A stretch of 64,000 nt of DNA from Fragilaria crotonensis. Its lineage: Eukaryota; Bacillariophyta; Fragilariophyceae; Fragilariales; Fragilariaceae. Under the pieces are notes generated by a model, which worked only from the letters and a program-made list of their open reading frames with translations, did not search any database and was not told the origin of the DNA. The position numbers and the translations under genes were made by a program. The stretch spans positions 19,935 to 83,934 of the forward strand of contig JAKSYS010000223.1 of NCBI GenBank assembly GCA_022925895.1, given 5' to 3'. Positions 1 to 64,000 of the stretch are shown here, one piece after another. Position 1 is the first letter of the stretch. The number at the start of each line of letters is the position of its first letter.

Positions 1-13
1 AATCGTTTACCAT

Positions 14-1362
14 TTAACATCTGCATGGTACTTTCTTCATTCTAGTGCTGCTGGTATGGCAGGGAACTCCTCTCTGTGAGGGATATAAGTTGTCCACTCT
101 TGAGGCAATGTTGCAAGCTTTGCCAGCATTTGTTCTTGCTTCTTGAGCACCCTGCTGGGAAGAAACTCCACCTTCGCCTATGACAGTACCCACCTGATCA
201 GCACATCGCCCCAACCCTTCAAGGTAGTGATGCCTTGTCAGCTTCAAGCAAAGCAGCGCTGTCTGTGCTTTGTCAAATATCTTGAGCAGCATGGCTGCCT
301 CACGTAGTATCCGAAGCTGGCCTGTTGTTGCTGTCCCCACAGTGTTACTCCTTACTGTACAATATGAGAATAACAGAAGTTTGTCCACTGTCTAGATGCA
401 GAGAAAGCTTTTTTACTTCTGAGCAGTTGCGCCAACTGTTCGGCATCAGTCAATGTCCTGTCAACATGAGGAATTGGTGCCTTTGGAATAGTTGCGTGAA
501 AAATCCCTAAGTTGAATCCATCAAACTCAAAAGAGTCAGTGAGAATATCATAGCCAAGTTGTAAGTTCTCAAGTCCAGCATCTTCAGTGTGTTGCCCAAG
601 CTCTTTTCTACCCCTCTTATTCTTCAGACAGCATCTTGTAAATGGCACAAACCACCCAACCTTGCTCCATGACATGAGAGTGAATCTTCTCCTTTGGGAA
701 ATGTACTGTATCAAATGGTCTGTCCGAGCCGATGTCATCGGCAGTGCCATGATTGATGGTTGCTGGCATTGGGGCAAACAGCATAAAAGCTGTTTGAGTC
801 CACATGAGATGGGCAACCATACCTAAGCAACTGTGATTATGGTTGGAAGGCCAAGCGACAAGCCAATCAACCTTGACACGAAAGTTGTCGTCCAATTTTG
901 CTGAGGAATCATTATGTAAAATTGTGGCAACGCCTCTCCCGGCTGCTGCTGCATTTGTTGGCTGCATATGTTCCTGTCACATGGTTGCCTTGAAGATTTG
1001 TCTCCTCTTGTTGCTCCTCTCTAGAACATTAGATTATGATACGACACAGCGCAAGAACCACGACCCTTGTCGCCAGTAATGATGTGCGTGGTCATGGTGA
1101 GTCTCTTCCATATTAATGAATAGTCTCTCTGTGTCCTTCTTGAATTGAAACGTTGACACCATGCGCCATTCTCGGCATCAAAGACATTTTCATCAACGCA
1201 TGACAAGGCCAGTTGCCAGTATGTCCTTCGCAACATCATCAAACCATTGGTTGAGATTGTCGTACGTCGTCCATTAAGCACGAGCATCTTCGACAGCAAT
1301 CTTTGTAGCTGCTTGAAGGGCGTCTGGAAACTCCGTTCATACCTTTTGCCAAAGTGACTCAA
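14..1362 (-). pseudogene. Decayed protein-coding remnant, family not recognised
   Basis: Read on the minus strand, four open segments follow one another in different frames: 1362-1021, 967-617, about 680-352 and 388-14. They overlap or nearly touch, and the sense of the reading jumps frame near 630-660, where HVMEQGWVVCAIYKML in one frame continues as a lysine/arginine-rich stretch in the next. This looks like one former coding region broken by small indels and stop codons. I see no motif that allows a family call. The left end may continue outside the window. An alternative is a spliced gene, but the segment overlaps do not match GT-AG junctions well. Confidence 0.35.
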
Positions 1363-1851
1363 CCTTCATCTAAAAAGCAAGTCCTGTACTATAGCAATAT
1401 ATATGTATTTTATTTTTGGGTTTCTACTTACTATATTTTGGGTTTTTCCGCACTATTTTATTCGTTGATACTGCTGATGTACTAGTCCCGTTTAGATATT
1501 CCGTGCTTTTTTAAGCACATATACTGCATAATAGAATATGGAATTCTTCAAAACATTATTACTTGCATCTGCGTTCTAACGCCCAACATCTGTAGAATTG
1601 AGAATACGGAATCCTGCTGATCAGTTAAACTGATATCTCTATTTGCTTTGTCCATAACATGCCTCCATTTTTTGGATAAAACGTAATCCTGTTGTACATA
1701 TTACCGTACTTAAAAAGGACAATAGTGGTATACCATACTTACATCAATAGCACTTTCATGTATCGGCTCACTAGTTATTCAAGTACAACTCTATCATCTT
1801 TGTGAATGTAAAACATGTATTCCAAAGACTAGTTGATATGATTAAACAATG
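1363..1851. other. AT-rich spacer without a supported gene
   Basis: About 490 bp of AT-rich sequence with short stretches related to TATTCCGTG and GAATACGGA. A CACTA pentamer at 1451-1455 could be a CACTA-transposon end, but no matching right end with equal 3 bp flanks was found. Confidence 0.4.
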
Positions 1852-3313
1852 CTAAATTGGAACCAAGCCATTTTGCAAAGCATCCCTGCATGATGTATCA
1901 ATCGGTCCCATATCATCGCGTGTAATGGTCTTGCGTTTCCTCGCATTGAGACGTGCAGGATTTACCTTCACAACGCGTTGACGCTCGAGAAACACATTCA
2001 GCAATTCATGGTTGAATGTCAAACCTCGTGCAATGCGGTCTTCCTCGACAAGATCATACAATTCATTGAACTTGCTTAGACCCTCTTCAGTCCATCCAAT
2101 CCCAGCTACACCATTGACGTCGTTACGTTGTTTGCGTGACAATGTAAATTTTGGTGCCTAAACAAAATTGCATTGTGAGCTCCGCATTTGGTTCATAAGA
2201 AAGTGTCGTGCCTGTCACTGAAATACACATTATAAACTCACCACTGTTTGGCTCACAACTAAAACACCGCCGCCAACATTGGCTTGAAGCTGTTGCACCA
2301 CGCCAATAATGTTGAATGTCAAGCGTTAGAACAAACAAATATCATTTATAATCAATGTCACTGTATTGTACGTACCTTTGATTGTTCACGTGCTAATTCT
2401 GACATCCATGTTTCTGTGTAGTTAAGCAACACAAGCAACATAAACGCTTCATCACTCATGGAAAACACAAAGTCGTTAAACAATGCTGCGCTGTCACCAC
2501 AATAGCGTGCCATGTTTGCTTTGTTATTCCAAATACTGTGTCCAACAATGCATGGTGCATAAATATCAATTAAATGCACGTAATGGACCAAGTTATCTCT
2601 CATGTCCAACATGTAATCCATATCAGCCTCTTTGCCATTGTTTATCTTAAAATGAGCGATTTTTCCACACATGCCATCTGCAATAATGTTTTTGAAGTAC
2701 GCTGTAAGCATTTATACAACAAAGGTCATAATTGCATTGCAAACTTACCTCGAAATCGCAGACGCATATTTTTAATGACATTGTTGCGACGATCTGTGTG
2801 AGTACACACAACCAATTTGCGCATATCTGCCCACCAATACTCGTCCGCGTTTTCTGCTTCAACGTTGCAATTTGCAATAATCATTGCACACACAGTTCCT
2901 TGGCGTCGATCAAACAAACCATGCACGTCTTTTTTGAAAAATTTAAGGCGACGAAACAATTTGGTCTTAACACATTCGCGTACCATCATGCGTTGGGAAG
3001 CAATTGTGTTTTGCAAATCCATGTTTAAAGGTACAATCGGATTGCCATGGTGCATTGCAACCGTTGGCGTAATGTCATTTGCGGCATTTAGCTTGCATTG
3101 CAAACTTGGAAGTGATGAATATCTATCAATAAATGAATATGCTTGCCTTTGTGGTTCCACAACTGCTGTCTGATTACTGTGCGTAACATCGGCCACCACA
3201 TTTGATTTGCAACTTAACTTATGGTAATGTGAGTTTTTATTCAAGACAGCAGGAAGTTCATCATCTAGCACTGACGACGGATCAAGCCAACCTTTCGAAT
3301 GCAATGCACTCAT
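1852..3313 (-). CDS. Four-exon gene of unknown function, possibly transposon-associated
   Basis: Four minus-strand exons join in one frame: 3313-2749, 2701-2376, 2289-2242 and 2157-1852. The introns are 2748-2702 (47 bp, GTAAGT...TTACAG), 2375-2290 (86 bp), 2241-2158 (84 bp, GTGAGT...TTTAG). The exon sum is 1245 nt, giving 414 residues and a stop. The N-terminal 190 residues include a basic stretch (KTKLFRRLKFFKKD) and an MIIANC segment. The middle is tryptophan- and asparagine-rich (GHSIWNNKANMARYCGD). The C-terminus has GWTEEGLSKFNELYDLVEED followed by a basic ARKRKTITRDD tail, which could bind nucleic acid. I do not recognise a named family. Composition and codon style match the transposase gene at 10-13 kb, so it may belong to the same mobile element (inference). 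The start is the first ATG of the longest exon. Confidence 0.6.
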
Positions 3314-4736
3314 GTTCAGTTATTCAATTTTATGTGATGAATTGGTTTTATGATTAATTTGGGCGTGCAATGTACACCAAATGGTAGTAAATGTGTGTTT
3401 ACATGATTCAAAAGTATTTTATTTAAGTGCAATGCATTACGTATCATGAAGACGTGCATTTAAAATCAACATGTGTGATTAAGATAGGTAGCTAGTCATG
3501 CAATTTGAATTTTACGGCAAATTGTACACAGTTTTGAATTCAAACCTTAATTGGTCGTGACTAATTGACTCCGACTTCTTTTTTATTGTGATGCTAACTT
3601 TGGCTTCTGATGACATCAGTTAAGTTAACCACAATTTTTTTAGTACGATTGTATTACATTTTTAGTGGTGTTTTACGCACTAATGTAACCGGTGGCTGTT
3701 GTTGTTTTACTTTGTTAGTTTGCAGTAGCTAGCATAACTAACTAGAAAACAAAACTATAACGCAATCGTTTGTACTGCCATTTTTTTGTATTGTTATCAT
3801 ACAACCTTTAAAGTAGTGACGTTATCTTGCGCATCTATTATCTAGGCTTTAGAAGTAGTCACAACAACATTATGCCTAGTAGCCAATTCGTTATTTGTCT
3901 CACATTTGTAATTGTCTTGTTCTGCAATAAAATATTGAAATTATAATCCAAGCATGTGTTTTGCACAAACGACATTAGCAATCTAACGCGAAGCAAAGGG
4001 TATGATTGCCATTGAAGAGCTTTATGGCGATGCATATAGGCTAGTACAGTGTCTACATGTAAAACAAGAAAGACCTCATCTTAAGTTTAGTTGTACTGGT
4101 ACCGTAGGAAAAGAAGGTCGGAATGCATGGTACTGCTATGGTAACATTACTGTAGTACCGTTACCATGATCGGACTTTAACCGTAAAACCCGTTAAATTA
4201 CCGTTAACGTGTCGAGATTTTCTTTGGGTACACAACTCCATCCATTGCACACTTCCTCAAGTGTGCTGACACTAACCTTGACTCTCCTTTCAATTTTCGT
4301 CCAAATTCGAATCTGTAAGTTTCATCCTGTCCTCTTATCTTGTGTGTTCAATGGGTGAGCGTTTTTTTTCATGTGAAAGGCAAGGTTGTTGTGCTTTTTG
4401 AAGTGTTGACATCATGTTTCTTTTGTTGCATCGATTCGTAACCCGGATGTACAAAAACTCTGTACCTACGTGTTTTTCACACTATCGTTGTACCAGTACC
4501 GTTAATTTTGTACTGTGACCGACTACTGGTAGTACGCGCCAAACACACGTGGTTCCTACTGCATGGTGGTACGAGTACTGTGCTACATTAAACAACGCGC
4601 ATGTACTGTAGACAGAACATACTGTTTATGGTTCTACTATCCATGCCGCTGTTGATGCGCTCATACTCTTACAATGAATGTGTAATTTATTTGCTGATTT
4701 GTTCGCTGCTTCAATGTTTTTACTTCTCATTCTTAC
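3314..4736. other. AT-rich intergenic region
   Basis: About 1.4 kb without a supported ORF. It is AT-rich up to about 4080. From about 4090 to 4600 it has recurrent short ACCGTTA and GTACCGTA words, which look like degenerate subterminal repeats of a mobile element or simple-sequence drift. Nothing else is seen. Confidence 0.4.
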
Positions 4737-4836
4737 AACTTTCATTTCTCCCAGCTTTGGACCTGCCTTGCTGTGCTTCTTTGCATCATTACAATCAGCA
4801 AGCAAGTGTTGTTGTTGATTTCGATTGATTCACGGT

Positions 4837-5280
4837 TCTGTTGCTGCATCACCTTGTTTTGTGTGTGGACACCAGTCACCTGCGAGGATCTTGCTCGAAA
4901 GAGTAGTGTGCCTACACGTCGTGCCTTACTGGTAAAGCCCACATTACTTGGTTGGTGCAGCAGTCCTATTGCTCATCGTAGGACCGTTCAAGAAATTGGA
5001 CGTCTTTGAACCTGCCTTGTTTTGATCGATTTGGACAACTTCATTTTGCTCTGACGCAATTGATTGACTGTTGTGAGAACACAATATTTGTTGCTTTCAT
5101 TCTCCACATTGCTCTGTTGCTGCATCACCTTGTTTTGTGTGTGGACACCAGTCACCTGCGAGGATCTTGCTCGAAAGAGTAGTGTGCCTACACGTCGTGC
5201 CTTACTGGTAAAGCCCACATTACTTGGTCGGTGCAGCAGTCCTATTGCTCATCGTAGGACCGTTCAAGAAATTGGACGTC
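4837..5280 (+). repeat. Near-identical 168 bp direct repeat upstream of the acetyltransferase-like ORF
   Basis: The 168 bp at 4837-5004 recur at 5113-5280 with a single visible mismatch (GGTTGGTGC versus GGTCGGTGC). Weaker similarity before each copy (CCTGCCTTG near 4763 and 5012) suggests a tandem unit of about 276 bp. The second copy ends 48 bp before the first ATG (5328) of the downstream ORF, so the repeat is in its promoter or 5' leader. Near-identity points to a recent duplication or to selection. Tandem 5' repeats are common in promoters of mobile elements (known in general; inference here). Confidence 0.8.
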
Positions 5281-5327
5281 ATTGAGGATTGTGAAGCTTG
5301 CACACAACAAACTTTTGTTTCTTCGAC

Positions 5328-6398
5328 ATGATGAGTGCCAAAGATTTGAGTAGTGAGCTGCTCGGTGAAATGGATACAGAAGCAGATGTGGCAGCTTCGG
5401 CCTTGTCAGATCTTGCAAATGCTGAATCCATGCAAGGGCTCGAAGTAATGGCCGAAGCTGCTCGTGAGGCTGAGCCTCACCTTCCTTTCCCAAATAAAGG
5501 CATTATTGATCTTGTGGAAGGTGACGTTGAGGTTGTTGTCACTGTGTCAAAAACAATCAATGCAACTTTGATCTTGGATTCTGTGTATCAATTCGATGGA
5601 ACAAAGGAGTTGGTAGGCAAGCTGAACCATAAGCAAAAGCGTGGTGTTATCAATGCATATTTGCGTGGATTGGAAGTTGGCTTCGTTGAACAGAACTTGA
5701 CACCTTTTCGGAATTGGTACAACGATTTGCGTTTTGCAGATGCAATTTTCAAGCCCGAAGACCATGAAAATAAAGTTTGGCACCTACGGCATATTTTATT
5801 GCGTTCGCAATCTGTGGAGAATGTTTCATTTGGAACAGCTCCAAGGATCTTTTATTCCAGTGCTCGACGATTTTACGAGACCATCTTCCATGCCTCTGTT
5901 TCGATGGAAGAGCAAATTGAACGCGCAATGAAAGAGGACATTACTCTTTTGATTCTTGCTTTACGCATCGGCAAACAAGTTGCTGTCCCCAAATCCTTCT
6001 CGCCATATTCACAGCAATTTGCCACTGTGTCAGCTGTTTCATTTCAAATGCATCGTGATCCAATTGATGCCGGAAATATGTCTGTTTTTCTTTCCCTTTT
6101 GGGGGTGACTCATCATTCAACAAATCACCCACCTTCAATCCAATCCTGGCGCCGCAATGGAGTCGGCTTGTTCATGTTGATACAGGTCATTAAACGGTGT
6201 GCATCTGTAGACGATGTCAAGAAGATTGAAGTGTTTGTTCAGTGTTCAGAGCCTGCTGCATTCCACTTCTACACAATGATTGGTTTTCGCCGGATGAACA
6301 AGAGTGAAACAGATGATGCTGGTTTTGGAATGCTTCCTGACCATTTGCAAACTGCTTTGCGAGGACAGAAACCATCACCTTTTAAGCTTCCCAAGTGA
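5328..6398 (+). CDS. GNAT-like acetyltransferase domain protein, possibly the N-terminal part of a larger polyprotein
   Basis: The protein is about 356 residues from the ATG at 5328 (an open frame extends to 5298 without ATG). The C-terminal third carries two hallmarks of the GNAT N-acetyltransferase fold. One is an R/Q-x-x-G-x-G acetyl-CoA loop (WRRNGVG, about residues 274-280). The other is motif B (AAFHFYTMIGFRRM, about 310-323), after a beta strand KKIEVFVQCSE. The N-terminal half is acidic and unassigned. The substrate is unknown. The stop at 6398 lies in the middle of sequence that continues sensibly in another frame (a SDDSKQTVCPILMHLPHGR stretch from about 6390), so the ORF may once have been fused to the following Ulp1-like protein. 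Its neighbours, two protease-like ORFs and a transposase, argue for a mobile-element cargo gene. A host acetyltransferase is the alternative. Confidence 0.6.
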   Translation: MMSAKDLSSELLGEMDTEADVAASALSDLANAESMQGLEVMAEAAREAEPHLPFPNKGIIDLVEGDVEVVVTVSKTINATLILDSVYQFDGTKELVGKLNHKQKRGVINAYLRGLEVGFVEQNLTPFRNWYNDLRFADAIFKPEDHENKVWHLRHILLRSQSVENVSFGTAPRIFYSSARRFYETIFHASVSMEEQIERAMKEDITLLILALRIGKQVAVPKSFSPYSQQFATVSAVSFQMHRDPIDAGNMSVFLSLLGVTHHSTNHPPSIQSWRRNGVGLFMLIQVIKRCASVDDVKKIEVFVQCSEPAAFHFYTMIGFRRMNKSETDDAGFGMLPDHLQTALRGQKPSPFKLPK

Positions 6399-6399
6399 C

Positions 6400-8646
6400 G
6401 ATTCTAAGCAGACGGTCTGTCCAATTCTTATGCATTTGCCTCATGGTCGACTAAAGCACCTTACAACTGCATTGCCCGCCGACGACGAGCAGAAGAAGGC
6501 TGGCGAAAGTCTGAATGTGGCTCCAAGAGTTCTTCCGTTTTGGTGTCAATACCCCTCCTCGGTTAATCGGCGGTGGAAGATTAGTGTATGCACAAAAGAT
6601 GCGGAGAGTTTATTTGCATCACTTCCATTGATTTGCAAGCTGTTTCCCTTCCTTTGGAGCCATTGTTGCCAGCGGATTCCCTGAAGCTTAAAGGTGAAAT
6701 GACGCTGGCACGCCGCAAACAGCATACTTCAGACAGAGGAATGAAATGGTTTTCAACAGGTGAGATTGATTTGATGCTTTCGATTTTATCTCTTGATGGA
6801 AGGTACGAAGATGCGGCTTTCATCTTGCCAGTGCATTCCTCCAACACAATTAAATCTGGGTTTCGGCCACGCACGTTTGAAAGCATTGCTTCAATTGGAA
6901 AAAGACAATGCAGCAATGCCGCAAACGCAACTTGCGGAGTTGATCTTCAACATTTTGAAGGCGGATTCAAGCTCCATTAAGAAAGCGCAACAGGTGCAAC
7001 AGGATTACATTGTGAACCACATCATTGAGCGAAATCCAGGCTTGCTCTCTAAGAAGGTGTTAGTGTTTCCACAAAACGAGAATGGAAAACATTGGAGTGC
7101 TACATTTGTCTTCAATCCTGGAAGCATTTGTGAGAATGTGGAGGACATTGAGAACACCAACAACTCCCTGCGACCGTGCTTTTTCCGTTATTGCAGCATT
7201 GACCCTCTCGGTACGCGCCAGGTGGCCATTGATACCGGTATCATATGGTTTTTGAATTTGTGTTACAGCAACGAAATTCACGAAGAAAGCATGCCCGCAT
7301 CAGATGCTCCAATGAAGTGGCTTTCCCCATTCGGGAAGAAGTTTGAAGGCAATATGCTTGGAACAAAATCTTTTCCTGCTTTGCGCATTGCAGAAGAAAA
7401 TATGTTACCAAAACAAGTGGACGGGTGTAATTGTGGCTTAGGCATTGTTGCTGCCATCGGTATCATATTGAGAAACATTTGCAGTGAGAAAGTGGAGCAA
7501 ATGTCTTTCAACGAACAGTTCGGGCGTCAAACCAAGTGGGAACTTCATGAAGATGATGAGACAAAAGAGTGTTTTGCCTATTTTGATAGGCGATTCTTTG
7601 AAGCACTCCCAACGAAGAAAGATGACTTGATATTTGCGGATTACCTAACCATGCTCCGCTTAGAATGGTTTGTTGTGTTTGACCGCATGGCTGCGTTGCA
7701 TTTTGACGTGCTACCAAAACGAGTCAACAAAGACAATTTGGTCAATCCATTATACACTGACACCTTGAGGTCTACCCTCAGTTGGCCAGATTTTGACAGC
7801 ATGAAGAAGCGTCAGGCAATGCCAAAAGGTAAACTTCGCAAACTTGTTAAGGAACTTGAAGACGATGCTAGAAAGGAACGCAAACCTCAATCCAATCCTC
7901 GTTCAACCGCTTCTGCTGCAATCGATATCACGCAGAGTCCGGATAACAATGCCACTTTTGATTTATCTTCCTCAGGGAAGAAAGATTCTGTGTCTATGAT
8001 TCCGAAGTCAAAGGCAACAATCGATTTATCTTCGCCGGATAGGAAACCTGCTTCGACGAATGTGACTGATGCTGATGTCATTATGCAAAATGCACTTGAA
8101 GACACACCTGTGAAGATAAATGCTTCCGAGGATGCATTGGCTGACAAAAGTGAGGAACTAAAAGATACTCCCACAAAGACGGAAGGTGCCAATGAAGATG
8201 AAGATGAAGAGCAAAAGGTCACAATTGAAAGGATTGAAGATCTTTCACTCCTCACACCTGTCGTGCTCCACGTTCACACACCCACCAAAAAGCGCAAAGG
8301 TGGTGATTTGTTGAAAAGATTACAACTTGATGATGTTTTCTTTGAAGACAAGAACGATGAAGAACCCAAAGGCAACCTCAAAGTTGACAAGGATGATGAC
8401 AATGCTGATTACACTGTGCTTTCGAAAGAGGCAAAGATGCATAAGGTTTCCACTCAATCCACAGGTACTATTGAGGCTTTTTATCGTAAGTACCACGCCA
8501 CGTCGGCCACTGATGATACAGTCATCGCCATTGACAAAGCTTTCAAAACGCAACTGGCTACCTTTATTGCGGAAAGCTTCAAAAATGGAAATGGTCGAGT
8601 GAAAAGGATCACCAGAAGACAATTGAGCACTGGGCAAAGAAAATGA
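6400..8646 (+). CDS. Ulp1/C48-type SUMO protease-like protein with SUMO-interacting-motif-like repeats
   Basis: The main open frame is 6793-8646 (617 residues). It has the order and spacing of the C48 (Ulp1/SENP) cysteine-protease core: His in NGKHWSATF (residue 100), Asp in YCSIDPLG (137), Gln in LPKQVDG (208) and Cys in GCNCGLGIV (214). The N-terminal part of the domain (KWFSTGEIDLMLSIL, the substrate-side helix of such proteases, then AAFILPV) lies in a different frame at 6588-6850, so the true start is upstream and at least one frameshift or unseen intron sits between about 6840 and 6900. After the protease come three IDL-type segments (AIDITQSPD, TFDLSSSG, TIDLSSPD; residues 376-413) that resemble SUMO-interacting motifs, then an acidic region. 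Ulp1-like genes are known passengers of CACTA and Mutator elements. The end overlaps the next ORF by ATGA, and that ORF's frame stays open upstream to about 8590, so both may be one broken protein. Confidence 0.65.
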
Positions 8647-10025
8647 AAGCCAAGGATTGCTCTGAATCTAAGAGGGAATGGATTCGTGAATTGATTAAAG
8701 GTATCAAAGAAGAACGGGCTCAGTTCACGAAGGAGTTGACAAATGAATTCATGTTTACCCGTCTAACGATGGTTAAGGGTCTTCGATTTGAAAAGGCTAA
8801 CAACAGCTTTTATGCTCGTTTGGTGTACCAAGAACCAGACGAGTCCCATCCTAACAAAATGGTAGTTGCTGAAGAAGAACTCAAGGTTGAAGAGGAGTGG
8901 GTCAGAAGTGAATATGCTGAAATCGACATTCAGCACATCATTAACATGCATCAAACAGACAAGTGGACTGACGTTCCACGAGATGTGGAAGTGAGGATTG
9001 CAAAGCATAAAGTCGTCCGGGTCCGATATGTCCCTCCTAAAGTTCGTCATGTTCTCGATTATGAAGCAATGGCAAAAGTCATTAATGAAAAAGATGTGAC
9101 GAATGCCAAACGGCGGAAGAAACTTGGCTTTGATGAGCTTCAGACAAGCACGATTGGGAAAGCATCTCTGATGGATCAGGCCATTCCAAGACGACGCAAT
9201 CCTCCAATGCAATATCCTCCTCCCACGCCGTCAAAGATTGCTAAGAACCCAACAGAGGCAGCAGAAAAAAAGCGCTTGGAAAAAGAGGAGGCAAAGTGGC
9301 AAAAAAGTATCATTCGCAAGCCTGTCTCATCAAATTGTAAATGGGTCGGACGAATGGAAAACAATAAGGAGACCAATTTGGAAGAAGAATTTGTGGGTAT
9401 GGCATTTGGCGAAGCATTTGTTAAGGAATTGAAGTTGTCGGGCAATTTTCGTGGATTTGTGGATGTACCTGTTGGCGATTATAAGCCATCACATCTTCAC
9501 CATCATCCAAACTTGCAACGTTCTGGTGCGCCTGTGGTCCATTTTAATCAGACTGATGGCAAAGATTTGTGTGTGTCAAAGTCTCTTGCATCCGCTCTAT
9601 TTTCCATTGGGTTTCACAAAGAAGCATCTATCATTGATACTTTTGGTGAAGAAATATTGAGAGGTGCTGTCGTCGATGCTTTGGAGAATGTTGTGAATCA
9701 TGCACGATCCGTTCTTCCTTCTTGGATTGTTATTCGTCGCCTGCCTCACCGTTTCGATTGGAAAGCTGGTTTGGATGCACGTCACCTCTTGCTTGGTGTC
9801 TTGAGTGCATCCGACGGAAGCTGTTGTCATGCTGTATGCATACATGGAGGTTATGTATATGATGCAAACGAAACAGTTGCCCTTCCATTGTGTGACGAGG
9901 CATTAAATTATTGCACCTCTACTCCATTGGTGAAAAGTACATTTGTTGGGTTTCGGCGCGGGTATATTTTTTGTTATGAAGGACAACGAAAACAGAAACT
10001 TGCAAGAATGACTTTGCAAGCTTGA
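8643..10025 (+). CDS. Papain-like cysteine protease-like protein (Cys-His-Asp/Asn), mobile-element cargo
   Basis: 460 residues. The N-terminal 260 residues are highly charged and partly coiled-coil (WIRELIKGIKEERAQF; EAAEKKRLEKEEAKWQKS). The C-terminal 160 residues look like a papain-fold hydrolase. A Cys starts a small-residue helix (DLCVSKSLASAL, C310), a His begins a strand (CCHAVCIHGG, H396), and an Asp/Asn pair follows (YVYDANE, D407/N409), then a hydrophobic C-terminal strand (FRRGYIFCYEG). The fold call rests on motif order only; a transglutaminase-like or OTU-like relative is possible. The reading frame is open upstream of the ATG through EHWAKKMKAK to about 8590, so it is likely a continuation of the preceding Ulp1-like ORF after a one-base shift rather than an independent gene. 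It converges tail to tail with the transposase gene, 61 bp apart. Confidence 0.6.
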   Translation: MKAKDCSESKREWIRELIKGIKEERAQFTKELTNEFMFTRLTMVKGLRFEKANNSFYARLVYQEPDESHPNKMVVAEEELKVEEEWVRSEYAEIDIQHIINMHQTDKWTDVPRDVEVRIAKHKVVRVRYVPPKVRHVLDYEAMAKVINEKDVTNAKRRKKLGFDELQTSTIGKASLMDQAIPRRRNPPMQYPPPTPSKIAKNPTEAAEKKRLEKEEAKWQKSIIRKPVSSNCKWVGRMENNKETNLEEEFVGMAFGEAFVKELKLSGNFRGFVDVPVGDYKPSHLHHHPNLQRSGAPVVHFNQTDGKDLCVSKSLASALFSIGFHKEASIIDTFGEEILRGAVVDALENVVNHARSVLPSWIVIRRLPHRFDWKAGLDARHLLLGVLSASDGSCCHAVCIHGGYVYDANETVALPLCDEALNYCTSTPLVKSTFVGFRRGYIFCYEGQRKQKLARMTLQA

Positions 10026-10086
10026 CTAGAGTGGCAAGGTTAACTCTTTACATATAACTACATTTTTATGCTCACTTGAAACATTA

Positions 10087-13067
10087 TTAGTTGGCTGACT
10101 CAACTGGTTCAGTAAATTCGAGTGCCCACAAATGGCGTGGCAAAGTTTGAAGGATTTTCGAACCATCATCTTTGATTGATATAACAAAGCATGGACCTTC
10201 AATGTCCTTTGGTTCGATGACACTTAAGTCTTTAGACATCTCCCATTCTGTAAGCAATACCGATTTAATGCCGGTTGGTGCTTTTCCAAATTGAACCACC
10301 AATCGGAAAGGTTGAGGATTTTTGGTAATCACAACAATGGCCAATCGGCACGGCAAACTTGAGACAACATTATTTTTTTTGTTTGTTGATCTGACATTCA
10401 TCCAATCGTAGACAGAACCACCAGATTGAAATGATGGATGGCAACGATATGTGAATGATCCGTGCCGCAATTCAGTGCACATACGAACGTTAGAACCAAA
10501 TTGGTGTGAAACAAATTGTAAAACATTGTCGGGGATGTGCATCAAGGAAACTTTTGTTTGTGTATGCCAACACAACTGATATCCGGTTTTGAAATCACAA
10601 GTCAATGTTGCAAATGTTGCGTTACCAGTACTCGTTTCCGGCACAATATTAATGCAAGGAGTTTTTACATGTGAAACGTTTGATCTGACATGGTTGGCAG
10701 ATGTATCCCAAATCCGTGTATAAACTGCATTTATCATAAGCGAATATGACAATCGTTGAGCGGATTGTAATTCGTAAGCAGAACCATTATGACGCTTTTG
10801 AGCTCGTCGTCCGGGTTTTTTGGCAACTGGAATCAACAATGATTCGGGACGCTGCGCGCAATAATTTATAGGCGCACCAAACCGTTCAATATTGTCAAGT
10901 AGGTGCAACAATTCATGAAATTTTGGAAATTTCCATGACTTGCCGTTAGCCAGTGGTATGTCATCAACACACATTTGCAACAATGTTTGTATTGCTTTCT
11001 GAACAACAAAGATGGATTCTGCATGGTGCTGTTTGGTCCAATACGTAGCTTGATTCAGCCATTGATCAAAACATAACAGAGCCTCAAATACGGCAAGGAC
11101 AGCCGGAAGGTCAACTGATGGTTTTGGCAAAGTGACGACAGCATCATCAGTTGTAAGCACTGCTTTAGAGTGTTGTGCGTCGAATGTCGATTGCAAAATC
11201 TGCCAGCCTTCATCGTATTGCGCAAGAATAACAAACAGAAATACCAAGCCCAGTCGTTCCGATGCTGATATTTTGGTTAAATTGGTGATGCCTTGGCTAA
11301 AATCGGTTGCAGGAAATGTGCTGCGAATTGTTTGACGATGCGTTCGGTGAAAGCGTATTGCCAGAGCATCTAGCGCAGCCAATTTGCTTGGTGGAACGTT
11401 CTCAAGAACCAAAAAGGTAACCATTTCAATCATGCCTTTTCGAAAAGCATGCATAGTCTCCACGGGAGTTGATCCATAAATTCCACGCAATGGGTCTGCC
11501 ATTGGGACATAATCAAAGACATTATTCAACTCATGTTGTGACCACCGTTTGCGAATGTCCACATCGCCATTGTGTGCTATTTCCGAAACTTCAGAAGCAT
11601 TCAAAAAAACACATTGAACGTATGGATTGTCAAGCTGCTCGTAATTTACATCACAAGCACGACAATGGCGTTGAATTCCTTTGCCGTGCGACCCAAAGCG
11701 ACCACACAACATATCACCTTCTTGCATATCCTGAATAACAAAAAGGATACAAGTTATTACGTCCACTTGCATCTTACCATAAGGACCAATGGGTAATAAC
11801 ACGTTTGTCAAGTGGGGACCTGCAATACACATTGATCGCAACACTGCATGTAACTGGGCATGGTAATTGCGAATGTTATCACCTTGTTTCATGTTTGTTT
11901 GATTTTGTGCGGATGATAGTTTTGGTTTTGGAAGAAACCCATGATATCCCCATGCTTGTATTGTCCGACGAAACTCTTCTTTAAAAATGGCAGGTGAAAA
12001 CATGTAAGGCTTCAATGAAAATCGTGCATTGCCAGTAACATGAGTGCGGTCAATCCATTGAATAATTGGAACAAATAGTTGTCGTGTTGGATCGGTGATC
12101 ATGCGGTCGTATGCATTGCGATAAACACTCCCAGATATTGCATCACCAAGCCTTCCATCTGGGCTTTGATATGGTTTTAATGGGTTGCACAAATCAATCA
12201 AGAGATTTTCAGCGGTCATAATGGATGGATTTTGTAACAAATTGAGTAGCTGAGGGCAAATTCATAAGCGATGACTTCGCACGGAGGACCATGTGGAACA
12301 TTGACAGGCAACACAGAAGGCAACAGTTTCTGTGCATTTGTTACTGACTTGAACAATACATCAACATTTTTCATGCGCGATTGCCCACCATCAGGATAAA
12401 ATGAGTACCCATCAGTTTGGGCGTTGCGCGCCCATTTTAAGACCGATTCAAATGCGTAATCAGGTGCATTGATGTCATCCAATATCTTTAACAAAGAAAT
12501 GGTCCATTTTTGATCTGTAGAAAACATGAATGATTGCGACGAAGCAATCGTATCATGTTGCATAGGACATGATGTTTCTTCAATTGTATCGTCCACAAGA
12601 ATTTGAATATCATGCTGCATGTCGTCAAGTATTGTTTCTTCCTCGATTTCCGAGGTCAGATTGGGCAGTGCCGCAAATGGCAACGAAGGAGGCGCCAAAC
12701 GCGAGATATCGTTCACAATTTCGCAACGCAATTGTCGAGGCCGTTTTGTAGTGGTAAAGACAGTGTCGTCAAAAGTTGCATTGGCACAATGTTGAACAAT
12801 TGGGGCGGTCGGCGGGTGGGTCTGTTCGCGCCGAACAAACTCCAAACACAGCGGAGACCGCTGAAAATGCATTGTAAACGCCTTTTCAGTAGCAAATGAG
12901 TTGCGACGGCTCATGCAATGTGGGTTGTAGCATACAAACAGAGACAACATCATGTGGCTGTTGTTTGATTTTGACATGACTTGTATTGTGTGGAATATGT
13001 AGTCTTGGTTGGATGCAAACAAGAATGTACGTGCGTGCTTGCTAAAGAATCCATGTGGCACAACCAA
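10087..13067 (-). pseudogene. CACTA/Plavaka-like DDE transposase, split by one frameshift
   Basis: Two minus-strand ORFs overlap in different frames: 13067-12216 (283 residues) and 12240-10087 (717 residues from a non-ATG codon). The first has a C/H-rich segment near its start (FVCYNPHCMSRR...MHFQRSPLC) that could be a zinc finger. The second has features of Plavaka/Tnp2-type transposases: VPIIQWIDRTHV with the first acidic residue (D64), QDMQEGDMLCGRFG (D171/D176), a CRACD cysteine pair, and STPVETMHAFRKGM (E261/H264). Sense changes frame near 12245-12255, where EFALSYS in the first frame should pass to QLLNLLQNP in the second, so a single-base indel is likely. A programmed shift or tiny intron is less likely. 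It is presumably inactive unless the shift is corrected. The three plus-strand ORFs to its left may be its cargo. Confidence 0.7.
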
Positions 13068-15570
13068 CAGCTGGCTTCAACCAAATACCACTCAGATTGG
13101 TAGGCAGTAGCCAACCAAGCAAACACACAAACACGGATAATTATTGGAAACTGGTTATGCACACTAATAAACAGGAAAGACTTGTCTGAGCGCGCACCTA
13201 TGTAAGAAAGTTTAACCTCGTTTATCCGTACTGGCATTAAAAAAACCTACAAAAATGTCTATATGTATTCGTAGACTTAATTATGTACAGAAAAGTAAGT
13301 TTGTTGAAAGTCACAGAAGACAACTACTGTTTATTTACTTTTACATACGCGTTTTTTTAGTTCAGGTATATGAATTATTTTTATAGTAGGAATACGTAGT
13401 GTCTGTTATGTACTTTGAGCAACCAAATATGAATTTTTAATGCGTTGTACGAGTTCAAATATTCATAAATACTGCATTAATTCAATTTTGGGTCCTTAGA
13501 TGTTGTAGGCATTGGCATGTGAAGTTCCCACCATGGAAGCCGTTGGTCCCATCCTTAAGACAGAATTCAATGTTGAGTCTGTTGCAAATTTTTCCAACTG
13601 CCTTGCCAGTTTTGGAGGCAACAAGATTTGTTGCATTCTTGAAAGGTATGGTATACCCCCTGTCATCACCATAGTCCAACAACTGTGTTTACTTGCTTCA
13701 AGTTTATGTGCACTTCTTGCTTGGGCAAACGTCAACTAGCTACGCTTAGTCAACTGAGATGCTGAGCTTTTCTTTGTTCTGAAGCTTGCTGATGACGAGG
13801 TAGTGCAATTCGTTGTTACTGGCGACATGATTCTCAAATTGTTGCCGTTGTTGTCTCCTGCAATGTCTATAACCATATCAATTCATGCCTGAATTGACCT
13901 CCTAATTAAGTTGTTATAATTACAGTAGAGAGTCGATAGTGGAATAACTCCATGCAGATTGCAAGCTTTAATTGCTTGTTGGTGGATGGTGAGTCATTGA
14001 TGATGGCCTTTCGGATTTTGTGGAATGATTTTGCAATTGATGTTGACTTTGCTGCCACGGTATTGCATATAGTAAATACCAATTGTCCGCATCTTCAACA
14101 TTGCACTGGAGTGTTGGCCAACCAAAAGATAGTACTGACCTGGACACTGGAGCCCTAGTGCCCTGCTATGCATGAACAGACAAAGAACAGCAAGGCAAGA
14201 AGCAGACTTTGTCCTACCTCTTTTTCAACTGGGCTGATGGGGCTCATGCAAGATGAGTTCCTCTGATATATTCATGAACTATTGTTATGCTGAAACTGGT
14301 GCAACTTAGTCCAGCATTCAGTAAAAGTCAAGCATTTCACAGTGCAGAGCTACAAGGAGGCTTCTTATGGAACACACAGTTGTGTGCTTAGTCTTGGAAC
14401 ATGCAAATCTCAGCGCTCTTCCACCACCAACGCTGCGGCAGAGGCATTGGATTAGCTACAGTTGCTCAAGAGAAGCAAAGTTGCTGATCAAATCTCCCCA
14501 GCATCAAGATTACTATATCTTGAATATGAATCAAACAAACTCTGATCATCTTGTTTACCTGGCTACTAGTAGCTAGTACTAGCATGATTGTGGCGATTCA
14601 AGTGCACATGAGTGAGCAAAGGCCCACGAAAATCTTCTTTATTTGTACCTGAAGATTCTAGAAAATATTGTGGATACTATGTCAACAAGAATCTCAACTT
14701 GCCAAACCAAGCACATTGATCGGGAGCCGGGCGAAGTTGTGCCTTGTTGCGTGACACAAACAGAAAATGATTTGGGTTGCTGCTGCTGCGTCCATTACAG
14801 TTGTTGAGTTGGAGTGTGGGTGTGGAGATTTCAAGGTTGTGGAGCCTTCAACACTACATGACTTTGACAAAGCAAGACCCCCTTTGCTTGCCCATCATGC
14901 CACTCAATGCAGTGTAACCAAACACTATTTGCATTGAAAACACACCAGCTAGTTTCTTGATCCAGAGTAATCACTGGTGATTACTTGTTCAGCTTGTGCT
15001 GGCCAAGAATGAGGACATGATAAAAGAAAGTGCAAAAACCAACAACTGTTGCTTACTTTGTAGTAAGAGGTAGAAGTTCCTTGTGTATAGTATCTGTTAG
15101 TAGGAATAGCCAGCCATTTGGATGGGCAGTGTGAGGTGTGTTGATGTGGAAAAGCAAGAATTTGTGATAAAGTGTACTACTGAGTACAAGGAGATGTGTA
15201 AAGCACTGGCATCATTCAACACATGAGCAGAAGCAAGGACTGGGAATTTCTGACAATAAGGACTGAAGTTGATGATGAAAGGAATGAGATTATGCACATG
15301 GCTGACAGGATGACATTGTCATTTGTGTTGATTGGTAGAAAACAGTGTGCAAAAGTGTTTGTGAAGAGTTGGCATGCTGGCTGGTGATAAACGGTGTTGT
15401 CGTACATGTTTGAAAATATGATGAGTGTTATAGTAGAAATGACAAACATGAACATAGTTTTGTGATTTTGAAATCATTTTTTGTGACATAACAAATAACG
15501 TGTGGTTTTCCTCTATATAGCGGGTCATTCTTTGGTGTTGCTTATATGTTAAAAATGAAACTTTGAACGG
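13068..15570. other. AT-rich region with no supported gene; possible decayed coding shreds
   Basis: About 2.5 kb. Short open frames exist (for example 13735-13496 minus and 13952-14158 plus), but none shows a recognisable domain, intron structure or consistent codon signal. The stretch 13500-14580 has the look of a long-decayed coding sequence; 14600-15540 looks noncoding. A TAGTG at 13397-13401 was considered as the right end of a CACTA element and not accepted. Confidence 0.4.
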
Positions 15571-15799
15571 TGTTCAGTAATTTCCCATCGTTCTTTTTCC
15601 TTCGCGCACGTTTTTCTGTTTCGGTAATTTACTGCGTACTACGGTACGCTTCAAGTTGGAATCTGGGTTGTACCTGGTCGTATACTGTACGACGGGAAAT
15701 ATCACTTCGAAGCATGGTTTTCCCCGAAAAGCTGAATGAAGGCTAAAACGTGCGCTCGATAAGATTACTCCGTTTGAAACCTCTATGCAGGAAACCCAG

Positions 15800-18130
15800 A
15801 GTTCTCTGCCCCGTTTGGATGACCCATATTCGATCATTTATTCGCAAGAGACATGCCTACCTGTGCCAAGAAAAGATTTATATATGCGCTCGTGACTATT
15901 TCATATACGTGTCAATGCTTTGTTGGGAGAACTTCAGACTTTTTGGTCCGTTGCTTCTACGTGGCAGACATAACAAGGTGAAGGTGGACTTCAGTCACTC
16001 GTCCAAGGTCGTCGAGTGACCTACTCACAGATGTTAGATCACTGAATTATGTACCCTTCCAAATCACAAAAAATCGAATCTCTGGAACTCAGCAACAAGT
16101 GAAAATTAGCAAGCGACGTTCCTTCGATTTACCATGCAGATCACGTACCTCTTGCTTCTCGTCCTACTGGCATCTGTTACGCTTGTCATGTCTGACGATA
16201 CCTCTACCTACAGCTTCACCTTCGAAATCGCGATGACTGGGCCTGTAGGCGTGTGTCCCAATGCCGCCCTGCTCACAGTGGCAACAAGACTTACGAAGAG
16301 CGTTGGATTAAACATCAACCAATACTTATACAACCAAGGGTACACAGGTCAAGTCACCAATCTAACTCTCACTCCGCAGGGAAGTGAGCGTTTTCTTGGT
16401 GAGACAGGTAACTACGAGTCCATAGCCCTGGATTCCTTTATCGATGAACAAAGCAACGATGCTGAAGTTCGAAAACTCCTTGCCTTGTATACTTGGAAAA
16501 CGGGGGGTGCTGCTATCTGTCGTCTTTGCCCGCCCCTAGACGCGGATGCAAGACGTGTACTTCGCCGCCTGCAGACTTCACGCCCTGTTTCAAAGGCAAA
16601 GATAAGCGCTTACGTGAATGCCAGAATTACGGGTCCTACTCAGAACCTCATACAGAAGGTCAACACCACCACTACCACGTGCAACCCATCTTATGACCAA
16701 TGGACCTCCACATTCAGTTGGACTTAAACTCTAAAGCCCACTCGTATTTGAAAATACAAGATATAAAAAAGAAAGCTTTACCTTGTCGTTTACCACCGTA
16801 GCATAGGCCTTATGCCGTACATCACACTCGTACGTCGTATGGATATCGAAACTCAACAAAAGTGCCGATCAAGATATCAAGATTCTTGACTTGACACTTT
16901 TTTCCGCGTAGTGTCTTCATAAACACAAAATATCGCACCGTTGAAGTCATCCGCAAGGGAACTCAAACCTGCTGGTCGCGGAGTCGGGTCGGGAAGTAGA
17001 TGAAACACGAGAAACCGAAAGCTGGCTCGATGAGAACTGCGAACAACAGCACCGCGGAAACAAGAAGAAAAGAAGGCCGGATACATTTGGATCAATCGCG
17101 AATGTGCGTCCACGGAGCCTGGCACCATTCTTGCATTGGCTGTGCGTCCGCGAGGTTAGTGAACGCAGCTCTATTACCAGACAGCTGGATCCTGGATCGG
17201 CTATGGAAATCTTCACGTCCATATCATCAAGTAGAAGCTCGTGAATTTATGAGAGTGCCTTGGTGACAATGAACGGACACAAAATGCAGCTTTCTCACTT
17301 TGACAGTCTCCTTTCATCGGCTGACACCGTGTCAAGCATGTATACGGTCAAACTTGACCAGAGATCGGTTCATGGATCTCAGCCTCGCATACGTATGGAC
17401 CACATCAATACCCGACTACGGTAGGCAGTGCTCTGTGCGAGGACGAAACTGTAGGTTGACACTCGTCCCAAAAGAAAGCAACCGGTGATCAAAGCACGTC
17501 GATTGGCGACCGTTCCGATGATTCGTCAATACCCCGTCGGCACTGTTGCGTGCAAGTTTACCAGGACGGAAATGTAAGTGTCAATTCGTTCCAAGAGACC
17601 ACAATCGGTGATCAAGCCCAGTTCGGTTGGCGACCGTGCCCCGTTGATTTTGGGTTTGTCTCTTGAAACAATTCGCATTTGGCTGCTGGACTGTGGGTCT
17701 ATCGAGACATGTGTGCACTTTCCTCTGAAGAAACGCCAAGCCTTCTCCGTTCGAGCTAGTGCTGTAATGTCATGGTATACTCAAAGGCCGATCCACCGAA
17801 TCAGGGCATAACCTGACTTACATCAAGTGCCGTAATGATTGGCTCATGGGGAATTGCACTTTGGTATCCAAGGCGAATATCAAGACTGTTTTAAGCGAGG
17901 ACACTTGCATGCTTAGGTCGACCCTGAAATCGACGCCATTCAGAGCGCCAGAACACGGACGGGACGCATTGCATTGTACCTTCTCCGCCAGACTCTGAAA
18001 CGTATGATGCCATCGTCTGTCCGTGACCTTGGTGCTCACTCATCATGAGTTGCAAAGATGTCTCATGGAAATCGAAGCGAAACGCGAAACCGCGATTGGT
18101 GCCTTCGGGTGGTGCAGAAGCTGGAATCGG
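15800..18130 (+). repeat. Tandem segmental duplication, unit 1
   Basis: This unit of roughly 2.3 kb is similar to 18340-20347 plus 30814-31020. Anchors in both units are the word pair GATGACCC...ATCATTTATT (15820 and 18355), the secreted-protein CDS (16134 and 18600), GATCTCAGCCTCGC (about 17377 and 19873) and GACGCATTGCATTGT (about 17960 and 30857). The offset varies between about 2.39 and 2.54 kb, so indels have accumulated and the duplication is old. A TGCCTAC heptamer is repeated about four times at 18222-18248, at the junction between the units. Confidence 0.75.
16134..16727 (+). CDS. Small secreted protein, paralogue A of a tandem pair, family unknown
   Basis: 197 residues with a clear signal peptide (residues 1-20: basic-free hydrophobic core LLLLVLLASVTLVMS, cleavage expected after MS). 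The mature part has few cysteines: one in GVCPN, a CRLC pair in AAICRLCPPLDADARR, and one near the end (TTTCNPSYDQW). NLTL and NTTT are possible N-glycosylation sites. The conserved block WKTGGAAICRLCPPLDADA is almost unchanged in the paralogue at 18600, so it is probably functionally important. I know no family with this block. The ORF is intronless, and a putative poly(A) region follows the stop. Secretion to the cell surface or medium is inferred from the signal peptide only. Confidence 0.75.
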   Translation: MQITYLLLLVLLASVTLVMSDDTSTYSFTFEIAMTGPVGVCPNAALLTVATRLTKSVGLNINQYLYNQGYTGQVTNLTLTPQGSERFLGETGNYESIALDSFIDEQSNDAEVRKLLALYTWKTGGAAICRLCPPLDADARRVLRRLQTSRPVSKAKISAYVNARITGPTQNLIQKVNTTTTTCNPSYDQWTSTFSWT

Positions 18131-18599
18131 GGTTCTGGAGATATCAGATGCGTCATTGGGTTTTCTCCGGAAAACGTCACGAAGGCTAAAAACGTGCACG
18201 CTATAGAAGAGTTTTCTGACTGCCTACTGCCTACTGCCTACTGCCTATACGCATGAAAGCCATTTGGTGGTTTGCATTTTCCATGTTTGATTGTCCTGTA
18301 AATGGAGAAGCTTACTGAGATGTACACTCAAATACACTATTGGAAAGACACTTCGGATGACCCAATGTCAATCATTTATTATTCGAAAGAGACATCCGAT
18401 GGTGTGCAATGTAACAATACATATCCGCTCCTAAGTACGAGTAACTGCAATGTGAGAACGTTTTGTTCCTGGAGTCTGGGTCATTACTCGAGCATCTTCG
18501 CTCCCTACACTCCGAAACACTCACACAAACGTACTCGATTGCCTGCAACTCGACTACAACTGAAAGGTTTCAACCGAAGTTCATTCGATAGAGTTTACC

Positions 18600-19196
18600 A
18601 TGCGGATCACATACCTCTTGCTTCAAGTCCTACTGGCATCTGTTACCCTTGTCATGTCAGTCGATACCTCTACCTACGGCTTCACGTTCGAACTCGCGAT
18701 GACTGGTCCAGAAGGCGCGTGTTCCGACACCGACCTGGACACAGTAGCAACAAAACTTACAAACCAAGTGGGATTTACCATTAACCTATTCTTTTCCAGT
18801 CAAGGGTACCCAGGTCAAGTCACCAATATAACTCTCGCTCCGCGGGGAAAGGCGCGTCTCCTTGGTGAGGCAGATAACTACGAGGCCACAGCCATGGATG
18901 CATTTGTCGATGAACAACAAAGCAACGATGAGGGATTGCGAGAACTCCTTGCCTTGTATACTTGGAAGACGGGGGGTGCTGCTATCTGTCGTCTTTGTCC
19001 GCCCCTAGACGCGGATGCAAGACGTGTACTTCGCCGCCTGCAGACTTCACGCACTGTTTCAAAGTCGAAGATCAGCGATTTCTTGAATTCCAGAATCACA
19101 ACTCCTACTCAATTCCTCATAAAAAGGCTCAACACCACGAATACCGCGTGCAACGAATCTTATGAGGAATGGACCACCACATTCAGTTGGACTTGA
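18600..19196 (+). CDS. Small secreted protein, paralogue B of a tandem pair, family unknown
   Basis: 198 residues, collinear with the 197-residue protein at 16134 with one extra residue after FVDEQ. It has the same signal peptide pattern (MRITYLLLQVLLASVTLVMS), the same GACS cysteine, the same CRLC block and the same C-terminal TTTFSWT. Differences are spread through the middle (YLYNQGYTGQ versus FFSSQGYPGQ), while WKTGGAAICRLCPPLDADA is identical. That suggests purifying selection on the block and an intact second gene. A copia retrotransposon begins 1152 bp downstream of its stop and may affect its 3' context. Confidence 0.75.
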   Translation: MRITYLLLQVLLASVTLVMSVDTSTYGFTFELAMTGPEGACSDTDLDTVATKLTNQVGFTINLFFSSQGYPGQVTNITLAPRGKARLLGEADNYEATAMDAFVDEQQSNDEGLRELLALYTWKTGGAAICRLCPPLDADARRVLRRLQTSRTVSKSKISDFLNSRITTPTQFLIKRLNTTNTACNESYEEWTTTFSWT

Positions 19197-20347
19197 ACTC
19201 TGAGGCCCACTTGGAAGCAACAAAAACAAGGCTAAAGTTTAATAGTTTAACTCCATAGCACAGGCTCATGCCGTAAAATGAAACTCATACGTCGCATGTA
19301 TTGAAACTCGAAACACAACAAAATTGCAAATCAAGACGACCAGATTCTTGACTTTGTAAAGGCTTTTTGCCCGTTGTGTCGCCACCAGCACAAAATATTG
19401 CACCTTTGTCACAGACGCGTGCTGTGGATCGCACCGTGGACATCATCAACAAAGGAACTCCAACCGTGCTAGTATTCGCCGAATCGAGACTCGGGTAACA
19501 ATAGGATGCAACAAGACAGAGTGAACGTGGACTCGACGAGAATAGCGAACAAAAGCGCCGCAAAACAAGAAAAAAGTAAGAAGGTCGCTCACTTTGACAC
19601 CCCCAAATGGACTACCGCGGAGCCAGAGCACCCGTCTTGCTTGGTTGTTCCTCCGCGAGCTAAGTGAACCCAGCGCATATACCAGACACCCGGATTTGCT
19701 ATGAAAAAATGTTGTCGTTCGTTTCAAAAGAAGGTGCTCGTGAGATTATGAGAGCACACTTGTGATAACGAAAGGTCAATGAGAAAGCTCACTCACTTGG
19801 ACAGCCTCCTTGAATCGGCTGACATGTGTCAAGAATGAGGATGGTCAAGCCTGACCAGAGATCGGTGCATGGATCTCAGCCTCGCGTACGTGTGGATCAC
19901 GTGAATACCCTAGGCAATGCTCTGTACGAGTATACCAGGAGGTGCAACATCGTTCCAACCGAAAGCTACTGCTGATCAAAGGACTCCGATTGCCAACCGT
20001 CCCATTGATTTTGGTTTATCACTTGAAACGATTTTCGCATTTGACAAGCCCCGCTGAACTGTGCGTCTATCGAAACATTGTGCACTTTCTTCTGAAGCTT
20101 GAAATTTGAGTTATGTCGCGCGTTGAAAAGGCCAAGTCTCCACCGAACGAGTTTGTGAACTCTTGGAAGACGGAGGTCGATCGGACGAATCAGCACATTA
20201 GCTGGCTTACATCAACTGTCGTAATGTGCGGTACACCTGACGAATTGCAGTGTGCTGTTTCAAGCCAGGACGCGTACTGTACACTGTACATCCTCCTTGA
20301 CGAAGTCGCAGGAACGCAATCCTTTAGACCTACCATTTCGACAAGTT

Positions 20348-20650
20348 TGTTGAGAATAAGAAGCGTACTGGCACGGATGACGGTGTTTCTACGGAAGAAG
20401 ACAACAGTACGGATATCGTTTTACTAGAAGAACTACCGAGTGAAACGTGGGTAGACGTCGTAAAGAAAGGTAAGGCTCGGAGCGCGAGTAAAAAGGAGAG
20501 TTGTGTTTCGAGAGATCATTCTCTCGAAACAATCCAGTAGTAGAAGACTAGTTACATTGACTTTCTTCATCTTCCGTTGTAGCGCCCCTCGCATCAGAGT
20601 TACCCTAGATTCAACGTCTACGGTGGTGCGGAGTAGCGAACAATCCAACA
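20348..20650 (+). repeat. 5' LTR of copia element 1
   Basis: 303 bp, identical by eye to 30506-30808. It contains an inverted repeat TTTCGAGAGA...TCTCTCGAAA near 20507-20530 that could form a hairpin. The 6 bases before the LTR end in the AAGTT target site. Confidence 0.93.
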
Positions 20651-20700
20651 TTGTTTCGAGAGAAAAGCAAGTACAGAAACAGACCCGATACGAAGTATTT

Positions 20701-21099
20701 ATGGACGAAGAGGAGGAACGAGATCTCATCAACGAACTGGAAGCCCTGAACCTCCGCACCACTGAAATCATCGAACGGTTGGCAGCGCGGGACGTCGGGA
20801 AGCAGAATCGCAGGGGAGCGACGAAAACTCACCAAGAGGTACTCGCCGTACCTGTCACCTCGGTCACCTCTGCCGGCAACTCAGCCGTCCCGTCCGTCAA
20901 CGGACTGAGGAAAGGAGACCGCGTCCGGATCAAGAACAAGGTTATCAAACCCGCGACCTGGCCCGTCGAGAGGCCCTGGATAAAGGAAGAAGCGAGACGA
21001 GCTACGATAACCAAAGTCACCAGAGATCAAATCCACTTCGTGACCGACAACGGAACCAGAACTTGGAGGGCCCCAAACAATCTTGAACGAATCGAATAA
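20701..21099 (+). CDS. Leader ORF of copia element 1: coiled coil plus SH3/KOW-like segment
   Basis: About 132 residues from ATG 20701 (open upstream into the LTR). The N-terminus is acidic and helical (MDEEEERDLINELEALNLRT), suggesting a coiled coil. The C-terminal 65 residues (GLRKGDRVRIKNKV ... DQIHFVTDNGTRTWRAPNN) alternate hydrophobic and polar residues like a small SH3/KOW-type barrel that binds RNA or protein. The ORF ends 14 bp before the Gag ATG at 21114. Similar extra ORFs precede gag in diatom copia elements as I recall them; the role is unknown, and an RNA-packaging or Gag-partner role is inference. Confidence 0.6.
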   Translation: MDEEEERDLINELEALNLRTTEIIERLAARDVGKQNRRGATKTHQEVLAVPVTSVTSAGNSAVPSVNGLRKGDRVRIKNKVIKPATWPVERPWIKEEARRATITKVTRDQIHFVTDNGTRTWRAPNNLERIE

Positions 21100-21113
21100 C
21101 ACGAGAACGCAGC

Positions 21114-21764
21114 ATGAGTGCCTCCGTAAACACGGCAGCGGCCTCCGCCGTCAGTAGCATCACCGACGCAACGAGGACAGGCGGACGATCCGCCGGAGGG
21201 CGAGGTCGCGGAGGGCGACGCAACCGTACTAGTGGGACCGGCGGCACCGGCCGCAGCTCCGCGGGTCGAAGAACCAGTACTTTCAAGGGTGCTACCGCGG
21301 AGATGAATGCGAATGTTTTTGAGTGTTTTGAAGAACACGGAGACCGCCGTCAGTACGCGAAAACCATCGAGGCCCTTGAAGGGTACATGAAGAAGACGAT
21401 GAAGTATTCGGAAGATCTGGCCCCCTTGTTTGCACCGGAGATGTCCTTGCCGCGAGTAACATATCCAAGAGACCCGGGACCGAACCCCAGCAGAGTGGAA
21501 GAGGCCATTTGGAATGAAGAAACAAGGGAGTACGTGAAACGTGCTCGAGCCCTCATCGGGAACCTCGCGACCGGAATGGCAGTCATATGGGGACAATGCA
21601 GCGAAGCAATGAAGTCCAAAGTCAAGTCCCACGGCCAGTTTGCCGAGAAATGGGCCGAAAACGACTGCGCATGGTTACTCCGTGAAATCAGAGCCGTCAC
21701 ACTCCAATTCGACGAAAAGAAAAACCCTTTCATGTCCCTTTGGATGCCAGAGCCAGCTTCCTGA
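21114..21764 (+). pseudogene. gag: Gag (N-terminal part) of copia element 1, ends at a frameshift
   Basis: 216 residues. The first 60 are glycine/arginine-rich (GGRSAGGRGRGGRRN), typical of nucleic-acid-binding termini. The rest is helical Gag sequence (YAKTIEALEGYMKKTMKY). Reading MSLWMPEPAS-stop at 21733-21764 is out of frame. One extra T in the CCTTTGG run near 21738-21742 would give MSLLDARASFLNC and continue in the next ORF. A one-base deletion is therefore likely. A programmed shift is less likely, because the break lies within Gag and not between Gag and Pol. Confidence 0.75.
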
Positions 21765-24700
21765 ACTGCAAGCAGGGCCAGACTCAGTCTGCAGACGAAT
21801 ACATGGCCGAAATGAAAACGTGGATTGATAACATCGAGTATCATGGTGGGACGATCTCGGAGAATCCCACCCTTATTGCCGAAGTCGACTCCGCTGGCAA
21901 CGCCCGCTCTATCGAGGTCCGATCCGCGATGGCTCGGGACCGCACCATTGCCACAGCGTTCATACGCAACGCCGACCCAACGAGATACGGGACTCTTATC
22001 ACGGAGCTATCCAATCAATACGCCCATGGAAAGGACGAGTACCCGGCTGATTTAACGTCGGCCTACGGTTTGCTTGTGAATTACACGACCCCCACGAACG
22101 CATCAAGAGGGGGCGGACGAAACGACAACGCAAGCGCTTCGCCTCGTTCTCCAAACCCCGAAACTAGTGCCATGACGTTTGTGCAGTGCGCCGTCGTGGC
22201 CGGAACCAACGGGGTCACCCACGAGGGCATCACGTGTTTCAACTGCAACAACATGGGACACTATTCAGTCGATTGCCCTGAGCCGCGAAACACTCCTACG
22301 ACTACGGGAACTACGTTGACCCAAGCGGCCTACGTGCTCGCCCAGACCGGCGCCCCCGGGATCCATCCGGACTGGGTACTATTGGATTCTCAATCGACGG
22401 TATCTGTGTTTAAAAACGCAGCCATGCTCACGAACATTCGACGCAGTCCTCACGTTCTTCGGGCAATCACGAATGGTGGCCATCAGGACTCGCGCCTCCT
22501 TGGAGACTTCCCGAACCTCGGTCCGGTTTGGTATAACAGTGAGTCCATTGCCAACATTCTCTCTTTGTCTGAGGTCCGCAAGGTGTGCCGTGTAACTATG
22601 GACACCGGCCGCGAGGCTGCCATGTGTGTGCATAGACTTGATGGGTCTATCATGAAGTTCACTGAAGACAGCAACGGTCTATATGTTTTTGTGCCTAATT
22701 CTAGTGCCGACGTTACTGGTTACACCCTCGTCTCCACCGTAGCCGAAAACAAACGCATGTTCACCCCGCGAGAGATTCGGAACGCCGACCTCGCCCGTGA
22801 CCTGTATCGAAAGATCGGCAGACCAAACGAAGCCGAGTTTCAGTCGATCCTACGCCGCAACTTGATTCGGAATTGCCCCGTCACGCCTGACGACGCGAGA
22901 CGCGCCCTGATCATCTACGGGCCTGACATTGCTGCCCTCAAGGGTAAGACGACGCACGCGCCTCCCGCTCCGCGCGCGCCAACGTTCGTTGCAGTGCCTT
23001 TACCGGCACCGGTCCTCCTGCACCACCGAAACGTTACATTGTGCGTCGATCTATTTTTTGTCCAAGGCCTCCCTTTCTTTCACACCATCTCGCGCGACAT
23101 TGGATTTCGCACCGTTGCCCCAATTACCGATCGCCGCCAACCAACCTTATGGCGCGAGTTACAAGCAGTGCTTCGAGTCTATCGTGATCGCGGCCTCACG
23201 ATTTGTGACGTCCATTGTGATCACGAGTTCGAGTGCCTCCGTCCTTCACTGCTGCCCATTGTTATGAACGTCGTCCCGACCGATAGCCATGTTGGGGAAG
23301 TTGAACGCTCCATTCGCACCATCAAGGAGCGATTACGCGCCTGTGCCCACGGCCTCCCGTTCAAACGCCTGCCTCGCCTCCTCATCACTCACATGGTTTC
23401 CGACGTCGTCCGTTGCCTTAATCAATTCCCTTTCCGGCACGGTGTTTCCGCCACACTCAGCCCAACCACCATTGTCACCGGTGCCGGCCTCCCGGACTAT
23501 CGTGCACTGACCCTCGAATTTGGGTCCTATGTGCAGGTGTTTGAAGACAACTCGCCGACCAACACCACCCGTGCCCGATCCCTCGGCGCCATCGCGCTCA
23601 CGCCAACCGGTAACGCTCAAGGCGATTACCATTTCTTGTCCCTGGCCTCCGGCGCTCTCATTTCGCGTCATCAATGGACCGCGGTCCCCATGACCGACGC
23701 CACTATCGCTCGTGTAGAAGCCCTCGCCAAACACGAGGGGCTTCCCCCCCTTCAGGCCCGTGGCCTCGTCGTTGAATGGCGGCCTGATATGCCCATCGAT
23801 GACGACGAATATGATCGCGATTATGACAGCGACTCCGACGATGACGCCGGGGACGACCCTTTTCCCCCCGACGAGTACCCTGCCGTCGACGATGCCGAAC
23901 TCGCCGACCTCCTCGCCGATGTCCCTCCGCTTATCAATGCACCTGCCGCGGCTCTACCTGCGTTGGTCCAAGGAGCGCCGGACGCGTACGAGGACATCGA
24001 TATTGGAGGTAACGGAGGTAACGAGGACATCGATATTGACCTACCTCCCGGTGACGCCTACGCCTACGAGGACAACGACGACATGGCGTTCGAAGACCAC
24101 GCCGAACGTACCGAGGACGCTCAGGACCACATCCCGCAAAACGAAGAACGAGCGGACGCCGATAACTTGGATGAAGACCAAGGAGCGCCACCACACGAAG
24201 CCGATAACTTGGATGAAGACCAAGGAGCGCCACCGCAGGACGACCAACCCCTGGAGGAAGATCAAGGAGCGGACGAGGCTCAAGGAGCGGACCAGGCACA
24301 CTATCAGCTTCGACCACGAAACGCCAGACAAGCGAACAGTTTTCGGAGTGTAATCGACCAACCCCACAGCAACCAGTCGTACTACCCGCCCGTCCAGCTC
24401 TTCCAGAACGGACACGTAAACAGACAGGTCATATTTCGCTACGTATTAGCGCAGATGTCAGCTAAGGCAGCAATCCGACAACATGGAAAAGTTGCAGAGG
24501 ACGCCCTCCTGGCTGAATTTTCTCAAATGCAGGACCTCACGGTGTACGAACCCATCGACCCAGCGACGTTGACAAGGGAACAAAAGCGAATGGCACTAAG
24601 GGCCATCAACCTCGTACAACAGAAGCGATGCGGGCGGTTCAAGGGAAGGACAGTGGCAGACGGACGCCCGCAACGAAACCTCTACGACAAATCGGAAACC

Positions 24701-24978
24701 GCGTCGCCGACGGTGTCCACGGACGCGCTACTCCTCACCATCCTGATCGATGCGTACGAACGACGTGATGTCGGGACGGCGGACATAGTCGGTGCCTACC
24801 TTAAAGCCCAAATGGATGATTTTGTACTAATGAAATTCACCGGTGAGTCCGTCGACATTCTGTGCAAAATGGATCCGAAGTATTTGAACTTTGTGACCAT
24901 GGAAGGAAACACGAAGGTTGTGTATGTCCGATTTGTGAAGGCTATATACGGATGCGTAAAGTCCGCCCTACTATGGTA
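21740..24978 (+). pseudogene. pol: Gag-Pol of copia element 1: zinc knuckle, protease, integrase, start of reverse transcriptase
   Basis: Numbering from the codon at 21740. The end of Gag carries a CCHC knuckle (CFNCNNMGHYSVDC, residues 166-179). The aspartic protease has LLDSQST (D216) in place of the usual DTG or DSG. The integrase has CVDLFF (D437), VHCDHEFEC (D494) and VGEVERSIRTIKER (E520 or E522), a pattern I associate with diatom copia elements. An acidic linker contains a twice-repeated DNLDEDQGAPP and further DQGA units (24165-24290). The RT starts around 24590 (ASPTVSTDALLLTIL ... GTADIVGAYLKA) and is cut after LLW-Y at 24978 by the TA-flanked transposon. The 77 bp after that belong to the transposon end. 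Confidence 0.85.
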
Positions 24979-25112
24979 TGGCTGGTTTCACCCTCAACCC
25001 TCCTCGCGTATGCCTTGGTATAAAACGTACGACGCATACATTATCCCAGAGTAAAATTCCGCCGAATAATTCTGCAATCCGTATCTTTTATAAATCCATA
25101 CAATTATCGCTC

Positions 25113-27585
25113 TCACAATAAGTCACCTTTGACCCTTGCACTCATCCTCAACTCGGAATGAACGAAGCCACTGTCAAAGTCGAGAACACACCGGTGACTC
25201 TTTAAGGCTTTCTTCAGTCTTTCGATTTGGGGGAAGAGGAGTTGTTGATTGGGAACAACAGCCGACATGGTCTGAGCAACTGCATTCAGATCTTGATTCG
25301 CCACGGCAGCCGTGGCAAGCTTCTGATGCTCCTGTTGGAGATGATGGTACGTACATATATATGCTCGTGCCCGCGAAGCAAACTTCAATCCTTTCCTTCG
25401 TTAGAACATTGATAGGGCACGTGCAGTCTCTCACCAACTGCTTGAAGTTGTCACGACCTCGTTTTCGTGATAGTGGCATTCGTCGATAGTATGCTTTGGC
25501 GTGTGCCCAACTGTATTCAACACCCTCCCCAGCAAGCTCTGCATGAAACTTTGGTGTGAGCAGAACTGTTACGCCATGCTGTGATCCTAGGTGTTGAAGA
25601 GCCGTTTCCTCGTGCTTGAAATCCGTGCATTCTGCCATGATATGGCGAAGCGAGAACTGTAAGTTAACGATCCCTGTGATGTGATCTTTGCGTCCATCAA
25701 GCGTGTACTTGTCTAACGAGTCTCTTTCAATTAGCCCTCGCTCTCCCAGAACTTGAAGTAGGCCTTTGGGCTGTCCCTCCCATCCAGAAGCAATTTGTTC
25801 CCTGCGATCCGAAAGCTCAATGTTGTTATTCCTCGCAAAGTCTTGAAGTTCTTTCTTTGTGTAACCTCGTTGCTGCTGGAGCGTCACACCCTTCTCGTTC
25901 AGTGCTTCCAGAAGCACCTTCTTTGACCTTTCAACAACCTTAACTTTCCCCGTCAGCCAATCATGCCTTTGGACTTCCCTTTGATCAGGAGTAAGGTACC
26001 ATGGACCCGAATCAGAGGCTTTGAAGATCAAGCACTGAGTATCAGCCACGCCCAGCAACGGTAAGTTTGGACCGAGGAATCCCTCGTTTGCCAAAATGAT
26101 CGTATCTCTCATTCTCGCTTGTGTCCCTCCATAGGACTTGGACATGTGCTGAGCACTGAGGGCATGTTCGCGCTTACGAGCATGTCCTTGACTGTGATCG
26201 AACATGAAGACCAAGTCAAATGTTGGATAGAGAACCTTCAAGCAGTCGATGACGTCTTCGAATTGAAGACTCATGTGATAGGAGTTCCAGTACCCTTCAT
26301 TATTTACTCCGATGTAAAGGTATTTAACAAAAGGAGATTCGGTGAGGGCAGCCTTGTTGGGTGTGCCCAAGATTTCCATTGCAGCATGCACATCGGTGTA
26401 AGTTGCTCCACTTGGTCTTCGCTCTCGATTGATTTGTTCTAACTCCATCTCTGTCAATTGTCGCCCAAAGCCAAACTCGCGAGATACGAACGCCGACAAC
26501 ATGAATCCATCTCCTTCTGACTTCGGGAGTAGAGGCCTCTGACCATTCGGGCCAACCCAAGTCTTCGCACCCATCAAATACTGCGCGAAGACACTTTCAT
26601 CTTGCCCAATAAACATTATTGGCCGTGCATTTGAAGAAACTCTGATGCTACGTGATGGATTGATTCTTTCTGTTCCCTCCTCGGCGCCAAAACGATTCCA
26701 ATAGTCCACGTGAAATTCAATGTGTTCCTCATCTTGGATGATATCGAAGTACGAGTGTCCCATCTCGACATCAACATTTGGCAAAGTCATAGCTTTACTT
26801 TTAGAAATTTGAACCCACCGATTGCAATACGGTTCCAACTCTTGTAGATAGGTTGCACAGAATTGTGTTCGATTTGACACAACGTCCTCTCGCTCGTGTC
26901 CGTCAACATAAAAACTCTTCCTGCGAGTATCATAACAGAAACCAAGAAGCCTCATCCAACGCCATGCGGTGGTGAAGCTCAAAGACTGAAGTCCATATGC
27001 ACGAAGGAATAATTCAATCATCATTTCTTCTTGAGTCTCTGTACCAGCAGTTACTACTTCTAGTTCTTCTTCGGAGCTGTCGATGTGCAATGTAGTACTA
27101 TTAGAAGTAGTAGTAGTACCACTACTACTACCGCCACCCCCCAACGCTGCAGCCTCCTCATCTTGCCGCCACTGCAATGCCAGTCTCGGTATCACCGTAC
27201 TAACAATAAAGTCGTGAAGGCTCTCTATTGTTAGTGTTGCTAGATTTTTAATCCCAAAGGACACAATCTGATCCTTGGCATCGGGGTAAATCTCAAGCAA
27301 TCGCGGCAGGGGCCGTTTTCCACACTGCACGTAGGCATTTGGGTGGGGAAAGCTTTCGAACTTTCGGAAGACCATATTCCATTCGGCCACAGTCTTATAG
27401 AATGTGGCCTGATTCAGCCCAAGCCTATTCAGAGTTTTGCATGCCTCCTTGCAACAATCATGCCAGGTCCATGCATTCATATTTGCGAGAGCAAGTTGAT
27501 ATGCCAAGCACAGAAAAATTGACCTCTGTCGAATTTCAAATATTTCGGTCTTGGTACAATAGTTCTCAGTATCTCCACCCATCAC
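25113..27585 (-). CDS. Large DDE transposase of the nested TA-type element; C-terminus frameshifted
   Basis: 803 residues in the main frame (27585-25174). The acidic triad is readable: GQDESVF (D329), VFMFDHSQGH (D463) and GVEYSWAHAKAYYRR (E690). The spacing of these blocks, with GGTQARMRD after the second D and TPKFHAELA before the E, matches a large-transposase family I recall from basidiomycete genomes, a distant Tc1/mariner relative (knowledge by pattern, not by search). Residues 150-180 are a low-complexity G/S/T and acidic linker. After ERIEVCFA the main frame loses sense. The frame one base away (25388-25113) carries a sensible tail (FASRARAYICTYHHLQQE ... ALKSHR), so a one-base shift near 25380 is likely. 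No intron is needed elsewhere. Confidence 0.8.
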
Positions 27586-28559
27586 AATGCCACGCCAGCC
27601 CTCTGAACTCTCATGTACAGACTGCAGTAAGATTATTCGACGCTCTACGGCCTCTTGGGGACTCTCAGGTACACCGTTGTTCCAGTGGTTGTATCGACAG
27701 TAGTATTTTCAATACTCACGGATTCCCTTCTTGGTTTGAACAGTTGATATGCTTCTGGACTTTCGGGCCAGTAAGAGCATACTGCAGGATTACCATATAC
27801 TAAACTCTTCTATACATGTTTATCATACGTCTATTTCTAGGCGGATGCATTTCATGTTGCTGGCACTTTCGGGCGGGCGGTTTTGTTTAGGGACAGATGG
27901 AGATAAAGAAGCAGTAGCAAAAGCTACGCATCAGAATAGAGGACAACACCAACTCATGTGGGTGCCAAGGGCATTAAGAAAAAGAAGCATGGCTTGTAGC
28001 AGGATGCTACGTAGCAGCAGAGGAAGTGATGGTTGTGCAGTACAACAGTACAATACTTAGTACTCATATAGGTTGAAGAAGTACAGGTACTGGTGGTATA
28101 GCGGACAAACCACCAGCAAATGACTGTGATCAGAAACACCCACTTGAAGTGAGAAAGATAGATGGGAACCAGCAGCTTGCTGAAGTGCACATGGGCACAG
28201 TAGCTTGCACGCCGATTCCAGAGAAAATACTGGTATTGTAATTACCAGTGCTGAAAGTTGTGAAAAGTAAAAAAAACAGCAATCGCTGTACAGTAGAAAT
28301 GTGGCCAGTACTCGAGTAGCCAGTAGAGATACCGCGAGCGAAGTCAATTGCATGGTGTTGAGTCTTGATCATGGTGGGTGAATCCACCTCGGTTTGTCGA
28401 CCATTCCAGCAGGAGTTTTGCTGATACCCAAGACAGGGTGCAGCAATGGACTGAACAGCGAAGCAAGAGATCACAGAGATCCGTGCTCCGCTGGAAAAAG
28501 ACATTGAACCCACCATGGTGGTGGGCTCCGACACAACCACGCGTCCCAGGACACAAAAA
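27586..28559. other. Interior of the nested transposon without a supported gene
   Basis: About 1 kb between the transposase and the possible second gene. The stretch 27800-27870 is similar to 46470-46545 elsewhere in the window (TTTATCA..CGTC....TCTAGGC, then GTTGCTGG). No ORF with coding character is seen. Confidence 0.4.
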
Positions 28560-29217
28560 CGGACCGACAGACAGACCGGATTTTAGAATCTGGTGAGAAG
28601 AAATTGTGTACTGCAGGATTACCAGCGGCAACAGCATCAACCCTCTGACGCTTATTGGGGGACTCTTGTTCAGATGCATCAGCATCGTCCTCACCAGCAA
28701 CACTTTCATGAAGCACTGTTGCATAATCGACAGTACTCGGTCTTGATCTTGTCGATGGGATTGCGAGGGCATTTGCTGCTATCTCCAACACCTTTTTCTT
28801 CCATGATTGGTTCAGGGGGCTTGGATACATCACCTGCCTCGTTTCTTTGGTGACAAAATAAAAGTGTTGGTGTTGATAAGAAACTCGGAACACACCACTC
28901 AAGTTCGAACGTTCGAACCATCGAACCTCGACATCACAGATCCGAATAAAGCTGCCCGTGACATTGCTGTGTTGAACTTTCGAACGTCTATGATGATTGA
29001 AGCATCAATGTGCCCTGTCTTGCGAAGTACGTCCACCCATGTTGCTGCAGGAAGCCAACAGTTTGTAAAGCGAGGCCCGTAAACAGGATCCGCGCGAATC
29101 AACATGACAGCCTTGACCAAAACGGTCTGAATGCCTTGGTCAGCCATCCGTCCAATTAACCTCACTTGGTCAACTGGATTTTCAAGTGCATTGAGATGGC
29201 AACTGGCGGGGTCGGGT
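28560..29217 (-). CDS. Possible second gene of the nested transposon, family unknown
   Basis: Two consecutive minus-strand segments read like real protein. The first, about 29217-28910, contains VRLIGRMADQGIQTVLVKAV and ATWVDVLRKTGHIDASIII. The second, about 28860-28560, contains NQSWKKKVLEIAANAL and an acidic/basic stretch ASEQESPNKRQRVD that resembles a nuclear localisation signal. A short intron or a frameshift around 28840-28910 would join them; a perfect palindrome TTCGAACGTTCGAA sits at this junction. No domain is recognised, and no ATG is visible near 29217, so the start is unknown. It may be an accessory protein of the transposon. Confidence 0.3.
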
Positions 29218-29390
29218 TAATTGGAAGGAGTACAACTGTTGCGGACAATGGCTTTCAAACTCATTGTGAAACGCCCTGCTTCCAACACGAGAAATTATTC
29301 TGAAGTACACGACAAAGCTCACTTTCTATTGGCTGCACGTACTTTTTGTACTGGGCTGTGCGCCAGGATTTTCGGACGTGAAACCAGCCA

Positions 29391-30698
29391 TACAACCTAT
29401 TCAGCTCCACCCTGGAAGAGATGGGCTTCGTGTTGAACCCTTACGACCCATGTATTGCCAATCGAACCATTAACGGAAAACAATGCACTATTGCCTGGTA
29501 CGTAGATGATACGAAGATTTCGCACGTGGATCCGGAAGTAGTCACGTCTGTGATATCTGCTATCAAACAACGATTTGACAAGATGAAAGTAACTCGAGGC
29601 AAGGAGCACACGTTCCTGGGTATGAACATTAAATACACCGACCGCGGAACGGCCATAATTTCAATGAAGGACTACTTAATGGAAGCAATTGACGAATCTG
29701 GGCTGGGCTGGAGATCACACACACCGCGGCTACCCCTGCACGGAGGACTTTATTTGAGGTAGACCCGCGAGCTGCCCCCCTGAAAACTGACCGTTTTGAG
29801 ACATTCCGAAGCGTGGTCATGAAGTTGCTATATGTGGCTCTGCGCGCACGTATGGACCTTCTGCTCGCGATATCCTTTTGTCAACGAGGATATCCAAGAG
29901 TACAGTCGAAGACGAAGGGAAGCTCAGAAGAGTTCTGAGTACATCAAAGGGGCCGCCGACTTGGAGTATGAACTCGGGGCGGACCATCTTAGCAGTTTCA
30001 CGACTTGGGTGGATGCATCGTATGCCACGCACCCGGACATGAAGAGTCATACAGGTGGACTTATTTCATTTGGTACCGGGGCGCTATTGTGTAAATCCAA
30101 CAAACAAAAGTTAAATACGAGGAGTTCAACGGAGGCTGAGGTGGTCGGCGCGAGTGACTACCTCCCGACCACGCTATGGGTACAGCTGTTTATGAATGCG
30201 CAGGGGTATCCTATGCAAAAGACTTATTTCGAGCAAGACAACGAGAGTGCCATAAAATTGGAAAAGAATGGTCGCGTATCGGCCGGTCCCAAGTCCCGAC
30301 ACATAGACATCCGGTATTTTTGGATCAAGGATCGCATTAAGAGTGCGAACGTGGACATCCGCCACTGTCCAACCCTACGTATGATAGCCGATTTTTTTAC
30401 GAAACCTCTCCAAGGTAACCTCTTCCGACTTTTCCGCAGCGTGATACTCGGTCATGAACACACCAACTCCCTTCAGAACATCGCCATCGCACCGTCCGAG
30501 GAGCGTGTTGAGAATAAGAAGCGTACTGGCACGGATGACGGTGTTTCTACGGAAGAAGACAACAGTACGGATATCGTTTTACTAGAAGAACTACCGAGTG
30601 AAACGTGGGTAGACGTCGTAAAGAAAGGTAAGGCTCGGAGCGCGAGTAAAAAGGAGAGTTGTGTTTCGAGAGATCATTCTCTCGAAACAATCCAGTAG
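29391..30698 (+). pseudogene. pol: Pol of copia element 1, remainder: reverse transcriptase and RNase H, with frameshifts
   Basis: The RT continues after the transposon with YNLFSSTLEEMGFVLNPYDP and the catalytic WYVDDTK. RNase H follows (WVDASYATHPDMKSHTGG, a SSTEAEVVG block, RHIDIRYFWIKDR and ADFFTKPLQGN), and the ORF ends inside the 3' LTR at 30698. Three frame jumps interrupt it, near 29708 (after DESGL), 29875 (after LLAISF) and 29936 (before EYIKGAAD). Each is explained by one base. With the nested insertion this makes the polyprotein non-functional as it stands. Confidence 0.85.
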
Positions 30699-30808
30699 TA
30701 GAAGACTAGTTACATTGACTTTCTTCATCTTCCGTTGTAGCGCCCCTCGCATCAGAGTTACCCTAGATTCAACGTCTACGGTGGTGCGGAGTAGCGAACA
30801 ATCCAACA
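30506..30808 (+). repeat. 3' LTR of copia element 1
   Basis: 303 bp, identical by eye to the 5' LTR. The last codons of pol lie in it. It is preceded by a short purine-rich tract (GAGGAGCG) that could be the polypurine tract, and followed by the AAGTT target duplicate at 30809-30813. Confidence 0.93.
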
Positions 30809-31441
30809 AAGTTGACCCTAAATTTGTCAGTTCTTCCGGTACAGCGCCAGAACTGGGACGCATTGCATTGTCAATCTTGCCTCTGAATGACGCCATTGTC
30901 CTGTGAACTTAAACTCAGATGTCGCGATTGTCGTCGAAAACTGAGGCAAAACTGCGATCGGAACCAGAAAACCCAGTTGGGTTGCGGTCGATGGATCATG
31001 GGATCATGGTTGCAGATTGGAGATGGTCTCGCAACGACTGTTGGATCCGCACTTGGAGACCGAAGACCAAAGCTGCGTGTACCGCTGCATATGCAGTAAC
31101 TGACAACAGTCAAGTAGACTATCATACCGGTATCAATTACCGCACTTTGGACTTCTAATCGCGTCATTGAGGTTCATCAGCCAATGATTCGGAAGAGTAG
31201 AGTTGATATTTTATCAACCTAAACGGGCCAGCATTCTGGATGGATAAGATGGTATGATCCATGTTCACAGAGTCAAGTCGGAGTGCCTGGTAGGAGTACG
31301 CAACCATGTTCTTAACACTTTTTCGTTGTCGTGGGCTAGCTCACATCTTGATTTGATGAGGAAAGAAGCAATCATTTGAGTGACAACAAACGAGCGTCAA
31401 GTGCCATTTGTTTGTCAACTTTTTAAATTATTCGTTGGAAA

Positions 31442-31610
31442 TACATTACGAAGAATAATCTACATGTTAGCTAACCTCAAAGCATGCAGAATGCAATATT
31501 AAAATGATTGATTCAAAAAGCGTGGGATATACATTACGAAGAATCATCTACATGTTAGCTAACCTCTAAGCATGCAGAATGCAATGTTATAACGATTGAT
31601 TATGGTATTG
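31442..31610. repeat. Imperfect tandem repeat, unit 91 bp, two copies
   Basis: ATACATTACGAAGAAT..TCTACATGTTAGCTAACCT.AAGCATGCAGAATGCAAT occurs at about 31441-31500 and again 91 bp later at about 31532-31591, with a few substitutions. It lies in AT-rich noncoding sequence just after duplication unit 2. Confidence 0.7.
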
Positions 31611-31797
31611 AACAGCAACACATCAACGAACAATTGGGAAGTATCACCAGAGGCCAGGGACTATGGTCGATCACAGGAGTATGATTATGGATCTCCACCT
31701 GGTAGTACTAGTACTGGAGTACATCGGGTTTTTGACTCACCACAAACCACAAATACAACAAACTTCGATCGAAACAAAGTACGAACTTCGCTAATAA

Positions 31798-32563
31798 GAG
31801 CATCCCCACCCGTCGCGCTATTTTTTTGTCCACCGACACCAAGTACCGTTTATAGAAACCTATTTTCGGCAACTTTTGGCGTCTTTCTTGCACCAGTGCT
31901 ACGCTAATTCTGGCGTGCTTTTTTGCACCAGCAACGCTAAAATTTTTGGCGCACCTGGAAATTTTCCTCAAACACAATCATTACTGTGTCAAAAAGGCTG
32001 TCATCGTCGGATGAAACGATCTCCATTCTTGGATGTTCTGGTTGATTGAATTGACGATGTGCAGTTTGTGTGCTACTACCAAACACATCATAGTACAGCA
32101 ATATGCGTGTATCATAGCGCCAACAAAGATTGCTCACAAGAACAACGTGTGTTGAAGTAGTGATAGTCGTTCAAACGGTGAGCTATCTTACATAAATTAT
32201 GAGCTACGACATGAGTGGTCCTGGACATGGGACGTGATTAACAACGTGATTGGAAAAATTCAACTGGAAGAAGATTATGACCGTTAAATTCGTACTGTTC
32301 ATACTACAGTACAAGTAACGTTATTCGAAGGGTTCGACAGTTCATTCGGATGATTCGATTACTCAACTCCTTTGAGTCGAACAAGTCAAAAACAGGCACG
32401 CTATTCATTCTATTATCATTCTTTTCGCCATTGATATAGCGTGTCAAGAATGAAATAGCGTGACCAAAATGTCAAAAGGCCCAACCGGTGGTATAATTTT
32501 TGGACATTTTCGTCACGCTATTAGACCATTTTTGCAAAATAGCGTGACGGGTGGGGATACATC
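31798..32563. mobile_element. Probable non-autonomous element with inverted ends ATCCCCACCCGTC
   Basis: The left end reads ATCCCCACCCGTCGCGCTAT (about 31801) and the right end, reversed, reads ATCCCCACCCGTCACGCTAT (about 32561). The interior carries several further copies of AATAGCGTGAC or its complement (for example 32452, 32512 and 32538), like subterminal transposase-binding repeats. No coding potential. A clear target-site duplication was not found, so the exact ends and superfamily are uncertain. Confidence 0.55.
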
Positions 32564-33109
32564 TATAATGTACCGGTACTTGTACATGGTACATGTATGT
32601 GAAACCTGTCGTAGTCAATCTGCCGTTGAGGATGCCTCAAAAACTCAAGTTACTGTACGGCAATTGTAGTACGTGTACTGCTCCAGTTTAATTTGACATA
32701 CAGCACATACACTCAACGCTCAACCACACTCAACTGTACACCGGTGGTACTGTATGCATGCAAGGACAACGGATTCCCAAACAGTCATGCGTCATGCCGT
32801 CATGCCCCAATGATATACTGTACATATGACATTTGACATATGTGAAGTCTGAAATTCAACATGTGGAATCGATTCTGATTGGCAAGATTGCCAGTGACGG
32901 TTTTTTTGGTGCGCGACCCTGTTGCGATCGTACCGAATCAGAACTGGTACTGGTAGCATGTAGCATGTACAGAGATTGATAGATCTACCAAACGAATCCG
33001 GTAACGGGTAACGGCCTTCCAATGGTCATCGTTCGACCAACGTCGGTGACTCATCTGTACACTCACATTCCACAGAAATGTAATACCATCACGACAAAGT
33101 GCTGTATAT

Positions 33110-33753
33110 CAAGGGTGGCAAAAACCTAATTTTTATTTTTTCAATTTTAGGTTTAGGTTTAAACCTAGTTAAACCTAGTTAAACCTAAATTCCAAACCTA
33201 ATCTACCGGCCACTGTACCCGATGTACTATACTACAATGTAAAGGTGCACTGGGAAGAGTCTCAAGTCTCACCTCTCGCACAGTCTATCTACCGGTAGCT
33301 GTAACAGTTGCCTGGTACAGCTAATCCATCATTATGCCTTACCCAGCACTACCAATCTGATGGCTTGATCCTCCTCTGCTGCTCATGAGTAGTACACCCT
33401 GCTGTCAGCACCAGATTCCTCAAACATACAATCTTCAAATGCAGCACGGTTGGACTTTATGCAGACCACCTTCTCCACAGTCATCATGGCAACCAAGGCA
33501 TTCCTCAACTTTGCTTGGACCTCATTCTTTTATCTTCCTTGCCGATTGTCATGGCTGCTAGTTCGCTTATGTTACTCGCTCATTCGCTGTAACCAAACCC
33601 GTAAAGACTTAAAGTAACTCGTAACTCATAACCCGTAACCCTAAACCCCTGAGTTAAACCAAAAACCTAAATTATTCGTCTCAAATGAAATCTAGGTTTT
33701 AGGTTCAAACCTAGTTAAACCTAGTTGAGTTAAACCTAGCGTTGCCACCCTTG
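33110..33753. mobile_element. hAT-type MITE with 8 bp target duplication
   Basis: 644 bp flanked by the perfect 8 bp duplication CTGTATAT (33102-33109 and 33754-33761). The terminal inverted repeats are CAAGGGTGGCAA, of the C-A-rich GGTGGCAA type usual for hAT ends. Just inside each end are arrays of AAACCTAGTT / AACTAGGTTT words in both orientations (33147-33205 and 33650-33742). There is no ORF, so it is non-autonomous. The 8 bp duplication plus this terminus makes the hAT assignment strong. Confidence 0.88.
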
Positions 33754-33809
33754 CTGTATATTGATGTCATACCACAGACCCACAGATGGACTCCAAACCC
33801 GATTTCGCG

Positions 33810-33919
33810 TGTCATGCACTAATAGAAGTGACTAGATAGAATACCTTGTCTACCTATTCCCATTGGTGTGAGGTCGACGTGGCATGTCGGATGGTCGGAC
33901 AGACGACTTTATCCTGACC
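33810..33919 (-). repeat. 3' LTR of copia element 2
   Basis: 110 bp; 108 internal bases identical to the 5' LTR by eye. Outer end TGACA, next to the TCGCG target site. Confidence 0.9.
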
Positions 33920-33983
33920 TCCTCTTCGACTGTACTTACCAGTGACATGCCCGGACACTACACCTCCTCTCAAGCCCAGACTC

Positions 33984-35382
33984 TTAAGCCATAAGCTCGC
34001 TGACTAAATCAGTAAAGATATTAGAACCAAGGGCCTTAGTGCAAATGTCCGCGAAGTTCTCCGCTGATCGGCACCAGTGCGCATTGACAATCTTTGCCGC
34101 GATAGCCTCCCTGACGTAATGATAGGAAATAGCGATATGCTTCTTCTTCAACTCGCCTTCTGGGATTTCCGCACTCTGAATAACCCCGAAGTTGTCACCG
34201 AACAAATCCGTAGGTCGCAGAACCGGTACTCCCAGGCATCGTAACATATAGCGAATCGAGATGGCCTCCTCAACCGCAGAACGCATGGAAATAAATTCCG
34301 CACAATACGTGCTAGTCGCAATACATCCCTGGCGTTTACTTTGCCAAATCACGGGAGTACTGCCAACAAACACGATAAGGCCGGAAATGGAACGACGAGT
34401 AACATGGTCATGCGCGTGGTCAGCGTCAAAGAAGACAGAAGTCTCCAACTCAGTTCCGTATGGCGTCGGAAAATCAGACGCCACATCTTCCGCCGCATCT
34501 GGGTAATCGTCGAGAAAGTCTGGATGAAAAGAGTCAGAACGCAAGCCGTCATCCACGAGAAGTGGACGAGAGTCGAGAACAATCCGACGATTGGGATTCT
34601 TCTTTAGATAGCCGAACAGGTGTAACGTCAGTGCCAGGTGATTCTCACGTGGAGCCGCCGAAAACCTGCTGAGCGACGAGACCGCAAAAGCAATGTCAAG
34701 TCGTCCAATGGTGCACGCCCACTGCGCCATACCGATCAGCATTTGGTATTTCCGGATTCCCAACTCCGAAAGCAAAGGGCTGTCGTCAAGCTCAGGGTGG
34801 CAGCTCTCCGGTAATGGGGTACGGTGGGGCCAAAGTATACCATCAATACACAATTCGTCATCAGATTCCACACGACGAATGCACTCTTTCAGATAGGTAG
34901 CACAGCTCAAAACCCACGCGTTCTCCTCTGCCGAAAAGTTATAGTCGTTACCCAGGTAATAGGATGGGGGTCCAATAGCCTTAAGTAAAAACGCCGCAGA
35001 GATATGTGATTTCCATCGTTCAGGATCAGCTGCCACGATTTTAAAATCATCCACATGAGTACAGATATAATCATATCCGTTCTTCTCCTCTCGTTCGCGC
35101 ATCCAAACATCGCGATCATAACGAGTGGCAAAGAAACCAAGGGAGCGTAAAAAATCGGCGAAATGAGCCCGAAAAGCACGACTAGAAGAGCGCAAGCCAT
35201 ATAAAGCTTTCTTGAAAATCATCACTGATCCCTCGCGGTCCTCAAATTCTGGTCCAGCCCTGGAATAGATTTTCTCCAAGCAATCCGCTGTAATGAATGC
35301 GTTACCAATATCACCGCACAGGATTTGTAAGTTTTCTTTGTGTGCGATGAGATCAAGTAGGCGAACACTTATCCCTTTAACA
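33984..35382 (-). pseudogene. pol: Pol of copia element 2, C-terminal part: reverse transcriptase and RNase H
   Basis: The frame is open from the hAT insertion point (35382) to the stop at 33984. It shows RT blocks GDIGNAFITA (35330-35300), KALYGLRSSSRAFRAHFADF and the catalytic HVDDFK, then QMLIGMAQWACTIGRLDIAF, and RNase H (FFDADHAHDHVTRRSISG, STYCAEFISMRSAVEEA, HIAISYHYVREAI and CRSAENFADICTKAL). No internal frameshift is seen here. Joined across the hAT element, VVK before and GISVRLLDL after give an uninterrupted RT, so this half was intact when the hAT arrived. It ends 64 bp before the 3' LTR. Confidence 0.88.
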
Positions 35383-37854
35383 CAGGCCTCCTAAAAAGTG
35401 GCACAATTCTGAAATGTGCCACCAAATGCCACTTTTAATATTGCCCAGATGCCACTTTTAACGTTTTTATTTGTGAAAAAAGCACCTGATTTCCAGGTCA
35501 TTGCGAGTGTGTTTACTATTTACTAGATTACTTCTAGCTAGTATTGTGCTGCAACCATGTCCGCAAAGCGTACGACGCCGTTTCAGCCTTCTCACTGCTT
35601 CGAATATGGACTTGCAATCACAGGGCGCGATTTGAAGAATGCTGTATCCTGTGTGCAGTGCGAATTCTGCGTCTACGATGGTCGCAGTGGTGACGACGTC
35701 GGTCGTAAGCGTGTGCGAACAAACAGTACCCAACTGTTTACTCCTCCATATCGCCCTGAACTCTATCGAAAGCACTTAGAAACACAACATGCAGATCAGT
35801 GGCTTCACTACCAGAGCATGTCAATTTCTTCAAAGAAGGTATACTTTGATTCCAAGAAGAAAGGGGCTTCTAGTATTGTCAACTTCGCTTGCAAGGTAAC
35901 TGATGCACTGGAGATAACGATTGCAAGGAACATTGTTGATGAACTAATTGCAACCCTGTACTTCCATCCTGATGATGATGCTGCTGATGGAGATGATGCA
36001 CCCATTTCAAAGGCAAATGCAATGAAGTTGTTCAAATTGAACGAAAATCACGACGACAGCGCCAGTGGCGCAACGTATTCAGTAACTATCAAAAATACTG
36101 TGCGCTTCTGGTTGGCAATTGACCACACATCGGCTGGTCTTTCATTTCGACAGACTGCTGCGGTGATGGAGCACCATCGAATCCGAACCAAGAATCCAAA
36201 GTTGATAGGATTGAATGATCACATGGTGTCACAGTTTGTCCGAGTCCTCGTCGGAGCAAATCTGCAGACTCTTTCTCGCATCCTCTCCAAGCCTCAAGTG
36301 TTTGCCTTCTCGATTGCCGGAGATGGCTCAACGCATTTTGAGTCCTCATTCTTTGACATTCGTATCCGTCTAGGCGTTGATGGTGTCCTTCACAACCTGC
36401 ATCTTGTGATTGTCCCATTCTTTGGGCGACATACAGCTGTCAACATCTTGGAGTTGGTCGTCAAAATACTCGATGTCCTGTTCCCCTCGTGGCGTGACAA
36501 ATTGATTTCGGTCAGTAGTGATGGTGAAAACACCATGACTGGTCGCAAAGGTGGTTTTGTGACCCTGCTTGAGAAGGAGGCTACTAATAAGATCCTTCGA
36601 GTGTGGTGTGCTCCGCATCAAATGGACATCGTGGTCAAGAAGGTCACGAAGGCAATGATGAATGGTCTTTTTATAAAACTGCACATGCTTTCTCTGTACA
36701 CCTTCGTGCTCAGCAGAACCTGATAGCGGCCATGAATGGAAAAAAGTGTCCGAAAGATACGACTCGGTGGGTGGCTTTTGGGACAATGCTGAAATGGTTT
36801 CTTTTTAACCGTCGGTGGTTGTTGGAGTACATAGATGAGAAGCAACCAATCCAGGCACCAATCCCAGCGTGGTGGGTCCTTTGTGCTGCAGCTGCCCCAT
36901 TGTTCGAGTCGATGCAGGTAACATTTGCTATACTGCAATCCAAGCAGCTGGTTTTGTCGCAGCAGGCAGTGGAGATTGAAGCTCTGACTAGTCGGATCTG
37001 CGTGGGAATTGGCATCGGCCATGAAAATGATGGCAACACTGACTATATGTTCTTAGAAGACAATGCATATATCAAGATTGGCGAATGGTGGATAACATTT
37101 GACGCCATCAAGGGACACATCAATGATCAAGGTTCATGGGCTCGTGATGCATTTGCTGCCTTATCAGCTGAAGATAAAGATGCAACGATTCGCAATAGTG
37201 CCACTTTCTCTATCGACCTGGTTGATGGATTGAATCAGGTCTGTGCTGAGCGTGATTCCAACAATGAGGCCCGTGCAGAGGGTTCACCGCCAGTATTTCC
37301 AATCCAATTGGCAACAATTCGTCCGAGGGATTTCATCAGTACAGTTTTAGATCCCCATCGTGATCATCTGAAAAAATTCTGGTCACCTGCTGATGAGATT
37401 GAGAATGTTGAGCGCGATCACCACTCCTTGTACAAGGATTATAACAATGGAATTGATACTAGGGTGAAGAATGTTATCGATCAACACGATCACAAGACCA
37501 TGTTCAATGATGCATGGGACTCAATCAAGGGGCGTTACCATTGTCTCCGATGCTTTTCTTCAGGTCTAGCAACCTCATTTGCCAATACAACCTCAGTGGA
37601 GTCTGATTTCTCTATTTTAAAGTGGTCAAAGGATTCACATCGGCGATCATTGACTAACCTAGCACTTGAGGGCATCTTTGCAAGCAAGGATTATGCTGAA
37701 CTAAGCCGTATATAAGCACCTTCTACTGACCTTCTACGCCGTCAATCGTACCATGATACTAGGTGCCACCTAATGCCACTTTTAGTGGTAGAAATATGCC
37801 ACTTTTAGCTTAAAAGTGGCATCGGGTGGCATATGCCACTTTTTAGGAGGCCTG
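35383..37854 (+). mobile_element. hAT DNA transposon nested in copia element 2
   Basis: 2472 bp with 21 bp perfect terminal inverted repeats beginning CAGGCCTCCTAAAA, and the 8 bp target duplication CTTTAACA (35375-35382 and 37855-37862). It lies in the opposite orientation to the host retroelement. Both ends contain clustered TGCCACTTTTA words (about 35425, 35452, 37775, 37795, 37812 and 37835), probable transposase binding sites. One transposase gene fills the interior. Confidence 0.93.
35557..37715 (+). pseudogene. hAT transposase, one frameshift
   Basis: ORF 35557-36723 continues in another frame as 36603-37715; the switch is near 36665, where one extra T after AATGGT would give NGSFYKTAHAF. 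The N-terminus has a possible BED-type zinc site (CVQCEFC ... YRKHLETQH). Two acidic catalytic candidates are IAGDGSTHFE and VSSDGENTMTGRKGG, followed by WCAPHQMD, the usual C-P-H block. The C-terminus shows the hAT dimerisation signature (TTSVESDFSILKWSKDSHRR, then LTNLALEGI). The intact length would be about 700 residues, normal for hAT. With the shift it is presumably inactive. Confidence 0.85.
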
Positions 37855-37862
37855 CTTTAACA

Positions 37863-40606
37863 ACAGTGGACCGAGAACTGATACCCATCGGATCAACCAA
37901 GTGTCCACCAGCAACCAGTCGAGCCTTGCGGCGACCATCCTGCTTAACTTCGAATATCATCGAAAGCTTTGTCCACTGGTACTCCGAGCTGGGCTTGTAA
38001 TCCGGAGCATGAAAGGAAAAACAGTCGAGAGCCAAAAGAGATTGAATCTCTTTTCGAATTGCATCCGCCCAAAACGTGTTTCCGGCCTCAGCGTCAAGTT
38101 CAAGAGCGTGAGCAACACTCCGAGGAATCGCCACGCCGTACTTCACTTCCAAGGGCCGGCTAATTCGTCCTGGCTTCTTCCGTTTCCGCACACCGCCGGA
38201 CTTAGTTACCTCGCGAATAGCGCGTCGAATAATTCGAGTGCAACCATCCGAAAGTTTTTCGTTAACCTGTATACTCGCGTCAACCGTTGTGCGAGCGAAC
38301 GCATCGGAACGTAGAAGACGACGAAGTATCTTGGAATACTGACGGTTGTACTGGCGTGCCCATCGCGTATAGCGACCGCCAGTGTACTTCCCGTCAGCAC
38401 ACCCAAGTTTGTTCGAAATAATATACGCCGCCGTTTCAAGTGGAAAGTCACGCTTCACAATCGAAAACGGAAGCCAAGAATGCTCGTCAGTTTTCCAAGT
38501 CACTTGAAACGTCAATACGCCACTCTTCCACTCGTGACCAGAAATCCTGTCGAACAAGACGTCATCACTGGACTCGTCAGCAACACGAGACATCTGATGT
38601 ACGAGTTCGTCGAGGACTTGAGGTTCAATCTCCTCGTCCTGCGTGACTTGTGGGATGTCAGTCGCCGAAACCGGATCATCAATGTGAGCACCCAACGGAC
38701 CGTCGTCCGTGGAGTCCGCAGTGGCAAAAGCGGCGGGTTCTGGTGACGAGTTGACACCAACGCAAGGAGTCTCGTTCGAAACGTTAGACAGAAGAATTTC
38801 ACGGTCCGGGGAAAGAGTGGGATCAACATGTGCAAGCCGAAGAACTGACATCTCCTCTGAATCAAGCCGCCGTTGCTGAGAAAGGCAAGCGGGTTGGTCG
38901 GAGGAGCGTGAAGATGGGGAATCATGTATGCTGGACGTACGTGGTCGCTTTGTGGGCGGACCATAGACCTCGAAGATGCCGTCGTCCAACTCGTCCCTCA
39001 CCTCGGCACCGTGAAGATCTGGCGGAACCAAAAGGGACTGTAAATCACTAGACGTGCCAGCAATTATGTCCGTCAGCTGGTCGTCACCATCCGAAACCAC
39101 ATCCAAGTTCGGATCGTTCAACGGAGTAACACCATCAGACCGATAAAAGGTCAATGGTGGCGGTAGCGACATGTCGTCGACTACCGGCGACTCCTCTCGT
39201 GGGTAACGCTTCCGTATAACGGAACGAGCGAGTACTTGCGGAGCTGAGTCGTCGTCGCCCTCAGGCTGAGTCAAAACCAGGAAACAAAAAGCATCGCCAA
39301 TATTTTGTGCAACACCAAGAAATCTACCTTTCATCATTTTTGTTCTAGGAAATGACTGTCGCGGGTGGTAATACCACACCGGCTGCCAGAAGGTAAATCG
39401 GAACATACTAATATCCGGACGTTCTCCCCAATGCATCTCGTGTGGAGTGGACCAATCGAGGCTTCGTCGGGCCAAAACCGTACGTAAAAGGCACACATAC
39501 TCCAGCGCGAAACACCAATATTGTGGAGGACATCGCGTGATCGTTAGCAGATGAGTCGTCGCGGCTTTTAAAGCACCGCCGCGCCGCTCAGCGAGGTTTT
39601 CGTTCGGGTGATGTGCCTCAGTGAACTCAGATCGAACGCAGATAGACGATAAATAATCCACCCAACGTTTGCCCTTAAACTCCGGGGCATTATCCGACTT
39701 GATCACCGTCGGTGCACCGCATTCAGCGATCATCCGAGGTAAAGTCGTCGGACTCTGAGAACGCCGACGCATCAGATAAGCAACGTCCAGACCCGTACGC
39801 CGAAAACAAAAGAGGTTCCAGCACGTATAACCTCGCGCCGATGGAAGAGAGGAGAAGAAGGTGTCGACGTAACAAATATCGTGGACACGGCGTACTTTCA
39901 ATTCCGGGAGCCGAGTCTGAAAATGGTCACGCATGATCTCCCTCGTCTCTGCCTCAACCGTCGGCACCAATTGTGTCGTTGCCGTGAGCGTTTTCAAAAC
40001 AACGTGATCGGGAGCGAATCCCAAACACTTTTTCCATTCAATCAGATCGGGCGAAGAGACGGGACGCCGTCGCGAATGGAGTCGCGCCAAAGGCTCGTAT
40101 GGCGTGGAGCCATCCGTCAAGGTAACCCTCGGCAACGTCCGCTCCTCTGCATCTGTAATCCGTTGAACTTCGTAAAAGCACTTCGTACCATCAAAAAAGA
40201 ATGGAAGGCGAAACGCCCCGAAACGAGCCGTCTGCAAACCAGGATTTCCATTGACGTCGCGCTCACATCGGGCGCGATCGTCAATACCATTCCGCTGGTC
40301 ACGCAGAGACTGGTGTACAGAAAGAAGTGATTCCTTCTGTGCGGGGTTCGAATCAAGTAACGCCTCATGTGCGTAAGCCGCATAAGCCGTACCGTCTTCA
40401 CATACGAGTTTGGCGACAGCAGAAACGACAGGAAATACCTCACCAACGTTACGTCCTGCAAAGGCACCTGTCATCATCACTTCGCGGCCCGTACGTCGAA
40501 TCACTTTCCAAACCGACGTCAACAGCGTTTGATCGTTTCCGGTATCAGAAACGAGAATCTGTTGCGACGCGTCTGCCGACGAAATGTATTCGTCCACACG
40601 AGTCAC
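37863..40606 (-). CDS. pol: Pol of copia element 2, N-terminal part: protease, integrase, chromodomain-like segment, RT start
   Basis: From about 40606 the frame reads an aspartic protease (ILVSDTGNDQTLL, D21 of the open frame). The integrase follows with ICYVDTFFS, VIKSDNAPEFKG and HHPNENLAERRGG giving D-D-E. Then come a long variable acidic linker and a segment SGHEWKSGVLTFQVTWK ... HSWLPFSIV that matches the aromatic-strand pattern of a chromodomain (about residues 690-735). RT begins with TFWADAIRKEIQSLL and VKQDGRRKARLVAGGHLVD and is cut at VVK by the hAT element; the last 19 codons (to 37805) are hAT sequence. The start codon is not fixed. This frame differs from Gag's, and expression as Gag-Pol would need a shift. 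Confidence 0.85.
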
Positions 40607-40662
40607 GCGACGCAGAACGCGAGTCGCAGGCTCCTCGACCGATAGTCAAGCGCTGCGTTCGG

Positions 40663-42180
40663 TTACGACACGACGACTCTTCTGGAGGCGAATACGCTTG
40701 CGTGGTGGTTCCTCCGATTGGCCATCACTGCCTGGAGATCCATCGCAAGCAATGTCACCACCGGTTGCACTTGAGGGAGTCGATTGGTCGCTGCCAGTTT
40801 TTGAAGTACGGCGCGACTTCGACTTGGCTTCTTCTTGCCACTAGACGCCGTCCCTTGGGATACGGACTCGACAACAGTCATAAAATTTTCACTCAACTGC
40901 ATCTGTGTCTTGCCTTTGTGTGCTTCGGTGCGCCAATCGAGAAGAAGTTTAAAAAGTAGAACCCCGAACGCATGTTTCCATGTGTCAGGGTACTTCGGAA
41001 TCACCCATTTCCGGAATGTGGCGTAGTTAATTCCACCGGATTGTTTAGTAGAACCAGTGCCAACATTGGACTGGGTTGTCCGACGTGAGTACCGAGTGGA
41101 ACCCACACCGTCGCCCCCTAAGTGAGACGCAGCGTGGTCCTTCATCATAAGCGAGGTTTCACGCTCACGGAGCTCCGTAAGGATAGTGTCAATCGTACTG
41201 TCGGGTTTAGATACAATCGAGTCGCGTACGACTTCAAAATCATCGTCCTGTATCGCGACCAAGAGTAAAGCCCGAAGTGTATCATTGTCATCGGCTATCC
41301 TCGCGTTGTTCTTACGTAAACGTTGGAGACACTCGCGGTACTCGGAGATGAATTTTGTCGCAGTGTTGTCGGGGTCCAACCGGATATTGATCAAACGACG
41401 AATATCGAAGAGGACGACATTCGCTCTGTTCAATGCCGTATCATAGTAGGATTCCAACGCCAACCACAACGTAGTAGGGTCCAAACGCGTATCGTCCAAC
41501 ATACCCTGGGCAATAGACTGGGCCTGTCCACCGTGCACTGCACCGCGGAGAGCGTAGAAGACACTCTCAGCGACTTCAGGATGCTTGGTGGACACGTCCG
41601 GATCTGTCAGAAGACGTCCGAAGCCCGCCGTACCCAGGACATTCACCGTCGCCTCCTTCCACGCAAAGTAGTCCTCATCCAGACCCGAGAATTTCTCAAG
41701 AGTCGGCACGGCTTTCTTGTCGAAAACCTGGACGGCCCTGCGCGTCGGAGAATTCGTGGGTGTCGTGTACGAACGACGTTTAGCCGCAGTAACCCGCGCG
41801 ACAATGTCGTTCATCGTGGAGTCGGGGGTCAAGGTTCCGAACTGGGCGTAATCGATGATATACCCCAATTTCTTAACGATGACCGGAGCGTTGAGCTCCG
41901 TCGGAACCCCGTTGGCACTAGCCAACGCCGTAGCGACATCCGCGGAGGAGAACACCATCAAATCCTCCCAAGTATGAACCTGCCAATGCTCCGTAAACAA
42001 GTGTCCAATCCCAGCCTTCAACGTCGGACGAATCTCGTTATCCGTGGCCAAGACGTTCACGATCAAATCGAGAATGTCCGGCGCAAATCGGACCAAACGA
42101 GTCGCTTTTTCACCGACGGAAGCATCAGGGGTAACACTAGCCAAGCCAGGGGCGGTAGTAGGGGTAGATGGGTCGGACAT
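40663..42180 (-). CDS. gag: Gag of copia element 2, C-terminus apparently frameshifted
   Basis: The ATG at 42180 (MSDPSTPTTAPG) is preferred over the one at 42228, which lies at the LTR boundary. The protein has a helical capsid-like core: TLEKFSGLDEDYFAWKEATV, then LALESYYDTALNRANVVLFD, LRLR-type helices and FISEYRECLQRLRKNNARI, typical of copia Gag. Near 40815-40830 the frame loses sense after KKKPSRS. A frame one base away continues SRRTSKTGSDQSTPSSATGG and a basic PPRKRIRLQKSRR to a stop near 40655. I therefore suspect a one-base indel in the last 60 residues. No zinc knuckle is seen. Confidence 0.8.
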   Translation of the reverse strand: MSDPSTPTTAPGLASVTPDASVGEKATRLVRFAPDILDLIVNVLATDNEIRPTLKAGIGHLFTEHWQVHTWEDLMVFSSADVATALASANGVPTELNAPVIVKKLGYIIDYAQFGTLTPDSTMNDIVARVTAAKRRSYTTPTNSPTRRAVQVFDKKAVPTLEKFSGLDEDYFAWKEATVNVLGTAGFGRLLTDPDVSTKHPEVAESVFYALRGAVHGGQAQSIAQGMLDDTRLDPTTLWLALESYYDTALNRANVVLFDIRRLINIRLDPDNTATKFISEYRECLQRLRKNNARIADDNDTLRALLLVAIQDDDFEVVRDSIVSKPDSTIDTILTELRERETSLMMKDHAASHLGGDGVGSTRYSRRTTQSNVGTGSTKQSGGINYATFRKWVIPKYPDTWKHAFGVLLFKLLLDWRTEAHKGKTQMQLSENFMTVVESVSQGTASSGKKKPSRSRAVLQKLAATNRLPQVQPVVTLLAMDLQAVMANRRNHHASVFASRRVVVS

Positions 42181-42222
42181 GGTCAACGTAGTTAGACTAA
42201 AGCAATAACAAGAACTGTTAAT

Positions 42223-42332
42223 CGTCATGCACTAATAGAAGTGACTAGATAGAATACCTTGTCTACCTATTCCCATTGGTGTGAGGTCGACGTGGCATGT
42301 CGGATGGTCGGACAGACGACTTTATCCTGACA
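42223..42332 (-). repeat. 5' LTR of copia element 2
   Basis: 110 bp, starting TGTCAGGATAAAG on the minus strand. It is flanked outside by the target duplicate (42333-42337) and inside by ATTAACAGTTCTTG, where the primer-binding site should lie; I could not match it to a tRNA. Confidence 0.9.
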
Positions 42333-42517
42333 TCGCGAATGCCGTGGTAAGAAATGACGAAAGTTTCCTGAGGAACTTTTTTATCTGTCATGACTCATGC
42401 CCAGAAAGAATTGTTCATGCGTTCTGAGAGGATTGGAGAGTGGCACGATCGAACGACACGAAACGTGCACAGGAACAAACGCACGCACAGACATAAAATA
42501 TAGGCGAACAGAACAAC

Positions 42518-43209
42518 ATGGACTTGGATGCGAGAATCGACAAGGCACGAGATGATCTCAAGCGCACTCAGTGTCATAGGAAGCTTGAACAGACGAATCA
42601 TGTGAATGTCGTCAACGTGTATCAAAAGCGCATTCATTTACTTGAGAAGAAACTGGCTCAAGCGTTTCGCAACCCTCGAGTTCATGTTTACATTGATGAA
42701 ATTCGTAGTGACAACGAACAAACCCGTACGTCGCACAGCGACAGGCAATCATGTGTTCGATATTACACCAACTTCAAATTATATCTGGACAAATTGCACT
42801 TATGGAGACACAACACGAAGAGAATTATGAGATCATGATGCAGTCAGTGCACGACATTGACAATGATTGGGCAACTCGAACCAACAAGCTTTCACAAGAA
42901 ATCGCAAACGCCACCGAAGAGGTTAGTCAGCTGGAATCCTTGCTGACTGAGAACAAGAATAACGCAAGCAAAGCAGGCAGTATGGCAGATAATGATGAAT
43001 CCGACGTTGACTGTACAGGCACTCACTGCGAAACACAGGACTTTGGAGAGATGGTACCGCTTCAAAGCGGAGAGGGCAGAATTCCCGAGAAAAAGGAAGA
43101 ATGGATGGCACAACTTCAACGATCACTTCCTGATCTCTCCTCCTTATTCGATCTGAGACTGCGACCAAAGGACAGCCAACTACAAAAATTCATGGCAGAG
43201 AGCGCGTAA
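42518..43209 (+). CDS. Coiled-coil protein, probably two exons
   Basis: ATG 42518 opens a charged helical protein (DARIDKARDDLKRTQCHRK ... YQKRIHLLEKKLAQAFRNP). The frame of ATG 42751 continues the same character (LQIISGQIALMETQHEENYE, then KLSQEIANATEEVSQLESLL). A GT-AG intron 42680-42738 (59 bp), or ending at 42744 (65 bp), joins the two frames in phase and keeps the coiled coil unbroken, for about 210 residues in total. The C-terminus is acidic, then PDLSSLFDLRLRP. No catalytic domain is seen. It may be a structural or cytoskeletal adaptor (inference). The start is 185 bp from the retrotransposon end, so its promoter region is short or overlaps the insertion. Confidence 0.55.
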
Positions 43210-43435
43210 CGCAATCGTAGATATGTAATGCGCCGTACATAGAAACTACACTGTAACTTTATCAAAAATGTTATAAACAACGCAAATCGTGACGCTGAAA
43301 CGTTGGGTATTCATCGAAGGACATCATGCTCACTTTTCAACAATGCGCTGGGGACAAACTCCATGGACGGTAGAGGCAGTCGTGAAATGGCAGGAAAGGC
43401 AAAATAAGGTCCCGCATTTGCAAATTGCAGTCTCA

Positions 43436-44575
43436 CTAGTCTAGCCGCTCCTCGACATCAACATCAACGTCAGCAGAAGCTTCTTGACTTGCAAACGCAT
43501 GTTCATGAATCATCTTCTCCGCACCCGGCGTCAATCGGAAACATTCTTGCAATATCTGCCAGCATTCGGTGGGTACCAAAACATGAAACAACCTCGGTGC
43601 GTCCGTGTGCGTCATTGGTCGGGAATGGTACATGGCTTGCATCAATTCCACGGGGATCCGAGCCAAGATGCGACGGATTTGTTCTTCTTGCGTACGAATC
43701 GCATCCGGGGTCCCCATGAGGATCGTGTGGACCACGGAATGGACTTGTTCCAACGCCATACCCACATGCGTGTCTTGAAAGACATTGTAATGATTTTGAT
43801 GTGTCCGTAGTCGACTCAGGACTCTCATTTTCAAGAGTAACAGGATAGCAAGATGAGATGTTCTCCATGGTGCATCTGGTAGTAATTCCAAGAGATCTGC
43901 ATGTTCGTGTGGCATTGTGAGTTCCTTGTTGGTGGACGAGGGGGACGACGCCGGGGTCGACAATGTTGGTGTCATGGATAGGATGCGATAAATCTCTTGA
44001 AAGGCAAGCGCATCATGGCCCAATGCGGCATAAATGAGGAGAATTTGGTCCTCTAAATTATGCACATGTCGTCCGGACTCCATGTACTTGATGTAGGCCT
44101 CGTGAAAGTATCGTAATGCTTCTTGAAAGATGTGCGCTTCGTGTTGAAAGATATCCATGGTTCTGTAGGCGACGTAGAACATGAGATTTCCCATTTGATG
44201 ACTCATGACACCGAGGGGATGGCTGGGGTAGGTTTCATAGTGTTTTCTCATCCTTTCAATGTGCAAGCAAAAACCAAAATGAGAACTGTGGTCTTGAGAT
44301 TCACATTCGGGAGAACAGTATTGCTTCAGCTGACATCGATTGCACCTAGTTACCTTCCGTAGGGGTGGTGACAATGATTCCGGCTCTCGACAGAATGAAC
44401 AGAAAAGAGGTGGTTGAAGCAAGGACAGGGAATGTGAGACACTCATTTCTTTCACGCCCGAAGGGAGAGAATTGTCTCCGATTCCAGCGTTGTACAATTT
44501 CTTGAGAACAGATACACGGCTGTGATGTTGACAGTGAAGTAAGAAGTCCTGTAACAAGAGACGTGCACCTTGCAA
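43436..44575 (-). CDS. MYND-type zinc finger protein
   Basis: 379 residues, single exon. A complete MYND finger lies at residues 59-103: C59-x2-C62, C78-x2-C81, C87-x3-C91, H99 and C103 (CSFCREPE ... CNRCQLKQYCSPEC ... HFGFC). MYND fingers bind proline-rich partners and occur in transcriptional regulators and methyltransferases. Here no SET domain follows; the rest is helical (residues 125-215 and 235-350) and may form TPR-like repeats (ALRYFHEAYIKYMESG). The C-terminus is acidic (ADVDVDVEERLD). Its partner is unknown. It is a host gene by its intact frame. The next gene is 865 bp away on the left. Confidence 0.8.
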   Translation of the reverse strand: MQGARLLLQDFLLHCQHHSRVSVLKKLYNAGIGDNSLPSGVKEMSVSHSLSLLQPPLFCSFCREPESLSPPLRKVTRCNRCQLKQYCSPECESQDHSSHFGFCLHIERMRKHYETYPSHPLGVMSHQMGNLMFYVAYRTMDIFQHEAHIFQEALRYFHEAYIKYMESGRHVHNLEDQILLIYAALGHDALAFQEIYRILSMTPTLSTPASSPSSTNKELTMPHEHADLLELLPDAPWRTSHLAILLLLKMRVLSRLRTHQNHYNVFQDTHVGMALEQVHSVVHTILMGTPDAIRTQEEQIRRILARIPVELMQAMYHSRPMTHTDAPRLFHVLVPTECWQILQECFRLTPGAEKMIHEHAFASQEASADVDVDVEERLD

Positions 44576-45210
44576 CTGCCTGTCAGTGACTTCAGTCTCT
44601 TTAGCAATTAACTGTTGAGAGTTGAGTCTCTATAGACTTAGTCTGAGACAACTGGAGAACTCGTACGAGAGTACCAGGTACTCCGAGTACAAGTGTATTT
44701 GTATGCACAGAGGCAGAATTTACGTTCGACCGCATCATCATGTTCTGATTTCTTGGTGCGACTGGCGTGACAGTTAGTAGCCGCTGCCCGGTAAGGCGAA
44801 AGGATTTGCGTACATATGCATATACATATACGGAGTACTGGTACTCCGAGTATTCATTAGTGAGGGATGCGTACGTGTGTACTACAATAGCTTTTTCTAT
44901 AGATATCATATGGAGCTCAACTCACGTCTCACGTGTCACCCATTTTGAGAAATGCGTTTCCAGAATTCGCTGAACCACCGCTTCCTTGGCAACAAGATGC
45001 CCGTGTGTCATCACCACTCTTCATGGATATCTCTTGAAAGGCTGCTGGATCCCTTGTTGGTTGAAAAGTACATACGATGTCTCTGACATGGTAGTGGACG
45101 CCAAAAACCAAGACTGAACTGAAGTTAAGCCTTCGATCAGGACGCGCAATCCGTTGATTGAAGAGATGGCGGCAATGGCTGTTACGACCACCTAAGCGAC
45201 ATGGTTTCCA
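44576..45210. other. Intergenic spacer with ACTCCGAGT-type motifs
   Basis: About 630 bp. It contains GGTACTCCGAGTAC (about 44688) and GTACTGGTACTCCGAGTA (about 44836), members of a word family recurring in several spacers of this window, plus a CATATGCATATACATATA tract at 44814. No gene is supported. Confidence 0.4.
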
Positions 45211-45690
45211 GTGGTGTCTGGGTTTATCATTGGCGGTCTACTACTACTTTGTATAATCAATAGCTTTCTCATCTACATGAAAGTCCGGGAATTGTCCAAA
45301 GCTACCTCACAACATATGACGGTGGGCTGTGCCCTCGCGAAGCAACGCCAGACCAGAAGAATGTCAAGCAAGTCATCACCCAGTCATTTCTTCATGTTTG
45401 GGGGCTACAGGTGGCGAATTGATCGGTATGGATGGAAAGCTACATTACCCAAATTGAAGGATTGGCAGAAGGATGTCTACTTCTTTGCACGAGCTAACAA
45501 AGAGGAAATCGCGAGGAGACTGTTCTTGGAGAGCTTCTTCGAGAAGGAAGGCGATATCTTGTATCGCACCGACCCAATCGATGTGCACATGTTTCTGCAG
45601 ATTAGTGATCTTTCCGGCAAGAAATTCGCTTTCATTGGTTCTGAAAACGCAAAGATCAACGACCAGGACGCTGACCTGGTAAAAATGTAA
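45211..45690 (+). CDS. Small protein with an N-terminal membrane segment, function unknown
   Basis: The open frame of 159 residues has no ATG near its start (it begins at GTG 45211). A 3' splice site TTTCCAG at 45202-45208 just before it suggests that the frame is a downstream exon and that the start lies in an unseen exon. The first 20 residues (GFIIGGLLLLCIINSFLIYM) form a strong membrane helix. The rest is soluble and basic-to-mixed (FFMFGGYRWRIDRYGWKATL ... KDWQKDVYFFARANKEEIAR) and ends DLSGKKFAFIGSENAKIN. No family is recognised. The reading has coding character, but expression is unproven. Confidence 0.4.
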   Translation: MVSGFIIGGLLLLCIINSFLIYMKVRELSKATSQHMTVGCALAKQRQTRRMSSKSSPSHFFMFGGYRWRIDRYGWKATLPKLKDWQKDVYFFARANKEEIARRLFLESFFEKEGDILYRTDPIDVHMFLQISDLSGKKFAFIGSENAKINDQDADLVKM

Positions 45691-46780
45691 GGCGCAAATG
45701 TCTCACGCGTATTGATTTCCAAGCAACATGGATGCCACCCCGCGATTCTCAGCAGCAGTGAATTTGGGGGCACAGTGCTAACATGGAAGGTGTCATCTGT
45801 GCCTCTAGGCGTACAATCCAGGACAGCAAAATGTTAGGTATGCGGTTAAGGTGAGTGTCGAAAATCATTTTATAGAAAAGTTGCCGAAGCAATGTCGTGT
45901 TGCTAACCACATGACTTTCGCTTTAGCTCCTTGAGTGGAGCACTCGCAATCCATTGATTGCCATGCAGCTTGCTGGTCGTTCCCCGACTTTATATCGCTT
46001 GCTCTACCGAGCCGATCAACATAATTGGGGAATTTCAACTCGTACCACCATACGAGAATTTTTCGTCCAAGAGCCTTTGAAATCGACGACTTGTCGAGAT
46101 GTGAATCGAAACGTGGCGTTCACGTTCTCCAGCATAAAATGACCAGTTTGCCTCCCGCCGCCAGCAATGCCGGAGACAGTCGGTATCCCAAACAGGCTGT
46201 GGACGCAAGCAATTCCGCGCCAATACAAAACTGAGGATTGTCGGGATCGTTGGGCCAAATCATCAAGTGTGTTTTTGCCTTTGCCAATTTCTTGGCTTAT
46301 AATATGGATCGCAAGAAGGAACTCTATTATGTAAACGAAACAGACAACTATTGCCCTGAAATCGAGGAATCCGAACGTGGCCCTTCCGCTATGTGGATAC
46401 CAATATTGATGTAACAACCCTGGTGGTATAGTTGCATGTATATGTTCGCCTGGGTACACGGATTGCCCTCTGGTATACGTAAGTCTTTACACGTTTATCA
46501 GACTTCAATATCTAGGCAGCTGCATGTAACGTTGCTGGTCGCAAAAGCAGGAGGAAGCAGAGGTATAACCTGTATACCATTCATACTGAACACTGAACAG
46601 ATTCAATTGATCATATGACATCCTTGCACTTTGTCATCGACATCATTGAGAGGAATAATCTTCCAAATTAACGCATCACCCCTTTATGCTTTGAAGATAC
46701 TGAATACTGTAGAACATGGTTTAATAAAAAATGAGTTGTAATGATGCCTATAAACAGGATTGATAACATAATATGTACAT
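45691..46780. other. Intergenic region without a supported gene
   Basis: 1.1 kb. Short frames on both strands lack coding character. The segment 46470-46545 resembles 27800-27870 inside the TA-type transposon, in DNA and in translation (VYQTSISRQLHVTLL versus VYHTSISRRMHFMLL), so it may be a relic of a shared repeat. Confidence 0.4.
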
Positions 46781-47854
46781 TTAGATGTCGCACAGCCGAG
46801 TCAGCATGTTCGCAAATTCGGAATCATTCTCGAGACTACTGTTGATATCATCAACAGCGTTGGGAGCGATCTTGAGTATAGTCATAAATGTTTTCATTTC
46901 ATCATCGCTAAGCCTCTTACGAGAGAGACTGGGAACGTCCATCAAGCCAGTGGGAAGCACGTGAGAAGTTCTGTCAGCGAAGTCCGCAATCGAATGAGAT
47001 GGATTGTCAGTTGGAGCCCGACGTAGTACTTCGATAGGGGTCGGCGAAATTATCAGCGAGGCTGCGGGAATATTTCTCAGGGTTTCGACAGCGATTGGCG
47101 GCATCGCATAAAAATTGGGTTCTCGCTCCGGATTGCTTCTGGCCCTCACTTTATTTCCCTTGATTCTCCGCCTTGGGATGCGATAGGCCAAGGCAACCTT
47201 GCCCCGGAGAAAGAGCTCATGGTAGTACCCTCCTTGATCGCCACCCTTGGCAGTCAGTCGTTGGAATCCGTAAAGGTTCAGCTGGCGCAGAAAGGAAGGG
47301 AATTTCGACATCTTGAAGTAAGTTGGCATTATTTCAACTGCAAATTCTTTGGGCCTGTGAACCACAAAGCACCGCCCATGAGGTTGCCACGAAACGATAT
47401 CTTCGAGACCGTTGTTTTCCGACTCTTCGAGCATCGCATGCAGTCGCGCTGGAAACGGCATTCCGGACGCACTCTTTCGAGAACCCGCATCAGCTGAAGA
47501 AATGCTCAGTTCCTCACCTGCATGGTCAACGTATTCGTGTGAATCTCCGTCGAAGACATCATCAAAGCTTGATGAAAACAGCCCGTCCATATCTTGTGAT
47601 GTAACCGAGCCACAACTTGTGGAGCTGTTGGGCGCACCTATTGAGTCGAAGGGACTCATGAGATGAGTTCGTGTTGTGACTACCGGTACAACACTGCTCA
47701 CGTCCTTGTTGTTTAACGTACTCACGCTGCCAAATGGGCCGACGGGTAGATTCCAGGGCGTGACTGATCGCCTATCGTGTTTGTTGAACTCATTCAACGA
47801 GTCAAGTTGTCGCGAGGGTACATTCCAGCTCATAGAGGGATGGGATACGGCCAC
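46781..47854 (-). CDS. Heat shock factor-type transcription factor (HSF 1)
   Basis: 357 residues, single exon. The HSF DNA-binding domain spans about residues 132-218: FPARLHAMLEE, then IVSWQPHGRCFVVHRPKEF, then MPTYFKMSKFPSFLRQLNLYGFQRL (the recognition helix is SFLRQLNLYGF) and GGYYHELFLRGK. It binds nGAAn repeats in the nucleus. The SWQPHGRCFVVH form and the HELFLRGK...IKGNKVRAR extension are what I know from diatom HSFs, a greatly expanded family there. A serine-rich N-terminal region (60-130) may be regulatory. The usual HR-A/B coiled coil is not obvious after the domain. Intact frame. Confidence 0.92.
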   Translation of the reverse strand: MAVSHPSMSWNVPSRQLDSLNEFNKHDRRSVTPWNLPVGPFGSVSTLNNKDVSSVVPVVTTRTHLMSPFDSIGAPNSSTSCGSVTSQDMDGLFSSSFDDVFDGDSHEYVDHAGEELSISSADAGSRKSASGMPFPARLHAMLEESENNGLEDIVSWQPHGRCFVVHRPKEFAVEIMPTYFKMSKFPSFLRQLNLYGFQRLTAKGGDQGGYYHELFLRGKVALAYRIPRRRIKGNKVRARSNPEREPNFYAMPPIAVETLRNIPAASLIISPTPIEVLRRAPTDNPSHSIADFADRTSHVLPTGLMDVPSLSRKRLSDDEMKTFMTILKIAPNAVDDINSSLENDSEFANMLTRLCDI

Positions 47855-48401
47855 CAGGATATGGTACCAGGTATGCCCACTCGACTCGGTTGTAGATTTG
47901 TGGTTGCACTTGTGTCGCTATCACTGCTTGTGAAAGATTGTTTTTGCCACTTACAACTTCAAGTGAAGGTTCGCAATCTGTGCAGTATCCGAAGCTTCGG
48001 GTACCGGGTATCGGTTGTAGGCTAACAGAATACTCCGGATGTGTAGTATTTCAATTGGCGAACACGTGTTTGTGTCGTGCTCTGAGCACAAGGTTTGTGC
48101 AATGTAAGACAAAAAGGACAGACTTTAAACATCAAACAAAATGGAATACCTTTGAGGGCGCCGAAGGTGCGTTTTCAAGACAGTTTTAGGATGAAGTAAC
48201 TTCAACAAGGAATCAAACCACCGTGCCTTTACGGAGGTGGTATACGATGACGTCGTTTGTGACGAGGTTATTTATGTATACGTCTGCTTTGTCCATTGTA
48301 CTTCTTACCAGGTGCAAGGTAGCCTACTTCAACAGGTGTAAGGTAGCCTACTTGAACTTGAGTTTGCAGTTTGCCTGTAGATTTTGAATTGATCAATATA
48401 G
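47855..48401. other. Intergenic spacer with a 24 bp tandem repeat
   Basis: It includes two tandem copies of AGGTG.AAGGTAGCCTACTT at 48310-48355 (24 bp unit, few differences). No gene is supported. Confidence 0.5.
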
Positions 48402-48659
48402 ATGTATATATACACGATAGAAACATTTATGAATGTGTTGAAGAATGACGTGGCACATGGTCTCGAACAACCCACCAACAGTTCGCATCCGAAGACCTAC
48501 CGAACAACATCGAAGGTGATGAAGGAGTCCCAAAGGAGCCAAGCCGGCAGTCGAAGCAAACGATCGCGTGCAGCGAGAATCCTGACTCCTGCAGATTCCG
48601 CTGACGTGACTTCCAACTTCAACTCCATCGACTATGGGCGATTACGCCTTGTATCCTGA
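48402..48659 (+). CDS. Short ORF of doubtful coding status
   Basis: 85 residues. The middle is rich in S, K and R (SQRSQAGSRSKRSRAARILT), resembling a disordered basic nuclear tail. It lacks domain evidence and a convincing promoter. It could be an exon of an unresolved gene or chance. Confidence 0.2.
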   Translation: MYIYTIETFMNVLKNDVAHGLEQPTNSSHPKTYRTTSKVMKESQRSQAGSRSKRSRAARILTPADSADVTSNFNSIDYGRLRLVS

Positions 48660-51600
48660 GTACTCTCCGAAATGGAGTTCAAAAGCTTGTATTTCGTTCC
48701 CTCGCATCCCTTGATCGAAAAGGAAATTGAGATAATCTACCTAGAGTGGTGCACACATATCAAAGCCGGTATCTTCTGGATCCCGCTGCTGAAAAACCCA
48801 ACAGTCACAGCATCATGTTCTTCCCAGGATAACCAAGTTCATCCAGCATGACCAATGGCACTTGGAACAGCAAAGGAATCAAAAGTTGCAAAGGTGATCC
48901 ATCATTACTAGTAGTATAATCATGCTGTATGGAGGCCACAGGAACACTAACGCATGCATGTTCTACAATGCTCACCCTTAGGATAAAGGTTTGGGCAGCG
49001 GTTTGTAGATATGATTGTTGCTTTTTAAAAGCCTTCAAGCACAATCTCACACTTGCATGGGTGTCTCATGACTGCAGTCATTTCGTCATGTGTGAAAATC
49101 GTTGTATAAGGTGCAGAATCTGGTGTCCATGAGCAGCCAAATCTCATATAAGAGGCTAGTATGTACATGTGATACTTTGGCTTTTCCATGGGGAAAACCA
49201 GCCATCAGCATGGTCATCATTATCATTTGTTGCCCTTGTTTCAGTTGCCCATCATGAGCTGTAACAGTTGATTAAAAATAAAGTGCTCGTAGTACCTGCT
49301 GACCATTTCAAAGAACTTTCAAGTAATGTTCTACTTAGGGCAGAAGTACTTTTGACACCACTTGTTTTGAGTATCAATGGTGGTGTGAAAAGATCATGCA
49401 TCTCAAAGGCCCATCAACATACAAGGAATTATGCTCAAGGATATCCTTGCCCTCAGAGGAGAATTTTTGATTTAAGAATACCATCTTGTGATCCTAAGTA
49501 CAAGTCAGGGGAAATCCAGTAGCGTAGCATTACCATTTAGTAACTTGAAGAAATCCCCTTAGAAGCTTAAGTCTCCAGTATGCATTAAAAAATTGATCAG
49601 AATTGTGACACGACCATTCTAAGGGAATCCTTTAAAAATTCCAATTGAGAAAATGCCTAATGAAAATGGACAAAGATACCATGAAATGTCTGTGAGACAA
49701 CAACATCCTTTCTCACTCATCAAGGCTGACAAACAATCTTCTAATTGAAAATCTTGTTTTGAATTTGAATTGGCAGGAAGGTCCAGCAAACTCCGCTGCT
49801 TGGTATTAAATTTACGTAGGAAAATATCCCCTGAAAAGCTTAAAGTCTCCAGTATTCATTAAAAAATGAGAGATACTTTGAAGTGTCCATTGTTTACCAA
49901 GAAATCATTGTTTATGCTTAATGCTTATTTTTTTATAAGAATTTATTTGAATAACCAGCTATACTATTTGACAACCGTATATACTTTAGTATACAGGTGT
50001 ATACATGTTTGTGTTTCAAGTACTTGTGAATCCATTTCCATGCTTCTTTGTATCCCAGAACACTGCACAGAGCTGTGTATCAATCATTCACATGTGTATA
50101 AATGTATTAAAAAAGTGATGGAAACAGGTTGAAGTTGTAACAGTAAAAACAGAAAAATAACTGTACCAGACATTTTGCTGTCATCATGATTTAAAAGCTT
50201 GTTAAATGTATTTTGCAAAATTCTAAAAAAGTCATCCTGGAATGAAATAACAAATTCCCTTGATTGAAAGAACCCGGTTGCTTAAGCTGTATGCACATAG
50301 GGTTCAGAACCTTGTTAACTTTCATGTTATAATACACTGGTGGTACCTGCTATGCATCATTTGTCAACACTAACCTGCACATCTCTAGATCACATGAAAA
50401 ATGTATGTGCCATGATTACCTTGCTCCTCTTGCTGCTTTTGACCTTCTTTATCTGTGGTTTTGAATCTTTTCTCTTTTCTTTCAATTTCAGTCAATATCA
50501 CGTTGGCTTCATTGTTTGGTTGTTGCTCGTTGTACACCAAACTACGACACAAGCATAGCATTCTTTGTTTGCTTTACATTTACCACCACTTTTATACAAA
50601 CAATGTTGAGAGCCATGTCACAAGTTTGATAATGATCAAGGTTTGCTGGAGTGGTGTTGAGATTGTTGCAAGACACTGTTTTTCATTACGGACACTTACT
50701 TTATCAATCTAAACAGAAATATTTTCCAGGAGGCATGACTTGACAAGCAACGGAAGACTAATGGACCGCAAATGCAAATGTACACTTGCAATTAACGTAT
50801 TGTGGCATTGGCATGCAACTGCATATTCAATTCATAGAGGATACGACAGTAACACCAATTTGGTTAACACATTCTGCCATAGCTATTCTATGACAGCAGT
50901 AGACTGGTGATCATCTAGATTAATGATCCCAATTCACAATTCACAAATGTTTCAGTGGCTAAGTAGCGAGCTCCTAAGCACTTTTTATCAGGAAACCTGT
51001 CAGACAATTGAAAAGGGACCTGTGCAATTGCTCGGTGGTAAACCTAAGCAGTTCCTCAAAAGGCCTTGAATTTCACTTGATGTAGCTTTTACTATGTGAC
51101 CTTTTCACATCGTGCCAAGACTGTTCTAGCGACACGACAGCAACCTATGTTGCGCTCTACTAGTGCTCTGCTTGTACTACCACAATATACCACATCCTCC
51201 TGTTTGGCGGAACCATTTGAAGTGCTGGACACTGATCCCATACGGACAGTCAACGTTTCTCCAAAAAGGATCATCAACAAGTTGCAAATTCAGAAACTGC
51301 AAAATTCGGATGAACACCTAATTTAGGCCTCACATGGCACTCCACTCTCTCTCTAAATGCACTGATACTTCAAAAGGGAGATGTACATGATCTGTTTGAC
51401 CATCATGGATTTATATGCAACAGTCCTGTTGATCTTGCAACTAGTATCCTGCATGCACAGAAGAGTCCCAACATAAAGACATTACCAGTCACCACCAAGG
51501 ATTGTGTCATTGTCCTTTTATTGCTGTCAACAATGGGTGCTAGCTATGTCTGACTCATCCAAACATAGTTAACATTGTCCCCTTCTTGGCCCATACACAA

Positions 51601-52638
51601 ACGTTCTTGACGAGATTCCATGGTCATCCAACATCCAACCGTTGCCAACAAGAAATGACTCAGAATGGATGGCAAACCGTTCTTGTGCTGCCACCAAGCA
51701 AGTCCATCGCATTGTTTCGGAACAAAACTGTCACTAGGGGATTGGGTTTTGCATTGGAAGGAAAGACAGCAATGCACATAACCTCCCATAATACCATCAT
51801 TGAACAACTCACCAGACCCTTGGCATCATCATGGTGATAATCAGCAACATTAGTCCTCCCTTCCAGTCTTCACATTCTGAGAACAACAAGAAGCTTGTTT
51901 GGTTTACAAAAAGGAAGAAATCAATTGAATTTACAACGCCGGCTGTGGCTGCTGCAGCTATTCTTTTCTTCACCACACAATAACACAGAGTGACGTGCTT
52001 CCACATAAGTATCATACTCAGGCATCCAATTTGCATTTCTTGTGGTCACTAGCTAACCGACCTGCCAGAAAAGGCTAGCTCACACCACTAGTACCAAAGA
52101 ATGAATGCAATGTTGAATCTCTGCTTTGGAGCCACTGAACAGATACAACATATTCTCATGAGAAGTGAAACAACAAGATACTAGAACGAGGATTTTGCAC
52201 ACTTGACAACTTTCATTATGGAAGCGCACCAAATGCTTGTCCATATGCTGGCAAACGTCAAACACAATCATTCTCGTCTGTGGAACCGCTGTGCGGTACT
52301 CTGGTATACAACAAAGTTGACTGCCCCCGTTCAAGCACTGAATTAGATCTTTTTCAAGTCACTCGGACGAGTACAGTTGTATCCACTCTCAAGCAACGTT
52401 CCTTGAATGCTGCTATTTCGGATTAGGTGTAGTAATGCAGAAGACTGGTCTGCTTTCTACGTAAGCTGGGTACATGAACAATGTAGGAAAGTTATGTATG
52501 TAATACAAAACCCAAAAAATTAGTTTCAAGCCCATTTTAACGACAATATAACGGTACAAGAATCCTTCGCACATTTTTGCGGTTTCAGACTCCCTCCACC
52601 ATTGCACACACGCATATTACACGTAAAACGGCTCAGCA
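48660..52638. other. Long AT-rich region without a supported gene
   Basis: About 4 kb between HSF 1 and the sulfotransferase-like gene. One direct repeat is visible: AAGCTTAA.GTCTCCAGTAT.CATTAAAAAA at about 49564 and 49837. From about 51100 to 52350 the plus strand reads like a long-decayed coding sequence (open pieces such as VSPKRIINKLQIQKL and RGDVHDLFDHHGF separated by stops), family unknown. The rest (48.8-51.0 kb) shows nothing I can name. Confidence 0.45.
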
Positions 52639-53832
52639 ATGACAAGCGGCAAGGACTCGGGAAAGAAAGGGAGCGCTTACATCGCCATTCGAGACGTCGG
52701 TCAGCGTGCTCTTATATCAACATGTATCATTGCTGTGGCTTATTGGGCGACCAAATCGTCGTCGTCGTCGTCCTATGAAAGTCACGAACTGGCTGCTATC
52801 ATCAGGGGTGACCGCGAACAATTGAGCCATGGCATGATTTCTCACACTAAAAGCGCCAAGTTGGCATATTGGTTGAAAGAAGGACTGCCGGATGAATACA
52901 CACCGAAAATTCTGTGGCTTATGGCATGGCCCGAATCGGGTGAAGATTACATTCTCGAAACAATTCAACGCGTCTCGAATCGAAGTACAGCAACGAATTA
53001 TGGTGAAGTCGTGACGCTTCCAGAGTTTTTTTCGATTCCGATTTATCCTCTTCACAGTGAAGGGCCCTACTGGGAAGGTTTGGCCGGACAGTTTGAAAAC
53101 AAGATTCGAAGATTGCCAGATCGACACGTATTGACCATGACGCATTGTTCCTCGAAGTGTTTCTTGGATTGTCCTCCCAAGGAGTATTATGCCGAGTCCA
53201 AATCCTCTTTTTCCAAGAAGTGTGGCACAACAACGGCTCGGGTGGCGCCGAATGCCAAGATGACGACCTTTCAGTATCCTCTGGACCGAGTGTCCAAGGC
53301 AATCCACGTCATTCGCAACCCCTTCCACAACGTCATTCAGCGCTTTTTAAAGGAGCGTGAAATACGCAAAGACGACGTTGGTTTTTTGGAGGAATATCCA
53401 GATTTACCCAAGAAGGGGTTTCAAAAGTGGTGTGCTTTCATGGACGATAAGTACGAAAAGGAGGACGCCAAGGTGTATTCAAAAACACTTCTGAAATTAG
53501 CCAAGAAAGCTCTGTGTCACGCTGAGTTTTACAAATACGTGCAGTGGCACAACAACGCGTTTGAAACCACAAAGCATATGAAGCATACCACCGTGGTGTA
53601 TTACGAAGACTTTTATACTGATACATTTGAGGAGACGATCGACAAAATTGTGGGCATGCTGGAACTGGACCGAGTTGACGCACCCTATCCATTTTCTCCA
53701 CCTCATGATTATTCACGGTTTTATAGCTTGGAGTCGAGGAAGAGTATTCGGAATTTCGTCAAGGCGTTGGCGTCCGACGAAACCTGGAAGCACTTGAAGC
53801 ACTTTTTTGAACCAGGCAACATCGAGGCGTAG
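52639..53832 (+). CDS. Membrane-anchored sulfotransferase-like protein
   Basis: 397 residues, single exon. The N-terminus has a short cytosolic part and a membrane helix (ALISTCIIAVAYWAT, residues 24-38) followed by a serine run, the layout of a type II Golgi enzyme. The 5'-phosphosulfate loop is WPESGEDYI (97-105), and the 3'-phosphate motif is HVIRNPFHNVIQRF (223-236), with R226 and a later basic segment. These are the two PAPS-binding blocks of sulfotransferases. The loop has E-S-G-E-D in place of the usual K-S-G-T-T/S, so the catalytic lysine is not where expected and activity is uncertain. A conserved YYEDFY (321-326) and a C-terminal RFYSLESRKSIRNFV helix fit the fold. The acceptor is unknown, possibly a glycan or secreted protein. 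Confidence 0.75.
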   Translation: MTSGKDSGKKGSAYIAIRDVGQRALISTCIIAVAYWATKSSSSSSYESHELAAIIRGDREQLSHGMISHTKSAKLAYWLKEGLPDEYTPKILWLMAWPESGEDYILETIQRVSNRSTATNYGEVVTLPEFFSIPIYPLHSEGPYWEGLAGQFENKIRRLPDRHVLTMTHCSSKCFLDCPPKEYYAESKSSFSKKCGTTTARVAPNAKMTTFQYPLDRVSKAIHVIRNPFHNVIQRFLKEREIRKDDVGFLEEYPDLPKKGFQKWCAFMDDKYEKEDAKVYSKTLLKLAKKALCHAEFYKYVQWHNNAFETTKHMKHTTVVYYEDFYTDTFEETIDKIVGMLELDRVDAPYPFSPPHDYSRFYSLESRKSIRNFVKALASDETWKHLKHFFEPGNIEA

Positions 53833-54251
53833 TCATCCGCAGTGCACCGATACGTTGATGTCCTTCACCTTGGAATGCCTGTCGCGAAGGCGAGACTGCT
53901 ATTGACTGCATAGTTTGGTGTAGTCGTTGTCCATCACTAGTGGATTGAAAATAATGTTGAAGGTTGCCCATTTCTTCTTCTGTAGGAACTGCACTAATCC
54001 CTTCTCCGCAACCATGGGATGAAGGAGTGCCCATCCAAGGTCAGCCACTGCACGGGGAGTTTCACAAAGCATGACGGTCGTACTTCCTATGCCTAAACCA
54101 GGGAGTAGGTAATTTCTACCGGTAGGTCGAGTGCTAAAAGGCTACAGTTGGGATATATGTAGAGTATAACTGAGGCAGCCTACACGCTTACACCGATAAA
54201 AAATCATTTGAAGGCGGAGTTGTCCAAAGTAATTTGCAGTTCTGCAGTCTA
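53833..54251. other. Intergenic spacer
   Basis: About 420 bp between the sulfotransferase-like gene and a MITE. No ORF with coding character is seen. Confidence 0.4.
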
Positions 54252-54583
54252 CCGTAAGAATTGCGTAGTTTAAACTTCGGGGAATGTACAGTTTCGGTCA
54301 TCCAAAAAGCTTATTCACCGTAAAATGACTTTTTTCGATGTACGCTCAAAAACGAAAAAATGAAGATTCAAACTCATCCGCCTGTATTTGATGTTATAGA
54401 GCCAAATAAACCTCTTGTTTCGCTCTTTTCGAATGACCTGACGTTTCGGTTAAATGCCAGATTTTCTCCATTCTAAATGGAAAGAGTGAGTTTTTGGTCG
54501 TACGGAGGGTGTACATAAGATTCCGTCGAAATTCCGTCGAAAAAGCTTAAACACCGCTAGAGTTTAAACTACGCAATTTACGG
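54252..54583. mobile_element. TA-flanked MITE, Tc1/mariner type
   Basis: 332 bp with inverted ends CCGTAA(GA)ATTGCGTAGTTT and its complement at the right (AAACTACGCAATTTACGG); the left copy has two extra bases. TA flanks both sides (54250-54251 and 54584-54585). No ORF. TA flanks and short size fit a mariner-type MITE. The inverted ends extend at least 24 bp. Confidence 0.75.
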
Positions 54584-55079
54584 TAGTTCCTTTTCTTTTT
54601 GATCTCCGAGTACTGGGGGGGGGGGGGGGCGCACATTTTTTTGCCAATTTTCAGCTGTTTTCGGGAGTGTGTAGACTGTAGACGCACAGAACATACTGTA
54701 CCACTATCTTACAACCTCACCGCTCTGGCGTACACACAGTACCCGCTAATACCACAAGAGGTGTGGTATATGATCGCTTATTTACACATGGAGCATAGAA
54801 CCTGGTGACAGGTGACACGACCAACAGCTGGTATCGCGTTTAATGACATCGAACGTGTCACCAGTTCAAAACTAAAAACAATTCTCAGAGTGATTTTGAG
54901 ATTGACCTAGTAGTACTAGAGAAAGACGAGGAGTCTCACTAAGTTTTGTTTCGCTGGTTAGCAATGCCGAAAAGGCCAAGTTATCTGCATTTGAAGTGAA
55001 AACACTACCCCAGTTTTGGTTTGTACACTATAGTCTTGTGTCTTGTCGAGTTGTGCCTTATCCTTCAGTTTGACAGGGG
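54584..55079. other. Intergenic spacer with a G15 homopolymer
   Basis: It contains an uninterrupted run of about 15 G at 54615-54629, after CTCCGAGTACT. No gene. The run could form a G-quadruplex and may be miscounted in the assembly. Confidence 0.5.
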
Positions 55080-55923
55080 TTATTTTCGCGCGTCCTCACT
55101 AGAAACATAGTTTTCGACAATGAGTGACCGATCGAGGTAGTGAAACGGTTTTCCTTCAAAGAAAAGGACATCAGCATCTGTTTCTTCTGACGACTCTTCC
55201 TCCGAGAGAGATGGTGTAGAGGGACCTCTACTGGATTCAGCATTGACAACCTGAGGAACCCGTATGCGCATGCTGCGACCGATCCCTGTGCTGCTAAACT
55301 TCGAGGTGGTTCGCATGTATGGCAGTTTCGCGAAGTTGGGCTCAGGATCTTGCAAAGTTCCTCGTACCTTCGCCCCTTTGACCTTTTGACGTCTCATTTG
55401 TTGAACTCGAGCTCGCTGGCCTCGGAGAAAGTGTTCGTGAAAATAAGCGCCCTTATCGTTTCCAGTTGTTAGACGACGAAAGCCGTAAAGATTAAGCTGG
55501 CGTTGGAACGAAGCGAATTTTGTTTGCGAGAACCACATGGGCTGCAGCGGGGGAATCGGCGTGATATGGGAGGGATCAGTCAGGTCGCGAGCTTTTACTT
55601 TGTGAGATGAAATGCAGTTGATGTCACGTTTCTCTTACCATGACTTGTTCGACGAATCGATCCACATTGTGTACGATAAATGCTCGGCCGTGAGGAAGCC
55701 AACACACAGCATCGTCAACACCATCAAATCTTGCATTTTCTAGCATGTCATGAACTTTCCAGGGGAAAGGTGACTGAACCCCCCCGCGAGAAATCGAAGG
55801 ACCATTGTCATCGCAGTCTGATGAGTCATCTTGTCCTCTGCCCACAGAGCAGTCGCTGTGGACTAGCTTCGTTGTAGATATCGGCGTTAGCGCTTTATTC
55901 TTCGAATGCCTGGACGATGTCAT
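55080..55923 (-). CDS. Heat shock factor-type transcription factor (HSF 2), two exons
   Basis: Exons 55923-55639 and 55541-55080 are joined over a 97 bp intron (GTAAGAG...CTGCAG) placed within the DNA-binding domain; the join reads VEQVM-PMWFSQTKFASFQ with no frame change. The product is about 248 residues. The domain runs from FPWKVHDMLENARFDG through WLPHGRAFIVHNVDRF and SFQRQLNLYGFRRL (recognition helix) to AYFHEHFLRGQRARVQ. The start is the first ATG (MTSSRHSKNK); an in-frame TTG lies 15 nt upstream. After the domain comes an acidic serine-rich tail (SLSEEESSEETDADVLFFEG), a possible activation region. The HR-A/B oligomerisation repeat is not clear, as in HSF 1. Confidence 0.9.
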
Positions 55924-57116
55924 TGTCAACGCTTTCAATGAGTGTAATATGACAAAAAAGTGTGCAAATTGACTTCAATTCGTCCAGATGGCATTTGGTC
56001 CTATGAGAGGTATCGAGGCAATTACTGTCAGTGAAGTTAGATTTCGTTGCGTAGAATTGGACGCAACTTGGTATCAAACTGACATCAAAGCTGAGTTGAC
56101 TGTATGAAGGACTGACATACAAATCATTCCACACCAAGAAATTGATAACTAATCAAATCGAAGTTCAATTTTGCGTCAAGGACACCGATGAAACTCCGGC
56201 GTTATGGAACATGTCGCCATATGGACGACACTTGTCTTTACGTGTGACACACACTCGTTCCATGGATATCATACGAGAAGCATGCATTCGGCACGTGCCT
56301 ATGCAGTGCTGAATTCTACGGCACCAGTAGGTCCTGCACGAGAGAAATTTTGCTATCTTCGCTACAGTTTAAGGCAGTCATTTGCCGCAATTTCGAGCGT
56401 GCATATGACAGATACGGGAGTACTCGGAGTTCGGAGTTCGGAGTACTGTACAAGTACTACAGTACTTGAGCACCGAGTAAAGTAGACTCCAGTACTCCAG
56501 ACTCCGGGCTCCGGGTACCGGGTACAACTCCAGACTCCAGACTCCAGCCGAGCACTATACAAGGGGTACAGTGTATACGATACATACTTGTACAATACCA
56601 GGAACCTCGTAATTCATTGACGGCGACAGAGGAGCAAAACCTATGCATATATGTATGCATATATATACAACCTACTACGTAGTACAACTTGTACCGTAGT
56701 ACTAGGTACAGTGGGACTGTTCAATATTCTCTATCGTATTGATCATATCGATGACATAGCTAGCCAGACCGAAAGGTGTCTGCTGTCTGCATAATAGTAA
56801 TCATGAATCTCTAGCTACAGCACTGTAGGCTATGCGACAGCGTTAATGATTTTGGTTCACTGCATAATCCAAAGAAAGCCCGGCATCAACTTGTCCACCT
56901 AACATCACTCCTCTGTCGAAGGACTGAAACACACTCCAAACAAGCAAATTGGGGGATACTTCGCTTGACATGCCATGTGTCGTACGCAATGCTGCCACCA
57001 TCGGGAAGGAAAATGCTGTGTTTGATATCACGATTTAGTACTACAAGTTAACTCTTCTAGAGAGAAGCGCACGAAAGCGTCACTCATATCTAACTTGATT
57101 GCAAGCTTGTTTTCAC
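55924..57116. other. Intergenic region with ACTCGGAGT words and palindromic AT tracts
   Basis: 1.2 kb between HSF 2 and HSP70. The stretch 56410-56535 has dense GGAGTTCGGAGT and ACTCCAGACTCC words, and 56640-56670 has ATGCATATATGTATGCATAT. No gene is supported. Confidence 0.4.
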
Positions 57117-58976
57117 CTATGGAGAAACAAGAATGCCATACTTGTCTTCGATGATTCGGCCTCGACTCTTCATATCATCAAGAGACGCCATATCGGAATC
57201 CAAATCCATCCAGTCCATGATTTCTTCCAATTCCCGAACATCCCCAGCACTCTCTGCCTTGCTCTGAGCCGTAAACAGAGCCTCTTCCAACGCAGTCTTG
57301 TAGGCCATCTTCTTCATCAATTGAGCATCCTGCAAACGGTATTTTTCAGCATCTTCAACCATGCGATCAATTTCATCTTCCGTCAAACGACCCTTCTCGG
57401 CCTTGATTGTGGCATTCGCTTCCGCGCCCGTGACTTGATCCTTGGCGGAAACGTTCAGGATACCGTTGGCATCGAGCGCAAAGGTAACATCGACCTTGGG
57501 CTCGCCGGCTCGAGCGCGTTGAATGCCATTAATGACAAAGGATCCCAACTGATTATTGGCATCCACGTGTGCGCGTTCACCTTCGTAGACGACAACGTCG
57601 ATGGACGTTTGCCAATCTTCCACGGTCGAGTATGTTCTGGTCTTGCGGCAAGGGATTGGGGTGTTGCGCTTGATAAGAGTCGACATGACTTTACCCTCCA
57701 ATTCGATACCGAGTGAAAGGGGGGTGACATCGAGGAGGAGCAAATCAGTGGTTGATTCAGCTTCCAAATCCTTACCACCACCTTGACCTCCAGTTGCGAG
57801 GATATGCCCTTGAACAGCCGCACCAATGGCAACGGCTTCATCAGGATGGACGGACTTGCAGAGTTCGAGACGGCCTCCGAACATATCGAAAAGAGCAGTT
57901 TGGATGTATGGGACACGGGTCGAACCCCCGACGAGCACAATGTCAGTAACATCCTTCTGGTCAACTTGAGCATCAGCAAGGACAGCCGTGACAGTATCCA
58001 AACATCTCTGGAAGAGAGCCTTGTTGAGGTCTTCGAACACAGATCTCTGAAGAGTCTCGTTGAAATCGTAATCTTCAAGGAGGGAATCAACTTCCAAAGT
58101 GACAGAATGAGCGGTCGACAATTCCTTCTTGGCATTTTCGACAGCACGCTTCAATCTGGACATGGCACGGGCGCTTTTCTTGACCTTCTCTTTTGTGGCC
58201 TTGTCCTTGGTAGATTCGACTTGAGACAAGCACCATTCGACCAAAGCATTATCAAAATCTTCACCTCCCAAATGTGTATCTCCCCCAGTAGCCTGCACTT
58301 CCAAAACACCTTCGTTCATGGTCAAACAGGTAACATCAAACGTTCCACCTCCAAGATCAAAAATCAAGACATTCGTACGCGACGTCTTGACGTCATCCTT
58401 CCCTCCGTGGAGTCCGTAGGCCAGCGCCGCGGCCGTCGGTTCGTTAATGATACGACGGACATTGAGGCCAGCAATGCGACCGGCACTCTTGGTCGCCTGA
58501 CGTTGCAAATTGTTAAAATGTGCTGGCACAGTAATAACAGCTTCCGTGACCTTCTCTCCTAGAAATTCCTCTGCAGCCGCCTTGAGTTCCGCCAAGACCA
58601 TGGCAGAAATCTCTTCGGGGACCAAATCTTTGGTCGCGTTCATCCATTCCACGCGAATGAGTGGATTTCCGGACGATCCCTCGACGACTTTGAACGGAAA
58701 CTGCTTGGCTTCTTCTGCCACAATGGGATCTGAAAAGGAGCGTCCCAAGATGCGCTTCACGTCGTAAATGGTATTGCTGGAATTGCGTGAGGCTTGCGAC
58801 TTGGCAGACGCGCCAACCAACTTTCCCTGGTTGGTGAAGGCCACCCAAGACGGCATGGTTCGGCCGGACGCTGTCGGAATGACCGTGGCTTCGCCATCCT
58901 TGTAGACGGCCAAGCAAGAATAGGTTGTTCCCAAATCAATACCAATGATTGCTTTAGATGCTGTACCTGACGACAT
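57117..58976 (-). CDS. HSP70-family chaperone without a C-terminal EEVD
   Basis: 619 residues, single exon. The nucleotide-binding domain shows the three HSP70 signatures: GIDLGTTYSCLAVY (12-25), IFDLGGGTFDVT (near 207) and IVLVGGSTRVPYIQTAL (near 345). The linker and substrate domain begin LLLLDVTPLSLGIELEG. The first half is of the cytosolic type, with no signal or transit peptide. The C-terminal lid is short, and the protein ends DKYGILVSP, with no EEVD tail for TPR co-chaperones and no KDEL or HDEL signal. It folds proteins with ATP; pairing with Hop/CHIP-like partners should be lost. It is divergently arranged with ribosomal protein S18 over 0.8 kb. No clean nGAAnnTTCn array is visible upstream, so heat induction is unproven. 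Confidence 0.95.
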   Translation of the reverse strand: MSSGTASKAIIGIDLGTTYSCLAVYKDGEATVIPTASGRTMPSWVAFTNQGKLVGASAKSQASRNSSNTIYDVKRILGRSFSDPIVAEEAKQFPFKVVEGSSGNPLIRVEWMNATKDLVPEEISAMVLAELKAAAEEFLGEKVTEAVITVPAHFNNLQRQATKSAGRIAGLNVRRIINEPTAAALAYGLHGGKDDVKTSRTNVLIFDLGGGTFDVTCLTMNEGVLEVQATGGDTHLGGEDFDNALVEWCLSQVESTKDKATKEKVKKSARAMSRLKRAVENAKKELSTAHSVTLEVDSLLEDYDFNETLQRSVFEDLNKALFQRCLDTVTAVLADAQVDQKDVTDIVLVGGSTRVPYIQTALFDMFGGRLELCKSVHPDEAVAIGAAVQGHILATGGQGGGKDLEAESTTDLLLLDVTPLSLGIELEGKVMSTLIKRNTPIPCRKTRTYSTVEDWQTSIDVVVYEGERAHVDANNQLGSFVINGIQRARAGEPKVDVTFALDANGILNVSAKDQVTGAEANATIKAEKGRLTEDEIDRMVEDAEKYRLQDAQLMKKMAYKTALEEALFTAQSKAESAGDVRELEEIMDWMDLDSDMASLDDMKSRGRIIEDKYGILVSP

Positions 58977-59785
58977 GGTTTAAAAGAGAAACGGTTGGGG
59001 TGGGGCGGGGCAGGGAGAAAGGATTTAGAAATGTGTAGTGTCTAGAAGACGGAGTAGAGGCAGATTCGAAGACGTATTTTAGTAGGTCCAGACGCGGAAT
59101 CCGACAAGAATCTACACAAATTGTGAGCAAATTTGCGCCTTGCTGGTGTGAGATTGGGTGGACCATGGACGCTATGCTGTCATTGGGAGTAATTCACTGT
59201 CTGGCGACGCAAGTACCTCTGAACGGTTCCGAGGAATGTTGACAAGATGGGGTGGCAAGACTGAACACTATGGAATTCGGAATGTTTGAAGAATTAAAAC
59301 AATTTACGTGTTGTAGTAAAGGGTAACTGATCACGTACTAGCCTCTACGTAGAATGCACGAAGAGACAATTGCTTGCCCACTGTTGCTTGATTCATCTTT
59401 CGCGATAACCCAACTGGCACCATGTGAGTCCAAGTCTGATCGTTCTGCTCTCTAACCGCAATGTACTGCTGAGGTTAACGATGATGGAAGATGAATAGTA
59501 GTAGACGATTGGTGATCGAGAACTGAGTTGGATCAGCGATTGGACGAGATGCTCATCCGTTGCTTGGAACCCGAACGTCATTATCAAGTGATTTTGAAGG
59601 TCGTCCAAGGGCGCTTCCCGCAAGTGCTCGTTATCTTTAGTTGCGTCATGTTAATTCGACGTTTCGATTTCACACGACTTTTGTGACCGTTCTTCTGTTT
59701 TCATCATGTCATAGCAACAGGCCATTCCAAATTTAATTGATGTACTTACACTTGCTACTCCACATTTTTCAGGTCGACATCATTG
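58977..59785. other. Divergent promoter region between HSP70 and ribosomal protein S18
   Basis: 0.8 kb containing the start regions of two oppositely oriented housekeeping-type genes. There is an imperfect GAA/TTC pair at about 59220 (GAACGGTTCC, spacing one base too long for a heat shock element) and GAATTCGGAA at about 59273. Neither is a convincing element. The right part holds the unresolved first exon of S18. Confidence 0.45.
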
Positions 59786-60211
59786 ATGCAAGGTCCCGAA
59801 TTCCAGCACATTTTGCGTATTCTCAACACTAACGTGGAGGGAAATCGCAATGTTGTGTTTGGCCTTACCAAGATTAATGGTCTTGGACGTCGATTTGCCG
59901 ACTTGATCTGCAAAAAGGCCGAAGTTGACGTCAACAAGCGAGCTGGAGAATTGACGGCCGATGAGATTGAGAAGATTGTTGCCATTATCCAGAATCCTCG
60001 CCAATTCAAGATCCCATTGTGGTTCTTGAATAGGCAAAAGGATTGGAAGACCGGAAAGTACTCCCAAATCTTTGCCCAAAACATTGCTGCCAAGCTTCGT
60101 GATGACATTGAGAGAATGAAGAAGATCCGAGCCCATCGTGGTCTTCGTCACTGGTGGAATGTCAGAGTTCGTGGACAGCACACTTGTTCTACTGGACGTC
60201 GTAAGCATTAA
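59786..60211 (+). CDS. RPS18: 40S ribosomal protein S18 (uS13), main exon
   Basis: 141 residues from ATG 59786, matching eukaryotic S18 through its whole length: [72 protein letters not shown] and the terminal GRRKH. It is part of the small-subunit head, contacting the P-site tRNA and the large subunit. The exon starts after TTTTTCAG at 59772. The bases GTCGACATCATTG before ATG 59786 fit M-S-T-S-L if an upstream exon ends in AT, so the true start codon may be split by the intron (donor at 59708 or 59650; inference). Standard S18 proteins start MSL, so the extra N-terminal residues are expected. Confidence 0.95.
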
Positions 60212-60390
60212 ATACTAAGATCATTGTATCGAGACTCCGGCTCTGTTCGTCTTGTATTGCATTGTCTTTTCCTCGTGATCACAGAATCTGATGAACTGGC
60301 CATGCCGTAATTTCATGCAAACCAATGAAGGAATGCACCACACCTCAAGGGAAACAAAACTGAACAGTTAATCGATACATTACGTGGTCA

Positions 60391-61671
60391 CTACAGATTA
60401 CACAGACTGTGCTCCAGAGCACGTCGTAGTTCTTCGTCCTCCTCGGCGTCCCCATAAAATGGTTCAGCCAAAATTGGCTTTCTTTCGGTGTTTAGCAGAT
60501 GTATTGGCAATTCAAACTCAGCATCTTGTTGCTGCTTTTGCAATTCAAACTCTGCAGCACTCTTGGCTAACCACTCTTGCAAAATCGCGTCTTCTTCATG
60601 TTGAGAGGGACCGTGCTGAAGTTCCGTTTCAAATTCAGCCCTACTCTTAGACAACACTTCCTGCAAAATCACGTCTTCATCTTGATGAGGAGAATCTTGT
60701 TGACGATGCGATTCAAACTCGGCAGCACTCTTGGCCAACACTTCCTGTAGAATCGCGTCTTCCTCTAGATGAGACGAGTCTTGTTGATGCTGCGATTCAA
60801 ACTCGGTAGCGCTCTTGGCCAACAACTCCTGAAGCAAAGACTCTTCTTTCTCTGCTTGCTCCTTCTGCTCTCGTTCCAGATCTGAAGCACTTTGTGCCAA
60901 TGTCTTTTGCAACAATTCATCCTCTCTTCTTTTCAATTCTTCCTCACGAGCCACAACAGCGGCACTCTGTTGCAGTGCCGCTTCCAAAATTTGAGACTCG
61001 TCGGCACGGCATTTCTGATCCACTTGGTAGTCACGTTTGGATTCGACAACCGCTCGTGCAAGAATTTCAACATCTTGTGGTTGTCTTGTCGGAACACCAC
61101 GAAATGACGACGAATGTGGATCTTGACCGACCAACAATTCTGGCAGTGCCACCTGCATGGAACGTCCTGAAGCGACAGTCGTTGTTGATGATGACGACGA
61201 CGATAATGACGCTATTCTACTATCCGTACGTGACCAAATTAAAAGCTTGGTATCCACAACAGGAGCTTTCTGCAACACAATTCCCGAGTTGGCATCCACT
61301 GTAATGCTACCTCGACCACGATTAATGGAAAATATCATGTGGCGTTTCATCAACAATTCCAGTGTGGCATTTCGCAAGACTGGACCGTCTTTGGAGTGGG
61401 ATCCGGTTCCCGTGATTATGCAAACCCAAGATGGACACGGTGACTGTTGCAAGGAAGGTGCAGCCGCTCCTAATCTCGGATTGTCATGTCGGTCAACGTG
61501 TGACGTGCAAGAACGGTGCCGCTCGAGAAAGTCGGTCAGCTGTCGAATGGCGTCACTTCGACGACACCCATGCAAGTCTAGAGTTGGCATAGTTGTCTGT
61601 GACGAAGACATTGTTCGCAATCTTTGTTCAAGGTTGTGCCATTGTTGAAATTCAATCCATTTAGTTGTCAA
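60391..61671 (-). CDS. Smr-domain protein with tandem ubiquitin-interacting-motif-like repeats
   Basis: 426 residues, single exon; the start may instead be Met 21 (MSSSQ). The Smr domain lies at about residues 31-128 with the diagnostic LDLHG (31-35) and TGTGSHSKDGPVLR (87-100). Smr domains bind nucleic acid and some are nicking endonucleases. A basic/serine linker follows, then about seven repeats of the form acidic-x-ILQE-LAKSAAEFE (225-242, 250-266, 276-292, 304-320, 332-348, 360-376, 411-424). They have the E-rich head, Ala and Ser that define ubiquitin-interacting motifs. The combination suggests RNA surveillance or DNA processing directed by ubiquitin, as for the Smr ubiquitin-linked nucleases of other eukaryotes (inference). 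Intact frame; 180 bp from S18, tail to tail. Confidence 0.85.
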   Translation of the reverse strand: MTTKWIEFQQWHNLEQRLRTMSSSQTTMPTLDLHGCRRSDAIRQLTDFLERHRSCTSHVDRHDNPRLGAAAPSLQQSPCPSWVCIITGTGSHSKDGPVLRNATLELLMKRHMIFSINRGRGSITVDANSGIVLQKAPVVDTKLLIWSRTDSRIASLSSSSSSTTTVASGRSMQVALPELLVGQDPHSSSFRGVPTRQPQDVEILARAVVESKRDYQVDQKCRADESQILEAALQQSAAVVAREEELKRREDELLQKTLAQSASDLEREQKEQAEKEESLLQELLAKSATEFESQHQQDSSHLEEDAILQEVLAKSAAEFESHRQQDSPHQDEDVILQEVLSKSRAEFETELQHGPSQHEEDAILQEWLAKSAAEFELQKQQQDAEFELPIHLLNTERKPILAEPFYGDAEEDEELRRALEHSLCNL

Positions 61672-63240
61672 CTACGGTAGTTCGCTTGAGATGACGTGAT
61701 GAATGAGGAAAGATGTGTACGATGCCGCCATTACTACCTGGTACTGTCTTGTATGGAGTACGGCCTGAGACTCCTGCCTCCTGCCCCAGTTCCCAGTCTC
61801 CATCCAGCCGATGGACGATGCAGGTTCTGGAATACTGTTGTACTGGAGTACTGTTTCTCTACTACTCCGAGCTCCGAGCAAACGCGTTTGAGTTTTGAAT
61901 CTGGTCTGCTGCGACTGGAGTAGGCGAGTACAAATACTCGGAGACTCGGAGTAGGTTGTCGTATCTGTTCATCTGTTCTATGCATACACTGTAGACTCCG
62001 AGAATCAGAACGATGGAAGATAGAGTACTTGTACGCCGTACAAGTACCTGGTCGTCGTACCGGTAGAACCGTATACAAAGCACATACAGTAGGATGTGTA
62101 GAGGCATGCTGAATATGTGCTGGTACTCGGAGTATCCGATAGCCGATGCCAATATCCGACAAACTGGATATCTTTTGCGAGTTTGAATACGCGCTCACAT
62201 GCATTGGCGCATTGGCACTTTGATCGCTCTCACCGTTCACCAAGTCGTCCGATGGTCGAAAATCGGGAATGGCATCTCTCTCTCACACTCGCACAGATGG
62301 AATCCCATCGCAGATAAGTTGTGCACTGTACCAGTCGCTACTGGTAGGAGTACGCAGTACCCGGGAGAGGTGATTCTACGTGACAGTGGATTTATTGTCA
62401 AAGCCGGGCTGTCTCGATGTCATACAACTAGTACCTGGTACGTAATGCTGGTAGGAGTAATCCAGTATGCTGGCACTCGGAGCTCGGACTACGCTGCAAC
62501 GCTGCATGCTGCAGCCTTCCTGTAAGTGTGACGGAACTTTTGATGTGGCTGTTTGGCTAGAATGAGGGGTCCGACAAAAAAGATTACTACGGGACCGCAA
62601 TCTTGTATGGTATCCGAGGAAAAATAAAAATAGACCTCATTTTTCAACTGCCATTTTTACCGTCACTACATAACCTTTCTGGATTGACGATCTTTGGCCA
62701 CCTTCATCCATTCATTACATTCTATTCTTGGGGGGGAAATTCGAAGATTCCATTTTCAAGAGTTGAGCGACTTTTAATTTACCGGATACGAAGTGTCACT
62801 TGAGTAATCGGTGACGGTCGGAGTAGCATCAACATATATTATATATGAATATGTATATAATTCATCGGAGTCGCACACTCATTTTACAACCGCTTAATAC
62901 CAGCTGCGCTGAGGTGCAATGTTTCATCTAACGTTCAGACCCGTTAAGTACATGTGATGTTGTGAATGAACGGACAACGAGAATGTGGTGCCTCTTTGCA
63001 CTTCAGAAAGCATGCGTGTGTGCAACTCCGAATAGGGTGTTCATGTTTAGCGTCGAGTACTCAAAGACGGTCATCATTTTTGATTGTTACGTGGTTCACA
63101 GCAGATCACATGTTTTGCATGATTGCAAACACCCTATTCATGCTTGTCACCCATCGGCTATTATCGTGTATGTACTGGTTTATAGCGTGCCACACAACTA
63201 TTCTTGCAAAGCATTGATCGACCAAATGGCCGATAATTGT
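61672..63240. other. Intergenic region with ACTCGGAGT words
   Basis: 1.6 kb without a supported gene. ACTCCGAG/CTCGGAGT words recur at about 61865, 61937, 61995, 62129 and 62477. An AT-rich palindromic tract ATATATTATATATGAATATGTATATA-like lies at 62835-62862. The word family is the same as in the spacers near 44.7 and 56.4 kb. Confidence 0.45.
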
Positions 63241-63249
63241 TGAATTTTT

Positions 63250-63257
63250 TATAAAAA
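63250..63257 (+). promoter_or_regulatory. TATA box candidate of the secreted-protein gene
   Basis: TATAAAAA, 52 bp upstream of ATG 63309. A cap site about 25-30 bp downstream (around 63280) would leave a leader of about 30 bp. It is supported by position and by the strong signal peptide ORF that follows. Confidence 0.5.
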
Positions 63258-63308
63258 TAGTGGTGGAACTGGCAGACACAACTTTTTGCTCAAACAAAAC
63301 TGGTCACG

Positions 63309-64000
63309 ATGTTGATGATGAAAACAATTCTACTTGCCTTCCTCCTTGTTGGCAGTCCTGTCTCTGGGCTTCGCCGTAGTGAAACAGTTGAACAGCAAAG
63401 AGCTGACTATTTGCTGGAGGACGCTGTAAGTGCTGATTTCAGCAACGCTTTGTTTGAATGTCATTCATCTCATCATTTTCCTAACTGACACGAATTTCCT
63501 TCTTCTTGCTCCTCGTTTGATCAGGCACTTGAGACCATCGACGCTGAACAATTCATTACAATGCCATCACGGGCACATGGTGGCCTCCGCGGTGAAGCGT
63601 TGCCGGAACTGACTATCACAGAGGACGAATTCCCATTTCAGGAGGGCGGTGATCGTGAACTCGTAACTACGGCAAATGTAAGACTGAAGAACAACTGTGG
63701 CTTTAAAGCATCTGTCGCTATTATTTACTACACACCTTCGGGCAAAGTGTACAAATGGCCAATTATTGATCCAGGGGGTGTATTTGTACTCAGCCGTGTG
63801 TCGCAGCAAACGATTTACCTGTACGGCCGCAATGTCAATAACCCAAACAAGCTTGTTTGGGGGACGACTAGTTCCAAACATTGCATCGCTGTGGGAAAAT
63901 GCCTGGAACCAAGGAATGTTGGCAGTTTAGCAACGTCGCCCAAGCTTCACAGGCTCTGTGGTAGCGGCTCATCACCAGTCGCATCACCTATCTCACAAGC
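63309..64000 (+). CDS. Secreted protein with a C-terminal DUF1036-like region, partial (runs off the window)
   Basis: Exon 1 63309-63425 encodes 39 residues with a signal peptide (MLMMKTILLAFLLVGSPVSG). A 99 bp intron (63426-63524, GTAAGTG...TTGATCAG) is in phase 0. Exon 2 starts GCA CTT GAG and is open to the window end. The mature part has a propeptide-like acidic segment (TIDAEQF ... EDEFPFQEGGD) and then a small beta-rich region: VRLKNNCGFKASVAIIYYT, then WPIIDPGGVFVLSRV and IYLYGRNV, ending CIAVGKC. The N-N-C start, the W-x-x-I-x-P-G-G block and the aromatic strands recall DUF1036-like domains, a weak resemblance. Its role outside the cell is unknown. Confidence 0.7.

Follow-up and report, generated by a model that had tools for sequence, protein, structure and literature searches.

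Transposons bearing Ulp1 or OTU domains are already known. The closest described relatives of the element analyzed here are the Plavaka transposons of fungi, CACTA/EnSpm-like elements of the CMCT clade that, like it, have a PF18759 transposase, CATC...GATG ends, and a 2-bp duplication (PMC12730594). The Plavaka transposase is described with C(2)C and H(3-4)H motifs, and the target duplication as 2 or 3 bp (PMC12730594). PlavakaB ends in CATCA..TGATG and PlavakaA in TGT..ACA, while the present element ends in CATCT..AGATG, sharing four of the five end bases with PlavakaB (PMC12730594). Fungal Plavaka elements with TET/JBP genes are also alike in carrying additional genes for a chromatin-related enzyme (PMC12730594). 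The cargo differs: here it is a GNAT/Ulp1-like/papain-like polyprotein, with profile searching for TET/JBP genes covered by the Pfam scans of the named ORFs.

Other transposons resemble this locus in part. VANC/KIU of the plant Vandal MULEs is a transposon factor with an Ulp1 domain that has been tied to silencing escape and hypomethylation, but it belongs to another transposase superfamily, and the text cited describes no GNAT or papain-like domain there (PMC13317346). Ginger1 places a Ubl-protease-type domain (OTU or Ulp1) in a cut-and-paste transposon, although this is fused to a Gypsy-integrase-like transposase, and each family shows a single protease type in the account cited (PMC2836005). 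CryptonS and CryptonF of oomycetes and diatoms carry an Ulp1-type C48 peptidase gene but are tyrosine recombinase elements (PMC3212892). Among red algae, Chondrus has enlarged EnSpm families, which are likewise large multi-gene CACTA-type elements, of 16–20 kb with 4–5 ORFs (work cited in PMC6431247). A GNAT/Ulp1-like/papain-like fusion, selected across divergent families of one genome, is undescribed in a limited search of the open-access literature.

A recently mobile Plavaka-like element

The window, that is, the whole 64,000-nucleotide stretch of Fragilaria crotonensis DNA that we analyzed, contains a 12.1-kb Plavaka-like cut-and-paste DNA transposon that was recently mobile and belongs to a large family. 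Its features are as follows.

1367–13502: whole Plavaka-like element, 12,136 bp, ends 5'-CATCTAA...TTAGATG-3', flanked by TT
~1852–3319, minus strand: gene A, at least three exon-like ORFs (2726–3319, 2358–2711, 1852–2157)
4836–5009 (model core 4853–4958), plus strand: folded leader RNA, copy 1, from folding z and covariation
5112–5285 (model core 5129–5234), plus strand: folded leader RNA, copy 2, ending 42 nt 5' of the polyprotein ATG
5328–10025, plus strand: polyprotein gene, from tiling ORFs in other copies; frame-broken in the window copy
5571–6395, plus strand: GNAT acetyltransferase domain region, from profile matches and the acetyl-CoA motif
6700–7743, plus strand: Ulp1-like (C48-like) cysteine protease-like domain, from weak PF02902 matches with His, Gln, and Cys kept
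9315–10022, plus strand: papain-like (Cys...His...Asp/Asn) protease-like domain, from a conserved residue set
10087–13076, minus strand: Plavaka-like transposase (PF18759), convergent with the polyprotein

The element edges are common to copies in C259, C407, C872, and others, in which the flanking DNA is different. The target duplication is 2 bp (TT), and the joined flanks match paralogous empty sites with a single TT. Matching 2-bp flanks are present in five of eight copies checked (C140, C259, C131, C106, C147) and absent from the other three (C407, C620, C200). Three other copies are 99.7–99.8% identical to the window element and one more is ~94% identical. Four copies that were compared show only 6 single-copy substitutions across ~8.5 kb, and such few substitutions among copies with different flanks argue for recent movement. 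No terminal inverted repeats of useful length were found, only the 7-bp match CATCTAA/TTAGATG. The sequence-only reading of this DNA had treated 5328–13067 as the unit of interest; that range does lie inside the mobile unit, but the unit itself is larger. Its ends emerged when the termini shared by copies were mapped, as that reading had proposed. Besides the true ends, it had missed the fourth gene and the folded RNA 5' of the polyprotein.

Transposase and gene A

The window copy of the transposase is split over two minus-strand ORFs, 10087–12261 and 12216–13076, with a 1-nt indel at 12253. It matches PF18759 at E=1.8e-13 and 50.8 bits, above the 26.3-bit cut-off, which bears out the convergent CACTA/Plavaka-like transposase recognized earlier. 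The larger ORF holds both Plavaka motifs, C(2)C as CRAC at residue 200 and H(3)H as HELLH at residue 449; the C131 transposase reads SRAC at the former. Gene A likely has a 47-nt GT-AG intron at 2748–2702 (GTAAG...TTACAG), as judged from its splice-site letters. Its family is unassigned by profile, with no Pfam match at E≤1.

A module set in constant order

Genome searches turned up at least 45 loci holding four or five of the five modules, and at least 28 holding all five. The order GNAT, Ulp1-like, papain-like, and oppositely oriented transposase is constant in all 45, and in these loci the polyprotein modules always adjoin the transposase. The searches listed at least 102, 78, 90, and 90 places for the four other modules and at least 111 for gene A, whose relatives are linked to the rest. 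Locus clustering took in 65, 55, 58, 51, and, for gene A, 92 of them. Where one locus had been listed in several pieces, the extra ones were left out, as were a number of weak lone places for gene A with E above 1e-4; the genome counts are lower bounds. Modules outside the set are rare (five clusters of papain-like alone, one of Ulp1-like alone, and one of GNAT alone). Recurrence of the set across the genome, always in this order, puts the association beyond chance. Families diverge down to ~34% amino-acid identity over GNAT plus Ulp1-like, with the order unchanged. The search for further copies that had been suggested thus returned the set repeatedly, always beside the transposase, and separate, unlinked proteins with no transposase nearby were not seen among the genome copies.

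Domains of the polyprotein

GNAT: membership of the GNAT superfamily, proposed earlier for the first ORF, is supported by profile and motif evidence. The window copy matches PF13673 at E=2e-4 and 21.7 bits, 1–2 bits below the Pfam cut-off of 23.6 bits, and the best of ten copies reaches E=1.3e-5. At E≤0.1, six of the ten rows match PF13673 and seven match PF13508. A profile of the domain finds human NAA50 in the PDB (E=1e-4), and the acetyl-CoA motif RRxGxG (class pattern R/QxxGxG/A) is kept in 10/10 rows.

Ulp1-like: the best match to PF02902 (copy C872; E=0.0053, 17.0 bits) lies under the 20.7-bit cut-off, and 4 of 14 rows match at E≤0.1. The N-terminal motif of this domain is in another frame in the window copy. 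The His is kept in 13 of 14 rows, with one gap. The Gln and Cys are also kept in 13 of 14, and the exception, L062, is out of frame at these positions. The Asp position is variable over the 14 rows (D in three, E in four, H in three, R in three, and Y in one), while the Cys beside it is fixed in all. What had been read as a full Ulp1 His-Asp-Gln-Cys set therefore holds for His, Gln, and Cys but not for Asp, and the peptidase C48 set is incomplete across these 14 rows. When C48 domains of Mutator type from this genome were aligned to it in hhalign, the probability was 0.8%, against 0.23 and 0.55% for two controls. The profile had no usable match among PDB sequences and no confirmed relative in a viral (non-eukaryote) contig collection. 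The single-sequence AlphaFold model was unusable (pLDDT 33.4, pTM 0.20), with no Foldseek match at E≤0.001.

Papain-like: the Cys-His-Asp/Asn set noticed in the third ORF stands, with Asp100, Cys102, His188, Asp199, and Asn201 identical in 18/18 rows, all of which have the Cys-His-Asp/Asn order of clan CA papain-like cysteine peptidases. The 18 rows have no relevant Pfam family at E≤1, and the profile found no relevant PDB sequence and no confirmed relative in non-eukaryote viral and genome contig collections. Here too the single-sequence AlphaFold model was unusable (pLDDT 35.9, pTM 0.34), and Foldseek gave no match at E≤0.001.

One reading path under purifying selection

The stop-to-stop ORFs of the window copy on the plus strand (5295–6398, 6775–8646, 8535–10025) had been noticed to continue into each other's frames near 6390 and 8600, and these continuations do occur, at small indels between copies. 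Indels lie at the frame-change places 6379, 6553, 6593, 6645, 6864, and 8580; the 1–2-nt indels behind the frame breaks reflect assembly error or decay. Elsewhere, GNAT is joined to Ulp1-like in single ORFs of C872 (1145 aa), C874 (1132 aa), C106 (819 aa), C449 (1414 aa), and C686 (914 aa), while the C-terminal part of Ulp1-like and the linker are joined to papain-like in C259 (821 aa), C131 (627 aa), and C686 (567 aa). Overlapping ORFs of different copies together cover all module junctions, and no copy among those examined has all three modules in one ORF.

Purifying selection is seen in every segment tested, junctions included. With synonymous sites close to saturation (dS 1.0–1.9), dN/dS is 0.16–0.18 in the GNAT core, 0.21–0.25 in the GNAT–Ulp1 junction, 0.12–0.13 in Ulp1-like, 0.07–0.33 in the linker pieces, ~0.09 in papain-like, and 0.10 in the transposase. 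Since the ORFs tile all junctions and every segment is under purifying selection, the module set is very probably one transposon-encoded polyprotein of ~1,565–1,570 residues (~1,565 codons between ATG and stop). The earlier suggestion of one product of about 1500 residues is thus well borne out by the tiling, although no examined copy is whole. Spliceosomal introns were considered for the frame changes and rejected, as other copies read through and differ by 1–2 nt. The linker has KKRK, KKKR, or KRRKK basic stretches in five of six ORFs examined, with none in C449; we take such short stretches to be compatible with nuclear import.

Proposed function

We tentatively propose that the polyprotein is a helper or anti-silencing factor acting through SUMO/ubiquitin deconjugation and acetylation. 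The earlier idea that the element manipulates SUMO or chromatin acetylation is likewise tentative. The transposase would excise and then insert the element, while the polyprotein would be made in the host cytoplasm and act in the nucleus. There, one or both cysteine protease-like domains would strip SUMO/ubiquitin-type modifiers from target proteins, and the GNAT domain would acetylate target proteins, the targets being proteins that either keep the element silent or mend the sites of its excision and insertion. This would follow the manner proposed for the Ulp1-carrying VANC/KIU of plant MULEs and the OTU/Ulp1 domains of Ginger; the functions of Ulp1 domains in these transposons and in Cryptons are, in the accounts cited, themselves experimentally unproved (PMC13317346, PMC2836005, PMC3212892). 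As for the folded RNA, its role is probably to regulate how the polyprotein mRNA is translated or processed. For the polyprotein, the order shared by 45 loci, the purifying selection, and the conserved acetyl-CoA motif and protease residues are consistent with the proposed role, whereas the sub-cut-off Ulp1-like matches, the missing conserved Asp, an hhalign probability barely above controls, and the lack of a fold match for the papain-like domain count against it. If the polyprotein blocks silencing, the element offers a compact system in which to test transposon editing of host protein modification.

The one continuous reading path, the two protease-like domains, and the long low-conservation linkers would also suit a virus-style scheme, in which the proteases mainly cut the polyprotein into GNAT, Ulp1-like, and papain-like products that aid transposition. 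We consider this unlikely: no conserved cleavage motif was seen, the Gly-Gly pairs in some copies' linkers are missing from C449 and C686, and the cited accounts do not describe transposon Ulp1 domains as processing enzymes (PMC2836005, PMC13317346). An equally improbable reading makes Ulp1-like and papain-like ex-enzymes that bind Ubl-modified or chromatin proteins, leaving GNAT alone active. The fixed Cys beside a varying Asp position and the sub-threshold profile matches fit it, but the Ulp1-like His, Gln, and Cys and the papain-like Cys, His, Asp, and Asn are under strong selection.

Rather than escape from silencing, the polyprotein could serve transposition itself, for example in end-repair, replication timing, or target choice. 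It always sits beside the transposase, and the Ginger authors propose repair-related roles (PMC2836005); nothing specific counts against this, which we nevertheless rate as distinctly unlikely. Capture of host genes by transposons is frequent (PMC13317346), yet captured fragments riding as functionless passengers would hardly show purifying selection, a constant order at deep divergence, and so few module copies outside the set, and we regard this passenger reading as very improbable. The anti-silencing reading may be extended to a transposon class with a three-enzyme polyprotein (an acetyltransferase and two Ubl-type cysteine proteases) under its own leader RNA, a new regulatory or self-processing RNA family; as a whole, this larger claim is doubtful.

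A folded leader RNA

The two leader RNA copies are 98.8% identical, and many element copies likewise carry the RNA twice upstream of the polyprotein. The folding z of copy 1 is -4.50 on the plus strand and -1.06 on the minus strand, and that of copy 2 is -3.63. Copy 1 is one of the sequences behind model R1 and scores 119.9 bits against it. The alignment contains compensatory base-pair changes. Several points speak against the RNA: the 14 distinct rows come from about three groups, the structure was derived from the same alignment, 12 of 500 shuffles reached the level of pairs changed on both sides, and every one of the 500 shuffles had more "further pair types" than the alignment. It was not found in five upstream stretches (L104–L108) and appeared in L103 only at E=0.069. 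Rfam 15 gave no match at gathering in the window and none at E≤1 in 4000–5400. We know of no precedent for structured leader RNAs of DNA transposons, and this one, showing covariation and unmatched in Rfam, can be tested in its own right. We discounted a coding role for the repeat, since its differences lie at paired bases rather than at silent codon positions (codons judged by eye).

Elsewhere in the window, a heat-shock-factor-like ORF of diatom-like appearance lies at 46781–47917.

Element boundaries, copies and insertion site

The window carries a Plavaka-like DNA transposon that is repeated across the genome. A search of the 62.1 Mb genome (881 contigs) with window positions 5000-13500 recovered the complete segment at four places: the window copy (C140) and the copies on contigs C259, C407 and C167. 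These three close copies are 99.79, 99.80 and 99.66% identical to the window over the compared stretches. The same search returned a copy on C872, ~94% identical and starting at query base 195, a partial copy on C307 (90%), and a sister group of elements matching at 70-75%. The right end of all close copies breaks off at ...CCTTAGATG, and the left edge, CATCTAAAAAGC, is common to C140, C259, C407 and five sister copies, all of those for which left-flank sequence was retrieved. Because these break-off edges are common to the copies, we place the element at window 1367-13502. Identical two-base flanks occur on both sides in five of the eight copies with both edges read (TT in C140; TA in C259, C131, C106 and C147) and are absent in the other three (C407, C620 and C200). 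The window copy is an insertion within an older repeat that has many copies in the genome and flanks the element on both sides (window 1-1366 and 13503 onward). When the flanks were joined over one TT, 13 of 24 among the matches listed spanned the joint, and four of these, once aligned, made the empty site visible, three as CTT|GT and one as GTT|GT.

A probable single polyprotein under selection

In the window copy, three stop-to-stop ORFs face a split transposase:

5295-6398, plus strand, first polyprotein ORF, Pfam PF13673 (GNAT) at E=2e-4
6775-8646, plus strand, second polyprotein ORF, Pfam PF02902 (C48) only at E=0.04
8535-10025, plus strand, third polyprotein ORF, without relevant Pfam family
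10087-12261 and 12216-13076, minus strand, transposase, Pfam PF18759 (Plavaka) at E=1.8e-13

The plus-strand modules most likely form one polyprotein. A single ORF spans GNAT and the Ulp1-like domain in C872 (1145 aa), C874 (1132), C106 (819), C449 (1414) and C686 (914), the C259 ORF (821 aa) encodes the sequence downstream of the Ulp1 Cys together with linker and papain-like domain, and linker and papain-like domain share one ORF in C131 (627 aa) and C686 (567 aa). No copy examined holds all three modules in one ORF, yet the ORFs of different copies overlap. Selection is evident from dN/dS (Nei-Gojobori, custom script): C872 versus C874 gives 0.19 for the N-terminal part, 0.16 for the GNAT core, 0.21 for the junction, 0.12 for the Ulp1-like domain and 0.33 for the linker; C872 versus C106 gives 0.15, 0.18, 0.25 and 0.13 for the first four of these; C259 versus C131 gives 0.25 and 0.07 for linker pieces and 0.09 for the papain-like domain. 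The transposase stands at 0.10. In comparisons with C449 and C686, which are more distant, most segments have saturated synonymous sites (pN/pS 0.49-0.67).

Over the ~8.5 kb compared, the four close copies differ by 6 single-copy substitutions (4, 1, 0 and 1 per copy) and 28 indels of 1-2 nt (counted from the listing), many within short single-base runs. This indel excess suggests either residual long-read assembly errors in repeats or very recent decay, and reading frames in this assembly are therefore to be taken with caution. In this comparison, frame breaks near 6600-6864 are seen in the window copy alone; those at 6379 and 8580 are present in some other copies and missing from others.

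Module linkage across the genome

Clusters were built from module matches within 6.5 kb of each other, and their counts are lower bounds. The papain-like module occurs in at least 65 clusters, Ulp1-like in at least 55, GNAT in at least 58, the transposase in at least 51 and gene A in at least 91; all five are together in at least 28 and four in at least 17. Wherever two or more modules are present, the order is constant, with GNAT, Ulp1-like and papain-like on one strand followed by the transposase on the other. Gene A (window 1852-3319, minus strand, inside the element), which matches no Pfam family at E<=1, varies in position: one set of families has it to the left, on the opposite strand, another to the right. 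Because it stands by itself in at least 32 clusters, gene A may be shared with other transposons.

Domain identities

In the GNAT domain, RRxGxG and FY..GF are invariant in 10/10 alignment rows, and its profile matches NAA50 (E=1e-4). The papain-like Asp100, Cys102, His188, Asp199 and Asn201 are kept in 18/18 rows; neither Pfam nor PDB gave a relevant match for this domain. The Ulp1-like motifs are in the correct order, with a PF02902 score under the cut-off and a catalytic Asp that varies between rows; no C48 chain was among the PDB matches of its profile, and hhalign against Mutator-type C48s gave 0.8%. AlphaFold without an alignment reached pLDDT 35.9 (papain-like) and 33.4 (Ulp1-like), and Foldseek with both models found no match at E<=0.001. 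On these results, "Ulp1-like" and "papain-like" are motif-level names.

ORFs at four other loci of this genome (L002, L004, L007 and L008) match C48 better than the element does and pair it with other sequence, which we take to resemble a MuDR/FAR1-type DNA-binding part; they are probably Mutator-like transposons with Ulp1 genes.

A folded leader RNA

A folded RNA lies ahead of the polyprotein ATG (5328), in two copies 98.8% alike:

4836-5009, plus strand, leader RNA, 174 nt
5112-5285, plus strand, leader RNA, 174 nt

Further examples lie upstream of the polyprotein at L031:2428-2537, L093:845-955 and other loci. The leader is 89-92% identical in the sister group, versus 70-75% for coding DNA. 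Plus-strand folding z-scores are -4.50 and -3.63 for the two window copies and -4.15 for the C874 copy; the minus strand gives -1.06. In a core alignment of 19 sequences (14 distinct, from about three groups), 25 pairs are formed with 97.1% of cells paired versus 89.5 in shuffles, and the covariation score of 0.265 versus 0.129 was matched by 0/500 shuffles; eight pairs changed on both sides, which 12/500 shuffles attain. The covariance model built from this core, R1, scores 89.6-119.9 bits upstream in those tested families whose gene A lies to the left, many of these sequences having gone into R1; its match in L103 is weak, and in L104-L108 it did not find the leader. A 20-21-base core pattern occurs 46 times in the genome (backward control, 0). 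Forty of these share the strand of a GNAT match and are no more than 2.5 kb upstream of it, at 27 loci, 13 with two copies; four (C380, C825) are within ~2 kb of gene A matches, and the last two (C61, C872:93728) are near no listed module. Rfam returned no match for the leader.

Known systems and a proposed role

The element fits Plavaka by transposase, motifs and target duplication as set out in PMC12730594, its end bases being CATCT where those of Plavaka are CATCA. Plavaka has also been reported from an ichthyosporean (PMC11244446) and a green alga (PMC12633428), and Ulp1/OTU domains from Ginger (PMC2836005), Crypton (PMC3212892) and MULE/KIU elements (PMC13317346). No GNAT/Ulp1/papain fusion in a transposon was found in the literature searched, a limited open-access collection. 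KDZ transposons were reportedly named in a 2014 paper.

We tentatively propose, at somewhat short of even confidence, that the polyprotein is a helper or anti-silencing factor. Its domains would be enzymatically active, would work in the nucleus and would target silencing or repair proteins, and the leader RNA might have a role of its own.

Elsewhere in the window

Two similar ORFs at 16110-16727 and 18564-19196 have signal-peptide-like starts and a common GGAAICRLCPPLDADARRVLRRLQTSR stretch, and form a tandem pair of a possibly secreted protein family. Long ORFs at 21686-25054, 33984-35390 and 37805-40645 resemble, by eye, pol/integrase parts of Copia-type retrotransposons.
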